NCBI GenBank assembly: GCA_016841945.1
Contig: JAENYC010000027.1
Location: forward strand, 1-51,879
From: Haloplasma contractile
Lineage (GTDB): Bacteria; Bacillota_I; Bacilli_A; Haloplasmatales; Haloplasmataceae
Length of the DNA: 51,879 bases
Direction of reading: 5' to 3'
Below, piece after piece: positions 1-51,879 of the stretch (the stretch's first letter is position 1; each line of letters starts with the position of its first letter). The notes beneath the pieces are model-generated. The model saw only the letters and a list, made by a program, of their open reading frames with translations, was not told where the DNA came from and made no database searches. The translations under genes were made by a program, and so were the position numbers.

Positions 1-126
1 ATGGCTAAATAAAAAATCGCTTGAATTAGCTCCTAAAAGTAAGACTGGTATGGCATGATAATGTCAATATTAAATTTACCAATTTTGATTGTGAGAGATT
101 CACCAATTATGGTGATTATATCATAA

Positions 127-549
127 TCATTTTTTATTAGGTTCTATATTTTCTATTTTATCTTTGATACGATATGACCTACCTACTATGTTTATGATGT
201 GAGAATGATGAAGTAACCTATCTAATATTGCGTTTGCTAATACACTGTCTCCAAATATCTCTCCCCACTTGGAGAGGGGCTTATTTGTTGTTATAATGGT
301 TGATGTCTTTTCATAACGTTTTGTGATTAACTGAAAGAATAAGTTTGATGATTCTATATCTAACGGTAAGAAACCGACTTCGTCTATAATTAAAACTTTA
401 TATTTTGCGAAGAACTTTAATCGTTTTTCTAATCTATTTTCTAAGTGTGCTCGTTTTAGTTGTAATATTAAATCATGACAACTAATAAAATATGTCATTT
501 TTCTTGATTGAGCTGCTTCTATTCCAACTGATGTCGCTAGGTGCGTTTT
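127..549 (-). pseudogene. istB: IstB, C-terminal two-thirds (IS21 helper ATPase), split
   Basis: IstB is the AAA+ ATPase that helps the IS21 transposase choose and bind target DNA. This fragment begins with the lysine of the P-loop (K-T-H-L-A, codons at 549 downward). It runs through a Walker B stretch (VLIIDEVGFLP) and a sensor-like segment (STIITTNKPLSKW) to a C-terminus ending in NKK. The matching N-terminal piece is at 4029-4367. Joined, GSPGVG plus KTHLA restores an IstB of about 250 aa, the usual length. The break therefore lies between the last glycine and the catalytic lysine of Walker A. The first internal Met is at 498, but that is not the true start. Confidence 0.85.
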
Positions 550-577
550 CCCCTTATGTAAAACTTTACATAAGGGG
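550..577. repeat. 28-bp near-perfect palindrome at one end of the recombinase-trio element
   Basis: Positions 550-562 are the reverse complement of 565-577, separated by AC. The outer four bases on the left (CCCC, 550-553) are the istB target sequence. The inner GGGG (574-577) is the first part of the element's inverted repeat. Nothing comparable is present at the other end, where the inverted repeat directly joins istB. It may be a coupling sequence carried from a previous insertion site, or a hairpin or terminator-like end specific to this element. Confidence 0.75.
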
Positions 578-608
578 AATTATAGAAAGTTTTTGATTAT
601 AGAAAGAA
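574..608 (+). repeat. Left terminal inverted repeat of the trio element (35 bp)
   Basis: Exact reverse complement of 3998-4032. It contains two direct copies of TTATAGAAAG (580-589, 597-606). A third, inverted copy lies inside the element at 651-660. Confidence 0.9.
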
Positions 609-670
609 GTGAGTGAAGACATCGTTTAACAAAACAATCTTCTTTGATTTCTTTCTATAATATTATGTAT

Positions 671-1693
671 TTAATTACAAAAATCGTTCAGCCATTGAAG
701 TAATTCCTTATTTTCTGTCCATTGTGGGGTTGATTGTGATTCTACATCTGCGTACATTTTTTCAAGAGCTAAACGTTTTAGTTTATTTTCACTTCTTAGA
801 TATATTTCTGTAGTAGTTATACTTACATGCCCTAAGTAATCTCTTATATAAATAAGTGGTACACCAGCTTCTAACATATGTATTGCTTTTGAATGACGAA
901 ATACATGGGGATGAATTTTCTCTATCCAAGGTAATTCAGGTGATTTCACCTTAGATACTTGATAATATTTTTTCAAAATGTAAGCTATTCCTGGACGCGT
1001 AAATGGGCTAAGTCTACTATTGTGGAAAAGAGGGAAATCTTGCTTTCCTCTTTCTAAAAGATTGAAGTTAGCCATGTAAACACCTAGCAATTCTTGTGTT
1101 TTATTCATAAGTGGAATAATACGACATTTATCACCTTTTCCAGTAAGTTTAAGTGTTGCTGGTGAAGTCAACCTAATATCAGATACTTTTATATTAATTA
1201 GTTCTTGTACACGAGCACCACTGTCATAAAGTAATGTCAGAATTGCACAATCACGTAATCCTTTATGTGTTCTAGTATCTGGTTGTGCAAGAAAAATTTT
1301 AATACAGGATGATTCAAGAAAATCAATAGAATTTTTACTATACTTTTTAAAAGTTAGCCCTAATATTTTTTGACTTTCAAAAAGAATATTTGGATTTTCT
1401 ATTTGTGCGTAGTGATAAAAACTATGAATAGCAGCAAGTCTTTGATTCCTTGTTCTTATAGAAACTCCTTTGGTATTCTCTAGCCAATCTAAAAAGTTGA
1501 TTATCTTATCCTTGGTAATATCCGATAAGGTTAACTTTTCAGGCTTTAAATTATAAGTTAGCTTCAAAAAAATTAATAATTGTTTTATGACATCACGATA
1601 TGAAACAATAGTATTCCTACTTAAGTTTCTTTGACCTGGAAGGTAGGTAGAAAAATATCGGGTAAGAGTTATCGCAAAATCAGTTTGTTTCAT
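671..1693 (-). CDS. Tyrosine recombinase, third gene of the trio
   Basis: A 340-aa phage-integrase-family site-specific recombinase. The N-terminal SAM-like DNA-binding domain (about residues 5-115) precedes the catalytic domain. The catalytic residues sit in GARVQEL (Arg I), HVFRHS (His-x-x-Arg), LGHVS (His) and EIYLR (nucleophilic Tyr). The ATG at 1693 has GAGGTG just upstream. The gene overlaps the end of the preceding recombinase gene by 14 bases, which suggests translational coupling. The short opposite-strand frame around 1631-1876 is a shadow. Family assignment is firm; its specific role within the trio (strand cleavage or architecture) is unknown. Confidence 0.9.
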   Translation of the reverse strand: MKQTDFAITLTRYFSTYLPGQRNLSRNTIVSYRDVIKQLLIFLKLTYNLKPEKLTLSDITKDKIINFLDWLENTKGVSIRTRNQRLAAIHSFYHYAQIENPNILFESQKILGLTFKKYSKNSIDFLESSCIKIFLAQPDTRTHKGLRDCAILTLLYDSGARVQELINIKVSDIRLTSPATLKLTGKGDKCRIIPLMNKTQELLGVYMANFNLLERGKQDFPLFHNSRLSPFTRPGIAYILKKYYQVSKVKSPELPWIEKIHPHVFRHSKAIHMLEAGVPLIYIRDYLGHVSITTTEIYLRSENKLKRLALEKMYADVESQSTPQWTENKELLQWLNDFCN

Positions 1694-2660
1694 TCTTATT
1701 CACCTCAGGAATTAGACATGAACAATAGTCTTCTACTTTACTTACTAAATTTGGAAACATATCTGCAGTCAGTCGAAGGTAGTGTTGGGTTCCTCTCATA
1801 TCTTCATGTCCAAGGTAAGCAGCAAGATATGGTAGACATGTATTTAAGTCATTTCCATCAAGAACCCATCGCTTAAGACAATGAACGGCATAAGTATGTC
1901 GAATATCGTGTAATCTAGGTCCTTTTCCAGAATGACTAATTCCTACCTCCCAAAGAAGTTTTCTAAAATGACCATAGACAGTTGATGTATCATAATGACT
2001 ATCTCTATAGGGAGAGGGGAAAAACCAATCTTGATCTAATGAAAATAAAAGAACATTATTATAATAGTTTTTTAGATAAGTAATAAGTGAATCCACTATG
2101 GGAAGAAGTCTCTCTTTACCAAATTTTGCATCGCGTATGTGTATTAGTCCTTTCTTCAAGTTCACATCTTTAACTTTTAAATTAACAACTTCAGATATAC
2201 GTAGTCCACATCCATAAAGCATTCGCATTATTGTCGGGATAATATATTGAAGATAAGGTGATGAAGATGTTGATTTATAGTTATCGCTCGCTCTTAGTAT
2301 TTCAGCTATTTGTTTTTCACTGAATATATAAGGAATATAACTGTTTCTTTTAATCGAAACACTACGGGGTGGATAAACATAAGCTGAGTTTCCTAAACGA
2401 TTCATATAATTAGCTAAACCACGCATAATTGATATTCTCCCTACATGCGTAGAAACAGTTTCGTATTCCGATTTTTGTGTCCATGATAAAACAATTTCTT
2501 TGCTTAGAGTTTTTTCCTGAGAAAAGTTATTTATTAAAAAATCATCAAATCTAATCAGTGTTGATTCACCCTTTGTATATTTATGACCAGTAGCACGTTT
2601 TTCCTTGATAAATCCTTGAATGTATTCAGATAGCTGACTATGAAAAACCTTAGTATTCAT
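1680..2660 (-). CDS. Tyrosine recombinase, second gene of the trio
   Basis: A 326-aa phage-integrase-family recombinase. The core-binding domain (about residues 8-110) is followed by a catalytic domain with GLRISEV (Arg I), HDIRHT (His-x-x-Arg), LGHED (His) and HYLRL (Tyr). All catalytic positions are present, so it should be an active strand-exchange enzyme. The ATG at 2660 follows a GAGGAG ribosome binding site about nine bases upstream. It overlaps the upstream recombinase gene by 11 bases and the downstream one by 14, so the three proteins are probably made together in fixed ratio. Confidence 0.9.
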   Translation of the reverse strand: MNTKVFHSQLSEYIQGFIKEKRATGHKYTKGESTLIRFDDFLINNFSQEKTLSKEIVLSWTQKSEYETVSTHVGRISIMRGLANYMNRLGNSAYVYPPRSVSIKRNSYIPYIFSEKQIAEILRASDNYKSTSSSPYLQYIIPTIMRMLYGCGLRISEVVNLKVKDVNLKKGLIHIRDAKFGKERLLPIVDSLITYLKNYYNNVLLFSLDQDWFFPSPYRDSHYDTSTVYGHFRKLLWEVGISHSGKGPRLHDIRHTYAVHCLKRWVLDGNDLNTCLPYLAAYLGHEDMRGTQHYLRLTADMFPNLVSKVEDYCSCLIPEVNKNETN

Positions 2661-3897
2661 TTTTTATCAACTCCTCAGGATCTAATGCACACAGTTTGAG
2701 TTTATTCATATCAGTATGTAGGTATATGTTAGTAGATTTTGAATTAACATGACCTAATACTTTGGTTATTGTATGAATTGGCACACCTTTTTCGAGGAGG
2801 GTACTGGCTAAAGTATGACGAAGTGAGTGCAATCCGTGTCTTTTATCGTGAGGAATGTTTATACCAGCTTTTCTAGTATATTTAGTAATAATGTAATGTA
2901 AGTTCGCATTTTCACCGAAGGATTCAAATGGTGCAATATATCTTACAAAGACATAAGGTGACGTAGAAACTTTAGGACGGCCATTTTTTAAGTAATCAAT
3001 CAATGACCAACCCACATCATCTAGAATTGGATATTTAACAGGAGTTCCTGTTTTGGTTTGAGTAAAGATAATTTCTCGTTTCTTCCAATCAAGGCATGTT
3101 AACTTTAAAGCTTTTAAATCACCAACCCGTATGCCCAGTTTAGCAACCATCATTAAGATAGCATAATCTCTTTTACCTACCGGACTATCACGATCAATAG
3201 ATAATAACAATTTCTTCACATCATCTGGATTCCACACAGAGGGAAGTTTTGGATAATAATATTTCGTATAGTTTGGTACATTCAATGATTGATTTGTATT
3301 CGTTAAACCACTAAGATAAAGAAATCTTAAGAAGACTCTAAGTGTTGTCAATATTGATGCCATGCTCTTTTCATGATTATGGCAAATAGTTTTGACATAA
3401 TCAGAAATTATAGCAGCGTTTATTTCGTTAACATTTTTGATACCTCGTTGATCGAGGTAATCAATGAAGAATAATAGTCTTTGCATTCTTGTTCTAAGTC
3501 CACGTTTAGAGTAATTATTTCTACTACATTCTAAATCGTAAGCCTCTAATATATGCTTAAACTGTTCAGGTTTCTTGTAATCTTTCTTTTTAACTCCACG
3601 TCTGATAATAACTCCATGTATTTGATAATCACCTAGTAATCGAATACTTCTAATAGCATGTTTTGCACCTTTAGGTTGCTTATCAGAATAAGAATTAATT
3701 ATACAATCATATTTTTCCTTTAGGTAGCAAAAACCAAACTCTTCTGAAAAATGAGTTACACCTAATTTATCAGCAAATTTCTTTATTCTTTTGAAACACG
3801 CTCTATAACCGCAAATAGTATTGTAAGCATAATTCTTTTTTTCAAGTTCAGAGACAACTACATTAATTAGTTCATTTAGGGTTAACAATTTATTCAC
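2650..3897 (-). CDS. Tyrosine recombinase, first gene of the trio
   Basis: A 415-aa phage-integrase-family recombinase, the longest and first-transcribed of the three. An N-terminal extension of about 100 residues precedes the SAM-like core-binding domain (about 120-220). The catalytic domain has GIRVGDL (Arg I), HSLRHT (His-x-x-Arg), LGHVN (His) and IYLHT (Tyr). Translation starts at a GTG (3895-3897) with GGAGG about ten bases upstream. The stretch 3898-3998 between this start and the right inverted repeat presumably holds the promoter. The gene is intact, in contrast to the IS21 genes around it, so the trio arrived later. Confidence 0.9.
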   Translation of the reverse strand: MNKLLTLNELINVVVSELEKKNYAYNTICGYRACFKRIKKFADKLGVTHFSEEFGFCYLKEKYDCIINSYSDKQPKGAKHAIRSIRLLGDYQIHGVIIRRGVKKKDYKKPEQFKHILEAYDLECSRNNYSKRGLRTRMQRLLFFIDYLDQRGIKNVNEINAAIISDYVKTICHNHEKSMASILTTLRVFLRFLYLSGLTNTNQSLNVPNYTKYYYPKLPSVWNPDDVKKLLLSIDRDSPVGKRDYAILMMVAKLGIRVGDLKALKLTCLDWKKREIIFTQTKTGTPVKYPILDDVGWSLIDYLKNGRPKVSTSPYVFVRYIAPFESFGENANLHYIITKYTRKAGINIPHDKRHGLHSLRHTLASTLLEKGVPIHTITKVLGHVNSKSTNIYLHTDMNKLKLCALDPEELIKNEY

Positions 3898-3997
3898 AAT
3901 AGTATATCCTCCTTAAATTATAAAGATATACATATTGTGAGGAGTTATAGAAACAAATAACAACAAAACCATACGTTTTATAAAGTATTATGGTTAT

Positions 3998-4032
3998 TTC
4001 TTTCTATAATCAAAAACTTTCTATAATTCCCC
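3998..4032 (+). repeat. Right terminal inverted repeat of the trio element (35 bp)
   Basis: Exact reverse complement of 574-608. It carries CTTTCTATAA boxes at 4000-4009 and 4017-4026, with an oppositely oriented, slightly divergent box at 3945-3954. It abuts the istB P-loop sequence directly. Confidence 0.9.
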
Positions 4033-4367
4033 ACGCCAGGAGATCCAATAAATAATATGTTTTCTTTATTCTCAATAAATGAAAGGTGTCTAAAGTTCAT
4101 TACTTGATCCTTATTAATTGATGGCTGAAAACTAAAATCAAAATCATCTAGAGTCTTTAAAAACGGGAAACTAGCTACCTTAACACATGCTGTTATTGCA
4201 CGTTCGCGCTTTAAATTTACTTCATATTCTGTTAATTCATATAATGAATCAACGACATCCTTTTCACCCTTGGCGATAATTTCTATATAGGTATCTAGAT
4301 TAGCCTTAAACTGTTCGAGTTTAAGCGTTTCTAAATTGTTTAATAGTTTATTATAATTGTTTGTCAT
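4029..4367 (-). pseudogene. istB: IstB, N-terminal third, split
   Basis: 113 codons from the ATG at 4367 (GGGAGGA just upstream) to GSPGVG at the Walker A motif. The frame then runs a further 17 codons of nonsense into the inserted element and stops at 3978. The helical N-terminal region (residues 1-85) followed by ENILFIGSPGVG is typical of IstB. It lies 16 bases downstream of istA, the usual IS21 arrangement. The remainder of the gene is at 127-549. Confidence 0.85.
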
Positions 4368-4383
4368 ACTGTTCCTCCCGTGG

Positions 4384-5079
4384 TTATTTACCTTTAATAT
4401 AATTTAATAATTCTAGATTCTCCTGTGATACTTTCTCGATATCATATTTTTCACTTTTAATTCGAATCCCTAAAGCTTCTTTATAATGCTTTGTATCATA
4501 ATTAAACTTTTTATTTGTTAGTTCATGTATTATAATTAAATCGGTGTTATAATAGATGTAGAGTTTATTATCAATTGGGATTAGTTTCACTCTTTTGTTA
4601 ATAAGCTTTGGTGGGACAGAATATCCATTTCCTTTATAAGTTACAAGTAGTGTTGGTGGCACTGTTTGTATATCCACGTTTTCGACGTAGGAATCTAACA
4701 GTACTTTGTTAGGTAAAGGATTTAGATATTCTTTTTCTTTTTCAACTAAAACAGATGGTGGAATATTCGTTGTCTGATTATTTTCTAAATTAACTTTTTG
4801 GTTTATTTTGTTTAATATTTCAATTAAATCTGATTCATCTTCGAACTCACCATCATATGGTATGAGCCAAGCTAAGAATCGATTCGCTGATTCGTCCTTA
4901 CCTTTTGTTTCAGGACTTCTTGGCTTACATAATCTTATATTTAGTCCTAAATCCTTCTCAAATTGTTTTATTTTTGAGTGTTTGTGTTTGGTACCATTTT
5001 TAATGCTTACTACAGCCGACATATTATCAGTTAAGATATGTCTAGGTGTTCCATACTGTTTAATGTGTCTATAACACAA
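4384..5079 (-). pseudogene. istA: IstA transposase, C-terminal part (frameshifted)
   Basis: This fragment continues the IS21 DDE transposase after a -1 frame change near 5058-5061. It contains the second catalytic aspartate (LTDNM) and the downstream glutamate region (SPETKGKDESANRFLAWL), then the C-terminal beta-barrel-like domain (about the last 90 residues). Reading with one extra A in the A-run on the coding strand gives a smooth join (VIDTL-KQYGTPRHIL). The two halves together make about 400 aa, normal for IstA. The apparent start of this frame is not a real initiation site. Confidence 0.8.
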
Positions 5080-5591
5080 CGTATAAAGTCCTCTGTTGTT
5101 TTCGATCTAGAATATATGAATTTATGATATCTTGAAAATCCTAAAGTAGATGTTAAAACATTAAAATTATATATTTCTCCATATTTACTTGTCATTTTAA
5201 TACTTTCTTTCCAATCAACTTGTAGTTGTTCACCCGGTTTCGTTTCAAATCTAACATGTGGGATTGTACTTTTTGATTTCTTAATTTGATGTTTATTTGT
5301 ATAATTTCTAAATGTAGAATATGCTGGGATGTCATCATACTTATCTTTTAAATACTCATGAATTGCTTTTTTAGTTATACCAGGTTTATTCATTAACTTA
5401 ATAATCTCTTGTTTAAAAGGATCAAATCTACTACCTCTTTTTCTAATAATCAACTTCTTACCTCCATCATCATAATATTTTTTAATAGTATGTCGGTCTA
5501 TACCGTATCTTCTTGATAACTCACTAAAGTTTGGTTTCATCTTAAAGTTTTTCAAAATATCTAACATTCCTAGTAAATTTATTTCAGTCAT
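5031..5591 (-). pseudogene. istA: IstA transposase, N-terminal part (frameshifted)
   Basis: Begins with a helix-turn-helix (about residues 22-45, SRRYGIDRHTIKKYYDD) and a second DNA-binding segment. It then enters the RNase-H-like catalytic domain with the first catalytic aspartate in QVDWKES. The frame is lost after CVIDTL and stops 13 codons later. The defect looks like a single-base deletion rather than programmed frameshifting, because the local ATTAAAC does not fit the X-XXY-YYZ slippery pattern. A sequencing error in the A-run is an alternative. Confidence 0.8.
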
Positions 5592-5716
5592 TTCTATTTC
5601 CCTCTCATTTCACAGACTGAAATAAGTATACCAAAAAAGATAACCTAATTGATTATGTTATTACCAAAATTGGTAGTTTTCTCACAATCATTTTTGGTTA
5701 TCTTTATATTATCATT

Positions 5717-6097
5717 AATAAGGATTATGTAAGAGATTTTAATTTATTAATAGACAAAAGTGTTCATAAATATTCTAATATAAAGAATATAGAATTAAAA
5801 TCAGCAGTTCAATTAAGGTATAAAGATCAAATAAATAATAATCCCAAATATTATTTTACTTTTGAAAAAAAATATATAATTAAAGTAAAAAATGGTAATC
5901 ATGAAAAGGTAAATGGATATAAAAAAACTTATTTACATAGCACATTAATGGATATCTTAATAGGTGGATTAACATACATAATATTTCGTAAAATAGAAGA
6001 TAACATTACTTTATCTTTAGATTTAAAAATTAAAGAAAATAAAGTAAAAAGGAATATTAATTATGTTAGTAATATAATAATTTATACAAAAAATTAA
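5717..6097 (+). pseudogene. 3' remnant of an unknown gene cut by the IS21 element
   Basis: A plus-strand frame is open for about 110 codons (5762-6097) with no start codon near its beginning. It starts just inside the IS21 right end. The translated piece is rich in Lys, Asn and Ile and ends in a beta-rich stretch (NITLSLDLKIKENK). The frame may be continuous back to the IS boundary only with a small shift near 5755-5762. I do not recognise the family. The likely reading is the C-terminus of a gene disrupted by the insertion. It lies about 60 bases upstream of the FRG-like remnant and could have been its operon partner. Confidence 0.45.
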
Positions 6098-6156
6098 TTC
6101 AGAGTAAACACCTTTTAAAAGATACAAGTGTTAAAGATAATAAATTATCTCATAAA

Positions 6157-6459
6157 ATGATTAAAATTAATAATTTAGAATCTTTAGAAATTTTAGAAAA
6201 AAATATTAGAAATAACTATGGAGATCCTTTATATTTTAGAGGAGAAGGACAAAAGTACAAATATTATTGTACATCTTCAATATATCGTATTGAAGATGAG
6301 ATTGAAAAAGAATTCTATCTATATGGAGAATCATATAGAAAATCTTATGAAGAGTTTAAAAGATACTATACTTTTTTACTTGACATATTTATTGTTAACG
6401 GTTACAATAAGGTTAACGTTAACCTTTTAATAGGGAATAGAGTATTTTTTGAATTATAA
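6157..6459 (+). pseudogene. FRG-domain protein, N-terminal remnant
   Basis: The first about 72 codons read as the beginning of an FRG domain, named for its Phe-Arg-Gly motif: LYFRGEG followed by SSIYR, a pattern seen in proteins often found with mobile elements and defence genes. From about 6373 the frame enters the promoter/operator block of the downstream sugar locus (TTGACA at 6380), and the last about 28 codons are an accident of that sequence. Full FRG proteins usually exceed 200 aa, so this is a truncated relic. No good ribosome binding site is visible. Family assignment rests on a short motif. Confidence 0.5.
6380..6424 (+). promoter_or_regulatory. Sigma-A-type promoter with LacI-type operator at the start site
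   Basis: TTGACA (6380-6385), a 17-base spacer and TACAAT (6403-6408) are followed at once by the perfect palindrome GGTTAACGTTAACC (6411-6424). The same arrangement, including the TTGACATATTTATTGTTA context, recurs upstream of the GH2 gene (13087-13131). A repressor bound there would block initiation. A second imperfect half-palindrome (GTTAACGGTTAC) lies in the spacer. Confidence 0.7.
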
Positions 6460-6790
6460 GTCGTTCTACAATAATGTATAAAATCAATATATGTTATAGG
6501 GGATAAACATAATTTCTAAATGCAGATTACTAAATTTGAATTTAAATGTAGCACTAAACAATCGTTTATTTATTATTTTATCATTTAAGTTAACGTTAAC
6601 CTTAAGCATTAAAGTAATTAATCTATTCATCTGTGTTATTACTTAATTAAGTATTTAATCATTCAAATGATAGGGGAGGCACTTAAATTGAGTGGAGTGT
6701 TAGTATTACTTGTTCTCACTTTTAAACTAAGGTATGTAAAACAACATATGAATGGGGTGAAAGGGATAAATCCACCTTAGTATGTAATAA
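6407..6790 (+). repeat. Tandemly duplicated regulatory block, copy 1
   Basis: A non-coding 384-bp unit beginning AATAAGGTTAACGTTAACC and ending near TTAGTATGTAATA. It is followed directly by a second copy (6791-about 7087) that is nearly identical but lacks about 87 bases in the middle. Each copy holds two operator palindromes about 177 bp apart, so there are four before the first gene. No good open frame is present. Confidence 0.8.
6588..6601. promoter_or_regulatory. Operator 2, AGTTAACGTTAACC
   Basis: One mismatch from the 14-bp palindrome GGTTAACGTTAACC. It is the distal operator of regulatory block copy 1. The central CG and AACGTT core are typical of LacI/GalR-family sites. Confidence 0.65.
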
Positions 6791-6795
6791 AATAA

Positions 6796-6809
6796 GGTTA
6801 GCGTTAACC
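6796..6809. promoter_or_regulatory. Operator 3, GGTTAGCGTTAACC
   Basis: One base off the perfect palindrome. It is the proximal operator of regulatory block copy 2, equivalent in position to the operator at 6411-6424. Confidence 0.65.
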
Positions 6810-6972
6810 TTTTAATAGGGAATAGAGTATTTTTTGAATTATAAGTCGTTCTATAATAATGCATAAAATCAATATATGTTATAGGGGATAAACATAATTT
6901 CTAAATGCAGATTACTAAAATTGAATTTAAATGTAGCACTAAACAATCGTTTATTTTTTATTTTATCATTTA

Positions 6973-6986
6973 GGTTAACGTTAACC
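6973..6986. promoter_or_regulatory. Operator 4, perfect GGTTAACGTTAACC
   Basis: Perfect 14-bp palindrome, the distal operator of copy 2 and the closest to the 7174 gene (about 190 bp upstream). Confidence 0.7.
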
Positions 6987-7119
6987 TTAGGTATTGAAGT
7001 AAACTTGTTCTCACTTTTAAACTAAGGTATGTAAAACAACAAATGAATGGGGTGAAAGGGATAAATCCACCTTAGTATGTAATAATACATCAACCTTAAA
7101 AGTAGTGCGATGACAAACA

Positions 7120-7146
7120 TAACCATGGATTATTTTCCCGTGGTTA
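7120..7146 (+). other. Leader hairpin before the first gene of the sugar locus
   Basis: TAACCATGG and CCGTGGTTA form a stem with one G-T pair and a short loop. It lies immediately upstream of the AAGGAG region of the 7174 gene. It could stabilise the message 5' end or modulate translation. Confidence 0.45.
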
Positions 7147-7173
7147 AAAAATTTAAAGGAAAAGGAGAGAAAA

Positions 7174-8895
7174 ATGAAAAGATTTTTTAGTCTAATTGTA
7201 TTTATAATATGTGTATTTCTATTTGTTGCATGTGATAAGGCTACAACTTATGAAATTAAAAATTCAGACTTAAGTGGGAAAGGGACACTGAGTGATCCAT
7301 ACAAACTATCACTCGAGGTTGAAGATAATACGAGAATCAGCTTTAGCGTAACTGATGATAAAGAACTATCATTTGAACTTGGGAATAAAGAAAATGGGCA
7401 GTTTGTAAATTCAGATTCAGATGGAGTTATTGAAGTTTTAAAAGATGCATCTACGAATGAGTTTCAAATTAATTCATTAGATATGGGTGAATCAGTTCTT
7501 CGATTTTTTATAGATGAAAGCGAGGTATTTGTAGAAGTTACAGTGACAGAAGGGGAGGAAGTTGTTGTTGATTTTACAAAGAACTTAAAAGTATTGGCGA
7601 TCGGCAATAGCTTTAGCGATGATGCAATGGAGTATTTTTATGACATTGCTGAGGATTATGGGGTTGAAAATATTGTGCTTGGTAATTTATATGTAGGTGG
7701 TGCAAGCTTACAATTACATTTTTCAAATTCACAAGCGAATAGTAAATCCTATGAATATCGTAAAAATGTCGATGGAACATGGGTTACTACAAATGATTCA
7801 ACCCTGATAGATGGGATTACAGATGAAGACTGGGATATTATTACACTTCAACAAAGAAGTGGCATTAGTGGCATGGATACTAGTTATGATCCATACTTAG
7901 ATTTACTTGTTTCTTATGTCAACCAACATAAAACAAATGAGAATGCTAAATTGGTATGGCATATGACATGGGCTTATCAACAAAATAGTGATCATGCTGA
8001 ATTTGTAAATTATAATCGAAACCAAATTTCGATGTATACTGAAATTACGAGAGTTGTCAAAGAAATTGTCTTAAGCAATCAAGAAATAAACATTGTTATT
8101 CCTGCAGGTACAGCGATTCAAAACTTAAGAACAAGTTTCTATGGTGATACACTGACTAGAGATGGCTATCACTTATCGTATACAGCAGGTAGATATATAG
8201 CTGGATTAACTTATTTTGCGGCAATTACAGGGTTAAGTATTGATGACATAGAATTTACACCATCCGATATGAGTGAATATAGCGTAGGGGCAATTAAAGA
8301 AGCGGTTAATAACTCGATTGAAAAACCATATGAAGTAACAAATTCTACATTCACAGAAGTTCAAACAAGAGATGATTCATTTGGATCACATGCCCAACTT
8401 AATTATGGAAGTGCATCAAATATTCAATGGAATGATGAATTAGAAGCATGGGTACTCGCTAAAACACCTGGATTAGAATCCGCTGCTCATTACCATTTGG
8501 ATACCCCGACTATGGGAAGCTCATATGAATTTTCTGCGGATATTTTACTAGAAAATCCAACAAATAATGCCGGTGAATTTGTGATTGAATTACTTGATGC
8601 GAATAATAATGCGATACGCATTGTATTAAGACATGAAAATAGTAAATATGTGGTATTTACAGATATGAGAAGACAAACTTCTTTTAGTGGCTATGTGAAG
8701 TTAAGTGAATTCACAACGTATGATGATTACGTCAATATAAAAATTGTAAATACAGACGATCAATATAAATTCTACTTAAACGAAACACTAGTTTATGATA
8801 ATCTCATTGACATTGGAGACACACATGTCATCCTCGGTACTGTTCAAACCGGAGCATTAGTAAAAAATATTTATTCTGAAGTATATAGTAATTAA
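7174..8895 (+). CDS. Lipoprotein with DUF4886 (SGNH-type) domain and C-terminal beta-sandwich module
   Basis: A 573-aa secreted lipoprotein (signal MKRFFSLIVFIICVFLFVAC, lipobox cysteine at about 20). After a short beta-rich N-terminal domain, residues about 138-365 match DUF4886, an SGNH-hydrolase-like family. IGNSFS (Ser146) is the expected nucleophile block, GNLYVGGASL follows, and Asp330-x-x-His333 (RDGYHLS) forms the acid/base pair. Such enzymes are thought to be carbohydrate esterases or related hydrolases; the substrate here is unknown. Residues about 400-573 form a sandwich-like module resembling the three repeats of the 17400 lipoprotein. A strong AAGGAG precedes the ATG. It is the first gene after the duplicated operator region, so it is probably under LacI-type control. 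Confidence 0.85.
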   Translation: MKRFFSLIVFIICVFLFVACDKATTYEIKNSDLSGKGTLSDPYKLSLEVEDNTRISFSVTDDKELSFELGNKENGQFVNSDSDGVIEVLKDASTNEFQINSLDMGESVLRFFIDESEVFVEVTVTEGEEVVVDFTKNLKVLAIGNSFSDDAMEYFYDIAEDYGVENIVLGNLYVGGASLQLHFSNSQANSKSYEYRKNVDGTWVTTNDSTLIDGITDEDWDIITLQQRSGISGMDTSYDPYLDLLVSYVNQHKTNENAKLVWHMTWAYQQNSDHAEFVNYNRNQISMYTEITRVVKEIVLSNQEINIVIPAGTAIQNLRTSFYGDTLTRDGYHLSYTAGRYIAGLTYFAAITGLSIDDIEFTPSDMSEYSVGAIKEAVNNSIEKPYEVTNSTFTEVQTRDDSFGSHAQLNYGSASNIQWNDELEAWVLAKTPGLESAAHYHLDTPTMGSSYEFSADILLENPTNNAGEFVIELLDANNNAIRIVLRHENSKYVVFTDMRRQTSFSGYVKLSEFTTYDDYVNIKIVNTDDQYKFYLNETLVYDNLIDIGDTHVILGTVQTGALVKNIYSEVYSN

Positions 8896-8911
8896 GTTTG
8901 TTTGATTATTG

Positions 8912-8944
8912 GTAATGATGTTATCAAATTGATGACATCATTAC
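8912..8944 (+). other. Intercistronic hairpin
   Basis: GTAATGATGT (8912-8921) pairs with ACATCATTAC (8935-8944). No T-run follows, so it is more likely a message-stabilising or partial stop structure than a full terminator. Confidence 0.5.
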
Positions 8945-9057
8945 TAAAGAGTAATAGTTAAGTAATGGAGTTTAGGAGTTTTATGTTAAGTTCATTTCTC
9001 GTAAAAATTATGAGAAAGAATTTGCAAAATAAAATAGGAGATATAAAGGAGAAATTT

Positions 9058-12000
9058 ATGGTTAAAAAACTGATGTTTGTTTTGTCATTGCTACTCACTT
9101 TGTTTACGATCGTCGCATGCAAATCCGATGATAAACCTACTAAGACAACGACACCAAACGAAGAAAGAATGACAATTTCTTTATTAGGCATTAATGGTTC
9201 AGGTACAAAAAGTAACCCTTATGAATTATTATTAAATAAGGGTGAGAATCATGAAATTTCAGTAGGACTTACACCTGAAGGGACAGAAGTTGAATTTGAA
9301 TATGTTAAAAAAACAGATGATTCATTTGTGAAACTTGGTGCATCAGAAACTTCAGGCATAGAATTTACTTGGATCACAGATAATCAAAAATTCACGTTAG
9401 AAGCACTTAAAACAGGAACATCCTATTTAAGACTATATAAAGAAGATGTTGAAGTATTTTTGAAAGTCTCAATTATTGAAATCTCTGAGGAAGAAAATCT
9501 ATCAATGTGGATTGCATCTTCTTATGAAAATATCTTCCCAGAAAATGTAAAGAATGAAGCATCACATGAAACAAGTAATATGCAAATGGCTAAAAATGAA
9601 TATGAGTCATTCCAAGTATTACTAAGAGGTAGAGTAAGGTTCACAATTACAGATGTCGTTTTTAGTGATTTAGTAAATGGTGATAAGAAGATAACTAATG
9701 ATAATTTAAAATACAATTTTGTAGAATATGTAAACCTTCCATTTCGATCACCAGGTATGAATGACGACTCAATCGTTGGAAAGGCTCCCGGATACTTTCC
9801 AGACGCATTATCAAATGAAGCTACACTAGAAGTAGAAGGAAATAAAACTCAATCCATCTGGATTACCGTTTATTCACCTAAGGATACTGAACCGGGTATT
9901 TATAATGGGAAAGCTACTATTGAGACTACACAAGGAGACATTGAAGTTAATATTTCAATAGATGTTAAAGATGTTACTATACCAGATTCTAACGAAGCAG
10001 AATATAGTATTTTCTTTTGGCAGTTAATATTAGGAGCTGGATTTGGACAAAGTTATGCAGATGATCACTCTTCAGATATTTTAGTACAAAAATTTGGATA
10101 TGAAAGATGGACACCAGAATGGTGGGCAATTGTTGATGAAATCGCAGAAGTAATGAAAGAAAATCGAGCGAATCAGTTGTTCGTTCAAACTGTACAGTTA
10201 TTATTAGATGGAGGAACAACATTAGAAGGAGATACTTACCATTTTAACTGGTCTAAGTTTGATGAATATGTCCAATACTTTATTGATAATGGTGTTGCTA
10301 AGGGCTTACTTGGATATATGATGGTGTCTTTAGACAATGTTAACTTAATAAAATTAGATGCTGAAGGGGTTCCGATGACTGGGACAGTAAAATTTGGAAC
10401 AAAAGAAGCGGATAATTGGTTTGATCAATATATTCCTGCATTATATAATCACCTTATAGAAAAAGGCTGGTTAGACATGTGGACTCAAAATGTTCGTGAT
10501 GAGCCAATGAATGCAAATGATTTAGCAAACTATACACTGTTACTAAATAGAGTTAGAGAAGCTGCCCCAGATATGAGAGTTGGTGATCCACATGTAAATG
10601 CAAATGCTTATAATTACATGTTAGAAAATGTAGATGCTTTATTCCCTTTAATAAATATTGCAGATGGGAATCAATCACTTTTTGAGCAAAAATATGGAAA
10701 ACATATTGAAGACCAAGATTTCTATACCTACACATCAGTTGTCCCACAAGGTCATCATTTAAATCGATTTATCGATAAGCCAGTGTTTAGTGGTCGAACT
10801 ATTGCTTGGTTTAACTATAATATCGGTGCAACAGGTTATCTTCATTGGGGCTTAATGGCTTGGTATCGACCAATCACTGACTTCGCGAATGGAGATACAG
10901 CTTCTATTTTCCCTGATATTGAAAATCAAACCATTAAATCATCCATTCGAATGGCAGCATTAAGGGATGGTTCAGAAGATTTTGAACTATTAAAAATAAT
11001 TGAGAAGACCTCAGAATCGGCAGCAAAACAGCTTGCCAATGTTTTAGGAAAAGATGCTAATTTAGGCTATTCAAGAGATATTAATGAAATGATTGAAACG
11101 CGAGCTTTATTACTTAAGCTTGCAGAGGGTGATTTTGGAGATTATATCTTTGTTGAAGACATAGAAGTTGAAGAAGATGAACTCGATATAACCTTAGGTA
11201 CAGGAATGAGAGTTGAACATAAGGTATTACCATTAGATGCAAATGATCGGAGTGTAACATGGGAATCCTCAAATCCTTCAGTAGTAAAAGTTGATAATAC
11301 AGGTATGTTATATGCATTATCAAGTGGTACAGCAACAATTACGATTACATCAAATGACAATAAAAATCTTGTAAAAGAAGTCATCGTGACTGTCCCGGAA
11401 GATAAAACACAGTTTGTCATTGGACCTACCGCAGATGCGAGCTTAGGAAATGGAGCAAATGTGGATAGAAATTATGGTTCTTCTGTATTCCTAGCTGTAG
11501 CAAGTAACGATACAACTGGACGTAGAACGATTATAAAATACGATATAACCGGTGTAAATTCGGCTTCTAAAGCATCCATATGGTTATACATCTATCAAAT
11601 CGATGCAGATCCAGCACAAACATTGAAGTTCTACAAAACATCTTCTGATTGGCAAGAGTCATCGGTAACATGGAACAATGCACCAGAGGTAGATGATTTA
11701 ATCGGTGAATTTACATTCACAAATGATACAGGTGAAAATGATACTCAAGGGTATTGGTTTGAACTTGATATCACTGACTTTATAGATTATCAAGAGAATG
11801 ACATTTCAATTTTAATTGTCAATGAAGGTCCAGTTAGTGATGCCGGTGGAATTTACTTTGCACCAAAAGAGCGAACAGTTGCTGAACATCGGAACAGATT
11901 AGTTTTAGAAGGTGTTGAAACCGTTCATTATGAAACCATTAATTTAGATCAAACAGAACTTAGTTTAGAATTTAATCAATATGGGAAGCTTGAAGCAACA

Positions 12001-12930
12001 GCAATTCCAGAAGCAAATTTTGATCAAATTGTGTGGAAATCAAGTGATGAAAGCATTGCGACAGTAGACCAATATGGAAATATCCATGCTTTGAAAAATG
12101 GAACAGTTACGATCACTGCCTATAGTGAAGCAAATCCATCCGTCAAGGCGGATGCAACAGTAACGATTTCTGGCATTGAAAATGTGATCGCTGTTGAAGT
12201 AAGTGATGATGTTGTCATTAGTCATGAAAATCCTTCACTCAATAATGGCGCTGGAGAGACACTATGGACTGTTTATGAACATCCAAGATTTAGAACAGTG
12301 TTAAAATTTGGCCTTCCAGTCATTGACGAACCAATTGAAAGTGTTGTCTTAAGAGTTTACTTAAAAGGAATGACGACGACTGAAGCAAATATGTTAATTC
12401 AATTGTATTATCCAAATGAAGAAATTTCATGGTCAGAGTCTTCAGTAACATGGGCTAATGCTCCTAGAACAGATAACAGAATTGCAAATTATCAGGTGTC
12501 TGCAGATTCAAAAAATAATTCCTGGGTCGACATTGTATTAGACAAAACTCAATTGGATCGTTTCTCTGTTGATGGCCAACTTTCATTAACCATGGTTGCT
12601 AATTCAACTGGAAAATTTGAATTTTTAAGTAAGGAAACGGGTAATCCTGCGAAATTGATCATTAATAAAGAATTACCGATTACAGGCATTGAATTAGAAG
12701 AAGATGAAGTTGTATTAAACACAACAGATAACACAACAGCAACATTAAGTGTTGTCGTAACACCAGAAAAATATCATGAATCAATCGTTTTTACATCATC
12801 GGATGAAGCAGTAGCAACTATTGATCAAAATGGAAAAATTACAGTGGTTGGTGTTGGAACTTCAACGATTACCATTAGTAATAAAGATGGATCAATCACT
12901 AAAACAGTCAATGTAATTGTAGAAGAATAA
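9058..12930 (+). CDS. GH123/DUF4091-like multimodular lipoprotein
   Basis: From the ATG at 9058 (AAGGAG seven bases upstream; an in-frame ATG at 8965 has no such site and would bury the signal peptide) the protein is 1290 aa. A lipobox (FTIVAC) ends the signal peptide. Residues about 120-650 match the GH123-like/DUF4091 architecture: an N-terminal beta-sandwich (QSIWITVYSPKDTEPGIYNG), then a TIM-barrel-like part with the Asp481-Glu482 pair (VRDEPMNAND). That pair fits the substrate-assisted catalytic pair known in GH123 beta-N-acetylgalactosaminidases. The C-terminal half alternates Ig-like BIG2 domains (about 701-780, 958-1040, 1205-1290) with two DNRLRE-type modules (about 783-950, 1041-1202). 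It probably trims a host or matrix glycan at the cell surface; the exact sugar is unproven. Confidence 0.8.
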   Translation: MVKKLMFVLSLLLTLFTIVACKSDDKPTKTTTPNEERMTISLLGINGSGTKSNPYELLLNKGENHEISVGLTPEGTEVEFEYVKKTDDSFVKLGASETSGIEFTWITDNQKFTLEALKTGTSYLRLYKEDVEVFLKVSIIEISEEENLSMWIASSYENIFPENVKNEASHETSNMQMAKNEYESFQVLLRGRVRFTITDVVFSDLVNGDKKITNDNLKYNFVEYVNLPFRSPGMNDDSIVGKAPGYFPDALSNEATLEVEGNKTQSIWITVYSPKDTEPGIYNGKATIETTQGDIEVNISIDVKDVTIPDSNEAEYSIFFWQLILGAGFGQSYADDHSSDILVQKFGYERWTPEWWAIVDEIAEVMKENRANQLFVQTVQLLLDGGTTLEGDTYHFNWSKFDEYVQYFIDNGVAKGLLGYMMVSLDNVNLIKLDAEGVPMTGTVKFGTKEADNWFDQYIPALYNHLIEKGWLDMWTQNVRDEPMNANDLANYTLLLNRVREAAPDMRVGDPHVNANAYNYMLENVDALFPLINIADGNQSLFEQKYGKHIEDQDFYTYTSVVPQGHHLNRFIDKPVFSGRTIAWFNYNIGATGYLHWGLMAWYRPITDFANGDTASIFPDIENQTIKSSIRMAALRDGSEDFELLKIIEKTSESAAKQLANVLGKDANLGYSRDINEMIETRALLLKLAEGDFGDYIFVEDIEVEEDELDITLGTGMRVEHKVLPLDANDRSVTWESSNPSVVKVDNTGMLYALSSGTATITITSNDNKNLVKEVIVTVPEDKTQFVIGPTADASLGNGANVDRNYGSSVFLAVASNDTTGRRTIIKYDITGVNSASKASIWLYIYQIDADPAQTLKFYKTSSDWQESSVTWNNAPEVDDLIGEFTFTNDTGENDTQGYWFELDITDFIDYQENDISILIVNEGPVSDAGGIYFAPKERTVAEHRNRLVLEGVETVHYETINLDQTELSLEFNQYGKLEATAIPEANFDQIVWKSSDESIATVDQYGNIHALKNGTVTITAYSEANPSVKADATVTISGIENVIAVEVSDDVVISHENPSLNNGAGETLWTVYEHPRFRTVLKFGLPVIDEPIESVVLRVYLKGMTTTEANMLIQLYYPNEEISWSESSVTWANAPRTDNRIANYQVSADSKNNSWVDIVLDKTQLDRFSVDGQLSLTMVANSTGKFEFLSKETGNPAKLIINKELPITGIELEEDEVVLNTTDNTTATLSVVVTPEKYHESIVFTSSDEAVATIDQNGKITVVGVGTSTITISNKDGSITKTVNVIVEE

Positions 12931-12944
12931 ACAATAATAGGATT

Positions 12945-12971
12945 AAAGGGATGATTTTAAGTCATCCCTTT
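12945..12971 (+). terminator. Terminator-like hairpin after the GH123-like gene
   Basis: AAAGGGATGA (12945-12954) and TCATCCCTTT (12962-12971) form a 10-bp stem with a 7-base loop. The following T-run is poor, so termination may be partial. A new promoter follows at 13087. Confidence 0.55.
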
Positions 12972-13086
12972 AGTTTAAGTGTTCAGTAATTTGTCTTGTT
13001 TTCTTATTGTCATAGGAATATAATTTCAATAACAATGTACTAAAGCAGTTTGTTGAAACAATTTTACTCAATTTTTTATTATTTTG

Positions 13087-13131
13087 TTGACATATTTATT
13101 GTTACCATATATAATAAGGTTAACGTTAACC
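13087..13131 (+). promoter_or_regulatory. Promoter and LacI-type operator upstream of the GH2 gene
   Basis: TTGACA (13087-13092), a 17-base spacer and TATAAT (13110-13115) form a consensus promoter. The perfect palindrome GGTTAACGTTAACC (13118-13131) sits on the expected start site. This is the clearest promoter-operator pair in the window and probably drives the operon running through the ABC transporter genes. The rest of 12972-13199 shows nothing else. Confidence 0.85.
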
Positions 13132-13199
13132 TTGTGAGGGGGGAGGATGGATTTTTATAATTTTTATTGGTTTTTTAGAGTATAAAGGGAGGTAGTATT

Positions 13200-14975
13200 G
13201 TGTATAGAACAAAATATCCAAGGCCACAATTTATTCGAAGTGATTGGCAAAATTTAAATGGAAGTTGGGACTTTGCATTCGATGATGGCCATGTGGGTCA
13301 TCAAGAGAAATGGATGAATGGATTTAAATTCAATCAGAAGATTGAAGTACCCTTTTGTTTTCAATCAGATAAGAGTGGTATTAATGATCCGTCATTTCAT
13401 GATCATTTGTGGTATCATCGGACATTTAAGATTAATGAAGCCTATAAAGATAAACGTGTTATCTTACACATGGGTGCTTGCGACTATGAAAGTGAAATTT
13501 ACATTAATCATCAATTAGTCAGTAAACATATTGGTGGAGCGATTGGTTACAGTGTAGATATCACTGATCAATTAACATATGAAGAAGAAGCTATTGTCGT
13601 GTATGCTTTTGACCCATCAACGGATGAATTTATTCCAAGAGGGAAACAGGCATGGCAAGAAGTAAACACTGCCATTTGGTACAAAAGAACGTCTGGAATC
13701 TGGCAAACGGTATGGTTGGAATTTGTGGATGCAGTTCATATCACGGATACGCGTTTAACCCCTAACTTAGATTTAGGAACATTGAATCTTGAACTCTCGT
13801 TATCAAAATATAGTACTGAGACAGAAATTGAAATCACAATTTTGGACCATGGAGAACGCATCAGTCGGACTCGGTTGGATTTACATCGGCCATTACAATT
13901 AGAACTAAATGTCTTACAAAATAAAATCTTTAATTCTAATATTCACCATCATGGGAAAGTCTGGAGTCCAGAGAACCCTTATTTATTTGATATTGAATTT
14001 AAAGTATATAATAATGGGATTTGTTGTGATGAAGTGAAGAGTTATTTTGGAATGAGGAAAATACATCAAAAAGATGGTGTCGTTTATTTAAATAATCGTC
14101 CCTATTTTCAAAAGTTGATTCTTGACCAAGGTTATTTTAAGGATGGATTATTAACAGCGGTTAATGATGAAGATTTTATTCAGGACATTACATTAGCTAA
14201 AGACATGGGCTTTAATGGTTGTCGTAAGCATCAAGTGGTCGCAGAACCGCGGTTTCTCTACCATGCCGATAGATTAGGTTTCTTAGTGTGGGGGGAAATG
14301 GCTAATGGCGCAAATTTTAATAATGATTATGTGGAACGTATGACGAATGAATGGATGAAGGTAATAAAACGGGATTATAACCATCCATCAATCATTACAT
14401 GGGTACCCTTAAATGAATCATGGGGTGTCCCAGAAATTGCATCGAGCAAGTGTCAACAAGACCATTCATTAAGTTTATATTATTTAACAAAAAGCTTAGA
14501 TCCAACACGTTTAGTTAACTCAAATGATGGTTGGCAATATACAAAAACTGACATCTGTGGTGTTCATAATTACATGCATGGGCATAAAGATGATCTTAAA
14601 CAACATCAAAAGTATATTGATGATTTAAGTACAGTGGAGAAGATTACAACTGCTATGCCAGCTGGTCGAGAAATTTATGTAACTGACTTTAAGTATAGTG
14701 GTGAAGTTATCATGTTAACTGAATTCGGTGGTATTTCCTATATTTTAAATAAGGAACAAGGATGGGGATATACATCCGTAAATGACGAGGAAACATTCCT
14801 AAGTGAATATCAGCGTATGATCGATGCAATCAATCATTCATCATGTATTCAAGGCTTTTGTTATACCCAATTAACGGATGTGTTTCAAGAAGTGAATGGT
14901 TTAGTAACCTTTGATCGAAAGGTTAAAGTGGATCTAGAGAAGATTAAAGCAATCAATAATTGTATAAGACGTTAA
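13200..14975 (+). CDS. Glycoside hydrolase family 2, cytoplasmic
   Basis: 591 aa starting at GTG (13200) behind GGGAGG. It has the usual GH2 order: N-terminal sugar-binding jelly roll (about residues 1-175, opening with RPQFIRSDWQNLNGSWDF), an Ig-like domain (about 178-285) and a TIM barrel (about 290-591). The expected acid/base Glu406 lies in PLNESWG and the nucleophile Glu508 in LTEFGG. There is no signal peptide, so it acts inside the cell on imported oligosaccharides. This fits the ABC transporter further downstream. GH2 includes beta-galactosidases, beta-glucuronidases, beta-mannosidases and arabinofuranosidases, and the sequence alone does not tell me which this is. It is the first gene after a consensus promoter with operator. 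Confidence 0.88.
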   Translation: MYRTKYPRPQFIRSDWQNLNGSWDFAFDDGHVGHQEKWMNGFKFNQKIEVPFCFQSDKSGINDPSFHDHLWYHRTFKINEAYKDKRVILHMGACDYESEIYINHQLVSKHIGGAIGYSVDITDQLTYEEEAIVVYAFDPSTDEFIPRGKQAWQEVNTAIWYKRTSGIWQTVWLEFVDAVHITDTRLTPNLDLGTLNLELSLSKYSTETEIEITILDHGERISRTRLDLHRPLQLELNVLQNKIFNSNIHHHGKVWSPENPYLFDIEFKVYNNGICCDEVKSYFGMRKIHQKDGVVYLNNRPYFQKLILDQGYFKDGLLTAVNDEDFIQDITLAKDMGFNGCRKHQVVAEPRFLYHADRLGFLVWGEMANGANFNNDYVERMTNEWMKVIKRDYNHPSIITWVPLNESWGVPEIASSKCQQDHSLSLYYLTKSLDPTRLVNSNDGWQYTKTDICGVHNYMHGHKDDLKQHQKYIDDLSTVEKITTAMPAGREIYVTDFKYSGEVIMLTEFGGISYILNKEQGWGYTSVNDEETFLSEYQRMIDAINHSSCIQGFCYTQLTDVFQEVNGLVTFDRKVKVDLEKIKAINNCIRR

Positions 14976-15024
14976 TGATTTAGTAATTATAAAATTCTTA
15001 ATTTAAATTTTATTTAATTAGAAA

Positions 15025-15038
15025 AGTCAACGTTAACC
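15025..15038. promoter_or_regulatory. Operator 6, AGTCAACGTTAACC (degenerate)
   Basis: The right half matches the GGTTAACGTTAACC palindrome, while the left half has two changes. It lies between the GH2 and first GH43 genes, 25 bases before the GTG start. No good promoter was seen beside it, so it may act as an internal roadblock or auxiliary operator. Confidence 0.5.
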
Positions 15039-15062
15039 TTGAAAGGAAAAAGGAGTGATAGG

Positions 15063-16208
15063 GTGAGAAGTTTAGTATTATTATTAACCTCGAGTTTAAT
15101 GTTGTTGATGTTAGCGGCATGTACAAATGATTCAGATTCATCTACAAATGGATCAACAACATTTATAACACCAACACAGCCTACAGAAACAAGTGAGTCG
15201 ACAGAACCAAATGTTGAACCACCACTTATGTATCAAAATCCAGTATTTGAACCTGTATTTGCTGACCCATCTGTCATTCGAGCAGATGATGGTACATTCT
15301 ATGCTTACGGGACCTCGGATTATGGGGAATGGAATGGAGAAATCGGGACTCGGTTAATCCCTATTTTACAATCAGAGGATCTAGTCAACTGGGAATATGC
15401 TGGTTCTGTCTTTAATTCAAGCAATCGTCCAACGTGGCGTCCAACAAGCTTTGGGATTTGGGCACCGGATATTGTAAAAATTGGAGATACTTATAATCTA
15501 TACTATTCTTTCGCAGGCTGGGAAGATGAAATTAATTCAGCTGTTGGTGTCGCAACATCTAAACACCCAGAAGGGCCATGGGTTGACCAAGGAGCTGTTG
15601 TTACGACACAAAACACAGGAGTCAAACAATCAATCGATTCATATGTCTTTGAGTATGAAGATGGTGTCTATATGATCTGGGGAAGTTATTACGGTATGTT
15701 TTATATAGAATTGTCTTCAGATGGACTTACAATCAAAGAAGGTGCAGAACCTGTTCAAATTGGTGGAAGACGTGATTTCTCAACCTATGAAGGTGCGTGG
15801 ATGATTGAAAAGGATGATTATTATTACTTATTTACATCGCATGGGAATTGTTGTGAAGGATTAGCTACCAATTATTATGTGAACGTGGCACGAGCAACAT
15901 CACCATTTGGACCATATTACGGTGCCGATGATGTACCACTCTTAGGTTCTGGCTTAGGTTCTCTAGTAATTCGTGGAAATGCGTGGTTTGTGGGTACAGG
16001 TCATAACTCAGTTATTCAAGATGATGCAGGTGAATTTTGGATATTATATCACGGTTATGATACAAGTAAAGAAGGAAAGTTTCATGGGACCAATCGTCGG
16101 GCCTTATTAATTGATAAACTATTATGGACCGAAGATGGATGGCCATATGTTGAAAAATATGGTGCATCCCACAGGGAAACTGAAGCTCCTTATATAGAGA
16201 AGCAATAG
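15063..16208 (+). CDS. Glycoside hydrolase family 43 lipoprotein (first of two)
   Basis: From the GTG at 15063 (AAAAGGAG seven bases upstream; an in-frame TTG at 15039 lacks a site) the protein is 381 aa with lipobox LAAC. The rest is a single five-bladed beta-propeller typical of GH43. The three expected acidic residues are present: base Asp68 in FADPSV, pKa-modulating Asp136 in WAPDIV and acid Glu243 in YEGAWM. GH43 enzymes act mostly on arabinans, arabinoxylans and related chains. It is a diverged tandem paralogue of the next gene and is exported to the outer face of the membrane. No accessory module is attached. Confidence 0.88.
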   Translation: MRSLVLLLTSSLMLLMLAACTNDSDSSTNGSTTFITPTQPTETSESTEPNVEPPLMYQNPVFEPVFADPSVIRADDGTFYAYGTSDYGEWNGEIGTRLIPILQSEDLVNWEYAGSVFNSSNRPTWRPTSFGIWAPDIVKIGDTYNLYYSFAGWEDEINSAVGVATSKHPEGPWVDQGAVVTTQNTGVKQSIDSYVFEYEDGVYMIWGSYYGMFYIELSSDGLTIKEGAEPVQIGGRRDFSTYEGAWMIEKDDYYYLFTSHGNCCEGLATNYYVNVARATSPFGPYYGADDVPLLGSGLGSLVIRGNAWFVGTGHNSVIQDDAGEFWILYHGYDTSKEGKFHGTNRRALLIDKLLWTEDGWPYVEKYGASHRETEAPYIEKQ

Positions 16209-16222
16209 GGTAGGGTAACAAT

Positions 16223-17332
16223 ATGAAGAAAATAAAGGTTTTATTGATAATGTTTAATCTAAGTATTATTTTACTCGGATGTGAAACAGAATCAGAACGA
16301 ACAAATGATACAACAACGGTTACTACTGAAGATGAACAGGGACCAAAAATGTATCGAAATCCAGTTTATGAACCAGTCATGGCTGACCCAGGCATAATAC
16401 GTGGAGATGATCAATATTTTTATGCTTATGGAACTGAAGATTATGGAGAATGGGGAGGAGAAGCACGCGTTTCATATATTCCAATCCTACGCTCTTTGGA
16501 TTTGGTGGAATGGGAATATGTCGATGATGCCTTTACAAAGGATACTAAACCAGATTGGGGAAAATACAATTCAGGACTATGGGCACCAGATATTATTAAA
16601 ATCGGTGATACTTATAACTTATATTATTCATATTCTGTTTGGGATGATGACAACCCAGGCATTGGTGTAGCAACAGCGTCACACCCAGCGGGTCCATTTG
16701 AAGATCAAGGGATGGTACTTAATACCGAAACAACAGGCGTGTATAACTCCATTGATCAGTTTGTCTATGTTTATGAGGAAAAGGTATATATGATGTGGGG
16801 AAGTTTCTATGGAATTTATGTGACAGAACTTACTGCAGATGGATTACGTGTTAAAGATAATAATTCAAAGGAACTGGTTGGAGGCTTTGAACGTTCTTCA
16901 GCTTTTGAGGCCCCATATATCATAGAACATAATGATTTTTTCTATCTATTTATCTCTTTAGGCCATTGTTGTTTAGCATTAGATAGCACTTATTATGTCA
17001 ATGTTTTACGTTCAGAATCGCCTCTTGGACCATTTATTGACAGTGAGGGTAAACAATTGCTCAATCAAGAAACTTTGGGAGAGCTTGTTGTAAAATCAAA
17101 TGCGGGGATTGCTGGTCCTGGTCATAATTCAGTCATTAAAGATGATGCAGGCGACTTTTGGATGGTCTATCATGGATACAATACTGATTATATCCTCGGT
17201 TCCTATGGCTCATCACCTCGTCGGTCACTAATTATCGATAAATTAATTTGGACAGAGGATGGCTGGCCTTATATTGAGGGATATGGTGCATCTTATACTG
17301 AAAAAGAGGCTCCATATATAAATTCTAATTAA
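16223..17332 (+). CDS. Glycoside hydrolase family 43 lipoprotein (second of two)
   Basis: 369 aa, lipobox ILLGC near residue 20, ATG at 16223, starting 14 bases after the preceding paralogue. The beta-propeller retains Asp55 (MADPGI), Asp123 (WAPDII) and Glu229 (FEAPYI). It aligns over its whole length with the 15063 product, including the shared GHNSVIKDDAGDFWMVYHGY-type C-terminal block. The pair therefore arose by tandem duplication. Divergence is substantial, so the two probably differ in linkage preference. Confidence 0.88.
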   Translation: MKKIKVLLIMFNLSIILLGCETESERTNDTTTVTTEDEQGPKMYRNPVYEPVMADPGIIRGDDQYFYAYGTEDYGEWGGEARVSYIPILRSLDLVEWEYVDDAFTKDTKPDWGKYNSGLWAPDIIKIGDTYNLYYSYSVWDDDNPGIGVATASHPAGPFEDQGMVLNTETTGVYNSIDQFVYVYEEKVYMMWGSFYGIYVTELTADGLRVKDNNSKELVGGFERSSAFEAPYIIEHNDFFYLFISLGHCCLALDSTYYVNVLRSESPLGPFIDSEGKQLLNQETLGELVVKSNAGIAGPGHNSVIKDDAGDFWMVYHGYNTDYILGSYGSSPRRSLIIDKLIWTEDGWPYIEGYGASYTEKEAPYINSN

Positions 17333-17343
17333 GTTTTAGTAGA

Positions 17344-17372
17344 TTGAATTTTTAGATGAATCTAAAATTCAA
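17344..17372 (+). other. Intercistronic hairpin
   Basis: TTGAATTTTTAGAT and ATCTAAAATTCAA form a long A/T stem with a two-base loop and one bulge. There is no T-run. It may protect the upstream message or reduce read-through. Confidence 0.45.
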
Positions 17373-17399
17373 ATAAATAAATAAATTTTAGGAGGAAGT

Positions 17400-19403
17400 A
17401 TGAGTATGAAAAAATGTTTTTTATCTCTAATTATGATACTGGTATTAAGTTTAACCTTGTTTGCCTGTAAAGAGGATACAGATGAAACATCAACTACACA
17501 ACAAACAACTGAGCAAACAACGACGGAAGAGCCAGTAGTTGATTACGGTGAACTCATAATCAATGATATTTCAGTTGAACTAGATAGGACAATTGAAATT
17601 AGCCCAACATTTACCAAAACTGCAGGTGAAGGAACAATTACCTATACATTCGAGGGAGACGACATAGAAATTACTGAAGGTGTTGTCAAAGGATTAACGG
17701 GTGGAACAAAAACAATAGTCACAGCAACAACAGAGCATCATGAAATTACATTTGAAATTAGTGTGACATTTCCATTTAATTTAGGTGATAATACTTATAC
17801 AGAAACTTCTCAATCAAATGCATTTAGAGCTACAGCATCTGGTGTATATACGAAGATTTCTGACCCTTATGCAGAAACATTCTATTATGAAAATAATGAA
17901 GCATTAGCAGGCGAAAAATATATGTTGTCAGGATCAATTGCTTTAACCGAAGCTTTAGACAATGGTCAAAGTATGGTTATAGTGAAAGGTGCGGAAGACA
18001 AAGTCATCCGTTTTGTTCTAGAATACTTGCCTGGTGGTACTTTCAGTATCTTTACAGATTTTAGAAATGAGTCTGAGTTCCAAGGATATCGTATTATTCA
18101 TTCAAATGCATCATCAGAATTGAATTTTACCCTGATTGTTAGTGATGGTGTGACCTACTTCTTTGTTGATGATGTATTGTATGGAAAAGTACAAGAAGAT
18201 ATTGGTGCATCACATGCTGGGTTTGCAGGTGAAAAAGGTATTACAACTATTTCTAACTTATCTAGTACATCTAACGAGGAAGCAATAGATGACTACCTAG
18301 CACCGATCTTTGTTAACTTCGGTGAACATGCAAGTGGTACAACTGGTGCTGATGAAGATGTCTTTGTTAAACAAGAGGATGGTTCTTTTTTCAAAGAATC
18401 AACAACCTATCAACAATCTTTCTATTATGAAGATGGACGTGCAATCGCAGGGGAAGCATTTACTATTTCAGGAACACTCCAATTAAATGGAACTGCAGCT
18501 TGGTCTCAAGCAATCATTGTACTTGCTAAAGATGATGATAATATGATTCGTTTTGTATTGGAGCGAACAGATGACGGAAAATACCAATTGTTTAGAGATC
18601 AAAAGGTAGATGGTAGTTTTGGTAATTGGGGATTAATTTTATCACCAGAAAATCGTGATAACTTTGTTAACTTCTCTGTTGCTTATAAAGAAGAAGTTAC
18701 TTATTTATTCTTAGATGATGAATTAGTAGCGACGTTAAATGTAGACTTAGGTGAACCGCATATTGGATTTGCAAGTGACAAAGCAACGATTAGTTTATCA
18801 AATTTACAAGGTAGTTTAGACGCAAGTCGAGTCGAGAAAGTTATTAATAATACACCTTTCGATGCGAATATTTATACAGGGCATACGGATGTGAATGTGT
18901 TTGAACGAGATGAAGATGGCTCATTTATTAAGAAAAATAAAAATTACCAACAAACTTTCTATTATTTAGATGATCAAGCTTTAGCCGGTGAGAAATATAT
19001 GATTTCAGGAAAAATGGAATTACTTAATCCCGTCCATACTGGTCAAGGGATTATCACGATTATGAATAATGAAGCACATTTAATGCGATTTGTACTAGAG
19101 CGCTATGAGTCATTTATGCAGGTGTTTACAGATCATAAAAATGATTCAGAGTTTACAGGATGGAAATTATTAACTTCAAACAGTTCAGGAGATTACAATA
19201 TGGAATTTACGGTAATTGTTGATAATGATACTTATTATTTCCTAATTGATGACGTTTTACTTCATCAACAAACTCTTGAAATCGGTGAAACGCATCTAGG
19301 GTTTGCAGGAGAAAAGACTGAAATGAAAATTTCCAATTTACAAGCATCATTAGATGCGGCAGCGATTGATGACAAGATAGCTGCTATTACCCAAAGCAAC
19401 TAA
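17400..19403 (+). CDS. Lipoprotein with three tandem beta-sandwich modules
   Basis: 667 aa. The start may be ATG 17400, or ATG 17406, which has better spacing from GGAGG at 17391. The lipobox LFAC is followed by a Thr/Gln/Glu-rich linker and a short Ig-like domain (about residues 48-125). Three repeats of about 165 residues follow (about 128-291, 305-470, 488-650). Each opens with a TFYYxxxxAxAGExY-type stretch, contains IRFVLE and FTDxxxxSEFxGW-type blocks, and ends with IGExHxGFAxEKxxxxISNL. The same module forms the C-terminus of the DUF4886 lipoprotein. No catalytic motif is visible, so I infer a glycan-binding protein on the cell surface. I do not know a family name for the module. Confidence 0.75.
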   Translation: MSMKKCFLSLIMILVLSLTLFACKEDTDETSTTQQTTEQTTTEEPVVDYGELIINDISVELDRTIEISPTFTKTAGEGTITYTFEGDDIEITEGVVKGLTGGTKTIVTATTEHHEITFEISVTFPFNLGDNTYTETSQSNAFRATASGVYTKISDPYAETFYYENNEALAGEKYMLSGSIALTEALDNGQSMVIVKGAEDKVIRFVLEYLPGGTFSIFTDFRNESEFQGYRIIHSNASSELNFTLIVSDGVTYFFVDDVLYGKVQEDIGASHAGFAGEKGITTISNLSSTSNEEAIDDYLAPIFVNFGEHASGTTGADEDVFVKQEDGSFFKESTTYQQSFYYEDGRAIAGEAFTISGTLQLNGTAAWSQAIIVLAKDDDNMIRFVLERTDDGKYQLFRDQKVDGSFGNWGLILSPENRDNFVNFSVAYKEEVTYLFLDDELVATLNVDLGEPHIGFASDKATISLSNLQGSLDASRVEKVINNTPFDANIYTGHTDVNVFERDEDGSFIKKNKNYQQTFYYLDDQALAGEKYMISGKMELLNPVHTGQGIITIMNNEAHLMRFVLERYESFMQVFTDHKNDSEFTGWKLLTSNSSGDYNMEFTVIVDNDTYYFLIDDVLLHQQTLEIGETHLGFAGEKTEMKISNLQASLDAAAIDDKIAAITQSN

Positions 19404-19482
19404 ACAACTAAATAGAACATCCATATTAGTGAAATCATTACATGTGGATTTTCTAATAAAAATTAAGAAGGGAGTGTGTTAA

Positions 19483-21030
19483 GTGAGAAAATATCTATTA
19501 ATCACTTTATTAAGTATTGGTATGATTTTAGTTGGATGTTCAAATACAAAGGATCAAAATTCAACTGCTACAGGAGGGAATCCAATAGATACAAGTGAAT
19601 CTGATATAGGCGAAATTAATTGGGAAGCAGATGAGGAACAACTCGTTGTAAGAGGTGATCAAATCAATTTATTGGATGGGATAAAAGCAATAGATTCGGT
19701 GGATGGTGATATTTCAGATCAAATTGAAATAATCGATGATGATAATTTCGACACTAACTTTGTTGGTGGCTATAATGTAACGTATGAAGTTAAAAATTCA
19801 AGTGGAATTACTTCTACCTTTAGAAAAGATTTTGGGGTAACTGTAGCTCACAATGTCTTTAACGGTGGTTTTGATTTAAATTATGGTTGGACATTTGATA
19901 TTCCGAGTGGTGCTGGTTCAGCTGAAATAGTTGATGGTGAACAAGTCTTTACGATAAATGACCCAGGGAACCAATGGTGGGGTATCCAATTTTACCAATT
20001 AAACACTTATTTTGTTAAAGGTGAAACTTATAAGTTAACTTTTGATGCAAGAAGTCCTGAGGGTCATTCCATCTCTGCTGGTTTTGAAGAGGTAAATAAT
20101 AATAACCGAATGATGCAGTATGGTGTACATGTATTAAAATTAACTGAAGAAATGCAGACCTACGAACTTTACTATACTTCAGATGCGAATGTAAGTAATA
20201 CCAAAACAGTAATTTATTTAGGATGGCAGTTACCAACGGATAATGCGACCCCAGATAATCCACATACTGTAATTATTGATAATGTAAATGTAGAAAAAGT
20301 AGAATTAGATGATGAGTTTGATCAACCTACATTAAGAGGGGTTGGAAGCATAACATTAGCTAGTGGTCAACATGAATTTGATCCATTAGAAGGGGTTACT
20401 GCTTATGATAAAGATAGTGAAGAAATTAACTTTGAAGTAATGGGAGAAATTCCATCGATCGTAAGAGCACCATCCAATTATGTTCTAACCTATAAAGCAA
20501 CAGACAGTGAAGGAAATTTTAGATTCATCAATCGGTTAGTTATGTTTACTTTACCAAAAGGTAATCCATATGAAGTCATTAATGGAAATTTTGATGATGG
20601 ATATACAGGATGGACAAGGGAAATAAATCAAGTTTCTGGTAGTGGAAAAGCCACTTATTCAGAAGACTTAGAAAATGGGACTGTTACAATTAACATAACT
20701 GATCCTAGTAATGCTGACCACCATATCCAACTTTTCCAAAGCACATCTAAATTTACAGAAGGTGAAACGTATACGATAACGTTTATTGCCAAATCAAATA
20801 TTGCTCGAAAAGTAAGATTAGAAATAACAGACCCAAATAATGATTATGAAAATATTGCTTCACCATTAACTTGTGATTTAACAACGGAATACCAAGAATT
20901 CACTATTTCAGTAACTGCAGAAAAAGATTTTGAAGAAGTTAAATTAGGTGTTCTCTTAGGGAATGTTGGGGGCAATCAACCACAAACTAGTTCAATCACT
21001 ATCGACGAATTAAGTGTAACGAAAAATTAA
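19483..21030 (+). CDS. Carbohydrate-binding lipoprotein with paired Ig-like and CBM4/9-like domains
   Basis: 515 aa from a GTG at 19483 behind AAGAAGGGAG; lipobox LVGC. It has two copies of a two-domain unit. The first is an Ig-like domain of the DUF5011/HYR kind (about residues 45-125, with VDGDISDQI and GGYNVTYEV) followed by a CBM4/9-like jelly roll (about 128-275, beginning NGGFDLNYGW). The second is an Ig-like domain (about 285-362) and a jelly roll (about 365-514, beginning NGNFDDGYTGW). No enzyme domain is present. It sits directly before the solute-binding protein gene and probably captures polysaccharide near the transporter. Confidence 0.78.
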   Translation: MRKYLLITLLSIGMILVGCSNTKDQNSTATGGNPIDTSESDIGEINWEADEEQLVVRGDQINLLDGIKAIDSVDGDISDQIEIIDDDNFDTNFVGGYNVTYEVKNSSGITSTFRKDFGVTVAHNVFNGGFDLNYGWTFDIPSGAGSAEIVDGEQVFTINDPGNQWWGIQFYQLNTYFVKGETYKLTFDARSPEGHSISAGFEEVNNNNRMMQYGVHVLKLTEEMQTYELYYTSDANVSNTKTVIYLGWQLPTDNATPDNPHTVIIDNVNVEKVELDDEFDQPTLRGVGSITLASGQHEFDPLEGVTAYDKDSEEINFEVMGEIPSIVRAPSNYVLTYKATDSEGNFRFINRLVMFTLPKGNPYEVINGNFDDGYTGWTREINQVSGSGKATYSEDLENGTVTINITDPSNADHHIQLFQSTSKFTEGETYTITFIAKSNIARKVRLEITDPNNDYENIASPLTCDLTTEYQEFTISVTAEKDFEEVKLGVLLGNVGGNQPQTSSITIDELSVTKN

Positions 21031-21044
21031 AAAGGGTGATAAGA

Positions 21045-22367
21045 ATGACGATTCGTAAGTATTTATTAATTTTAGTAACCCTCATTCTTTCCTTAACTTT
21101 ATTTGGTTGTGGTGGAAGGTTTGGTGGGCAAACTGATGATGATGGCGATACAACTATGCCAGATAACTCAAATGGCGATGGACCAAGAGAGAAAGTAACC
21201 ATATCTTATTGGAATCTACTAACGGGAGCAGATGGCGCCACGATGCGTGAGATGGTTAAAAGCTTTAATGAAGAATATAATGGTGTTATTGAAGTTGTTG
21301 AGCAATCAACAAATGAAGTTGATTATTATGAAATATTAAATCTTAATATACCAATCGGTCGAGGGCCCGATGTTGCTATTATGCATTCCTACTATGTTCA
21401 GAGTTATGCCAACCGTGAATTGATTGTTTCAATTGATAATTTAGTTAATAATTCTGAGATTAACTTAGCAGATTATCCTGAAGATATTTTGCAATCATTA
21501 AATTTTGATGATAAACTTTATGGTATTCCTTTAGATATGCATCCGATTGGAATCTATTACAATAAAGATTTATTAGACCAATATGGGTGTGATGTACCTA
21601 CAAACCGTTCAGAATTGATTGAATGTGCCAAGAAAGCACCAAACAATGAGGGTGATGTATGGGGGTTACCAATTTCAGCGGAATGGCCAAGTGATTATAC
21701 CTTTACGAGTGCACTCTATCAAAACAATGGGTTAGAAATTGATGAAAATGGAAACCCAGGGTATGACACTCAAGAAGGGGTAAACGCAATTACTTCGTTC
21801 GCTGATTTAATTCATAAACACAAATTATCACCAACGCATTTAGGAAATGATCAAGATTTATTCTATTTCCAAAATGGGAACGCAATGTTTCATTTCCAAG
21901 GGTCATGGATGCTAAATTCCATGATTGAATCTGATGTTAATTTTGGTGTAATCCCATTATCTAAGATGTTTAATGAAAATTCGGACACTATTGCGATTCG
22001 ATCACATACGTTTGTATTTCCTTATCAATCAAGTGTAAATCATGACAAACGACAAGCATCGATGACTTTTGTAAAGTATTTATCTGATCAAGGTGCGAAA
22101 TGGGCGAATGCTGGGCAAATTCCAGCAAGTCAAGTGGCGAGAGAAACTGATGAATATAAAAATTTAGACTATCTAGAAGGGTTTGGAGAGATTGAAAACT
22201 TTAGAATTGCAGCCCCATCTCCGTTCTACCATGAGGCCTTCACGCCAATTTACTCTAGAGTAACTTATGCATTACAAAATCCAAATTATGATGCTCAAGA
22301 TTTAATTAAAATGGCTGTAGAAGAAGCATTATTATTGATTAAAGAATCTAAAGAATTTTTGGAATAG
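21045..22367 (+). CDS. Sugar ABC transporter solute-binding lipoprotein
   Basis: From ATG 21045 (AAGGG seven bases upstream; an in-frame GTG at 21036 lies inside that site) it is 440 aa. The signal peptide ends in LFGC, tethering it to the outer membrane face. The mature part is a family-1 extracellular solute-binding protein: VTISYWNLLTGADG at the N-terminus, then GRGPDVAIMH, YGIPLDMHP and FHFQGSWML. These proteins bind oligosaccharides and hand them to MalF/MalG-type permeases, which follow. A strong hairpin just downstream fits the common pattern of higher expression for the binding protein. Confidence 0.9.
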   Translation: MTIRKYLLILVTLILSLTLFGCGGRFGGQTDDDGDTTMPDNSNGDGPREKVTISYWNLLTGADGATMREMVKSFNEEYNGVIEVVEQSTNEVDYYEILNLNIPIGRGPDVAIMHSYYVQSYANRELIVSIDNLVNNSEINLADYPEDILQSLNFDDKLYGIPLDMHPIGIYYNKDLLDQYGCDVPTNRSELIECAKKAPNNEGDVWGLPISAEWPSDYTFTSALYQNNGLEIDENGNPGYDTQEGVNAITSFADLIHKHKLSPTHLGNDQDLFYFQNGNAMFHFQGSWMLNSMIESDVNFGVIPLSKMFNENSDTIAIRSHTFVFPYQSSVNHDKRQASMTFVKYLSDQGAKWANAGQIPASQVARETDEYKNLDYLEGFGEIENFRIAAPSPFYHEAFTPIYSRVTYALQNPNYDAQDLIKMAVEEALLLIKESKEFLE

Positions 22368-22369
22368 GC

Positions 22370-22414
22370 TTTTGAAGGACTATATACGCTTGACGCGGAT
22401 ATCGTCCTTCAAAA
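22370..22414 (+). other. Hairpin between binding-protein and permease genes
   Basis: TTTTGAAGGAC (22370-22380) pairs with GTCCTTCAAAA (22404-22414). There is no T-run. Its position after the solute-binding protein gene is classic for a processing or stabilising structure that sets the binding-protein to permease ratio. Confidence 0.6.
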
Positions 22415-22454
22415 TTAATTACATCCAATTAAGATAGAAAGAAGGGATTTATTT

Positions 22455-23378
22455 ATGAAATTAAAACATATTAGTTTATACAGACTTAAAAAAAAAATAA
22501 GTCCAATACCCTTTTTAATCTTATTCCTTACCTTATTCTGTGTTTTCTTTGTTTTTCCATTTATTTATGGCTTGTTTATCAGCTTTTTTAAATGGAATAT
22601 CTTTCAACCTGAAAAAACTGAATTTGTAGGATTAAGAAATTATATTAACATACTCTTTAATAAAGAGTCGATATTTCATCATTATTTTTGGTCAAGTTTA
22701 AAAAACACCTTATTATTTGTGGCGATATCAGTCCCCAGCCTAATTATCATCCCATTATTTCTTGCCTTACTTTTGGACCTTAAACCATGGGGATATCGTA
22801 TCTTACGTGTTATATTTTTTATGCCTTCCATTTTATCCATTTCAGCAGTCGTTTTAATTTGGTCATGGCAATTTAATACACATGGTGGATTTATTAATGA
22901 GTTGTTAAAGGTTTTTCAAATACCAAGAGTCAATTGGTTGATGGCTCAACCTTGGGCATGGATTGCTATTTTACTTGTTACGATTTGGTGGACTAGTGGA
23001 ACAAATATGGTAATCTTAGGAGCAGGTTTAAAGGATATTGATCGAAGTTTATACGAAGCAGCAGAGATAGATGGCGCAAATTATTTTAAAATGGTTCTCC
23101 ACGTTACAATACCAAGTATAGTTAATCAGTTGTTTATTGTTACAATTATGACGACAATCGCATCATTTAATATTTATGGACAGCCTGATTTATTAACTAA
23201 AGGTGGTCCAGTCATTAATGGTGAATTTACAACTACAGTACTTATGATGCGTATTCGTGCGATTGCTTTTGGACCAAATGGACAACCAGGAGTTGCTTCA
23301 GCAATGGCTGTTTGTCTTGGGTTAATCATGATTACAATTAGTATCCAGCAAGCAAAAGTACTAAAAAGAATGAGGTGA
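22455..23378 (+). CDS. Sugar ABC transporter permease, MalF/UgpA type
   Basis: 307 aa with about six membrane segments (first at about 17-42). The cytoplasmic EAA loop reads YEAAEIDGANYFKMVLHVTI, which docks onto the ATPase. It partners with the permease encoded four bases downstream. The ATG at 22455 follows AAGAAGGG. No nucleotide-binding subunit is encoded nearby, so a shared MsmX/UgpC-like ATPase elsewhere is inferred. Confidence 0.92.
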   Translation: MKLKHISLYRLKKKISPIPFLILFLTLFCVFFVFPFIYGLFISFFKWNIFQPEKTEFVGLRNYINILFNKESIFHHYFWSSLKNTLLFVAISVPSLIIIPLFLALLLDLKPWGYRILRVIFFMPSILSISAVVLIWSWQFNTHGGFINELLKVFQIPRVNWLMAQPWAWIAILLVTIWWTSGTNMVILGAGLKDIDRSLYEAAEIDGANYFKMVLHVTIPSIVNQLFIVTIMTTIASFNIYGQPDLLTKGGPVINGEFTTTVLMMRIRAIAFGPNGQPGVASAMAVCLGLIMITISIQQAKVLKRMR

Positions 23379-23382
23379 GGTA

Positions 23383-24231
23383 ATGTCATTACGTTCAGTA
23401 AATATAAGAAGAAAAGCAACGAGTTCTGTAATTCTCTATATTCTCGCTTTTATTTGGATAATTCCATTATTATGGGCAGTGTCTACTTCGCTTAAAAGTA
23501 ATATCGAGATTAGTCAAAATCCTTTAGGATTGATTCCAAAGTCATTTGATTTTTCACGTTACAAAAGACTTTTATTTGAGAACCCCGATCAATACCCAGT
23601 TTTTTCATGGTTAAAAAATAGTTTATTTGTTGCATTTACACATACGATATTGTATCTCATTATTGCTAGTTTAGCTGCTTATGCGTTTAGTATTATTGAA
23701 TTTAAGCTAAGAGACAAGTTATTTTGGTTAATCTTATCTACATCAATGATACCTGGTGTAATTAACCTAGTTCCCATGTTTACAATGATTGTTGATTTTA
23801 ATTGGATGGGTGATTTTAAATCGTTGATCATTCCTGGTTTAGGGGGCGTTTTTGGTTTATTAATTATTCGCCAGTTTTTCTTAGGAATACCTAAGGAACT
23901 CATTGAAAGTGCTAAGGTTGATGGTTTGGGTCATTTCCAAATATTTTTAAGAATTGTGGTACCTTTATCAAGGTCAGCCTTTCTGGTTGCTGGGTTATTT
24001 GTTTTTTTAGGTAATTGGAATGATTATTTATGGCCTTTAATTACGATGAGTGGTTCAGGTATTGATAAATATACATTACCTGCTGGTCTCAGTATTATGC
24101 AAGGCTCTTATGGTTATGATTATGGGTTAACGATGACCGCAGCCATCATATCTGCAATCCCTGTTTTAATCATCTTTATGTTTACACAAGAAAAAATCAT
24201 TCAAGGTATTTCAAGAACAGGTATTAAATAG
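23383..24231 (+). CDS. Sugar ABC transporter permease, MalG/UgpE type
   Basis: 282 aa with six predicted membrane segments and the EAA-loop variant ESAKVDGLGHFQIFLRIVVP. The C-terminus (IQGISRTGIK) is the usual end of this family (typically QGLTAGAVKG-like). The start lies four bases after the preceding permease stop, with GAGGTG overlapping that stop, so the two are translationally coupled. It forms the heterodimeric channel with the preceding gene product. Confidence 0.92.
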   Translation: MSLRSVNIRRKATSSVILYILAFIWIIPLLWAVSTSLKSNIEISQNPLGLIPKSFDFSRYKRLLFENPDQYPVFSWLKNSLFVAFTHTILYLIIASLAAYAFSIIEFKLRDKLFWLILSTSMIPGVINLVPMFTMIVDFNWMGDFKSLIIPGLGGVFGLLIIRQFFLGIPKELIESAKVDGLGHFQIFLRIVVPLSRSAFLVAGLFVFLGNWNDYLWPLITMSGSGIDKYTLPAGLSIMQGSYGYDYGLTMTAAIISAIPVLIIFMFTQEKIIQGISRTGIK

Positions 24232-24236
24232 TGTAT

Positions 24237-24260
24237 TTATAACAGAGGATATGTTATAAT
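24237..24260 (+). promoter_or_regulatory. Inverted repeat overlapping a -10 element before the LacI-type gene
   Basis: TTATAAC and GTTATAA with a 9-base loop overlap TATAAT (24255-24260). The -35 region is poor. This differs from the GGTTAACG palindrome, so the regulator gene may be controlled separately or read through from the operon. Confidence 0.35.
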
Positions 24261-24315
24261 AAGTATATCTGACAATCATTGTACATTATAAATAATTTTT
24301 AGATTAGGTGATATT

Positions 24316-25323
24316 ATGGTTAATAAAGGAAATATACGATTAATTGACATTGCAGGTAAATTAAATATTACAGTTAATACAGCATCAAAAGCATTAAGAG
24401 GAAAACCCGGAGTGAGTGATGAAACTAGAAAAGCAGTAAAAAAATTAGCAGAAGAGTTAGGTTATGTCCCAAATTCCCTTGCAAAAGGATTACAATCTGG
24501 GCAGACTTTTACCGTGGCTATTATTTTCGATGTACTTATTAATCCATATTTCATGATTATGGCTGATAAAATTCATCAAAAACTTAAAACTTTAGGTTAT
24601 GACACGATGATCTTTGCAGGTGAAGATGGTAAGTTAGAAATAAATACGCTAAAAACCTTATTATCAAGGCGAGTAGATGGGATTATCACATTTCTCGAAC
24701 CTTCAGATGATGTAAATTCTATATTATATAATACCCGGATTCCAACAGTGCTCATCGGTAGAAAAAATATTAATTTAAATATTAGTACCATTTCTACTGA
24801 TGATTACAAAGGAAGTTATGAAGTAGGTAAATTGTTTATAACTAATGGCGCTAAAAACATAGGCTATATTGGAATTCCAGAGGATATTGAATGTTCTAAA
24901 CGTCGGTTAAGTGGGTTAATGCAATCCATGATTGATCATGGAGTTGCTTATAATGATGCTAATTTTAGATTTATGAAAACACCACAAATTGCAGATGAAT
25001 TGAATGAGTTAATTAAAAACAAAGTCGATGCTATTTTCATTTTTAATGATATGTTGCTTTTAGAAGCATATATTATTTTAAAAGATCAAGGAATTAAAGT
25101 CCCAGATGATATTATGTTAGCAGGATTTGACAATATACAAGAGGAATTGCCGAATCCACTAAAAATAACAACCGTAGCTTCAGATAAAACTAAAATTATT
25201 GAAACGGCTGTTAATCTTTTATTTAATCATATTAATAACAAAGAAGTATATGAGTACCAACATGTCGAATTTGATGTGGAGTTGATTGTTGGAGAAACAA
25301 CAAAATCATTAATATCAAGTTAA
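24316..25323 (+). CDS. LacI/GalR-family transcriptional regulator
   Basis: 335 aa. The N-terminal helix-turn-helix (about residues 8-30, LIDIAGKLNITVNTASKAL) and hinge helix (LGYVPNSLAKGLQSG) are typical. The rest is a periplasmic-binding-protein-like sensor domain with FVxNDMLL- and DDIMLAGFDN-type blocks. LacI-family dimers bind palindromes with a central CG, and GGTTAACGTTAACC, repeated six times upstream of the hydrolase genes, fits exactly. I infer it represses the locus until an oligosaccharide from the substrate is bound. It is transcribed in the same direction, 84 bases after the permease, and ends at a strong terminator. Confidence 0.9.
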   Translation: MVNKGNIRLIDIAGKLNITVNTASKALRGKPGVSDETRKAVKKLAEELGYVPNSLAKGLQSGQTFTVAIIFDVLINPYFMIMADKIHQKLKTLGYDTMIFAGEDGKLEINTLKTLLSRRVDGIITFLEPSDDVNSILYNTRIPTVLIGRKNINLNISTISTDDYKGSYEVGKLFITNGAKNIGYIGIPEDIECSKRRLSGLMQSMIDHGVAYNDANFRFMKTPQIADELNELIKNKVDAIFIFNDMLLLEAYIILKDQGIKVPDDIMLAGFDNIQEELPNPLKITTVASDKTKIIETAVNLLFNHINNKEVYEYQHVEFDVELIVGETTKSLISS

Positions 25324-25363
25324 GGAAATAAAAATGATATAAAGCTATATTATTCATAAAGTT

Positions 25364-25404
25364 AAAACCGAAGCTAAATTTTGAAGATTTAGCTTCGGTT
25401 TTTA
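25364..25404 (+). terminator. Rho-independent terminator
   Basis: A 16-bp stem (25364-25379 with 25387-25402; AAAACCGAAGCTAAAT and its complement) with a 7-base loop, ending in a T-run. It closes the sugar locus. Confidence 0.9.
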
Positions 25405-25454
25405 TTATTATAGGCTTTAGCCTGTTGAGCTCGCAAAGCGTGCGAAACAATAAA

Positions 25455-25473
25455 CCACCTGCTATGCGGGTGG
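25455..25473 (+). repeat. Left-end hairpin of the IS200-type element
   Basis: CCACCTGC and GCGGGTGG pair (one T-G) around a three-base loop. This is the structure recognised by the transposase in this group. Confidence 0.7.
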
Positions 25474-25553
25474 GAAATAAAAGTTATACAAAAAATCACC
25501 AATCCGATATAATAGAGTTGTCAAGCTACTATTTAGAAAGGACAGGTGATTTG

Positions 25554-26009
25554 ATGGCTAATAAAGCCAATAGTCTAGCTCATACGAAATGGATGTGTAA
25601 ATACCATATCGTATTCACTCCTAAGTATAGACGAAAAATAATATTTAATCAATACAAAGAGAGCATAAGAGATATAATAAAACAATTGTGCAGATACAAG
25701 CAAGTAGAAATAATCGAAGGACACATAATGTCAGATCATATACACATACTTGTAAGTATCCCGCCAAAGATCAGTGTATCAAGTTTTATGGGGTACCTGA
25801 AGGGTAAGAGCGTACTGATGATGTTCGACAAACATGCAAACTTAAAATACAAATTTGGGAATAGACATTTTTGGGCAGAAGGATATTATGTTAGTACGGT
25901 CGGTTTAAACGAGGCAACAATAAGGAAATACATAAAAGAACAAGAAAAACATGATATCATGAAAGATAAATTAAGTGTAAAAGAATATGAAGACCCCTTC
26001 AAGGGGTAG
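25554..26009 (+). CDS. tnpA: IS200-type transposase TnpA
   Basis: 151 aa from ATG 25554, preceded by AGGACAGGTG. A longer in-frame reading from 25425 lies in the IS end and is not coding. It is a Y1 HUH single-strand transposase: the metal-binding HUH motif is His62-Ile-His64 (SDHIHIL) and the catalytic tyrosine is Tyr126 (ATIRKYIKEQE). Length and the opening KYHIVFTPKYRR are standard. The enzyme excises and inserts one DNA strand by recognising the end hairpins. The gene looks intact and may be active. Confidence 0.93.
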   Translation: MANKANSLAHTKWMCKYHIVFTPKYRRKIIFNQYKESIRDIIKQLCRYKQVEIIEGHIMSDHIHILVSIPPKISVSSFMGYLKGKSVLMMFDKHANLKYKFGNRHFWAEGYYVSTVGLNEATIRKYIKEQEKHDIMKDKLSVKEYEDPFKG

Positions 26010-26131
26010 CCAGTAATACAAATGTCCCTTCAGAGGCGGCAAAAGAGGCAAAGGCAATAGTAGCTTGAACAAAGTGAAAGCCAGCGTCTTGAGGCGCTGG
26101 CCGGTAACAGAGGCTTATAGCCTCAGGGCAA

Positions 26132-26152
26132 ACCACCCGTTTTACGGGTGGT
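26132..26152 (+). repeat. Right-end hairpin of the IS200-type element
   Basis: ACCACCCGT and ACGGGTGGT form a perfect 9-bp stem with loop TTT. The stem resembles the left-end hairpin. Confidence 0.75.
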
Positions 26153-26402
26153 CATGATTTTTGTTTGGTCAATTTTTGCTTAGTATCATAAAATTATTAA
26201 TGAAACTATTCATCTACAATAGAAACGGTATTATTAATTATAATGATATCAGCAACTGTAAAGTATTTATAATATTTAAAAACCCCCTATGACATTCTAA
26301 GATTTGTCAAGGAAAATTAAATAAAAATTTTTAATAAATTTAATGCACACTAAAAACACCATTTTAATTATTATTTTTTAAAATGACAAAATTCACTTGT
26401 TT

Positions 26403-26430
26403 TTGACATTACTTTATCATAAACTAATAA
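26403..26430 (+). promoter_or_regulatory. Possible promoter upstream of the RHS remnant
   Basis: TTGACA (26403-26408), a 16-base spacer and TAATAA (26425-26430). The remainder of 26161-26470 is very AT-rich and shows no gene. Confidence 0.4.
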
Positions 26431-26470
26431 CTGTAGATTGTATTATTAATGCAAAGTGCATAAATAACCC

Positions 26471-27040
26471 GTGATAGCTTGGTGGAACAAGCTATTATTC
26501 CTTCGTAGTGATGCTTACCTTCACTACGTTTTTTTCTATAGTAATTGGTTGAAATTTAATGTTCAATATAATAATAATTTAAAAATTAAGGCTAAAATTT
26601 CTACACCAGAAAAAACTCAAGAATCAGAAATCATTATACCGAAATTGCAAGTTAATTCTTGGCAACTGGTAACAATTCCAATAGGTATAAGTGAGTTAAA
26701 TAAAGAAGACATTAATAATATATATTTAGAATTTTTAGGAAATATTAATGTGTCGATTATTGATTTTAGAATTATACCAACGTTGGAACAAGATGTAAAA
26801 ATTTATGGAATTAATCTTTCAAAATCAAACCAAATTACTTATATAGATTATAATGGTGTTACAAAAAATATTAATGTGTTTGATGGTATTAACTTTATTA
26901 ATATTAGTGATATTTTTAAAACATATAGAAACTATTATAAAAACCCATTACGGTTTGATTTGATACTTAACAATGGTCAGGCTCGTTTTGATGTAAAAAA
27001 AAGTGTTAATTACATCTTTAGGAGTAACAAAAGAAATTAG
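26471..27040 (+). pseudogene. RHS/YD-repeat toxin, fragment 1 (N-terminal part, 5' truncated)
   Basis: The frame is open from 26471, but its first about 20 codons are the hairpin/terminator sequence. Genuine protein sequence begins right after the T-run near 26536. It reads as a beta-rich, carbohydrate-binding-like segment (SWQLVTIPIG) such as precedes YD repeats in secreted RHS/WapA-type proteins. The signal peptide and upstream domains are missing. The frame is lost at an A8 run near 26994-27001 and continues in the frame of the next fragment. Confidence 0.6.
26474..26535 (+). terminator. Two-hairpin RNA segment ending in a terminator
   Basis: ATAGCTTG/CAAGCTAT (26474-26495) is followed by CGTAGTGA/TCACTACG (26504-26528) and seven T residues. 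A transcript from the promoter at 26403 would be about 100 nt and stop here, directly before the truncated RHS frame. It could be the tail of a lost gene or a short RNA. Confidence 0.6.
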
Positions 27041-27326
27041 TGTTAATAATGGGATTCCTAATTTTTATATTTATAGTAAAAAGAAGCTTTCTGAATATCA
27101 GCAATTTATAAATGAGGTTCAATTTAAGTTTTTTCCAGACTATTTCGAACAAAAGGTATCAAGTGAAATGGTCCCAAGTTCGACTGAGAGAGTAACTGAA
27201 AATGCTACAAGTATTTTTAATTGGACCTTTAATAATGGTTTACCTAAATCTACTAAAGACTCCTATGGTATTCTCATAGAGAACTATTATGATACATATG
27301 GTAATCTTGAACGGACTGAAAAATGA
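27003..27326 (+). pseudogene. RHS/YD-repeat toxin, fragment 2
   Basis: Continues fragment 1 in another frame: DVKK joins VLITSLGVTKEI. It ends with YDTYGNLERTEK, a YD-repeat-like stretch, where the frame is lost again at an A5 run near 27320. The apparent start codon is not a real start. Confidence 0.6.
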
Positions 27327-29742
27327 TAAAAATACAAATAGTGAGAAAAAAGTTGTTAGTTACGGATATAGCGATAGAGATCCGGCTTTAAGAGAATTGC
27401 CTTCTTCAATTACTGAAAATGGAAAAACTACTTATTATAATTATGAATCACCATTAATGAATCTTAAGAGCATTGAAAATGATGTGAAAATTGAATACAA
27501 TTATGATTCATTTAAACACAATATCACAAGCCGTTCTATTATAAATAATAATCAAATAATAAATCAAAACTGTTTTTCATACGACGATCACGGATTGATA
27601 AGGGATGTTTTTTCCGAAAATAAATATTCAATTATACGAAGTGATGCGCTTAATAATATAAAATACTATGAAAATGATAAACTTTTGCTTGAAGTATCAA
27701 AAAATGATAATACGGTTACAAAAGAAACAACTATTAACAATGAACCAACGATATCTAAAATATCATATGATAAGTATGATAGAATTAAAAATGCCCAATT
27801 AGGCGATAAATCAATTACTTATCGTTATCAAGACGAAGGTAATCCTTATACTGTTGGTGATCCAAGGAGAGATAATTTTTCTTTCACAGAAAGCCCTCTA
27901 ATATCAAAATTAACACAAATACAGGATCCATATGAAAACTGTTCATATAATTTTCATTATAATGAAGAGAATCAATTAACTGGATATGATAATGGGAGCA
28001 GCCTAATTGGTGTTGAGGTAAAACAACTAAATGAGAATGAACACGAATATAAGTATGGTGAGAATAAAGAGATAAGTAGAAGGGTATTAGTTGAAAATAA
28101 CCACAATTATGTTAATAAAAAACTCATTAAGACTAATGACAATTATGGCCAAGAAAATACAGCTTATGAGTATGATTATTTATATGAAGATTCATTTGGC
28201 AATGCTGATGATTTTGGTAGATTAAAGCGACTAATTGGTGGAGGCAGAATTTTTTCTGACAGCGATACAAAATTCCAAAATACATGTTTTGAATATGATG
28301 AACAAAGTAATAGATTAAAGAATCAAGAAACAGTGTTGGCTTGGCTTGATCCTGGTATGACTACTAGTAGAATAGTAACTGATTATAACTCAAATGAAAT
28401 GAAGGAATCAATTAATGAGTACGTTACTATGCATAATGTAATAGCTGAAAAATATCATCATGAGTTTGATGAATATAATAGTCAATCAGGTATGGGAAAA
28501 GTATTCAAAAGTATAGTTTATAATCTTGACGAATTGAATAGAATTAAAAATGAAGAAAATAGTGAAATAGGATTATTTGAGTATTTTTATAAAGGGAATA
28601 CAAGTAAACTAACATCAATCAAAAAAGATGGAAGATTATATCAAAAATTTGAATATATTGGCAATAGATTACTGTCAACAAATAGTAGAGCTGTTATGTA
28701 TGATCAATCAGGTAATATAATTAAATATAAAGGTTCTGATATAATCTATGATGCTAGAGGACTAATGACTCAATATGGAGAAAATAGTTTCGAGTATAAT
28801 CACACAGGAGCAAGAACAAGTAAAGTTAGTTGGAATGGTGACCGCAGTCATTACTATTTAGATGGTAATAAAATATTGGCAGAGTATATCTATAAAGAAG
28901 GTAATACAATTCCTCAAGAATATCATTATTTTTATAATGCACTTGGTATAGCAGGCGTTAAATATGATGAAAAGGAATATAACTTTTTATTAGATGGAAA
29001 TGGTAATGTAAGTAAAATCTTTTATCAAGGAAGGTTAATTGCAGAATATAATTATGATTTTCTTGGAAACAGTTATATAAAGTATTGGTTTCCAGATAGT
29101 GATGAAGAAAAAGAATTAGTAAAGGCTAATCCGTTTAGATGGAAAGGTTATTACCGTGATAAAGAGACTGGGTTCTATTTACTAGGGGATAAATATTATG
29201 ATCCTATGGTCGGTCAATTTCTTTATAATGAAGGTATGGCTAATTTAGAATCATTAGAAATTAATGGAAGTATGAATAACTTAGGAGTTATAATTCCATT
29301 GCATATTCCAAATAATCATGTTAATATATTTACAAGTATTCCTATATATTCTGATGTATCTAGTTCTGATGATAGTGGTCCAAAATGGTTAAGAGATATA
29401 TTCAGTTGGTATAATAATCTACATTGGGGTTGGAAACTTGGAGTCGGGACATTAGGTTTAGCTGGAGCAATTGGATTAACAGCATTATCTGGTGGAACCC
29501 TAGCACCTATCTTCATAGGGATGGGGGTAAGTGTTGGAACAGGAGCAGTTATTACTGGTGCGATAACAGCGGCTAATGGAGGAAACTTCTGGGAAGGTGC
29601 ATTAGCTGGAGCAATTGATGGTTATATGTGGGTGGGATTTTTGCTTTTGGAAGTTCAGCAGTTGGAGCAATTAGAAGAATTCCTTCATACAGATATGTTC
29701 GTTCATTCGATCAGACTCATAAGCAAACCAGAGAGATATTAA
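27289..29742 (+). pseudogene. RHS/YD-repeat toxin, fragment 3 (repeat shell and RHS core)
   Basis: From about 27322 the frame encodes some 20 YD-type repeats (for example YDQSGNIIKY, YNYDFLGNSYIK). These build the shell that encloses a toxin. The conserved RHS core (NPFRWKGYYRDKETGFYLLG...YYDPMVGQF) sits at residues about 614-645. After it comes a Gly/Ala-rich hydrophobic pre-toxin region (about 720-770). The proper frame is lost in GTGGGTGGG near 29628, where one missing G accounts for the shift, and the toxin tip continues as fragment 4. All three breaks fall in or beside short base runs, so assembly error is a real alternative to decay. Confidence 0.75.
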
Positions 29743-30038
29743 GGTCTTTTAAAGGTGTGCCTAGAGTACAAACATTAACAGCTGATTCAATTGTTTATAG
29801 GTATTGGGATGGGTTACATGCAGGTCAATTTGGCAGATTCTTGACAACTCAATTATATGATGATCCTATTCAAGCTCTGGCATTAGCATATGGAAATACA
29901 GCAAGCAACTTTAGCAGTTTCATGCTTGCAAGGGGGACAACATTACTCACAGGCACAGTACGAGGCGTTGGCGGTTTAAGTGGTGGCGCGGTGCAATGGT
30001 TTATTGGAAATTCTTATTGGCTGACTTTAATTGCTTAA
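29628..30038 (+). pseudogene. RHS toxin, C-terminal effector domain (fragment 4)
   Basis: About 136 codons continue the RHS protein after the third frame break (GGIFAFGSSAVGAIRR). The last about 100 residues are the variable toxin tip: VYRYWDGLHAGQFGRFLTT, then LAYGNTASNFSSFMLARGTT and GGAVQWFIG. The layout, with an RY near the start, NTA in the middle and GG-x-x-QW/Y-F-I at the end, is one I associate with small polymorphic toxin domains. I cannot name the family with confidence. Activity is therefore unknown. The candidate immunity gene follows. Confidence 0.6.
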
Positions 30039-30089
30039 AATGGAGAGGAGAAAGGATATGTCCTTAAGTTAGAAAAGAAAAAAAAGCTT

Positions 30090-30341
30090 ATGAGAGAAAT
30101 AATTCAGATGTGTGAAACAGCAATTACTGAATGGGAAAAATGTATTTGCACTGGTATTATTAGTGACATCTCAGGTGATAGTAGAAATGGACTTGAGTTT
30201 TACTATAATCAAGTTAAAAACATTATTTTACCAGAAATGAAGCAATTACTGATTTGTGCAGAAGAAAAAGGAACCCTTAAAGAACATAGGGATAAAGGAG
30301 CAAAATTTAATTATATATTAAGTGATTGCTGGAAACTCTAA
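30090..30341 (+). CDS. Small candidate immunity protein
   Basis: 83 aa, acidic to neutral and helical, with no recognised domain. It directly follows the RHS toxin tip, the standard place for a cognate immunity gene. A strong GGAGAGGAGAAAGG site lies at 30042-30055 with an ATG at 30058. That ATG reads only four codons before a stop, whereas a one-base shift would join it to this frame (KLEKKKKLMREII). The gene may therefore be frameshifted at its start or mis-sequenced, like the toxin gene. Otherwise translation begins at ATG 30090 with a weak site. Confidence 0.5.
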   Translation: MREIIQMCETAITEWEKCICTGIISDISGDSRNGLEFYYNQVKNIILPEMKQLLICAEEKGTLKEHRDKGAKFNYILSDCWKL

Positions 30342-30492
30342 GCCCCCATATCCAAAAAGATTTTAGAACTTTCACAACAGTTAAGACAGTAAAGAGCTTA
30401 GTTCTTGAATATAAGAAAAAGTTATAATCCTCAATATAAGAGATCAAAGAGGCATAATAATGCTATGACAATTACATTTTAAAAATGAAAAT

Positions 30493-30527
30493 AAGACTAT
30501 GATTTGAACTGAAAATCCTAGTCTTTT
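30493..30527 (+). terminator. Rho-independent terminator
   Basis: AAGACTATGATTT and AAATCCTAGTCTT pair over 12 of 13 positions and are followed by a T-run. It ends the RHS/immunity transcript. The rest of 30342-30490 shows no gene. Confidence 0.75.
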
Positions 30528-30630
30528 TTGTATTACTATTAGGCGATTATTTATAAAAAGTTTAATGTAATAAAAAAACTTCGTTTACGTATAGAAAAAA
30601 ATGTATTTTATTGTCATCTGAACCAGAAAA

Positions 30631-30662
30631 TTGTTAAAAAAAGGGGCTTAATATGGTAAGAT
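30631..30662 (+). promoter_or_regulatory. Possible promoter of the AAA/transglutaminase gene cluster
   Basis: An extended -10 (TGGTAAGAT, 30654-30662) with a weak, over-spaced TTGTTA at 30631-30636. It is the best candidate in the 225 bases between the terminator and the 30755 gene, but far from consensus. Confidence 0.3.
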
Positions 30663-30754
30663 AGATATATAGTTAATTTAAGATTTTACAATTTTTTTAT
30701 AAAAAACAAAATTTTAAATATACAGCACACAATGAACGGAGGATTGGTTTATAT

Positions 30755-31939
30755 ATGAAATCTAAGAAAGAAAAAAAACTTAAAAAAAGAGGATTCTTTA
30801 AAAGATTATTTGGTAAGTCAAAATCAAAAGAGGAACTAAACTTAGATGCTCCATTAGATGATTCAGCAGAGGATCAATCGTTATCAGGAGAAGAACTGAT
30901 TCAAAAAGAGATGAAGAGAGACGAAGAAGAAGCAAATTTACAGAAACCAAAGCGTGTTATTTCTCGAGAACACATTTTTGTAAAAGACGTGGATCCAAAA
31001 AAATATTGCGATGACTTATATTCATATTTACAAGATAATGGATTATCAGTAAATATGAATAACGTACGAGAAATGTTTGCTTCTATGGCTGCAACAAAAT
31101 TGGTAATTGTTAAAAGCAAAGACCCAATACTTTCACAAAGATTTGTGGAGTTGTTTTCTGATTTCATTGGGGCTTATTATACAAAAGACAAAGTAAAACC
31201 GAATCTGGAATCATTTGATGATTTGTATTCAGATAATTATCGTTTTAAAAAATTCATTTTAAAGGCAAATCATGATCCAAACAAAATTAATATCATGTCT
31301 TTAAGAGATGTAAAACTAGACACATTGGAACAGTATTTTGGTAAAGTATTAGAATATGCTTGGAATCCTTTGCTAGCATGTAATATTGAAAATATTATTT
31401 TCAGTAGCGTAAAAGAAATGCCAATAAATACATGGTTTATGGTGATACCAAAAGACAGTAACGATACATTTATGTCAGAAACATTAGGGAATAGTGCCAT
31501 TACACTTGAACTAAACGCCAAAACAATAGAACCAAAAGAAGAAGTATATGAAAATGAGAAAAAATTTTCTTATGAATTTATGACGAACCTGTTATTGGGA
31601 GGATACGAGAAATACTATATCAAAGAAGAGGATTGGAAAAAAGTTGATAAAGTGGAAGAGTATTTAAAAGAGTACAGTACATTTACATTAGATAACCGTA
31701 TGTTCCGCCAACTAGAACGATATACTTCAACTTATCTTATGTTTGGTGGAGACGAATATGAGGCAATGGATAGTGTACTTTACGCAAAATTATTAAGAGT
31801 CATATCAATATTGAAAATCAATATAGATCAAGAAAGCGAAAAAGGTTTGTTTCAACTATTCGAGAAATTATTTGGATTAGAAAACTTAAAAAGATCAAAA
31901 AAGATATTAAAAGAAATACAAGAAATGAATCGATATTAA
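30755..31939 (+). CDS. Degenerate AAA-type protein (pseudo-ATPase paralogue), cluster gene 1
   Basis: 394 aa. It has a basic N-terminus (KKxKK, residues 1-25) and an acidic linker (26-62). By eye the remainder aligns with the McrB-like ATPases encoded next. NNVREMFASMAATKLVIV corresponds to KDIRRFVGGLTVSRIMIL. The Walker A site GMSGTGKTS becomes SKDPILSQ (about 121-128). Walker B ILDEMN becomes LRDVK (about 183-187), and sensor 1 GTANNDDSTF becomes IPKDSNDTF (about 231-239). The lid segment GNRIMGQIINYTP corresponds to DNRMFRQLERYTS (about 313-325). All nucleotide-binding residues are lost, so I infer a non-hydrolysing structural or regulatory partner in a mixed AAA ring. There is no membrane segment. 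It is preceded by GGAGG. Confidence 0.7.
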   Translation: MKSKKEKKLKKRGFFKRLFGKSKSKEELNLDAPLDDSAEDQSLSGEELIQKEMKRDEEEANLQKPKRVISREHIFVKDVDPKKYCDDLYSYLQDNGLSVNMNNVREMFASMAATKLVIVKSKDPILSQRFVELFSDFIGAYYTKDKVKPNLESFDDLYSDNYRFKKFILKANHDPNKINIMSLRDVKLDTLEQYFGKVLEYAWNPLLACNIENIIFSSVKEMPINTWFMVIPKDSNDTFMSETLGNSAITLELNAKTIEPKEEVYENEKKFSYEFMTNLLLGGYEKYYIKEEDWKKVDKVEEYLKEYSTFTLDNRMFRQLERYTSTYLMFGGDEYEAMDSVLYAKLLRVISILKINIDQESEKGLFQLFEKLFGLENLKRSKKILKEIQEMNRY

Positions 31940-31962
31940 AGTTTGTTTAGGAGACGATAACT

Positions 31963-33333
31963 ATGGAGATCATTCGAAATGTTTTACTAGAACCAAAACT
32001 CCTTCTAAGTTTTAGAGAAGTGATAAACAGTATATGGATCATTCTAACAAGTAACATCGCAATTTTCATTTATATCATTCTTCTATTATTGTTGCTACTC
32101 GTAACAATTATATTGATGATAACAAATGAAATGAGACGCACCGAACAAAGTGATTTAGAACCAACATTAGAACAAGATGTAAACATTACTCTAGAGCAAG
32201 ATGGAGAACCACAACAAACGCAACCAGAATTTGAAAATGAAGAGTCTACAGACGAGTCTCGATTTTTCATGTTACGTCAAATAGACAAAAAAGCAAAATT
32301 ATCTAACAATCATGTGTACGACAACGAGATTACATTTGAAGAACTGTGTAATGAATTCCGCTACTTTGCGGCGGGAACATTAGGATTATATTACGATATC
32401 AAAGACATTAGGCGTTTTGTTGGAGGTCTTACAGTAAGTCGTATTATGATCCTACAAGGGATGTCAGGTACCGGAAAAACATCACTAGCGTATGCATTTG
32501 GAGAGTACCTAAACAATTCATCGGTTGTGATACCAATCCAACCAATGTGGAAAGAACGAACCGATTTGATTGGATATTATAATGAATTCACCAAAAAGTT
32601 CAATGAGACTACACTTCTACAAAAACTCTATGAAGCAAGTCACGATGAACAAATGTATATTACAATATTAGACGAAATGAACATCGCTCGTGTGGAATAC
32701 TATTTCGCTGAGTTTCTATCACTACTAGAAATCCCAGACCACACCAAACGATACCTAGACGTTATCTCAGATGTGTGGGATACCGATCCAGAGTTACTAC
32801 ACGGTGGAAAACTAATCCTACCAAACAACATGTGGTTTATTGGAACGGCAAACAACGATGATTCTACCTTTGCGATATCAGACAAAGTATACGATAGAGC
32901 GATGGTCATGAACCTCGATAAAAAAGCACAATCATTTCTCGCAAAACCAATCAGTGGGCGAAAAGTAACGGCTGCTAAGTTTGAAGAATTAATCGCAAGA
33001 TCGAGAAAAAAATACGCGCTCTCAAATCGTAACTTAAGAAGATTAAAAGAACTAGACAAATACATGATCAAACAATTCCATATCTCATTTGGTAACCGTA
33101 TCATGGGACAGATTATCAATTATACTCCAGTCATTGTAGCTTGTGGTGGAACCGAGTTACAAGCACTAGATGATATTATGTCAAAGAAAGTACTACGAAA
33201 ACTAGAAACCAAAAACATGGTGTACGTAAAAAGTGAAGCACCGGGATTAATCGCATACATTGAAGAGTTATTTGGCGAAGGCGAAATGGAACAATGTATT
33301 GAATATATCAGAAACATTGAAATTAACGCGTAA
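31963..33333 (+). CDS. Membrane-anchored McrB-like AAA+ ATPase A, cluster gene 2
   Basis: 456 aa. One strong membrane segment (about residues 28-52) and a Glu/Gln-rich linker (53-95) place the AAA module in the cytoplasm. Motifs: Walker A GMSGTGKTS (165-173), Walker B ITILDEMN with Asp236-Glu237, sensor 1 FIGTANN (Asn296/297), and Arg311 in YDRAMVM as candidate arginine finger. The LDEMN-plus-GTAN pattern is that of the McrB/MoxR-like branch of AAA+ proteins. From residue 94 on it is nearly identical to the second ATPase (35185-36597). It lies 23 bases after gene 1 and 47 before the DUF2357-like gene. No restriction nuclease partner is present, so a methyl-DNA restriction role is unlikely. 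Confidence 0.85.
   Translation: MEIIRNVLLEPKLLLSFREVINSIWIILTSNIAIFIYIILLLLLLLVTIILMITNEMRRTEQSDLEPTLEQDVNITLEQDGEPQQTQPEFENEESTDESRFFMLRQIDKKAKLSNNHVYDNEITFEELCNEFRYFAAGTLGLYYDIKDIRRFVGGLTVSRIMILQGMSGTGKTSLAYAFGEYLNNSSVVIPIQPMWKERTDLIGYYNEFTKKFNETTLLQKLYEASHDEQMYITILDEMNIARVEYYFAEFLSLLEIPDHTKRYLDVISDVWDTDPELLHGGKLILPNNMWFIGTANNDDSTFAISDKVYDRAMVMNLDKKAQSFLAKPISGRKVTAAKFEELIARSRKKYALSNRNLRRLKELDKYMIKQFHISFGNRIMGQIINYTPVIVACGGTELQALDDIMSKKVLRKLETKNMVYVKSEAPGLIAYIEELFGEGEMEQCIEYIRNIEINA
32242..33333 (+). repeat. 1.09-kb direct repeat, copy 1 (AAA module)
   Basis: Colinear without gaps with 35506-36597 (offset 3264). About eight differences fall in the first 140 bases and only a couple in the remaining about 950. 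The flanking N-terminal coding regions are unrelated. Confidence 0.9.
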
Positions 33334-33380
33334 TTAAACAGGAATTACATTATAAAACTCAGAGAAAGGATGATTCGAAT

Positions 33381-35105
33381 ATGAAGTTAATGGAGTTATA
33401 TTTTCAGGCTTTTAGAGCGTTAAGAAAACATACTAAGGATGACGAAGATAGTAAAAAACTACGTAATGCAATTATATATTCGAATCATGAGAACGAAGTT
33501 TTTACTACAATCAAATACGATTGTAAAATCGATGTTGAATGGGTTGAAAACATCGAAGAAGGATTAAAGTTTGTCGAAAACGCAATTAACGAAGACAGAC
33601 AATTCATTAGAACCGAAGGAGAAGTCGTTCCAATTGAAAAAGTGAAGCGTATATCTAAATCATCCATCGAACACTTATCAAGACACAGTAATTTCATTAC
33701 TCGACTTCCAAAAGACAATACCGCAGACATTATTCCTGAAAAATTATATATCGTTGAAAAACTGAGTGATCACTTAGTGTATGAAAACAAATTTTTGTAC
33801 TTACTTTTATGTTATGTAAAAGACTTTATCGAAATCCGTTTAAACAAAATCAAAGACAAAACCACCACCTATCAATCACAAATGAGTTTTGATAAAAACA
33901 TTGAAGAAACCAGTCATAACATTAAATATAAACTAGAATACTCTGATATTTACAAGAACGATCCATACTTAATTGAACAGTTTAGCGAAATACCTCTAGT
34001 AAATAGAGTAGAGACTAGTTACGCAATTGCAGTTGCGTTACTGAATACACCGTTGATGAAGGCTTGTGCCAAAGCACCTTTAATCAAACCACCTATTACC
34101 AAAACGAATGTACTTCGTATGAATCAAAACTTTAAAGCATCGCTAAAATTATACGATTACATTACCTCATACAATCAAGAAGGTTATGAAATCATTGAAC
34201 GAAAAAACACGATGCAACCATTCACATCTGAAATGGATGATGAAATTGCTGAGACAGTTGAGTTAACATCAGTAATTGGATATATCACTGGTAACGAACT
34301 TCGAGAAACGTTTGAAAACAAAATGCTACAAAAGGAAAAGCAAAAACAAGAGGCGGAAGACAAGAAAAAAGTAGAAGAAATCAAACGACTCAAAAAACGT
34401 ATTGTTGAGATGAATGAAGATCCAACGGAATACATTTTAATGTTAGAGAAACGAAACGCTCAGTTGGAAAGAACAAGTCTCGAGCTTATTAAGGAAAAAG
34501 AAGTAAACAGTGAGTTAAGCATCAAAATCAATGAACTAAAAGACCAACAATTTGATTTGGAAAAAATGATTAGTTCCTTAAATAATACCATTTCTGATTA
34601 CAGTGACAAAATTGATGAGATGAATCAAAAATACTTCGACGACATGGTAGAAGCAGAAAACATTCATCAACAAGAAATAGAAAACTTGAAGAAACATTAT
34701 ACCAAAGTAATCAAAGAACTTAATGAAGAACGTGACAAGCAAATGCAAGATTTACAAAGAACGCACGAAAACGAGAAAAAAAATCTGATCGACAAACACG
34801 ATATGAGTGCTTTCATGTCAGATGTAAAAATCACCAAATTAGAACAAGATATCGTAGCCCTTGAATCATCACTAAATCAGCTTGAAACCGAAGTAAAACG
34901 ATTGGAAGAAGAAAAGAACTACACTAAAGCGCAGTATTTGGCTTTAAGAGCACAACAAGGATTACTAACCGAAGAAGACGATTTTTCTTCAAAAGAAGAA
35001 TTTAAACAAATGGAACTTGAAAGGAAAGCTTACAAAAAATTGTTTAAAGAGGAATGGAAACGCACTAAAATGCGTATACGTGAAAAAGTAAAAACAGAAT
35101 CATGA
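33381..35105 (+). CDS. DUF2357-like protein with long coiled coil, cluster gene 3
   Basis: 574 aa, no membrane segment. Residues about 80-155 match the core of DUF2357, the usual partner of McrB-like ATPases: VPIEKVKRISKSSIEHLSRH, then IIPEKLYIVEKL and HLVYENKFLYLLL. Standard DUF2357 proteins continue into a PD-(D/E)XK nuclease. Here residues about 310-535 are instead a charged Glu/Lys-rich coiled coil, and I see no nuclease motif. I infer an adaptor that links the AAA ring to another structure. It sits between the two near-identical ATPase genes, with AAAGGATG before the ATG, and ends in TGA. Confidence 0.7.
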   Translation: MKLMELYFQAFRALRKHTKDDEDSKKLRNAIIYSNHENEVFTTIKYDCKIDVEWVENIEEGLKFVENAINEDRQFIRTEGEVVPIEKVKRISKSSIEHLSRHSNFITRLPKDNTADIIPEKLYIVEKLSDHLVYENKFLYLLLCYVKDFIEIRLNKIKDKTTTYQSQMSFDKNIEETSHNIKYKLEYSDIYKNDPYLIEQFSEIPLVNRVETSYAIAVALLNTPLMKACAKAPLIKPPITKTNVLRMNQNFKASLKLYDYITSYNQEGYEIIERKNTMQPFTSEMDDEIAETVELTSVIGYITGNELRETFENKMLQKEKQKQEAEDKKKVEEIKRLKKRIVEMNEDPTEYILMLEKRNAQLERTSLELIKEKEVNSELSIKINELKDQQFDLEKMISSLNNTISDYSDKIDEMNQKYFDDMVEAENIHQQEIENLKKHYTKVIKELNEERDKQMQDLQRTHENEKKNLIDKHDMSAFMSDVKITKLEQDIVALESSLNQLETEVKRLEEEKNYTKAQYLALRAQQGLLTEEDDFSSKEEFKQMELERKAYKKLFKEEWKRTKMRIREKVKTES

Positions 35106-35184
35106 ATGGGTTCCAAGATAAACGAAGAACAAAACAATAGCGATATAAATTAATAGACAAAATAAAAAAGGATTTGAGAGTAAT

Positions 35185-36597
35185 ATGAAAAATTCCTATG
35201 TGAAAAAATTAGTGGTCTTGTTCATTTCAATCTTCATTGTTGGGATGTTATTGATATTGTCATTAATTGGTAAAGAAAGCATTGTGGACCGTTCAATTGT
35301 GATTGGACTAAGTGAGCAAATTTTTGTCCTAATGGCATCTTTAATTGTGTTTGTGGCACTTTTATCAATTACAATAAACATGTATAAGCAACATAAGAAA
35401 TTGATTTCTTTAGATGCTCCCACAATCCCAGTAGAGGATTTAAATGTTTCACATTCAATAGATTTTGTAGAAACGAAACAGACTGAATCATATTTTGAAA
35501 ACGAAGAGTCTACAGACGAGTCTCGATTTTTCATGTTACGTCAAATAGACAAAGAAGCAAAATTGTCTAACTATCATGCGTACGACAATGATATTACATT
35601 TGAAGAACTGTGTAATGAATTCCGCTACTTTGCAGCGGGAACATTAGGATTATATTACGATATCAAAGACATTAGGCGTTTTGTTGGAGGTCTTACAGTA
35701 AGTCGTATTATGATCCTACAAGGGATGTCAGGTACCGGAAAAACATCACTAGCGTATGCATTTGGAGAGTACCTAAACAATTCATCGGTTGTGATACCAA
35801 TCCAACCAATGTGGAAAGAACGAACCGATTTGATTGGATATTATAATGAATTCACCAAAAAGTTCAATGAGACTACACTTCTACAAAAACTCTATGAAGC
35901 AAGTCACGATGAACAAATGTATATTACAATATTAGACGAAATGAACATCGCTCGTGTGGAATACTATTTCGCTGAGTTTCTATCACTACTAGAAATCCCA
36001 GACCACACCAAACGATACCTAGACGTTATCTCAGATGTGTGGGATACCGATCCAGAGTTACTACACGGTGGAAAACTAATCCTACCAAACAACATGTGGT
36101 TTATTGGAACGGCAAACAACGATGATTCTACCTTTGCGATATCAGACAAAGTATACGATAGAGCGATGGTCATGAACCTCGATAAAAAAGCACAATCATT
36201 TCTCGCAAAACCAATCAGTGGGCGAAAAGTAACGGCTGCTAAGTTTGAAGAATTAATCGCAAGATCGAGAAAAAAATACGCGCTCTCAAATCGTAACTTA
36301 AGAAGATTAAAAGAACTAGACAAATACATGATCAAACAATTCCATATCTCATTTGGTAACCGTATCATGGGACAGATTATCAATTATACTCCAGTCATTG
36401 TAGCTTGTGGTGGAACCGAGTTACAAGCACTAGATGATATTATGTCAAAGAAAGTACTACGAAAACTAGAAACCAAAAACATGGTGTACGTAAAAAGTGA
36501 AGCACCGGGATTAATCGCATACATTGAAGAGTTATTTGGCGAAGGCGAAATGGAACAATGTATCGAATATATCAGAAACATTGAAATTAACGCTTAA
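35185..36597 (+). CDS. Membrane-anchored McrB-like AAA+ ATPase B, cluster gene 4
   Basis: 470 aa. Two membrane segments (about 9-28 and 45-65) replace the single one of ATPase A, followed by a different linker. From NEESTDESRF (about 107) onward the two proteins are nearly identical: Walker A 179-187, Walker B Asp250-Glu251, sensor 1 Asn310/311. Because even synonymous sites agree, the AAA modules were copied or gene-converted very recently while the membrane anchors stayed distinct. The two proteins could form mixed rings with different membrane topologies. The gene starts 79 bases after the DUF2357-like gene and ends 20 before the first giant surface protein. Confidence 0.85.
   Translation: MKNSYVKKLVVLFISIFIVGMLLILSLIGKESIVDRSIVIGLSEQIFVLMASLIVFVALLSITINMYKQHKKLISLDAPTIPVEDLNVSHSIDFVETKQTESYFENEESTDESRFFMLRQIDKEAKLSNYHAYDNDITFEELCNEFRYFAAGTLGLYYDIKDIRRFVGGLTVSRIMILQGMSGTGKTSLAYAFGEYLNNSSVVIPIQPMWKERTDLIGYYNEFTKKFNETTLLQKLYEASHDEQMYITILDEMNIARVEYYFAEFLSLLEIPDHTKRYLDVISDVWDTDPELLHGGKLILPNNMWFIGTANNDDSTFAISDKVYDRAMVMNLDKKAQSFLAKPISGRKVTAAKFEELIARSRKKYALSNRNLRRLKELDKYMIKQFHISFGNRIMGQIINYTPVIVACGGTELQALDDIMSKKVLRKLETKNMVYVKSEAPGLIAYIEELFGEGEMEQCIEYIRNIEINA
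35506..36597 (+). repeat. 1.09-kb direct repeat, copy 2 (AAA module)
   Basis: Second copy of the AAA-module DNA at 32242-33333. Confidence 0.9.
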
Positions 36598-36617
36598 ATG
36601 TAAAAGGATGTGATGAT

Positions 36618-39600
36618 ATGAACAATAAGGGATTGATTATCAGTAGTGGTATAGCTGTTGTTACCATTCTTTTTGTTGTCGCATATTCACTGTTCAATGT
36701 GTTCGGAGTAACCCAATCAAGAGTCGTTCGAAACGAGCTCACCATTGTAACAGGAAGTTCAGAAAAACTGTATGATGGTACCCCACTGTCGAATGACGAA
36801 TGGTACATTGAAAGTGGAAGTTTGTATGAAGGTGATACGCTTGAAACCATTATGGGAACCTCAATCACAAACCCTTCATCTGTCGACAACGAAATCGGTG
36901 TAACAATTTTAGACAGCGAAGGGAAAAACGTGACCATCAACTATAAAATACACTATAAGTTAGGAACGTTAACGGTTCGTCCAATCGAACTTACTATACG
37001 AACCGAAGGTAGTAGCAAATACTTTGATGGTAGTCCTTTAACACATCAAGTCTGGAGAATGCAATTTGGAGAGTTGTTTGATGGACACCGACTTGAGTAT
37101 GAAATGAACTCGAAAATTACTGCTCCAGGTACGACAGACAACGAAATAGATATTACAATACTTGACAAAAATGATGAAGTTGTAAATCATATTTATGATA
37201 TTACATATCATTTAGGAAGTTTAACGGTATATGGAAGAGATATCACCATTTCTACAGAGACCTATGAAAAAGGATATGACGGAACACCTCTTTTAGGAGG
37301 ACCTGTCATACAAACTGGAGAAATAGCTTTCTCGAATACGATTGTCTTTGGACCAGAACCAAAACTCACTAATCCTGGAACCGTGTCAAACGAAAGAAGT
37401 GTTATCATTTATGATTCAGAGGGAAATGATATTACTGAGTACTATAATATAACCTACGATTTTGGAACGTTAACGGTTCATCCTATTGAATTGATTATTA
37501 GATCCGATAGCGCAACCAAAGTTTATGACGGAACACCTTTGTCAAATGATCAGTGGGATTTGGTACATGGACAAGTCTTAGATGGACATGAATTGGTAGT
37601 AGATGTAAACAACGAAATCACTGAAGTGGGAATCATTGACAATACCATTTTTGCGACTATCCTTGATGAAAGAGGTACCGATGTTAGTTATATTTACAAC
37701 ATCGAGTACATCACTGGTACATTAGAAGTAGTTGGTAGAGATTTAATTATCTCAACTGTTAGTGATAGTAAGTTTTTTGATGGAACTCCTTTAACATCCG
37801 ATGGATATACCATTGAAATGGGACAATTAGCTGATAATCATCGTATCGAATATCACATGGCATCTTCTATCACCAACCCTGGTGAGATAGATAATGAGAT
37901 TACATTAATGATAATAAATGAAAACGATGAAATTGTGACAAATGATTACAACATCGAGTATATGTTAGGTACTTTAACAGTACTTACGAAAGAAATTACA
38001 ATTTCTACAGAAACACTAGACAAACGATATGACGGTACCCCCCTTTTAGGTGGAACCGGAACATTAATATTTGGAGAATTAACCGAAGGCCATACAATTG
38101 TGTATGGACCAGGAAACAGCATTGTTAACCCTGGAATCAAATTAAATGAAATTGAGGCAATCATATACGATTCAGATGGAACCGACGTAACTATGGGGTA
38201 TGACATCACGTATGAATATGGTACCTTAACCATACATGCGATTTCTTTAATTATTAAATCACCAGATGATAGTAAAACATACGATGGAACGCCTTTATCA
38301 AACAATACTTGGGAGTTAATCAACGGAACGTTATTAGAAGGTCATGAGCTAATTGTTGATGTAGACAATTCTATCACTGACGTTGGTTCCATAAAAAATG
38401 TAATGAACCCTTACGTAATTGATGAAACTGGAAATGACTTAAGTGACATGTATGATATTGAACAACTTACAGGAACATTAACCGTACATGGCATTGAAAT
38501 AACCATTACCACAGAAACATTAGAAAAAGGATACGATGGTACCCCTCTTTTAGGTGGCTCTGGAACACTACAATATGGTTCATTGCTAGATGGGCATTAT
38601 ATCGAATACGGACCAGAACAAAGTATTACCAATCCTGGTTCTATTACCAATACCGTAGATGTTAGAGTATTTGACAGTGAAGGAACAGATGTTACCCAAG
38701 GTTATGAAATAACATATGAATATGGTACGCTAACCATTACTCCTGTTTCTATCGTTGTCAAATCACCAGATGATACCAAAATATATGATGGAACGCCATT
38801 ATCAAATAACACATGGGAATTTTTTAGTGGAACATTATTAGACAACCATACTTTAGTAGTTGAAGTGGACAATGAAATCACCAATTCAGGTAGCGTTCCA
38901 AATACCATGGATGCTTATGTTATCGATGAATTAGGTAACAATGTTAGTGATATATATGATATCGAACATATTACAGGTAGACTAACTGTAACAAAAAGAG
39001 ATATAACAATTCAAACAGATGATTACGATAAACCATATGATGGAACACCGTTATTGGGTGGAACTGGAACGATTGTTGGAGGAACACTTGTTGAGAATCA
39101 TACAGTATCATATGGACCAGAACAAAGTATCACGTATCCAGATACTATTGAGAATGAAATCGGTGTTACGTTTTACGATGGAGATGGGAATGATGTTACA
39201 ACAAACTACAATATCATTGATGATTTTGGAACATTAACCATCCATCCAATTACACTGATTTTAACTTCAGATGATGACAGTAAAACCTATGATGGAACAC
39301 CATTAACCAACAATAACTGGGATTTATTAAGTGGTACATTATTGCCAGGTCATACTTTAGTAGTAGATGTAAGCAATCAAATCACGAACCCAGGAACCAT
39401 AGAAAACACAATCGTTGCCTACGTTGTGGATGAATCGGACCATGACGTAAGTGATAGTTATGATCTTGAGTACGTGCCTGGAGATTTAACCATTGATCCA
39501 ATCAATATAACAATTTCAACAGCAACCTCAGAAAAAGCATACGACGGGACACCTCTATTAGGAGGAAATGGAACATTGACAGCAGGTTCGTTAGTCCCTA

Positions 39601-41648
39601 CACATAGCATTTCATATGGACCAGAACAAAGTATTACCAATCCAGGTGTTGTGGAAAACTCAATTGATATCACCATATTTGATGGAAGCGGAAATGATGT
39701 GACAATTGGGTACAATATTACCGAGAATTTTGGAACCTTAACAATAGATGAAATTACGATAATTTTGAAATCACCTGATGCAACCAAGATATACGATGGT
39801 ACGCCATTATCAGCGAATACTTATGAAGTATTAAGTGGATCTGTTTTAGCAGGACATACATTATATGTTGATGTAGACAATGAAATCACCGATGTGGGTT
39901 CAATCGATAATACAATGTTTGCCTACGTTCTTGATGGTTCTGGAAATAGTGTAACGCATTACTATAGTTTCTTATACAATGTGGGGACATTAACCGTATT
40001 ATCAAGTGCTTATTCATCAAATGAAATAGCAACAGAAAGTTTTGATATACCAGAACAAGATGTCTTTAGAGTGTATGCTGGTGTATCAGGACTAGTATAT
40101 TTTAAAGATAGATCACATGGTGATTATAATTACACAGGTTGGACACCTGGTGTCGTGCAAAACACCAATATCACCAACAATCCACTCAGTTTCCCGTCTA
40201 CCGCTTTAGCGGAAACGGGACGAACATCTACACAGATTAGTGTGGAGTATTTAAGAGATCAAGTTCCATATTTAAGCCCATATTATACTGTAGATACAAT
40301 TAGTGGATTAAATGATATTCATATCACAGGAGATACTTCAATTACGAACAATATCAATATAATTATGTACAATTATGATGAAGCAGATGGTATTACCATT
40401 CAAGATGAGCTACTATCTAGTGAAGAACAAACTTACCGTAATTATGTATATGCAAACTATTTAGATATTCCAGCAGACACATTATCAGAAATGCTTCTTA
40501 TAGCGCAAGCAAACGGCTTATCAGCTGAAAGCCCAACAATTATAGCGGATGTACAAAATTATATCAAAAATGCAGCAACCTATAATCTTGATTTTGCTCC
40601 AATACCAGAAGGAGAAGACGTTGCTGTTTACTTCTTAAACGTATCAAAAGAGGGAATATGTCAACACTATGCAACTGCAGCTACTTTAATGTACCGTTCC
40701 CTTGGAGTTCCCGCGAGATACGTCACAGGATTCGTTGGAAATCTAGACGCTAATCAGTGGACAACTGTTGATTCGAAACAAGCCCATGCATGGGTTGAAG
40801 TATACATTGATGGTTTAGGTTGGGTACCTGTTGAAGTAACAGGATCAGGTTCTGCATCAGAACCAATCGAACCAATCGAAATCACAGTAATCCCGAATAC
40901 TGTTAGAGAATTATACGAAGAAGGAAAAACAATTACAGCTTCTTCATTAACCATTTTAGGATATACTGATTTCTTCAATGATGGGTATACCTATCAAGCA
41001 ACATACGGAGGATCATTGTCAACAATTGGTACAGCAAGTAGTACCGTCTCTTCTATGACAATTTACGATTCAGAAGGGAAAGATGTTACCAACCAATTTG
41101 CCATTACATTCATGGAAGGTGTCCTTCAACTATACGGTTACGAAATAGAACTTGTAACAAGCAACGACACCAAAATATATGATGGTACACCTTTAACCAA
41201 TACGACTTACTTAATTAATGGTAGTTTGGCAACAGGTCACCACGTTGAATCGGTAATCTTTACAGGTTCACAAACCAATTTAGGTGTATCAAAAAATACC
41301 GCTACGGTCATTATTCATGATGAAAATGGTAACAATGTTACATCACTATATAGCGTAGATTATACATATGGTGATTTAACCGTAACTCCAAGATCCATCA
41401 CAATAGAATCAGCTGATGCTACAAAAGTATTTGATGGAACACCATTAACCAGCGACTCTTATTTAGTTACTTCAGGATCATTGGCTTCTACAGATACCAT
41501 TGAAATCGATATTACTGGTAGCCAAACAATGATTGGAAAGAGTATGAACACTATCAGTTCGATTACAATATTAAATAATGGTAACAATGTAACAAGTAAC
41601 TACATTATTGTCACTGTTGAAGGAGAACTAATCGTTACGCCATATTAA
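36618..41648 (+). CDS. Giant surface protein with MBG/YDG-type repeats and transglutaminase-like domain (1676 aa), cluster gene 5
   Basis: One N-terminal membrane segment (about residues 6-28, signal-anchor type) holds a long extracellular chain. Thirteen repeats of about 84-86 residues follow, each with a K-x-Y-D-G-T-P-L core and an LGTLTV-type end. From repeat 6 to 13 two kinds alternate strictly: YDGTPLLGG and YDGTPLSNN/TNN. A transglutaminase-like domain comes next (about 1130-1412), with Cys1348 in GICQHYA and His1390 in AHAWVEVY. The third position, usually Asp, is Glu1406 in WVPVEVT. Three more repeats end the protein, with no sorting signal or C-terminal anchor. Such domains form or cut amide bonds, and I infer cross-linking of surface fibres or attachment to outside proteins. 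The ATG at 36618 follows AAAAGGATG. Confidence 0.85.
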   Translation: MNNKGLIISSGIAVVTILFVVAYSLFNVFGVTQSRVVRNELTIVTGSSEKLYDGTPLSNDEWYIESGSLYEGDTLETIMGTSITNPSSVDNEIGVTILDSEGKNVTINYKIHYKLGTLTVRPIELTIRTEGSSKYFDGSPLTHQVWRMQFGELFDGHRLEYEMNSKITAPGTTDNEIDITILDKNDEVVNHIYDITYHLGSLTVYGRDITISTETYEKGYDGTPLLGGPVIQTGEIAFSNTIVFGPEPKLTNPGTVSNERSVIIYDSEGNDITEYYNITYDFGTLTVHPIELIIRSDSATKVYDGTPLSNDQWDLVHGQVLDGHELVVDVNNEITEVGIIDNTIFATILDERGTDVSYIYNIEYITGTLEVVGRDLIISTVSDSKFFDGTPLTSDGYTIEMGQLADNHRIEYHMASSITNPGEIDNEITLMIINENDEIVTNDYNIEYMLGTLTVLTKEITISTETLDKRYDGTPLLGGTGTLIFGELTEGHTIVYGPGNSIVNPGIKLNEIEAIIYDSDGTDVTMGYDITYEYGTLTIHAISLIIKSPDDSKTYDGTPLSNNTWELINGTLLEGHELIVDVDNSITDVGSIKNVMNPYVIDETGNDLSDMYDIEQLTGTLTVHGIEITITTETLEKGYDGTPLLGGSGTLQYGSLLDGHYIEYGPEQSITNPGSITNTVDVRVFDSEGTDVTQGYEITYEYGTLTITPVSIVVKSPDDTKIYDGTPLSNNTWEFFSGTLLDNHTLVVEVDNEITNSGSVPNTMDAYVIDELGNNVSDIYDIEHITGRLTVTKRDITIQTDDYDKPYDGTPLLGGTGTIVGGTLVENHTVSYGPEQSITYPDTIENEIGVTFYDGDGNDVTTNYNIIDDFGTLTIHPITLILTSDDDSKTYDGTPLTNNNWDLLSGTLLPGHTLVVDVSNQITNPGTIENTIVAYVVDESDHDVSDSYDLEYVPGDLTIDPINITISTATSEKAYDGTPLLGGNGTLTAGSLVPTHSISYGPEQSITNPGVVENSIDITIFDGSGNDVTIGYNITENFGTLTIDEITIILKSPDATKIYDGTPLSANTYEVLSGSVLAGHTLYVDVDNEITDVGSIDNTMFAYVLDGSGNSVTHYYSFLYNVGTLTVLSSAYSSNEIATESFDIPEQDVFRVYAGVSGLVYFKDRSHGDYNYTGWTPGVVQNTNITNNPLSFPSTALAETGRTSTQISVEYLRDQVPYLSPYYTVDTISGLNDIHITGDTSITNNINIIMYNYDEADGITIQDELLSSEEQTYRNYVYANYLDIPADTLSEMLLIAQANGLSAESPTIIADVQNYIKNAATYNLDFAPIPEGEDVAVYFLNVSKEGICQHYATAATLMYRSLGVPARYVTGFVGNLDANQWTTVDSKQAHAWVEVYIDGLGWVPVEVTGSGSASEPIEPIEITVIPNTVRELYEEGKTITASSLTILGYTDFFNDGYTYQATYGGSLSTIGTASSTVSSMTIYDSEGKDVTNQFAITFMEGVLQLYGYEIELVTSNDTKIYDGTPLTNTTYLINGSLATGHHVESVIFTGSQTNLGVSKNTATVIIHDENGNNVTSLYSVDYTYGDLTVTPRSITIESADATKVFDGTPLTSDSYLVTSGSLASTDTIEIDITGSQTMIGKSMNTISSITILNNGNNVTSNYIIVTVEGELIVTPY

Positions 41649-41667
41649 TAAACAAAAATAGACGATA

Positions 41668-41704
41668 AAGGGGGGAGCAATCCATACGGGATTGTGAGTT
41701 CTTA
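41668..41704 (+). promoter_or_regulatory. Ribosome binding site separated from the start by a hairpin
   Basis: AAGGGGGGAG (41668-41677) is the only good site before ATG 41704, but 26 bases separate them. A 6-bp stem CAATCC/GGATTG (41678-41694, loop ATACG) fills the gap and would bring the two closer when folded. No other in-frame start fits: the TTG at 41692 is followed by TGA. Confidence 0.5.
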
Positions 41705-44700
41705 TGTTATATGAAAGATACGAACGAAGAGTTAGAAGAAACGTTTTAATCCTAAGAAAGATATACAAGTATCGATTCTTATTAATAACACTAGCATCGA
41801 TTGTTTTCCTTTCTTTGTCTGGATTTGCAGTTACAAAAGGGATGATATACGAGGTATCTGTCCCTAGTTCATATGTTTACAGCGAGGATGTAAATTTTTC
41901 ATCAAAAGCGATGTTTTCACCGGTAACATATCGTTACCGTCAAGTTGGAGAAACAACATGGGTTAACGAAAAGCCTACGACTGTTGGAGAATACGAAGTT
42001 GAAATAAAAACAAAACAGTTACTTGGTGGAGAAAACACCAAAGTTGTTGGCTTTACAATTGAACCCAAAAATGTAACGCTAGACATCCAATCATCCAGTG
42101 TTGTTTTTGGTGAGAATCCGATTATTGAAGCCGAACTATCTGAAGGAGATTACATTGATGATGTGCAGTTTTCTTATGAGAATTTATCTCAGACAGAAAG
42201 TGTTGCAAAGGTAGAATCGATTACAATAAAAGATAGTCTTGGAAATGACGTAACAGAATCGTATGACTTTAAGAACACTTCATTTACGATTCAATATATA
42301 CCAAGACCAATTACTGTTTCATTACTCGATATAACCGATATCTACAAAGGTGTTGTGCTAACTTCAAATGATTTTGAAATCACAGAAGGATCTCTCGTAG
42401 AAGGAAATATTATTGAAATCACATCTAACGGTAGCCAACTTGAAGTTGGTAGTAGTTTAAATACCATCTTAACCGCTACTATATTGGATAACGGTGTTGA
42501 TGTAACATCAAATTATGATATTACCTTTGAAGATGGTTCATTAGAGGTTACCACTAGACCTATTACCATTCAAACAAGTAGCGATACAACAACATACGAT
42601 GGAACACCTTTTTCGAATCTTAATTTCGAAATCATTGAAGGATCCATCGTTGCCACTCATCGTATTAATGTAATTAGTAACACAAGTATTACAAATGTAG
42701 GTACAACTGATAATATCTTATCAGTAGAAATCCTTGACGAAAGCGGACAAAATGTTACAAGTAACTATGACATTACCTATGTATATGGCGAATTAGAAGT
42801 CACCATAAGACAAATTACAATTGAATCAACAAGTGATACTAAAGTTTACGATGGTACTCCGTTATTCAACTCAGACTATACAATTACGGAAGGCTCTTTA
42901 GGAGATGGACACACAATAAAGGTAACTAGCAATGTTGATATAACTACTGTAGGTACACTTGATAACGAATTAACTGTACAAATCCTTGATTCAAATGATA
43001 ATGATGTTTCAAGTAATTATGAACTGACCTATGTATATGGACAACTAGATGTAATCAAAAGACCAATCACCATCCAAACGAATAGTGAAACCAAAGTATA
43101 TGATGGTGACTTATTATCTAATAAAAATTATGTTGTTTCAGAAGGTACGTTAGTAACAGGTGATGTTGTCAATATAACAGATTACACAGACATCACAAAT
43201 GTCGGTGAAGTTAATAATGTTTTAATTGCCGAAATCCTTGATTCTAATTCAAGTAGTGTTACAGATAATTATGACATAACGTATGAATATGGATCGTTAG
43301 AAGTAACCGAAAGACCAATTACAATTCAAACAGATTCCGATAGCAAAATATATGATGGAACAGCCTTATTCAACGAAAATTATACCATCACATTAGGAAC
43401 ATTGGTTACAGGAGATACGATTAATGTCACAGACAATACAGACATCACAAATGTCGGCATTGTGGATAATGTATTAAATTTTAAGATTTTAGATTCTGAC
43501 CTGATTGATGTAACAAGTAACTATAATATTACATATGAGCATGGTTCACTGGAGATAACGGTAAGACAAATTATAATCAAACCAGAAGATGCGAGCAAAG
43601 TATATGATGGAACGGAACTTACTTCAGATGTTACTGAGATAATTTCTGGTGCTTTAGTGAATGGACATACGATAACGATAACCACATCAGGAAACCAAAC
43701 GAATGTCGGAACAAGTACGAATTCTATTTTAACGGTCATCATTGATGATGGAGGAACTGACGTAACCTCAAACTATAATATTATATATGAGGATGGTTCA
43801 CTGGAGGTAACAGCAAGACCAATTACAATCAAACCTGAAGATGTCACCAAAGTATATGATGGAACAGAACTAACCTCAGATGTTACAGAGGTAACTTCTG
43901 GTACTTTAGTGAATGGACATACGATAACGATAACCACATCAGGAAGCCAAACGAATGTCGGAACAAGTACGAATTCTATTTTAACAGTAACCATCGATGA
44001 TGGAGGAACTGACGTAACTTCAAACTATGATATTACTTTCATAGATGGATCGTTAGAGGTAACACCGCGACCAATCTCTGTTCAAACAAATTCTGATACC
44101 AAAGTATATGATGGAACAGCCTTATTCAATGAAAATTATACCATCACATTAGGAACATTGGTTACAGGAGATAACATAAATGTTATAGACAATACAGACA
44201 TCACAAATGTCGGTGTAGTTGATAATGTATTAACTCTCGAGATTTTAGATTCTTTACTTAACGATGTAACCTCAAACTACAACATTACTTTTGATAATGG
44301 AACATTAGAAGTGACACCGCGACCAATCTCTGTTCAAACAAATTCTGATACCAAAGTATATGATGGAACAGCCTTATTCAATGAAAATTATACCATCACA
44401 TTAGGAACATTGGTTACAGGAGATAACATAAATGTTATAGACAATACAGACATCACAAATGTCGGTGTAGTTGATAATGTATTAACTATTGAAATTTTAG
44501 ATTCTGAGCTGATTGATGTAACAAGTAACTATAATATTACATATGAGCATGGTTCACTGGAGATAACGGTAAGACAAATTATAATCAAACCAGAAGATGC
44601 GAGCAAAGTATATGATGGAACGGAACTTACTTCAGATGTTACTGAGATAATTTCTGGTGCTTTAGTGAATGGACATACGATAACGATAACCACATCAGGA

Positions 44701-47700
44701 AACCAAACGAATGTCGGAACAAGTACGAACTCTATTTTAACAGTAACCATCAACGATGGAGGAACTGACGTAACCTCAAACTATGATATTACATATGTAG
44801 ATGGTTCATTAGAGGTAACAGCAAGACCAATTACAATCAAACCAGAAGATGCCACCAAAGTATATGATGGAACAGAACTAACCTCAGATGTTACTGAGAT
44901 AACTTCTGGTGCTTTAGTGAATGGACATACGATAGATATTACTACTTCAGGAAGTCAGCTAAATGTCGGAACAAGTACGAATTCCATCTTAACAGTAACG
45001 ATTAACGATGGAGGAACTGATGTAACCTCAAACTATGATATTACATATGTAGATGGTTCATTAGAGGTAACAGCAAGACCAATTACAATTAAACCAGAAG
45101 ATGCGACCAAAGTGTATGATGGAACTGAACTTACTTCAGATATCGCAGAGGTAACTTCTGGTGCTTTAGTGAATGGACATACGATAACGATAACCACATC
45201 AGGAAACCAAACGAATGTTGGAACAAGCACGAATTCCATCTTAACAGTAACGATTAATGATGGAGGAACTGACGTAACCTCAAACTATGATATTACATAT
45301 GTAGATGGTTCGCTGGAGGTAACACCAAGACCAATTACAATCAAACCAGAAGATGCGACTAAAGTATATGATGGAACAGAACTAACCTCAGATGTTACAG
45401 AGGTAACTTCCGGTACTTTAGTGAATGGACATACGATAACGATAACCACATCAGGAAGCCAAACGAATGTCGGAACAAGTACGAATTCTATTTTAACAGT
45501 AACCATCGATGATGGAGGAACTGACGTAACTTCAAACTATGATATTACTTTCATAGATGGATCGTTAGAGGTAACACCGCGACCAATCTCTGTTCAAACA
45601 AATTCTGAAACCAAAGTATATGATGGAACAGCCTTATTCAACGAAAATTACATCATCACATTAGGGACATTGGTTACAGGAGATACGATTGATGTCACAG
45701 ACAATACAGACATCACAAATGTCGGTGTAGTTGATAATGTATTAACTCTCGAGATTTTAGATTCTTTACTTAACGATGTAACCTCAAACTACAACATTAC
45801 ATTTGTTAATGGAACATTAGAAGTAACACCGCGATCAATCTCTGTTCAAACAAATTCTGAAACCAAAGTATATGATGGAACAGCCTTATTCAACGAAAAT
45901 TACATCATCACATTAGGGACATTGGTTACAGGAGATACGATTGATGTCACAGACAATACAGACATCACAAATGTCGGTGTAGTTGATAATGTATTAACTC
46001 TTGAGATTTTAAATTCTGAACTGATTGATGTCACAAGAAACTATAATATTACATTTGATTATGGAACATTAGAAGTAACACCAAGACCAATTTCTATTCA
46101 AACAAATTCTGATAGCAAAGTATATGATGGAACGGCTTTATTCAACGAAAATTATACCATCACATCAGGAACATTGGTTGGTGGAGATACGATTAATGTC
46201 ATAGACAATACAGACATAATAAATGTCGGTGTTGTTGATAATGTATTAACTCTCGAGATTTTAGATTCTGAACTGATTGATGTCACAAGTAACTATAATA
46301 TTACATATGAGAATGGTTCACTGGAGGTAACGGTAAGACCAATTACAATCAAACCAGAAGATGCGACCAAAGTATATGATGGAACGGAACTTATTTCAGA
46401 TGTCGCAGAGGTAATTTCTGGTGCTTTAGTGAATGGACATACGATAGATATTACTACTTCAGGAAGTCAGCTAAATGTCGGAACAAGTACAAACAACATT
46501 CTTACAGCAATAGTCTTTGATGGAACAAATGACGTAACGTCAAACTATGATATTACATATGAGGATGGTTCATTGGAAGTAACTCCAAGACCAATCACCA
46601 TTCAAACAGATAATGATTCAAAAATTTACGATGGAACACCTTTATCAAACGCAAATTACACTATCACTTCTGGGACATTGGTTGCTGGAGATGTGATCAA
46701 TGTTGTTACGAAAACAGAACTAACCATCGTAGATGTTGTAGACAATGTATTATCAGTAGAAATCGAAACAGCAACAGCTACTGATGTAACTAGTAATTAT
46801 GTAATAACCTACGAATATGGATTCTTAGAAGTAACGCCTAGAACAATTGTTATTTCAACTCCAGGAGCCACCAAAGTATACGATGGAACACCATTAACAA
46901 ATGATAACTGGGAGTTAACTGAAGGTAGTCTCGTACTTGATCATGAGTTGACTGTAACCGTAACGGGTACGATTACTGAAGTTGGCCTAACAAGAAATGA
47001 CTTCACTTATGAAATAAAAGATGCTAGTTCAAATGACGTTTCTTTATACTATATCGTTAAAGAAAACACTGGTATTTTAGAAGTAGAAAGAGAAAAAACA
47101 CTTCTTGTAATACAATCAAATAGTGATTCGAAATTGTATGATGGAACACCACTAACAAATAGCGAATGGATATTGTTTGAAGGGGAATTATTGCCAAATC
47201 ATACTTTAGATGTTGTCCTAACAGGTACCATTACTAATGTAGGTACCACTGACAATACATTTACCTATGTTGTCTTGGACGAAAATGATGTTGATGTTAC
47301 AACAGAATTCTATGATGTCCAAGTATCGTATGGTGAATTAACGATTCTAGAAAACAATGACAATGGAGCAAACAACGAAGACTCAACTAACATTAGTAAC
47401 GAGGGAAGTCTTGATGATGGTCCACCTCAAACAGTCTTAGAAATATACTCTGAAATAGACGATATCATATATTTAAGAGACAAATCATATGGTGATTACA
47501 ACAAACAAGGATGGAATGTACCAATAGTATACGTATCACCATATAACGTAACACCATTATTGTTCCCATCAATCGCAATTAACAGTACGTTAAATACCTA
47601 TGAACTTCAAGTTAGAGCGCTTCAAACAGGATTATCTTATTACTTGCCATATTATTCATCAAATGGATTCTACAACAATTATAACGATGTATATGTGAAT

Positions 47701-49104
47701 CATACGTATGGTAGTACTTATTCTATGGATTATACGCCAATTACCAACGTAGATTACAATACTCTATCAATCAGTGATCCTACAAATCAAGCGTATGAAA
47801 CAGAATATCAAACATTTGTTTATCAAAATTACTTGCAATTACCAAGGGAAACAAGAGAAGCATTATTACGAATAGCTTCTGAAAATGGATTGGATCCATC
47901 TAGTCCGACAATTATCGAAGATGTTCAAAACTATATTAAAAGTGCGGGAGTTTACAACAAAGCATATGACCCTATCCCAAATAATGTAGATGTGGCATTA
48001 TACTTCCTTGAAGAATCACGTGAAGGTATTTGTCAACACTTTGCAACTGCTGGTGTTGTAATGTACCGTTCAATGGGTATACCAGCGCGATATGCAACAG
48101 GCTTTGTTGCACAATCAAGCGCAGATAATTGGGTAGGAATAACCACAAATCAAGCCCACGCTTGGGTTGAAATCTATATTGATGGATTTGGATGGGTACC
48201 TATTGAAGTGACTGCTCCAGATCTTGGAGATGGTTCGGATGATGGATTCGGATCAGAACCTAGTAATGATACAGGAAGCACTAGTGGAGATGAGACATCA
48301 AGTAATCTAATCCAACTCGACATCATCTCTGGAAATGATTCAAAAGTATACGATGGAACACCACTAACGAACTCATTCTATTATTCTATTGGTTCTTTAC
48401 AAACAGGACATACTTTAACTGTGAATGTGACTGGTACCATTACCTTAGTGGGAGAAACTCAAAATACATTTACCTACACGATTGAAGATCAAAATGGTAA
48501 TGATGTTAGTGATCAATACAACGTAAATTCAATATATGGATCACTCGTCGTCGCTCCAAGCAATGATTTAGAAATTATTGAGTTCCAAGTATACGATATA
48601 ACAACCGTATACAACGGACAAGTAATAAAACATAGTGACACAGATTACTGGATACCTTCTCAAAACCTTCCGGCAAATTACACCGTTATATTAGACATTG
48701 TTGGAAGTATTACAGATGTGGGTAAAAAAATTACCTATATTAATCCAGCATCCGTTGTGATACTTGATGAAAATCAAATCGATGTAACGGGTAATTATAA
48801 TATTGTCACATATGAAGGATCTATTACCGTAAAAGAACGTAGTATAAGTGTCACTTCATTCTCAGCTAGAAAAGATTATGATGGACAACCACTAACCTCG
48901 GATGTCTACTATATTTCACAGGGTTCACTTGCCGAAGGAGATGAAATCACAGTGAACATTACCGGTTCTATAACTGATCCAGGATTTGCCGCAAACACCA
49001 TTGAATCAATCACCATTGTGAATGCCAATGGAGACGACGTTACTAGTAATTATGACATTGATGAAATCGAAGGTACACTAATCGTGGATGCAGTTGGAAG
49101 CTAA
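41704..49104 (+). CDS. Giant surface protein with MBG/YDG-type repeats and transglutaminase-like domain (2466 aa), cluster gene 6
   Basis: An Arg-rich cytoplasmic tail (residues 1-22), one membrane segment (about 24-44) and a short Ig-like domain are followed by about 20 repeats of 84 residues with K-V-Y-D-G-T cores. Repeats 5 to 17 fall into two kinds, YDGTALFNENY (A) and YDGTELTSDV (B), in the order ABBAABBBBAAAB, and are nearly identical in DNA. The transglutaminase-like domain (about 1910-2175) has Cys2110 (GICQHFA), His2152 (AHAWVEIY) and Glu2168 (WVPIEVT). It opens with IIYLRDKSYGDYNKQGW, as in the paralogue. A Ser/Gly/Asp-rich linker and three repeats end the chain without a sorting signal. 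It is a length-expanded paralogue of the 36618 product and probably works with it at the cell surface. Confidence 0.85.
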   Translation: MLYERYERRVRRNVLILRKIYKYRFLLITLASIVFLSLSGFAVTKGMIYEVSVPSSYVYSEDVNFSSKAMFSPVTYRYRQVGETTWVNEKPTTVGEYEVEIKTKQLLGGENTKVVGFTIEPKNVTLDIQSSSVVFGENPIIEAELSEGDYIDDVQFSYENLSQTESVAKVESITIKDSLGNDVTESYDFKNTSFTIQYIPRPITVSLLDITDIYKGVVLTSNDFEITEGSLVEGNIIEITSNGSQLEVGSSLNTILTATILDNGVDVTSNYDITFEDGSLEVTTRPITIQTSSDTTTYDGTPFSNLNFEIIEGSIVATHRINVISNTSITNVGTTDNILSVEILDESGQNVTSNYDITYVYGELEVTIRQITIESTSDTKVYDGTPLFNSDYTITEGSLGDGHTIKVTSNVDITTVGTLDNELTVQILDSNDNDVSSNYELTYVYGQLDVIKRPITIQTNSETKVYDGDLLSNKNYVVSEGTLVTGDVVNITDYTDITNVGEVNNVLIAEILDSNSSSVTDNYDITYEYGSLEVTERPITIQTDSDSKIYDGTALFNENYTITLGTLVTGDTINVTDNTDITNVGIVDNVLNFKILDSDLIDVTSNYNITYEHGSLEITVRQIIIKPEDASKVYDGTELTSDVTEIISGALVNGHTITITTSGNQTNVGTSTNSILTVIIDDGGTDVTSNYNIIYEDGSLEVTARPITIKPEDVTKVYDGTELTSDVTEVTSGTLVNGHTITITTSGSQTNVGTSTNSILTVTIDDGGTDVTSNYDITFIDGSLEVTPRPISVQTNSDTKVYDGTALFNENYTITLGTLVTGDNINVIDNTDITNVGVVDNVLTLEILDSLLNDVTSNYNITFDNGTLEVTPRPISVQTNSDTKVYDGTALFNENYTITLGTLVTGDNINVIDNTDITNVGVVDNVLTIEILDSELIDVTSNYNITYEHGSLEITVRQIIIKPEDASKVYDGTELTSDVTEIISGALVNGHTITITTSGNQTNVGTSTNSILTVTINDGGTDVTSNYDITYVDGSLEVTARPITIKPEDATKVYDGTELTSDVTEITSGALVNGHTIDITTSGSQLNVGTSTNSILTVTINDGGTDVTSNYDITYVDGSLEVTARPITIKPEDATKVYDGTELTSDIAEVTSGALVNGHTITITTSGNQTNVGTSTNSILTVTINDGGTDVTSNYDITYVDGSLEVTPRPITIKPEDATKVYDGTELTSDVTEVTSGTLVNGHTITITTSGSQTNVGTSTNSILTVTIDDGGTDVTSNYDITFIDGSLEVTPRPISVQTNSETKVYDGTALFNENYIITLGTLVTGDTIDVTDNTDITNVGVVDNVLTLEILDSLLNDVTSNYNITFVNGTLEVTPRSISVQTNSETKVYDGTALFNENYIITLGTLVTGDTIDVTDNTDITNVGVVDNVLTLEILNSELIDVTRNYNITFDYGTLEVTPRPISIQTNSDSKVYDGTALFNENYTITSGTLVGGDTINVIDNTDIINVGVVDNVLTLEILDSELIDVTSNYNITYENGSLEVTVRPITIKPEDATKVYDGTELISDVAEVISGALVNGHTIDITTSGSQLNVGTSTNNILTAIVFDGTNDVTSNYDITYEDGSLEVTPRPITIQTDNDSKIYDGTPLSNANYTITSGTLVAGDVINVVTKTELTIVDVVDNVLSVEIETATATDVTSNYVITYEYGFLEVTPRTIVISTPGATKVYDGTPLTNDNWELTEGSLVLDHELTVTVTGTITEVGLTRNDFTYEIKDASSNDVSLYYIVKENTGILEVEREKTLLVIQSNSDSKLYDGTPLTNSEWILFEGELLPNHTLDVVLTGTITNVGTTDNTFTYVVLDENDVDVTTEFYDVQVSYGELTILENNDNGANNEDSTNISNEGSLDDGPPQTVLEIYSEIDDIIYLRDKSYGDYNKQGWNVPIVYVSPYNVTPLLFPSIAINSTLNTYELQVRALQTGLSYYLPYYSSNGFYNNYNDVYVNHTYGSTYSMDYTPITNVDYNTLSISDPTNQAYETEYQTFVYQNYLQLPRETREALLRIASENGLDPSSPTIIEDVQNYIKSAGVYNKAYDPIPNNVDVALYFLEESREGICQHFATAGVVMYRSMGIPARYATGFVAQSSADNWVGITTNQAHAWVEIYIDGFGWVPIEVTAPDLGDGSDDGFGSEPSNDTGSTSGDETSSNLIQLDIISGNDSKVYDGTPLTNSFYYSIGSLQTGHTLTVNVTGTITLVGETQNTFTYTIEDQNGNDVSDQYNVNSIYGSLVVAPSNDLEIIEFQVYDITTVYNGQVIKHSDTDYWIPSQNLPANYTVILDIVGSITDVGKKITYINPASVVILDENQIDVTGNYNIVTYEGSITVKERSISVTSFSARKDYDGQPLTSDVYYISQGSLAEGDEITVNITGSITDPGFAANTIESITIVNANGDDVTSNYDIDEIEGTLIVDAVGS
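43312..46610 (+). repeat. Tandem 252-bp repeats inside the 2466-aa gene
   Basis: Thirteen in-frame units of exactly 252 bp (for example TATATGAT at 43601 and again at 43853) with long stretches of identical DNA. Units 8 and 9 share about 170 identical bases. Larger blocks are also duplicated: the junction reading EITVRQIIIKPEDASKVYDG occurs at both about 43550 and 44570. This array should expand and contract by recombination and is prone to assembly collapse. Confidence 0.9.
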
Positions 49105-49124
49105 CTGAACGAAAGGATGATTAT

Positions 49125-49493
49125 ATGAAATTTTATAGATGTACAGAGTGTGATCAAATACACATAAAGTTAATTGATCAAAACAACGATATGACATGTT
49201 GTAATGCACCAACAGAAGAGCTTGTTGAAAACAATTTTCCTGATGAAGCACGAAATCATGTCCCTAAAATCAGAAAAATTGGAAATTTCGTTACAATAAC
49301 AATCGACAACAATCATCCAATGGTTGATATCCATCACATTGAATTTATTTGTATGGAAACTAATAAAGGTTTCAAGTACAAAAAACTAAACATAAATCAA
49401 GAACCAAAAGTGCAGTTTATCCTGGCAAATGATGAAGAAATAACAAACGTATACCTTTACTGTAACCTGCACTCATTATGGAGTTTACACTAA
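49125..49493 (+). CDS. dfx: Desulfoferrodoxin (superoxide reductase), cluster gene 7
   Basis: 122 aa, cytoplasmic. It keeps both metal sites of two-iron desulfoferrodoxin: the rubredoxin-like centre with Cys6, Cys9, Cys25, Cys26 (RCTEC, TCCN), and the catalytic Fe(His)4Cys centre with His45, His64, His70, Cys113 and His116 (NHVP, HPMVDIHH, YCNLH). The enzyme reduces superoxide to peroxide without making oxygen, typical of anaerobes. The Glu-Lys normally just before the first catalytic His is replaced (ARNH), which may alter the rate. It begins 20 bases after the giant gene, with GAAAGGATG before the ATG, so it is probably co-transcribed. A terminator follows. Confidence 0.88.
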   Translation: MKFYRCTECDQIHIKLIDQNNDMTCCNAPTEELVENNFPDEARNHVPKIRKIGNFVTITIDNNHPMVDIHHIEFICMETNKGFKYKKLNINQEPKVQFILANDEEITNVYLYCNLHSLWSLH

Positions 49494-49596
49494 AACGAGG
49501 GAAACTAAATAAATGGTTGAAGATAAATTATGAGTAAGTTAGGATTTTTAGTATTGAAGTTGAAGACTTTCCTGAAATACAATAAAATGCATATTG

Positions 49597-49625
49597 AAAA
49601 GACCGATTCAATCGGTCTTTTTTTT
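49597..49625 (+). terminator. Rho-independent terminator of the cluster
   Basis: AAAAGACCGAT and ATCGGTCTTTT form an 11-bp stem with loop TCA, followed by a long T-run. It ends transcription after the desulfoferrodoxin gene. Nothing else is visible in 49494-49596. Confidence 0.92.
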
Positions 49626-49640
49626 CTGAATTGTATTAAA

Positions 49641-49676
49641 AAAAGATGGCCCTATTCACTACAGAAACCATCTTTT
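49641..49676 (-). terminator. Terminator of the AraC-type gene
   Basis: AAAAGATGG (49641-49649) and CCATCTTTT (49668-49676) pair. Read on the minus strand the stem is followed by a T-run (complement of the A-run at about 49638-49644). Confidence 0.7.
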
Positions 49677-49693
49677 AGCATAATAAATTAAAA

Positions 49694-50611
49694 TTAAATC
49701 ATTATGGCATCAATATATTGTTTTGGTGACATAGAGTAATATTTTTTAAAAACTGAACTGAAATAATATTGATTTGAAAACCCAAGAATATCTGATATTT
49801 CTTTAATTGAATAATTGGTAGTAATCATTAAATATTCAGCTCTTTTTAATTTCTGCATTTGAAGAAAATTATTAGGAGTTATTGCCATTACCTTAGAAAA
49901 GGCTTTATATAACGAAGATTCGCTTATATGAAGATTTAAATATATATCTTGAATAGTAATATTATTTTCAATATTATTTTCAATATATTTTACACTTTGA
50001 TTAATAATATCTTCTTCAATAGAAGAGGATATATTATGGTCAATAGTGAGTTTCTTTGTAGATATTAGATTTCGATTAATATGCAATAGAATTTGTTTTA
50101 ATAGTATTTCAAATTGAGCTATATATCCTGGTTTTTTTGTTTTCATTTCCGACTCTAATTGGTGATATAATTTTATTAATTCAGTATCATTAGCGACTTT
50201 AATTAAATAATCATGAGAATTATTATATAATATATTTGTAAAATGGTTTTGCTTATAAATAGGATATATATCGAAATGTATCCAATAATTATCATGCGGG
50301 TTATCTAATGATGACTGAATTTTATGTTTAGTAAAAGGTGGTATTAATATGATATCTCCTTTGTGACATTCATATTCTTTTGTGGTAAATGTTACATAAC
50401 TGATACCATCAACAAAATAAATGAGTTCAAAATCACTAATTACTCGATAATCGCAACCAACAACACCTGTTTGGTGATCAAAGGCATGTGGTTTAAATCT
50501 ATATTGTTGAAAATGTCTAGATAAATTATCTTTTTCTAAATCATTTGTAATTGTAAATAAATTATAACTTCTTTTCATTTGTAATATCACTATCCAGTTA
50601 AATCCTATCAT
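49694..50611 (-). CDS. AraC-family transcriptional regulator
   Basis: 305 aa if begun at 50611, or 294 aa from the Met at 50578 (MKRSYNLF). No clear ribosome binding site decides between them. The N-terminal cupin-like sensor part (about residues 40-110: CHKGDIILIPPFTKHKI) is followed by a C-terminal pair of helix-turn-helix motifs (about 205-300: IQDIYLNLHISESSLYKAF and IKEISDILGFSNQYYFSSVF, then KKYYSMSPKQY). These proteins sense a small molecule, often a sugar, and activate nearby promoters. It is divergent from the URO-D-like gene, its probable target. Confidence 0.88.
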   Translation of the reverse strand: MIGFNWIVILQMKRSYNLFTITNDLEKDNLSRHFQQYRFKPHAFDHQTGVVGCDYRVISDFELIYFVDGISYVTFTTKEYECHKGDIILIPPFTKHKIQSSLDNPHDNYWIHFDIYPIYKQNHFTNILYNNSHDYLIKVANDTELIKLYHQLESEMKTKKPGYIAQFEILLKQILLHINRNLISTKKLTIDHNISSSIEEDIINQSVKYIENNIENNITIQDIYLNLHISESSLYKAFSKVMAITPNNFLQMQKLKRAEYLMITTNYSIKEISDILGFSNQYYFSSVFKKYYSMSPKQYIDAIMI

Positions 50612-50739
50612 ATAATTTTAAACGATTCAATTAAATAATATACAATTTTTGATATCCTTTCTACAGTATTTTATATTCTCATATAAAGTTATTTCTTATA
50701 TAATAATAAATAATATTAAATATATATTGGAGGGAAAAT
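50612..50739. promoter_or_regulatory. Divergent intergenic control region
   Basis: 128 very AT-rich bases between the AraC-type gene and the URO-D-like gene. TATAAT at 50699-50704 lies a suitable distance before the 50740 start, but no good -35 is present. This is the pattern expected for an activator-dependent promoter. Confidence 0.4.
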
Positions 50740-51825
50740 ATGAGTATTGATTTTGATAAAGACCGTTGGGAAATCGTAAAAAAAAATTATTCTCGATTTT
50801 GGGATAAAACGTTAGATAGGCCTTTAATCCCCGTAATACTTTATGGCAAAGAACCAAATAGACCAAAACCAAATATCCCATTATTAACTCAAGCTAATTG
50901 TCATGACTTAAGTGTACCAGCAAAAGATATAATAGATAGAATTGATTATGAATTATCTAAATTTACATATTTAGGAGATAGTTTTCCTTATTTTAATATG
51001 GATTGTTTTGGACCAGGAGTTGTCGCTGCCTTTTTAGGCGCAAAACTAGATAATTCGTCGGGAAGAGTTTGGTTTTACCCAAATGAAATTATTCCTATCA
51101 AAGATCTCCATTTTGAATTTGATGGAGAAAATGTTTGGTTTAATAGAATTATTGAAATATATGAAGCAGGTATGAAATATTGGCAAGGAAAGGTAATAAT
51201 GGGGATGCCTGATTTAGGTGGTATTCTTGATATACTCGCAATATTTAGAACATCTGAAAATTTATTAATTGATTTTTATGATGAGCCAGATGAAGTTAAA
51301 AGATTAACTATGGAAATCCATAATTTATGGCTACAGTATTATAATAAGTTTAATGAAGTTCTCCAACCGGTTAATCCAGGATATACAGATTGGTCAATTA
51401 TCTATAGTGATAAACCTAGTTATATACCACAAAGTGATATTAGTTATATGATTAGTACTGATATGTTTGATAATTTTGCCAGACCACAACTTGAACTATT
51501 AAGCAAAACGTTACCCCGAACAATTTATCATATGGATGGTATTGGTCAATTAAATCATATTGACTCTATTCTCTCAATAGAAGAATTAGATGCAGTTCAA
51601 TGGGTACCTGGTGCTGGAAAACCAAAACAAGATAAATGGCCTGAAGTACTAAAAAAAATACTTGCCTCAGCGAAAAATACCCAACTTCTTGATGGATTAA
51701 CATGTTTAGAAAATGTTGTTAAAGATATTGGTATTAAAAAGGGTATTCATAATACTCCAATTTTTGATAATATTTCTCAAAAAGATGATTATATAAGAGA
51801 ATTAAGTAAATATGGAATATATTGA
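50740..51825 (+). CDS. Uroporphyrinogen-decarboxylase-superfamily protein
   Basis: 361 aa behind TTGGAGGG. The fold signature is that of the URO-D/methyltransferase superfamily (MtaA/MtbA-like): MGMPDLGGILDILAIFRTSE in the middle, then YHMDGIGQLNHIDSILSIEE and LDAVQWVPGAGKP in the C-terminal half. Many members of this branch lie beside AraC regulators and sugar genes rather than heme genes, and their reaction is not established. No corrinoid protein is encoded here, so a methyltransferase role is not supported by context. The gene appears complete, and the last 54 bases of the window show no further gene. Confidence 0.75.
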   Translation: MSIDFDKDRWEIVKKNYSRFWDKTLDRPLIPVILYGKEPNRPKPNIPLLTQANCHDLSVPAKDIIDRIDYELSKFTYLGDSFPYFNMDCFGPGVVAAFLGAKLDNSSGRVWFYPNEIIPIKDLHFEFDGENVWFNRIIEIYEAGMKYWQGKVIMGMPDLGGILDILAIFRTSENLLIDFYDEPDEVKRLTMEIHNLWLQYYNKFNEVLQPVNPGYTDWSIIYSDKPSYIPQSDISYMISTDMFDNFARPQLELLSKTLPRTIYHMDGIGQLNHIDSILSIEELDAVQWVPGAGKPKQDKWPEVLKKILASAKNTQLLDGLTCLENVVKDIGIKKGIHNTPIFDNISQKDDYIRELSKYGIY

Positions 51826-51879
51826 ACCCCATGTGTTAGGATAGTTGTCATAGAGCTCTATAAATAGTATAGTTAAGAT

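Follow-up and report, generated by a model that had tools for sequence, protein, structure and literature searches.

A diverged paralogue of McrB-like ATPases, lacking their catalytic residues, heads a conserved operon in Haloplasma contractile and its relatives

The nearest described relatives of the operon analysed here are the McrBC-derived CoCoPALM systems, which were named in eLife in 2024 (PMC11090510) and are only briefly described in the literature that uses the name. In McrBC, DUF2357 is the part of McrC by which McrB is activated (PMC11090510), and the solved structure carries a triphosphate analogue at three of six interfaces, with sequential hydrolysis (PMC6624300). Degenerate proteins are also on record, such as PcdA of Staphylococcus aureus, a McrB-family cell-division protein thought still to bind nucleotide (PMC10602043), and catalytically dead AAA+ components of some predicted conflict systems (PMC7159879). 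The PFNA cluster of bifidobacteria, in turn, is a MoxR AAA+/DUF58/transglutaminase operon (PMC8430577).

The window, by which we mean the whole 51,879-nucleotide stretch of Haloplasma contractile DNA under analysis, holds an operon in which a pseudo-ATPase (PSE), ATPase A, a coiled-coil protein (CC), ATPase B and two surface proteins (TG1, TG2) follow one another with intergenic gaps of 20-79 bp. The order PSE, A, CC, B, closed by one or two large repeat proteins, is conserved among relatives, with flanks that differ between lineages.

30755..31939, + strand: PSE, 394 aa, ATG start; lysine-rich N-terminus (residues 1-26), disordered linker, dead McrB-like AAA+ core (about 78-258) and lid (about 270-392)
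31963..33333, + strand: ATPase A, 456 aa; one N-terminal transmembrane (TM) segment, intact McrB-like AAA_5 module with NxD-D sensor-1 motif
33381..35105, + strand: CC, 574 aa; N-terminal DUF2357-like (McrC-N-like) region and long coiled coils
35185..36597, + strand: ATPase B, 470 aa; two N-terminal TM segments, AAA module 99% identical to that of ATPase A
36618..41648, + strand: TG1, 1676 aa surface protein; N-terminal signal anchor, YDGTPL-type repeats, transglutaminase core
41704..49104, + strand: TG2, 2466 aa surface protein; short N-terminal tail, TM segment, MBG/YDG-type repeats, transglutaminase core

The first gene and its relatives

The original prediction, made from the DNA letters alone, held that PSE aligns along the AAA module of the two ATPases, and both of our comparisons bear this out. 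PSE and ATPase A matched in BLASTP at E 5e-14 over 344 residues with 19% identity (a single comparison), and a profile of PSE orthologues matched the ATPase profile in hhalign with probability 100 and E 6e-54 over 339 columns, a value that places the match far beyond chance; together these results rule out a chance alignment. As judged from these alignments, PSE is related to the ATPase beside it as a diverged paralogue, and its membership of the AAA+ superfamily is near certain. Four sites in the window copy carry the main changes and the main retained feature.

31115..31138, + strand: lost Walker A site, SKDPILSQ, residues 121-128, placed by profile alignment
31301..31315, + strand: lost Walker B site, LRDVK, residues 183-187, with acids D-E replaced by R-D, placed by profile alignment
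31493..31495, + strand: lost arginine finger site, S247
31694..31699, + strand: retained lid N314-R315; among orthologues N in 40/41 and R or K in 40/41

At the aligned positions, the ATPase Walker A GMSGTGKT has become SKDPILSQ, Walker B LDEMN has become LRDVK, sensor-1 N297 is a lysine and arginine finger R312 is a serine, such that all four features of an active ATPase are gone, and the lid signatures GNR...Q and CGG..E..AL are kept as DNR...Q and FGG..E..AM. The predicted loss of Walker A, Walker B and sensor 1 with retention of the lid pattern therefore stands, and the arginine finger is an addition to that list which strengthens the case for a dead ATPase; on its residues, PSE is without everything needed to hydrolyse ATP or GTP. 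Because a Pfam scan gave no match at E<=1 and an NCBIfam scan gave a single meaningless one far under its cut-off, annotation as 'hypothetical' is likely, as had been anticipated.

Structure prediction agreed with the homology. An AlphaFold2 model, built from an alignment of 38 pseudo-ATPase orthologues from which active ATPases were excluded, had a mean pLDDT of 82.9 and a pTM of 0.79, the low-confidence part being chiefly its first 70 residues, and showed a predicted AAA+ core fold with a helical lid and without the nucleotide-site residues. Its best PDB matches were AAA+ proteins, namely RavA (Z 14.3, rmsd 4.7, 267 residues), McrB (Z 14.2, rmsd 3.4, 169 residues) and dynein AAA domains (Z ~13), and Foldseek E-values were modest (best 7.7e-5), as is expected of a degenerate domain. 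The lysine-rich character of the N-terminus is conserved in the congener, and a scan for amphipathic helix moments gave the highest values outside residues 1-26 and no support for a membrane-binding N-terminal helix.

With ATPase A as query, 84,980 species genomes yielded 63 loci, and more were taken from relatives' genomes, which revealed PSE-headed operons in Mycoplasmatota and Bacillota, among dozens of wall-less and gut bacteria. Catalytic loss proved family-wide, both in cis and in trans: the Walker A lysine, the Walker B DE pair and the arginine finger are each present in 0/41 PSE proteins vs 74/74 ATPases, and the sensor-1 asparagine in 4/41 vs 74/74, so that 37 of the 41 PSE orthologues keep none of the four and 4 keep one, whereas the lid asparagine is present in 40/41 PSE proteins and 74/74 ATPases. 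Regional conservation runs in reverse in the two groups, with the lid being the best conserved part of PSE (pairwise identity 0.30, other regions including the poorly conserved pseudo-nucleotide core 0.20-0.27) and the lid and pre-core helix the least conserved parts of the ATPases (0.53-0.57, remaining core 0.61-0.91).

In a maximum-likelihood tree of 92 AAA modules, all 43 PSE rows fell on one side of a single branch with support 100/100, which was also recovered in 200/200 bootstrap trees; the pseudo-ATPases are one monophyletic group with a single origin, inside which long branches make relationships uncertain. When window and congener (G001) were compared, PSE gave dN 0.038 and dS 0.197 (dN/dS ~0.19) and the ATPase A gene dN 0.038 and dS 0.193 (dN/dS ~0.20), the same ratio. 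Given this equality and the single origin, PSE is an old gene maintained under purifying selection and not a stray decayed one. PSE is nevertheless not indispensable to the machine, because some operons keep A, CC, B and surface proteins without it (L064, L071, L075 and probably L061/L062/L066); the neighbouring genes at these loci were checked as candidate diverged PSE copies and are not.

Many relatives have a much longer first gene of ~1100 aa, in which a GH3 domain and a TM hairpin precede the pseudo-AAA module. The first 650 residues match GH3_C at E 4e-27, an Fn3-like domain at 1e-10, beta-glucosidases in the PDB at up to 4e-35 and, in hhalign, GH3 at 5e-48; the catalytic domain at the N-terminus has degenerated, and 0/26 long forms checked had the SDW catalytic nucleophile motif at its expected place. 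Two TM segments at ~650-715 lead into the pseudo-AAA module and no hydrophobic segment lies N-terminal of the GH3 domain, and by simple topology reasoning both the GH3 and pseudo-AAA parts would be cytosolic. This union of degenerate GH3, TM hairpin and dead AAA+ in one protein is seen as the operon's first gene among loci L023-L084. As a genome of the same family (G006) carries a long form of 1011 aa, and the window and congener copies consist of the AAA part and lysine-rich N-terminus without GH3 or TM hairpin, the window PSE is probably a shortened derivative. A six-frame search of 24001-31000 found no GH3 remnant upstream of it, and elsewhere in the genome a single GH3-like gene turned up, an 819-aa frame on a different contig. 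A role deduced from the long relatives may thus be invalid for the window copy.

The neighbouring genes

The two active ATPases, whose closest solved relative by sequence is McrB (E 2e-4), are nearly the same protein on different anchors. The window A and B modules differ by 5 synonymous and 4 non-synonymous codons over 351, and module identity is >=98.4% in 24/25 operons with PSE (the exception being Anaeroplasma bactoclasticum at 62%, whose PSE is among the most diverged), vs 95, 82, 60 and 60% in the four PSE-less loci with upstream sequence available; across these few PSE-free loci, an association between A/B sameness and PSE presence is suggestive. The N-terminal anchors of A and B are only ~30% identical (TM counts are 1 in A, 2 in B and 2 in most PSE), the tree usually pairs A with the B of its own operon, and at one locus (L030) they differ by 53 synonymous and 0 non-synonymous codons. 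Near-identical modules on diverged anchors, together with the 53/0 pattern, point to concerted evolution through repeated gene conversion and strong selection for sameness. An assembly artefact is unlikely, since the congener, where both genes sit on one contig of 3.2 Mb, shows 9 synonymous and 3 non-synonymous codon differences between them, and L030 shows the 53/0 pattern; 26/63 contigs break off within A or B, which is what a genuine repeat would produce.

The partner encoded between them belongs to a family in which DUF2357 was detected in 14/38 members (best 6e-7), and in CC proteins of sibling systems at up to 1.9e-12; the window CC scores under threshold but is homologous to the family. 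Its structure model has only helices after residue 283 and no convincing PDB match (Foldseek best E 0.36; VIA best Z 7.3, on the coiled coil), which leaves sequence as the ground for the DUF2357 assignment. A nuclease, including the PD-(D/E)xK type of McrBC, was found neither among the 25 most frequent Pfam matches of 38 CC proteins nor in 9 that were scanned singly. Downstream, the two surface proteins of these operons often include a transglutaminase part, and some relatives keep the repeats with no transglutaminase domain detected in the first of their two surface proteins. Promoter and terminator scans performed no better than shuffles.

Beyond the operon, a Desulfoferrodoxin-like small protein is encoded at 49125-49493, and genes resembling it are found upstream of the ATPases in L061, L062 and L066, probably by coincidence. 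On the other side, several adjacent ORFs at 26471-30341 have YD-repeat-like (Rhs-like) sequence apparently broken into frames. Within that range, a short ORF at 29628-30038 matches a toxin-like Pfam domain weakly and under the cut-off, and after it comes a small ORF at 30090-30341; an IS200-like transposase (Y1_Tnp, 7e-39) lies close by at 25425-26009.

A candidate mechanism and its rivals

In the explanation that we judge best, and hold with a little better than even confidence, PSE is a dead but retained paralogue that works as a subunit, itself unable to hydrolyse nucleotide, of a McrB-like machine anchored in the membrane and serving surface proteins. ATPases A and B, whose modules are kept alike, would on that account share and co-assemble into one membrane-anchored ring, which the DUF2357 and coiled-coil parts of CC could activate by analogy with the action of the McrC N-terminal domain on McrB. 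PSE would join or dock on this ring through its AAA and lid surfaces and, having no nucleotide pocket and supplying no arginine finger, would give the ring a fixed asymmetry. It may also tie the ring to the membrane, via the TM hairpin in most relatives and perhaps via the lysine-rich N-terminus in the window copy, with the cytosolic dead GH3 of the relatives probably acting as a binding or scaffold module. Were PSE part of the ring, two of its six interfaces would fall silent, a loss that, extending from the McrBC structure (PMC6624300), McrB-type rings may tolerate. Gene neighbourhood suggests the two giant surface-repeat/transglutaminase proteins that end the operon as likely clients. The idea in the original prediction that PSE sits in a mixed ring and sets polarity or docking is plausible.

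A possible though doubtful alternative is that PSE stays outside the ring as a membrane docking adaptor, with its dead AAA module serving as a binding surface for the lids of the ATPases or for CC and recruiting the ring without taking a subunit position. The conservation pattern (lid at 0.30 vs 0.20-0.27 elsewhere, the core being poorly conserved, the reverse of the ATPases) and the TM hairpin and extra domain of most relatives would suit such an adaptor, as would the expectation that a subunit without an arginine finger would poison the neighbouring site in a ring; yet a simple adaptor would have no need of both a full AAA+ core and a lid, which are retained and predicted with high confidence, and the dead AAA+ subunits known from clamp loaders, ORC and dynein usually occupy ring or arc positions. 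That PSE is instead a functionless pseudogene on its way to loss seems very improbable. It does evolve faster than the ATPases (identity 0.20-0.30 vs 0.53-0.91 by region), the window copy is shorter than its relatives and some operons are without it, but the reading frame is open, the dN/dS of ~0.19 equals that of the active ATPases and largely refutes decay, and a gene of single origin has been retained across two phyla at the same operon position with its lid asparagine in 40/41.

Two further readings would give PSE a different function. It is unlikely that PSE acts as a regulator or sensor whose altered pocket can still take up a nucleotide or some other small ligand: the fold is kept and the degenerate PcdA is thought still to bind nucleotide (PMC10602043), but the Walker A lysine and Walker B DE are each found in 0/41 and the sensor-1 asparagine in only 4/41, and PcdA keeps the Walker B aspartate where the window PSE has an arginine. 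More improbable still is that the operon is a defence system related to McrBC or CoCoNuT, with PSE sensing phage inhibitors or serving as a decoy against them; McrB-like ATPases, a CC family with a DUF2357-like region and the dead AAA+ components of some predicted conflict systems (PMC7159879) speak for it, and against it stand the absence of any nuclease domain found in the operon, the membrane anchors of the ATPases, the surface proteins at the operon's end and the siting of related single-ATPase systems with SipW-like signal peptidases and TasA-like proteins.

Taking the non-hydrolysing subunit further, and tentatively enough that we give the full picture less than even credence, the operon could encode a hetero-AAA+ machine undescribed in the open-access literature searched: a McrB-like ring, anchored in the membrane, of two co-converted live subunits and one obligately dead one, the latter in most lineages a double pseudoenzyme (dead GH3 and dead AAA+), that deploys or organises giant repeat/transglutaminase surface proteins instead of cutting nucleic acid. 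McrB-like motors are known mainly from restriction, and this derivative, in which no nuclease was found, seems to have been redirected to surface proteins and occurs in both wall-less and gut bacteria. With a dead subunit of single origin that two phyla have kept, nature provides a test case for the job of non-hydrolysing AAA+ subunits, and the near identity of the A and B modules suggests that interchangeable subunits are required and selected for. The analysis also supplies a name and a predicted fold for a protein that sequence annotation would leave hypothetical.

Comparison with known systems

Set against the brief accounts of CoCoPALM systems, the operon shares a McrB-like NTPase with NxD-type sensor-1 and an N-terminal TM segment (here in both A and B), a McrC homologue with DUF2357, a coiled coil and no nuclease found, and sibling single-ATPase systems that adjoin SipW-like signal peptidases. 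CoCoPALM NTPases are fused to an FtsB-like domain with a TM segment and coiled coil; of this arrangement, the TM segment is seen in both ATPases here. The sensor-1 letters NND(D/E), seen in 74/74 ATPases, and NxDD in sibling systems are consistent with the NxD type but not decisive, as they fit NxxD too. A related module occurs in 101/296 sampled genomes of the class, the pseudo-ATPase form in only a minority of them, and in other families of the class operons of a single ATPase and CC include SipW-like signal peptidases together with proteins whose '..FAWF'-type signal sequences resemble that of TasA, which fits CoCoPALM systems as far as PMC11090510 outlines them. Operons of a single ATPase and DUF2357 with SipW, TasA-like and secreted proteins of >2000 aa (L089-L097) are common in the class. 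The window operon has no signal-peptidase gene, and two archaeal-type signal peptidase I genes lie on other contigs of the genome. It differs from CoCoPALMs, as briefly described, in its duplicated NTPase (A, B), its dead third copy and its YDG/MBG-repeat transglutaminase outputs, and the short open-access accounts of CoCoPALMs mention neither a dead subunit nor a GH3 fusion; the three-paralogue operon may have derived from a CoCoPALM-like ancestor.

McrBC, whose GTPase McrB is the closest solved relative of the ATPases by sequence, shares with the operon the AAA+ fold (predicted for PSE, Z 14.2) and a partner with a DUF2357-like region, and the operon differs in having no DNA-reader domain and no nuclease and in having membrane anchors, a dead paralogue and surface-protein neighbours. 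MoxR/DUF58 operons likewise encode an AAA+ ATPase with a transglutaminase-domain protein, but MoxR and DUF58 are different families, and to our knowledge those operons have no McrC-like partner and no dead paralogue. PcdA resembles PSE in its McrB-family AAA+ domain, its degraded Walker motifs and its new function away from restriction, and differs in having EVE domains, no linked McrC-type partner and a retained Mg-binding aspartate, whereas PSE sits among live paralogues and has lost more.
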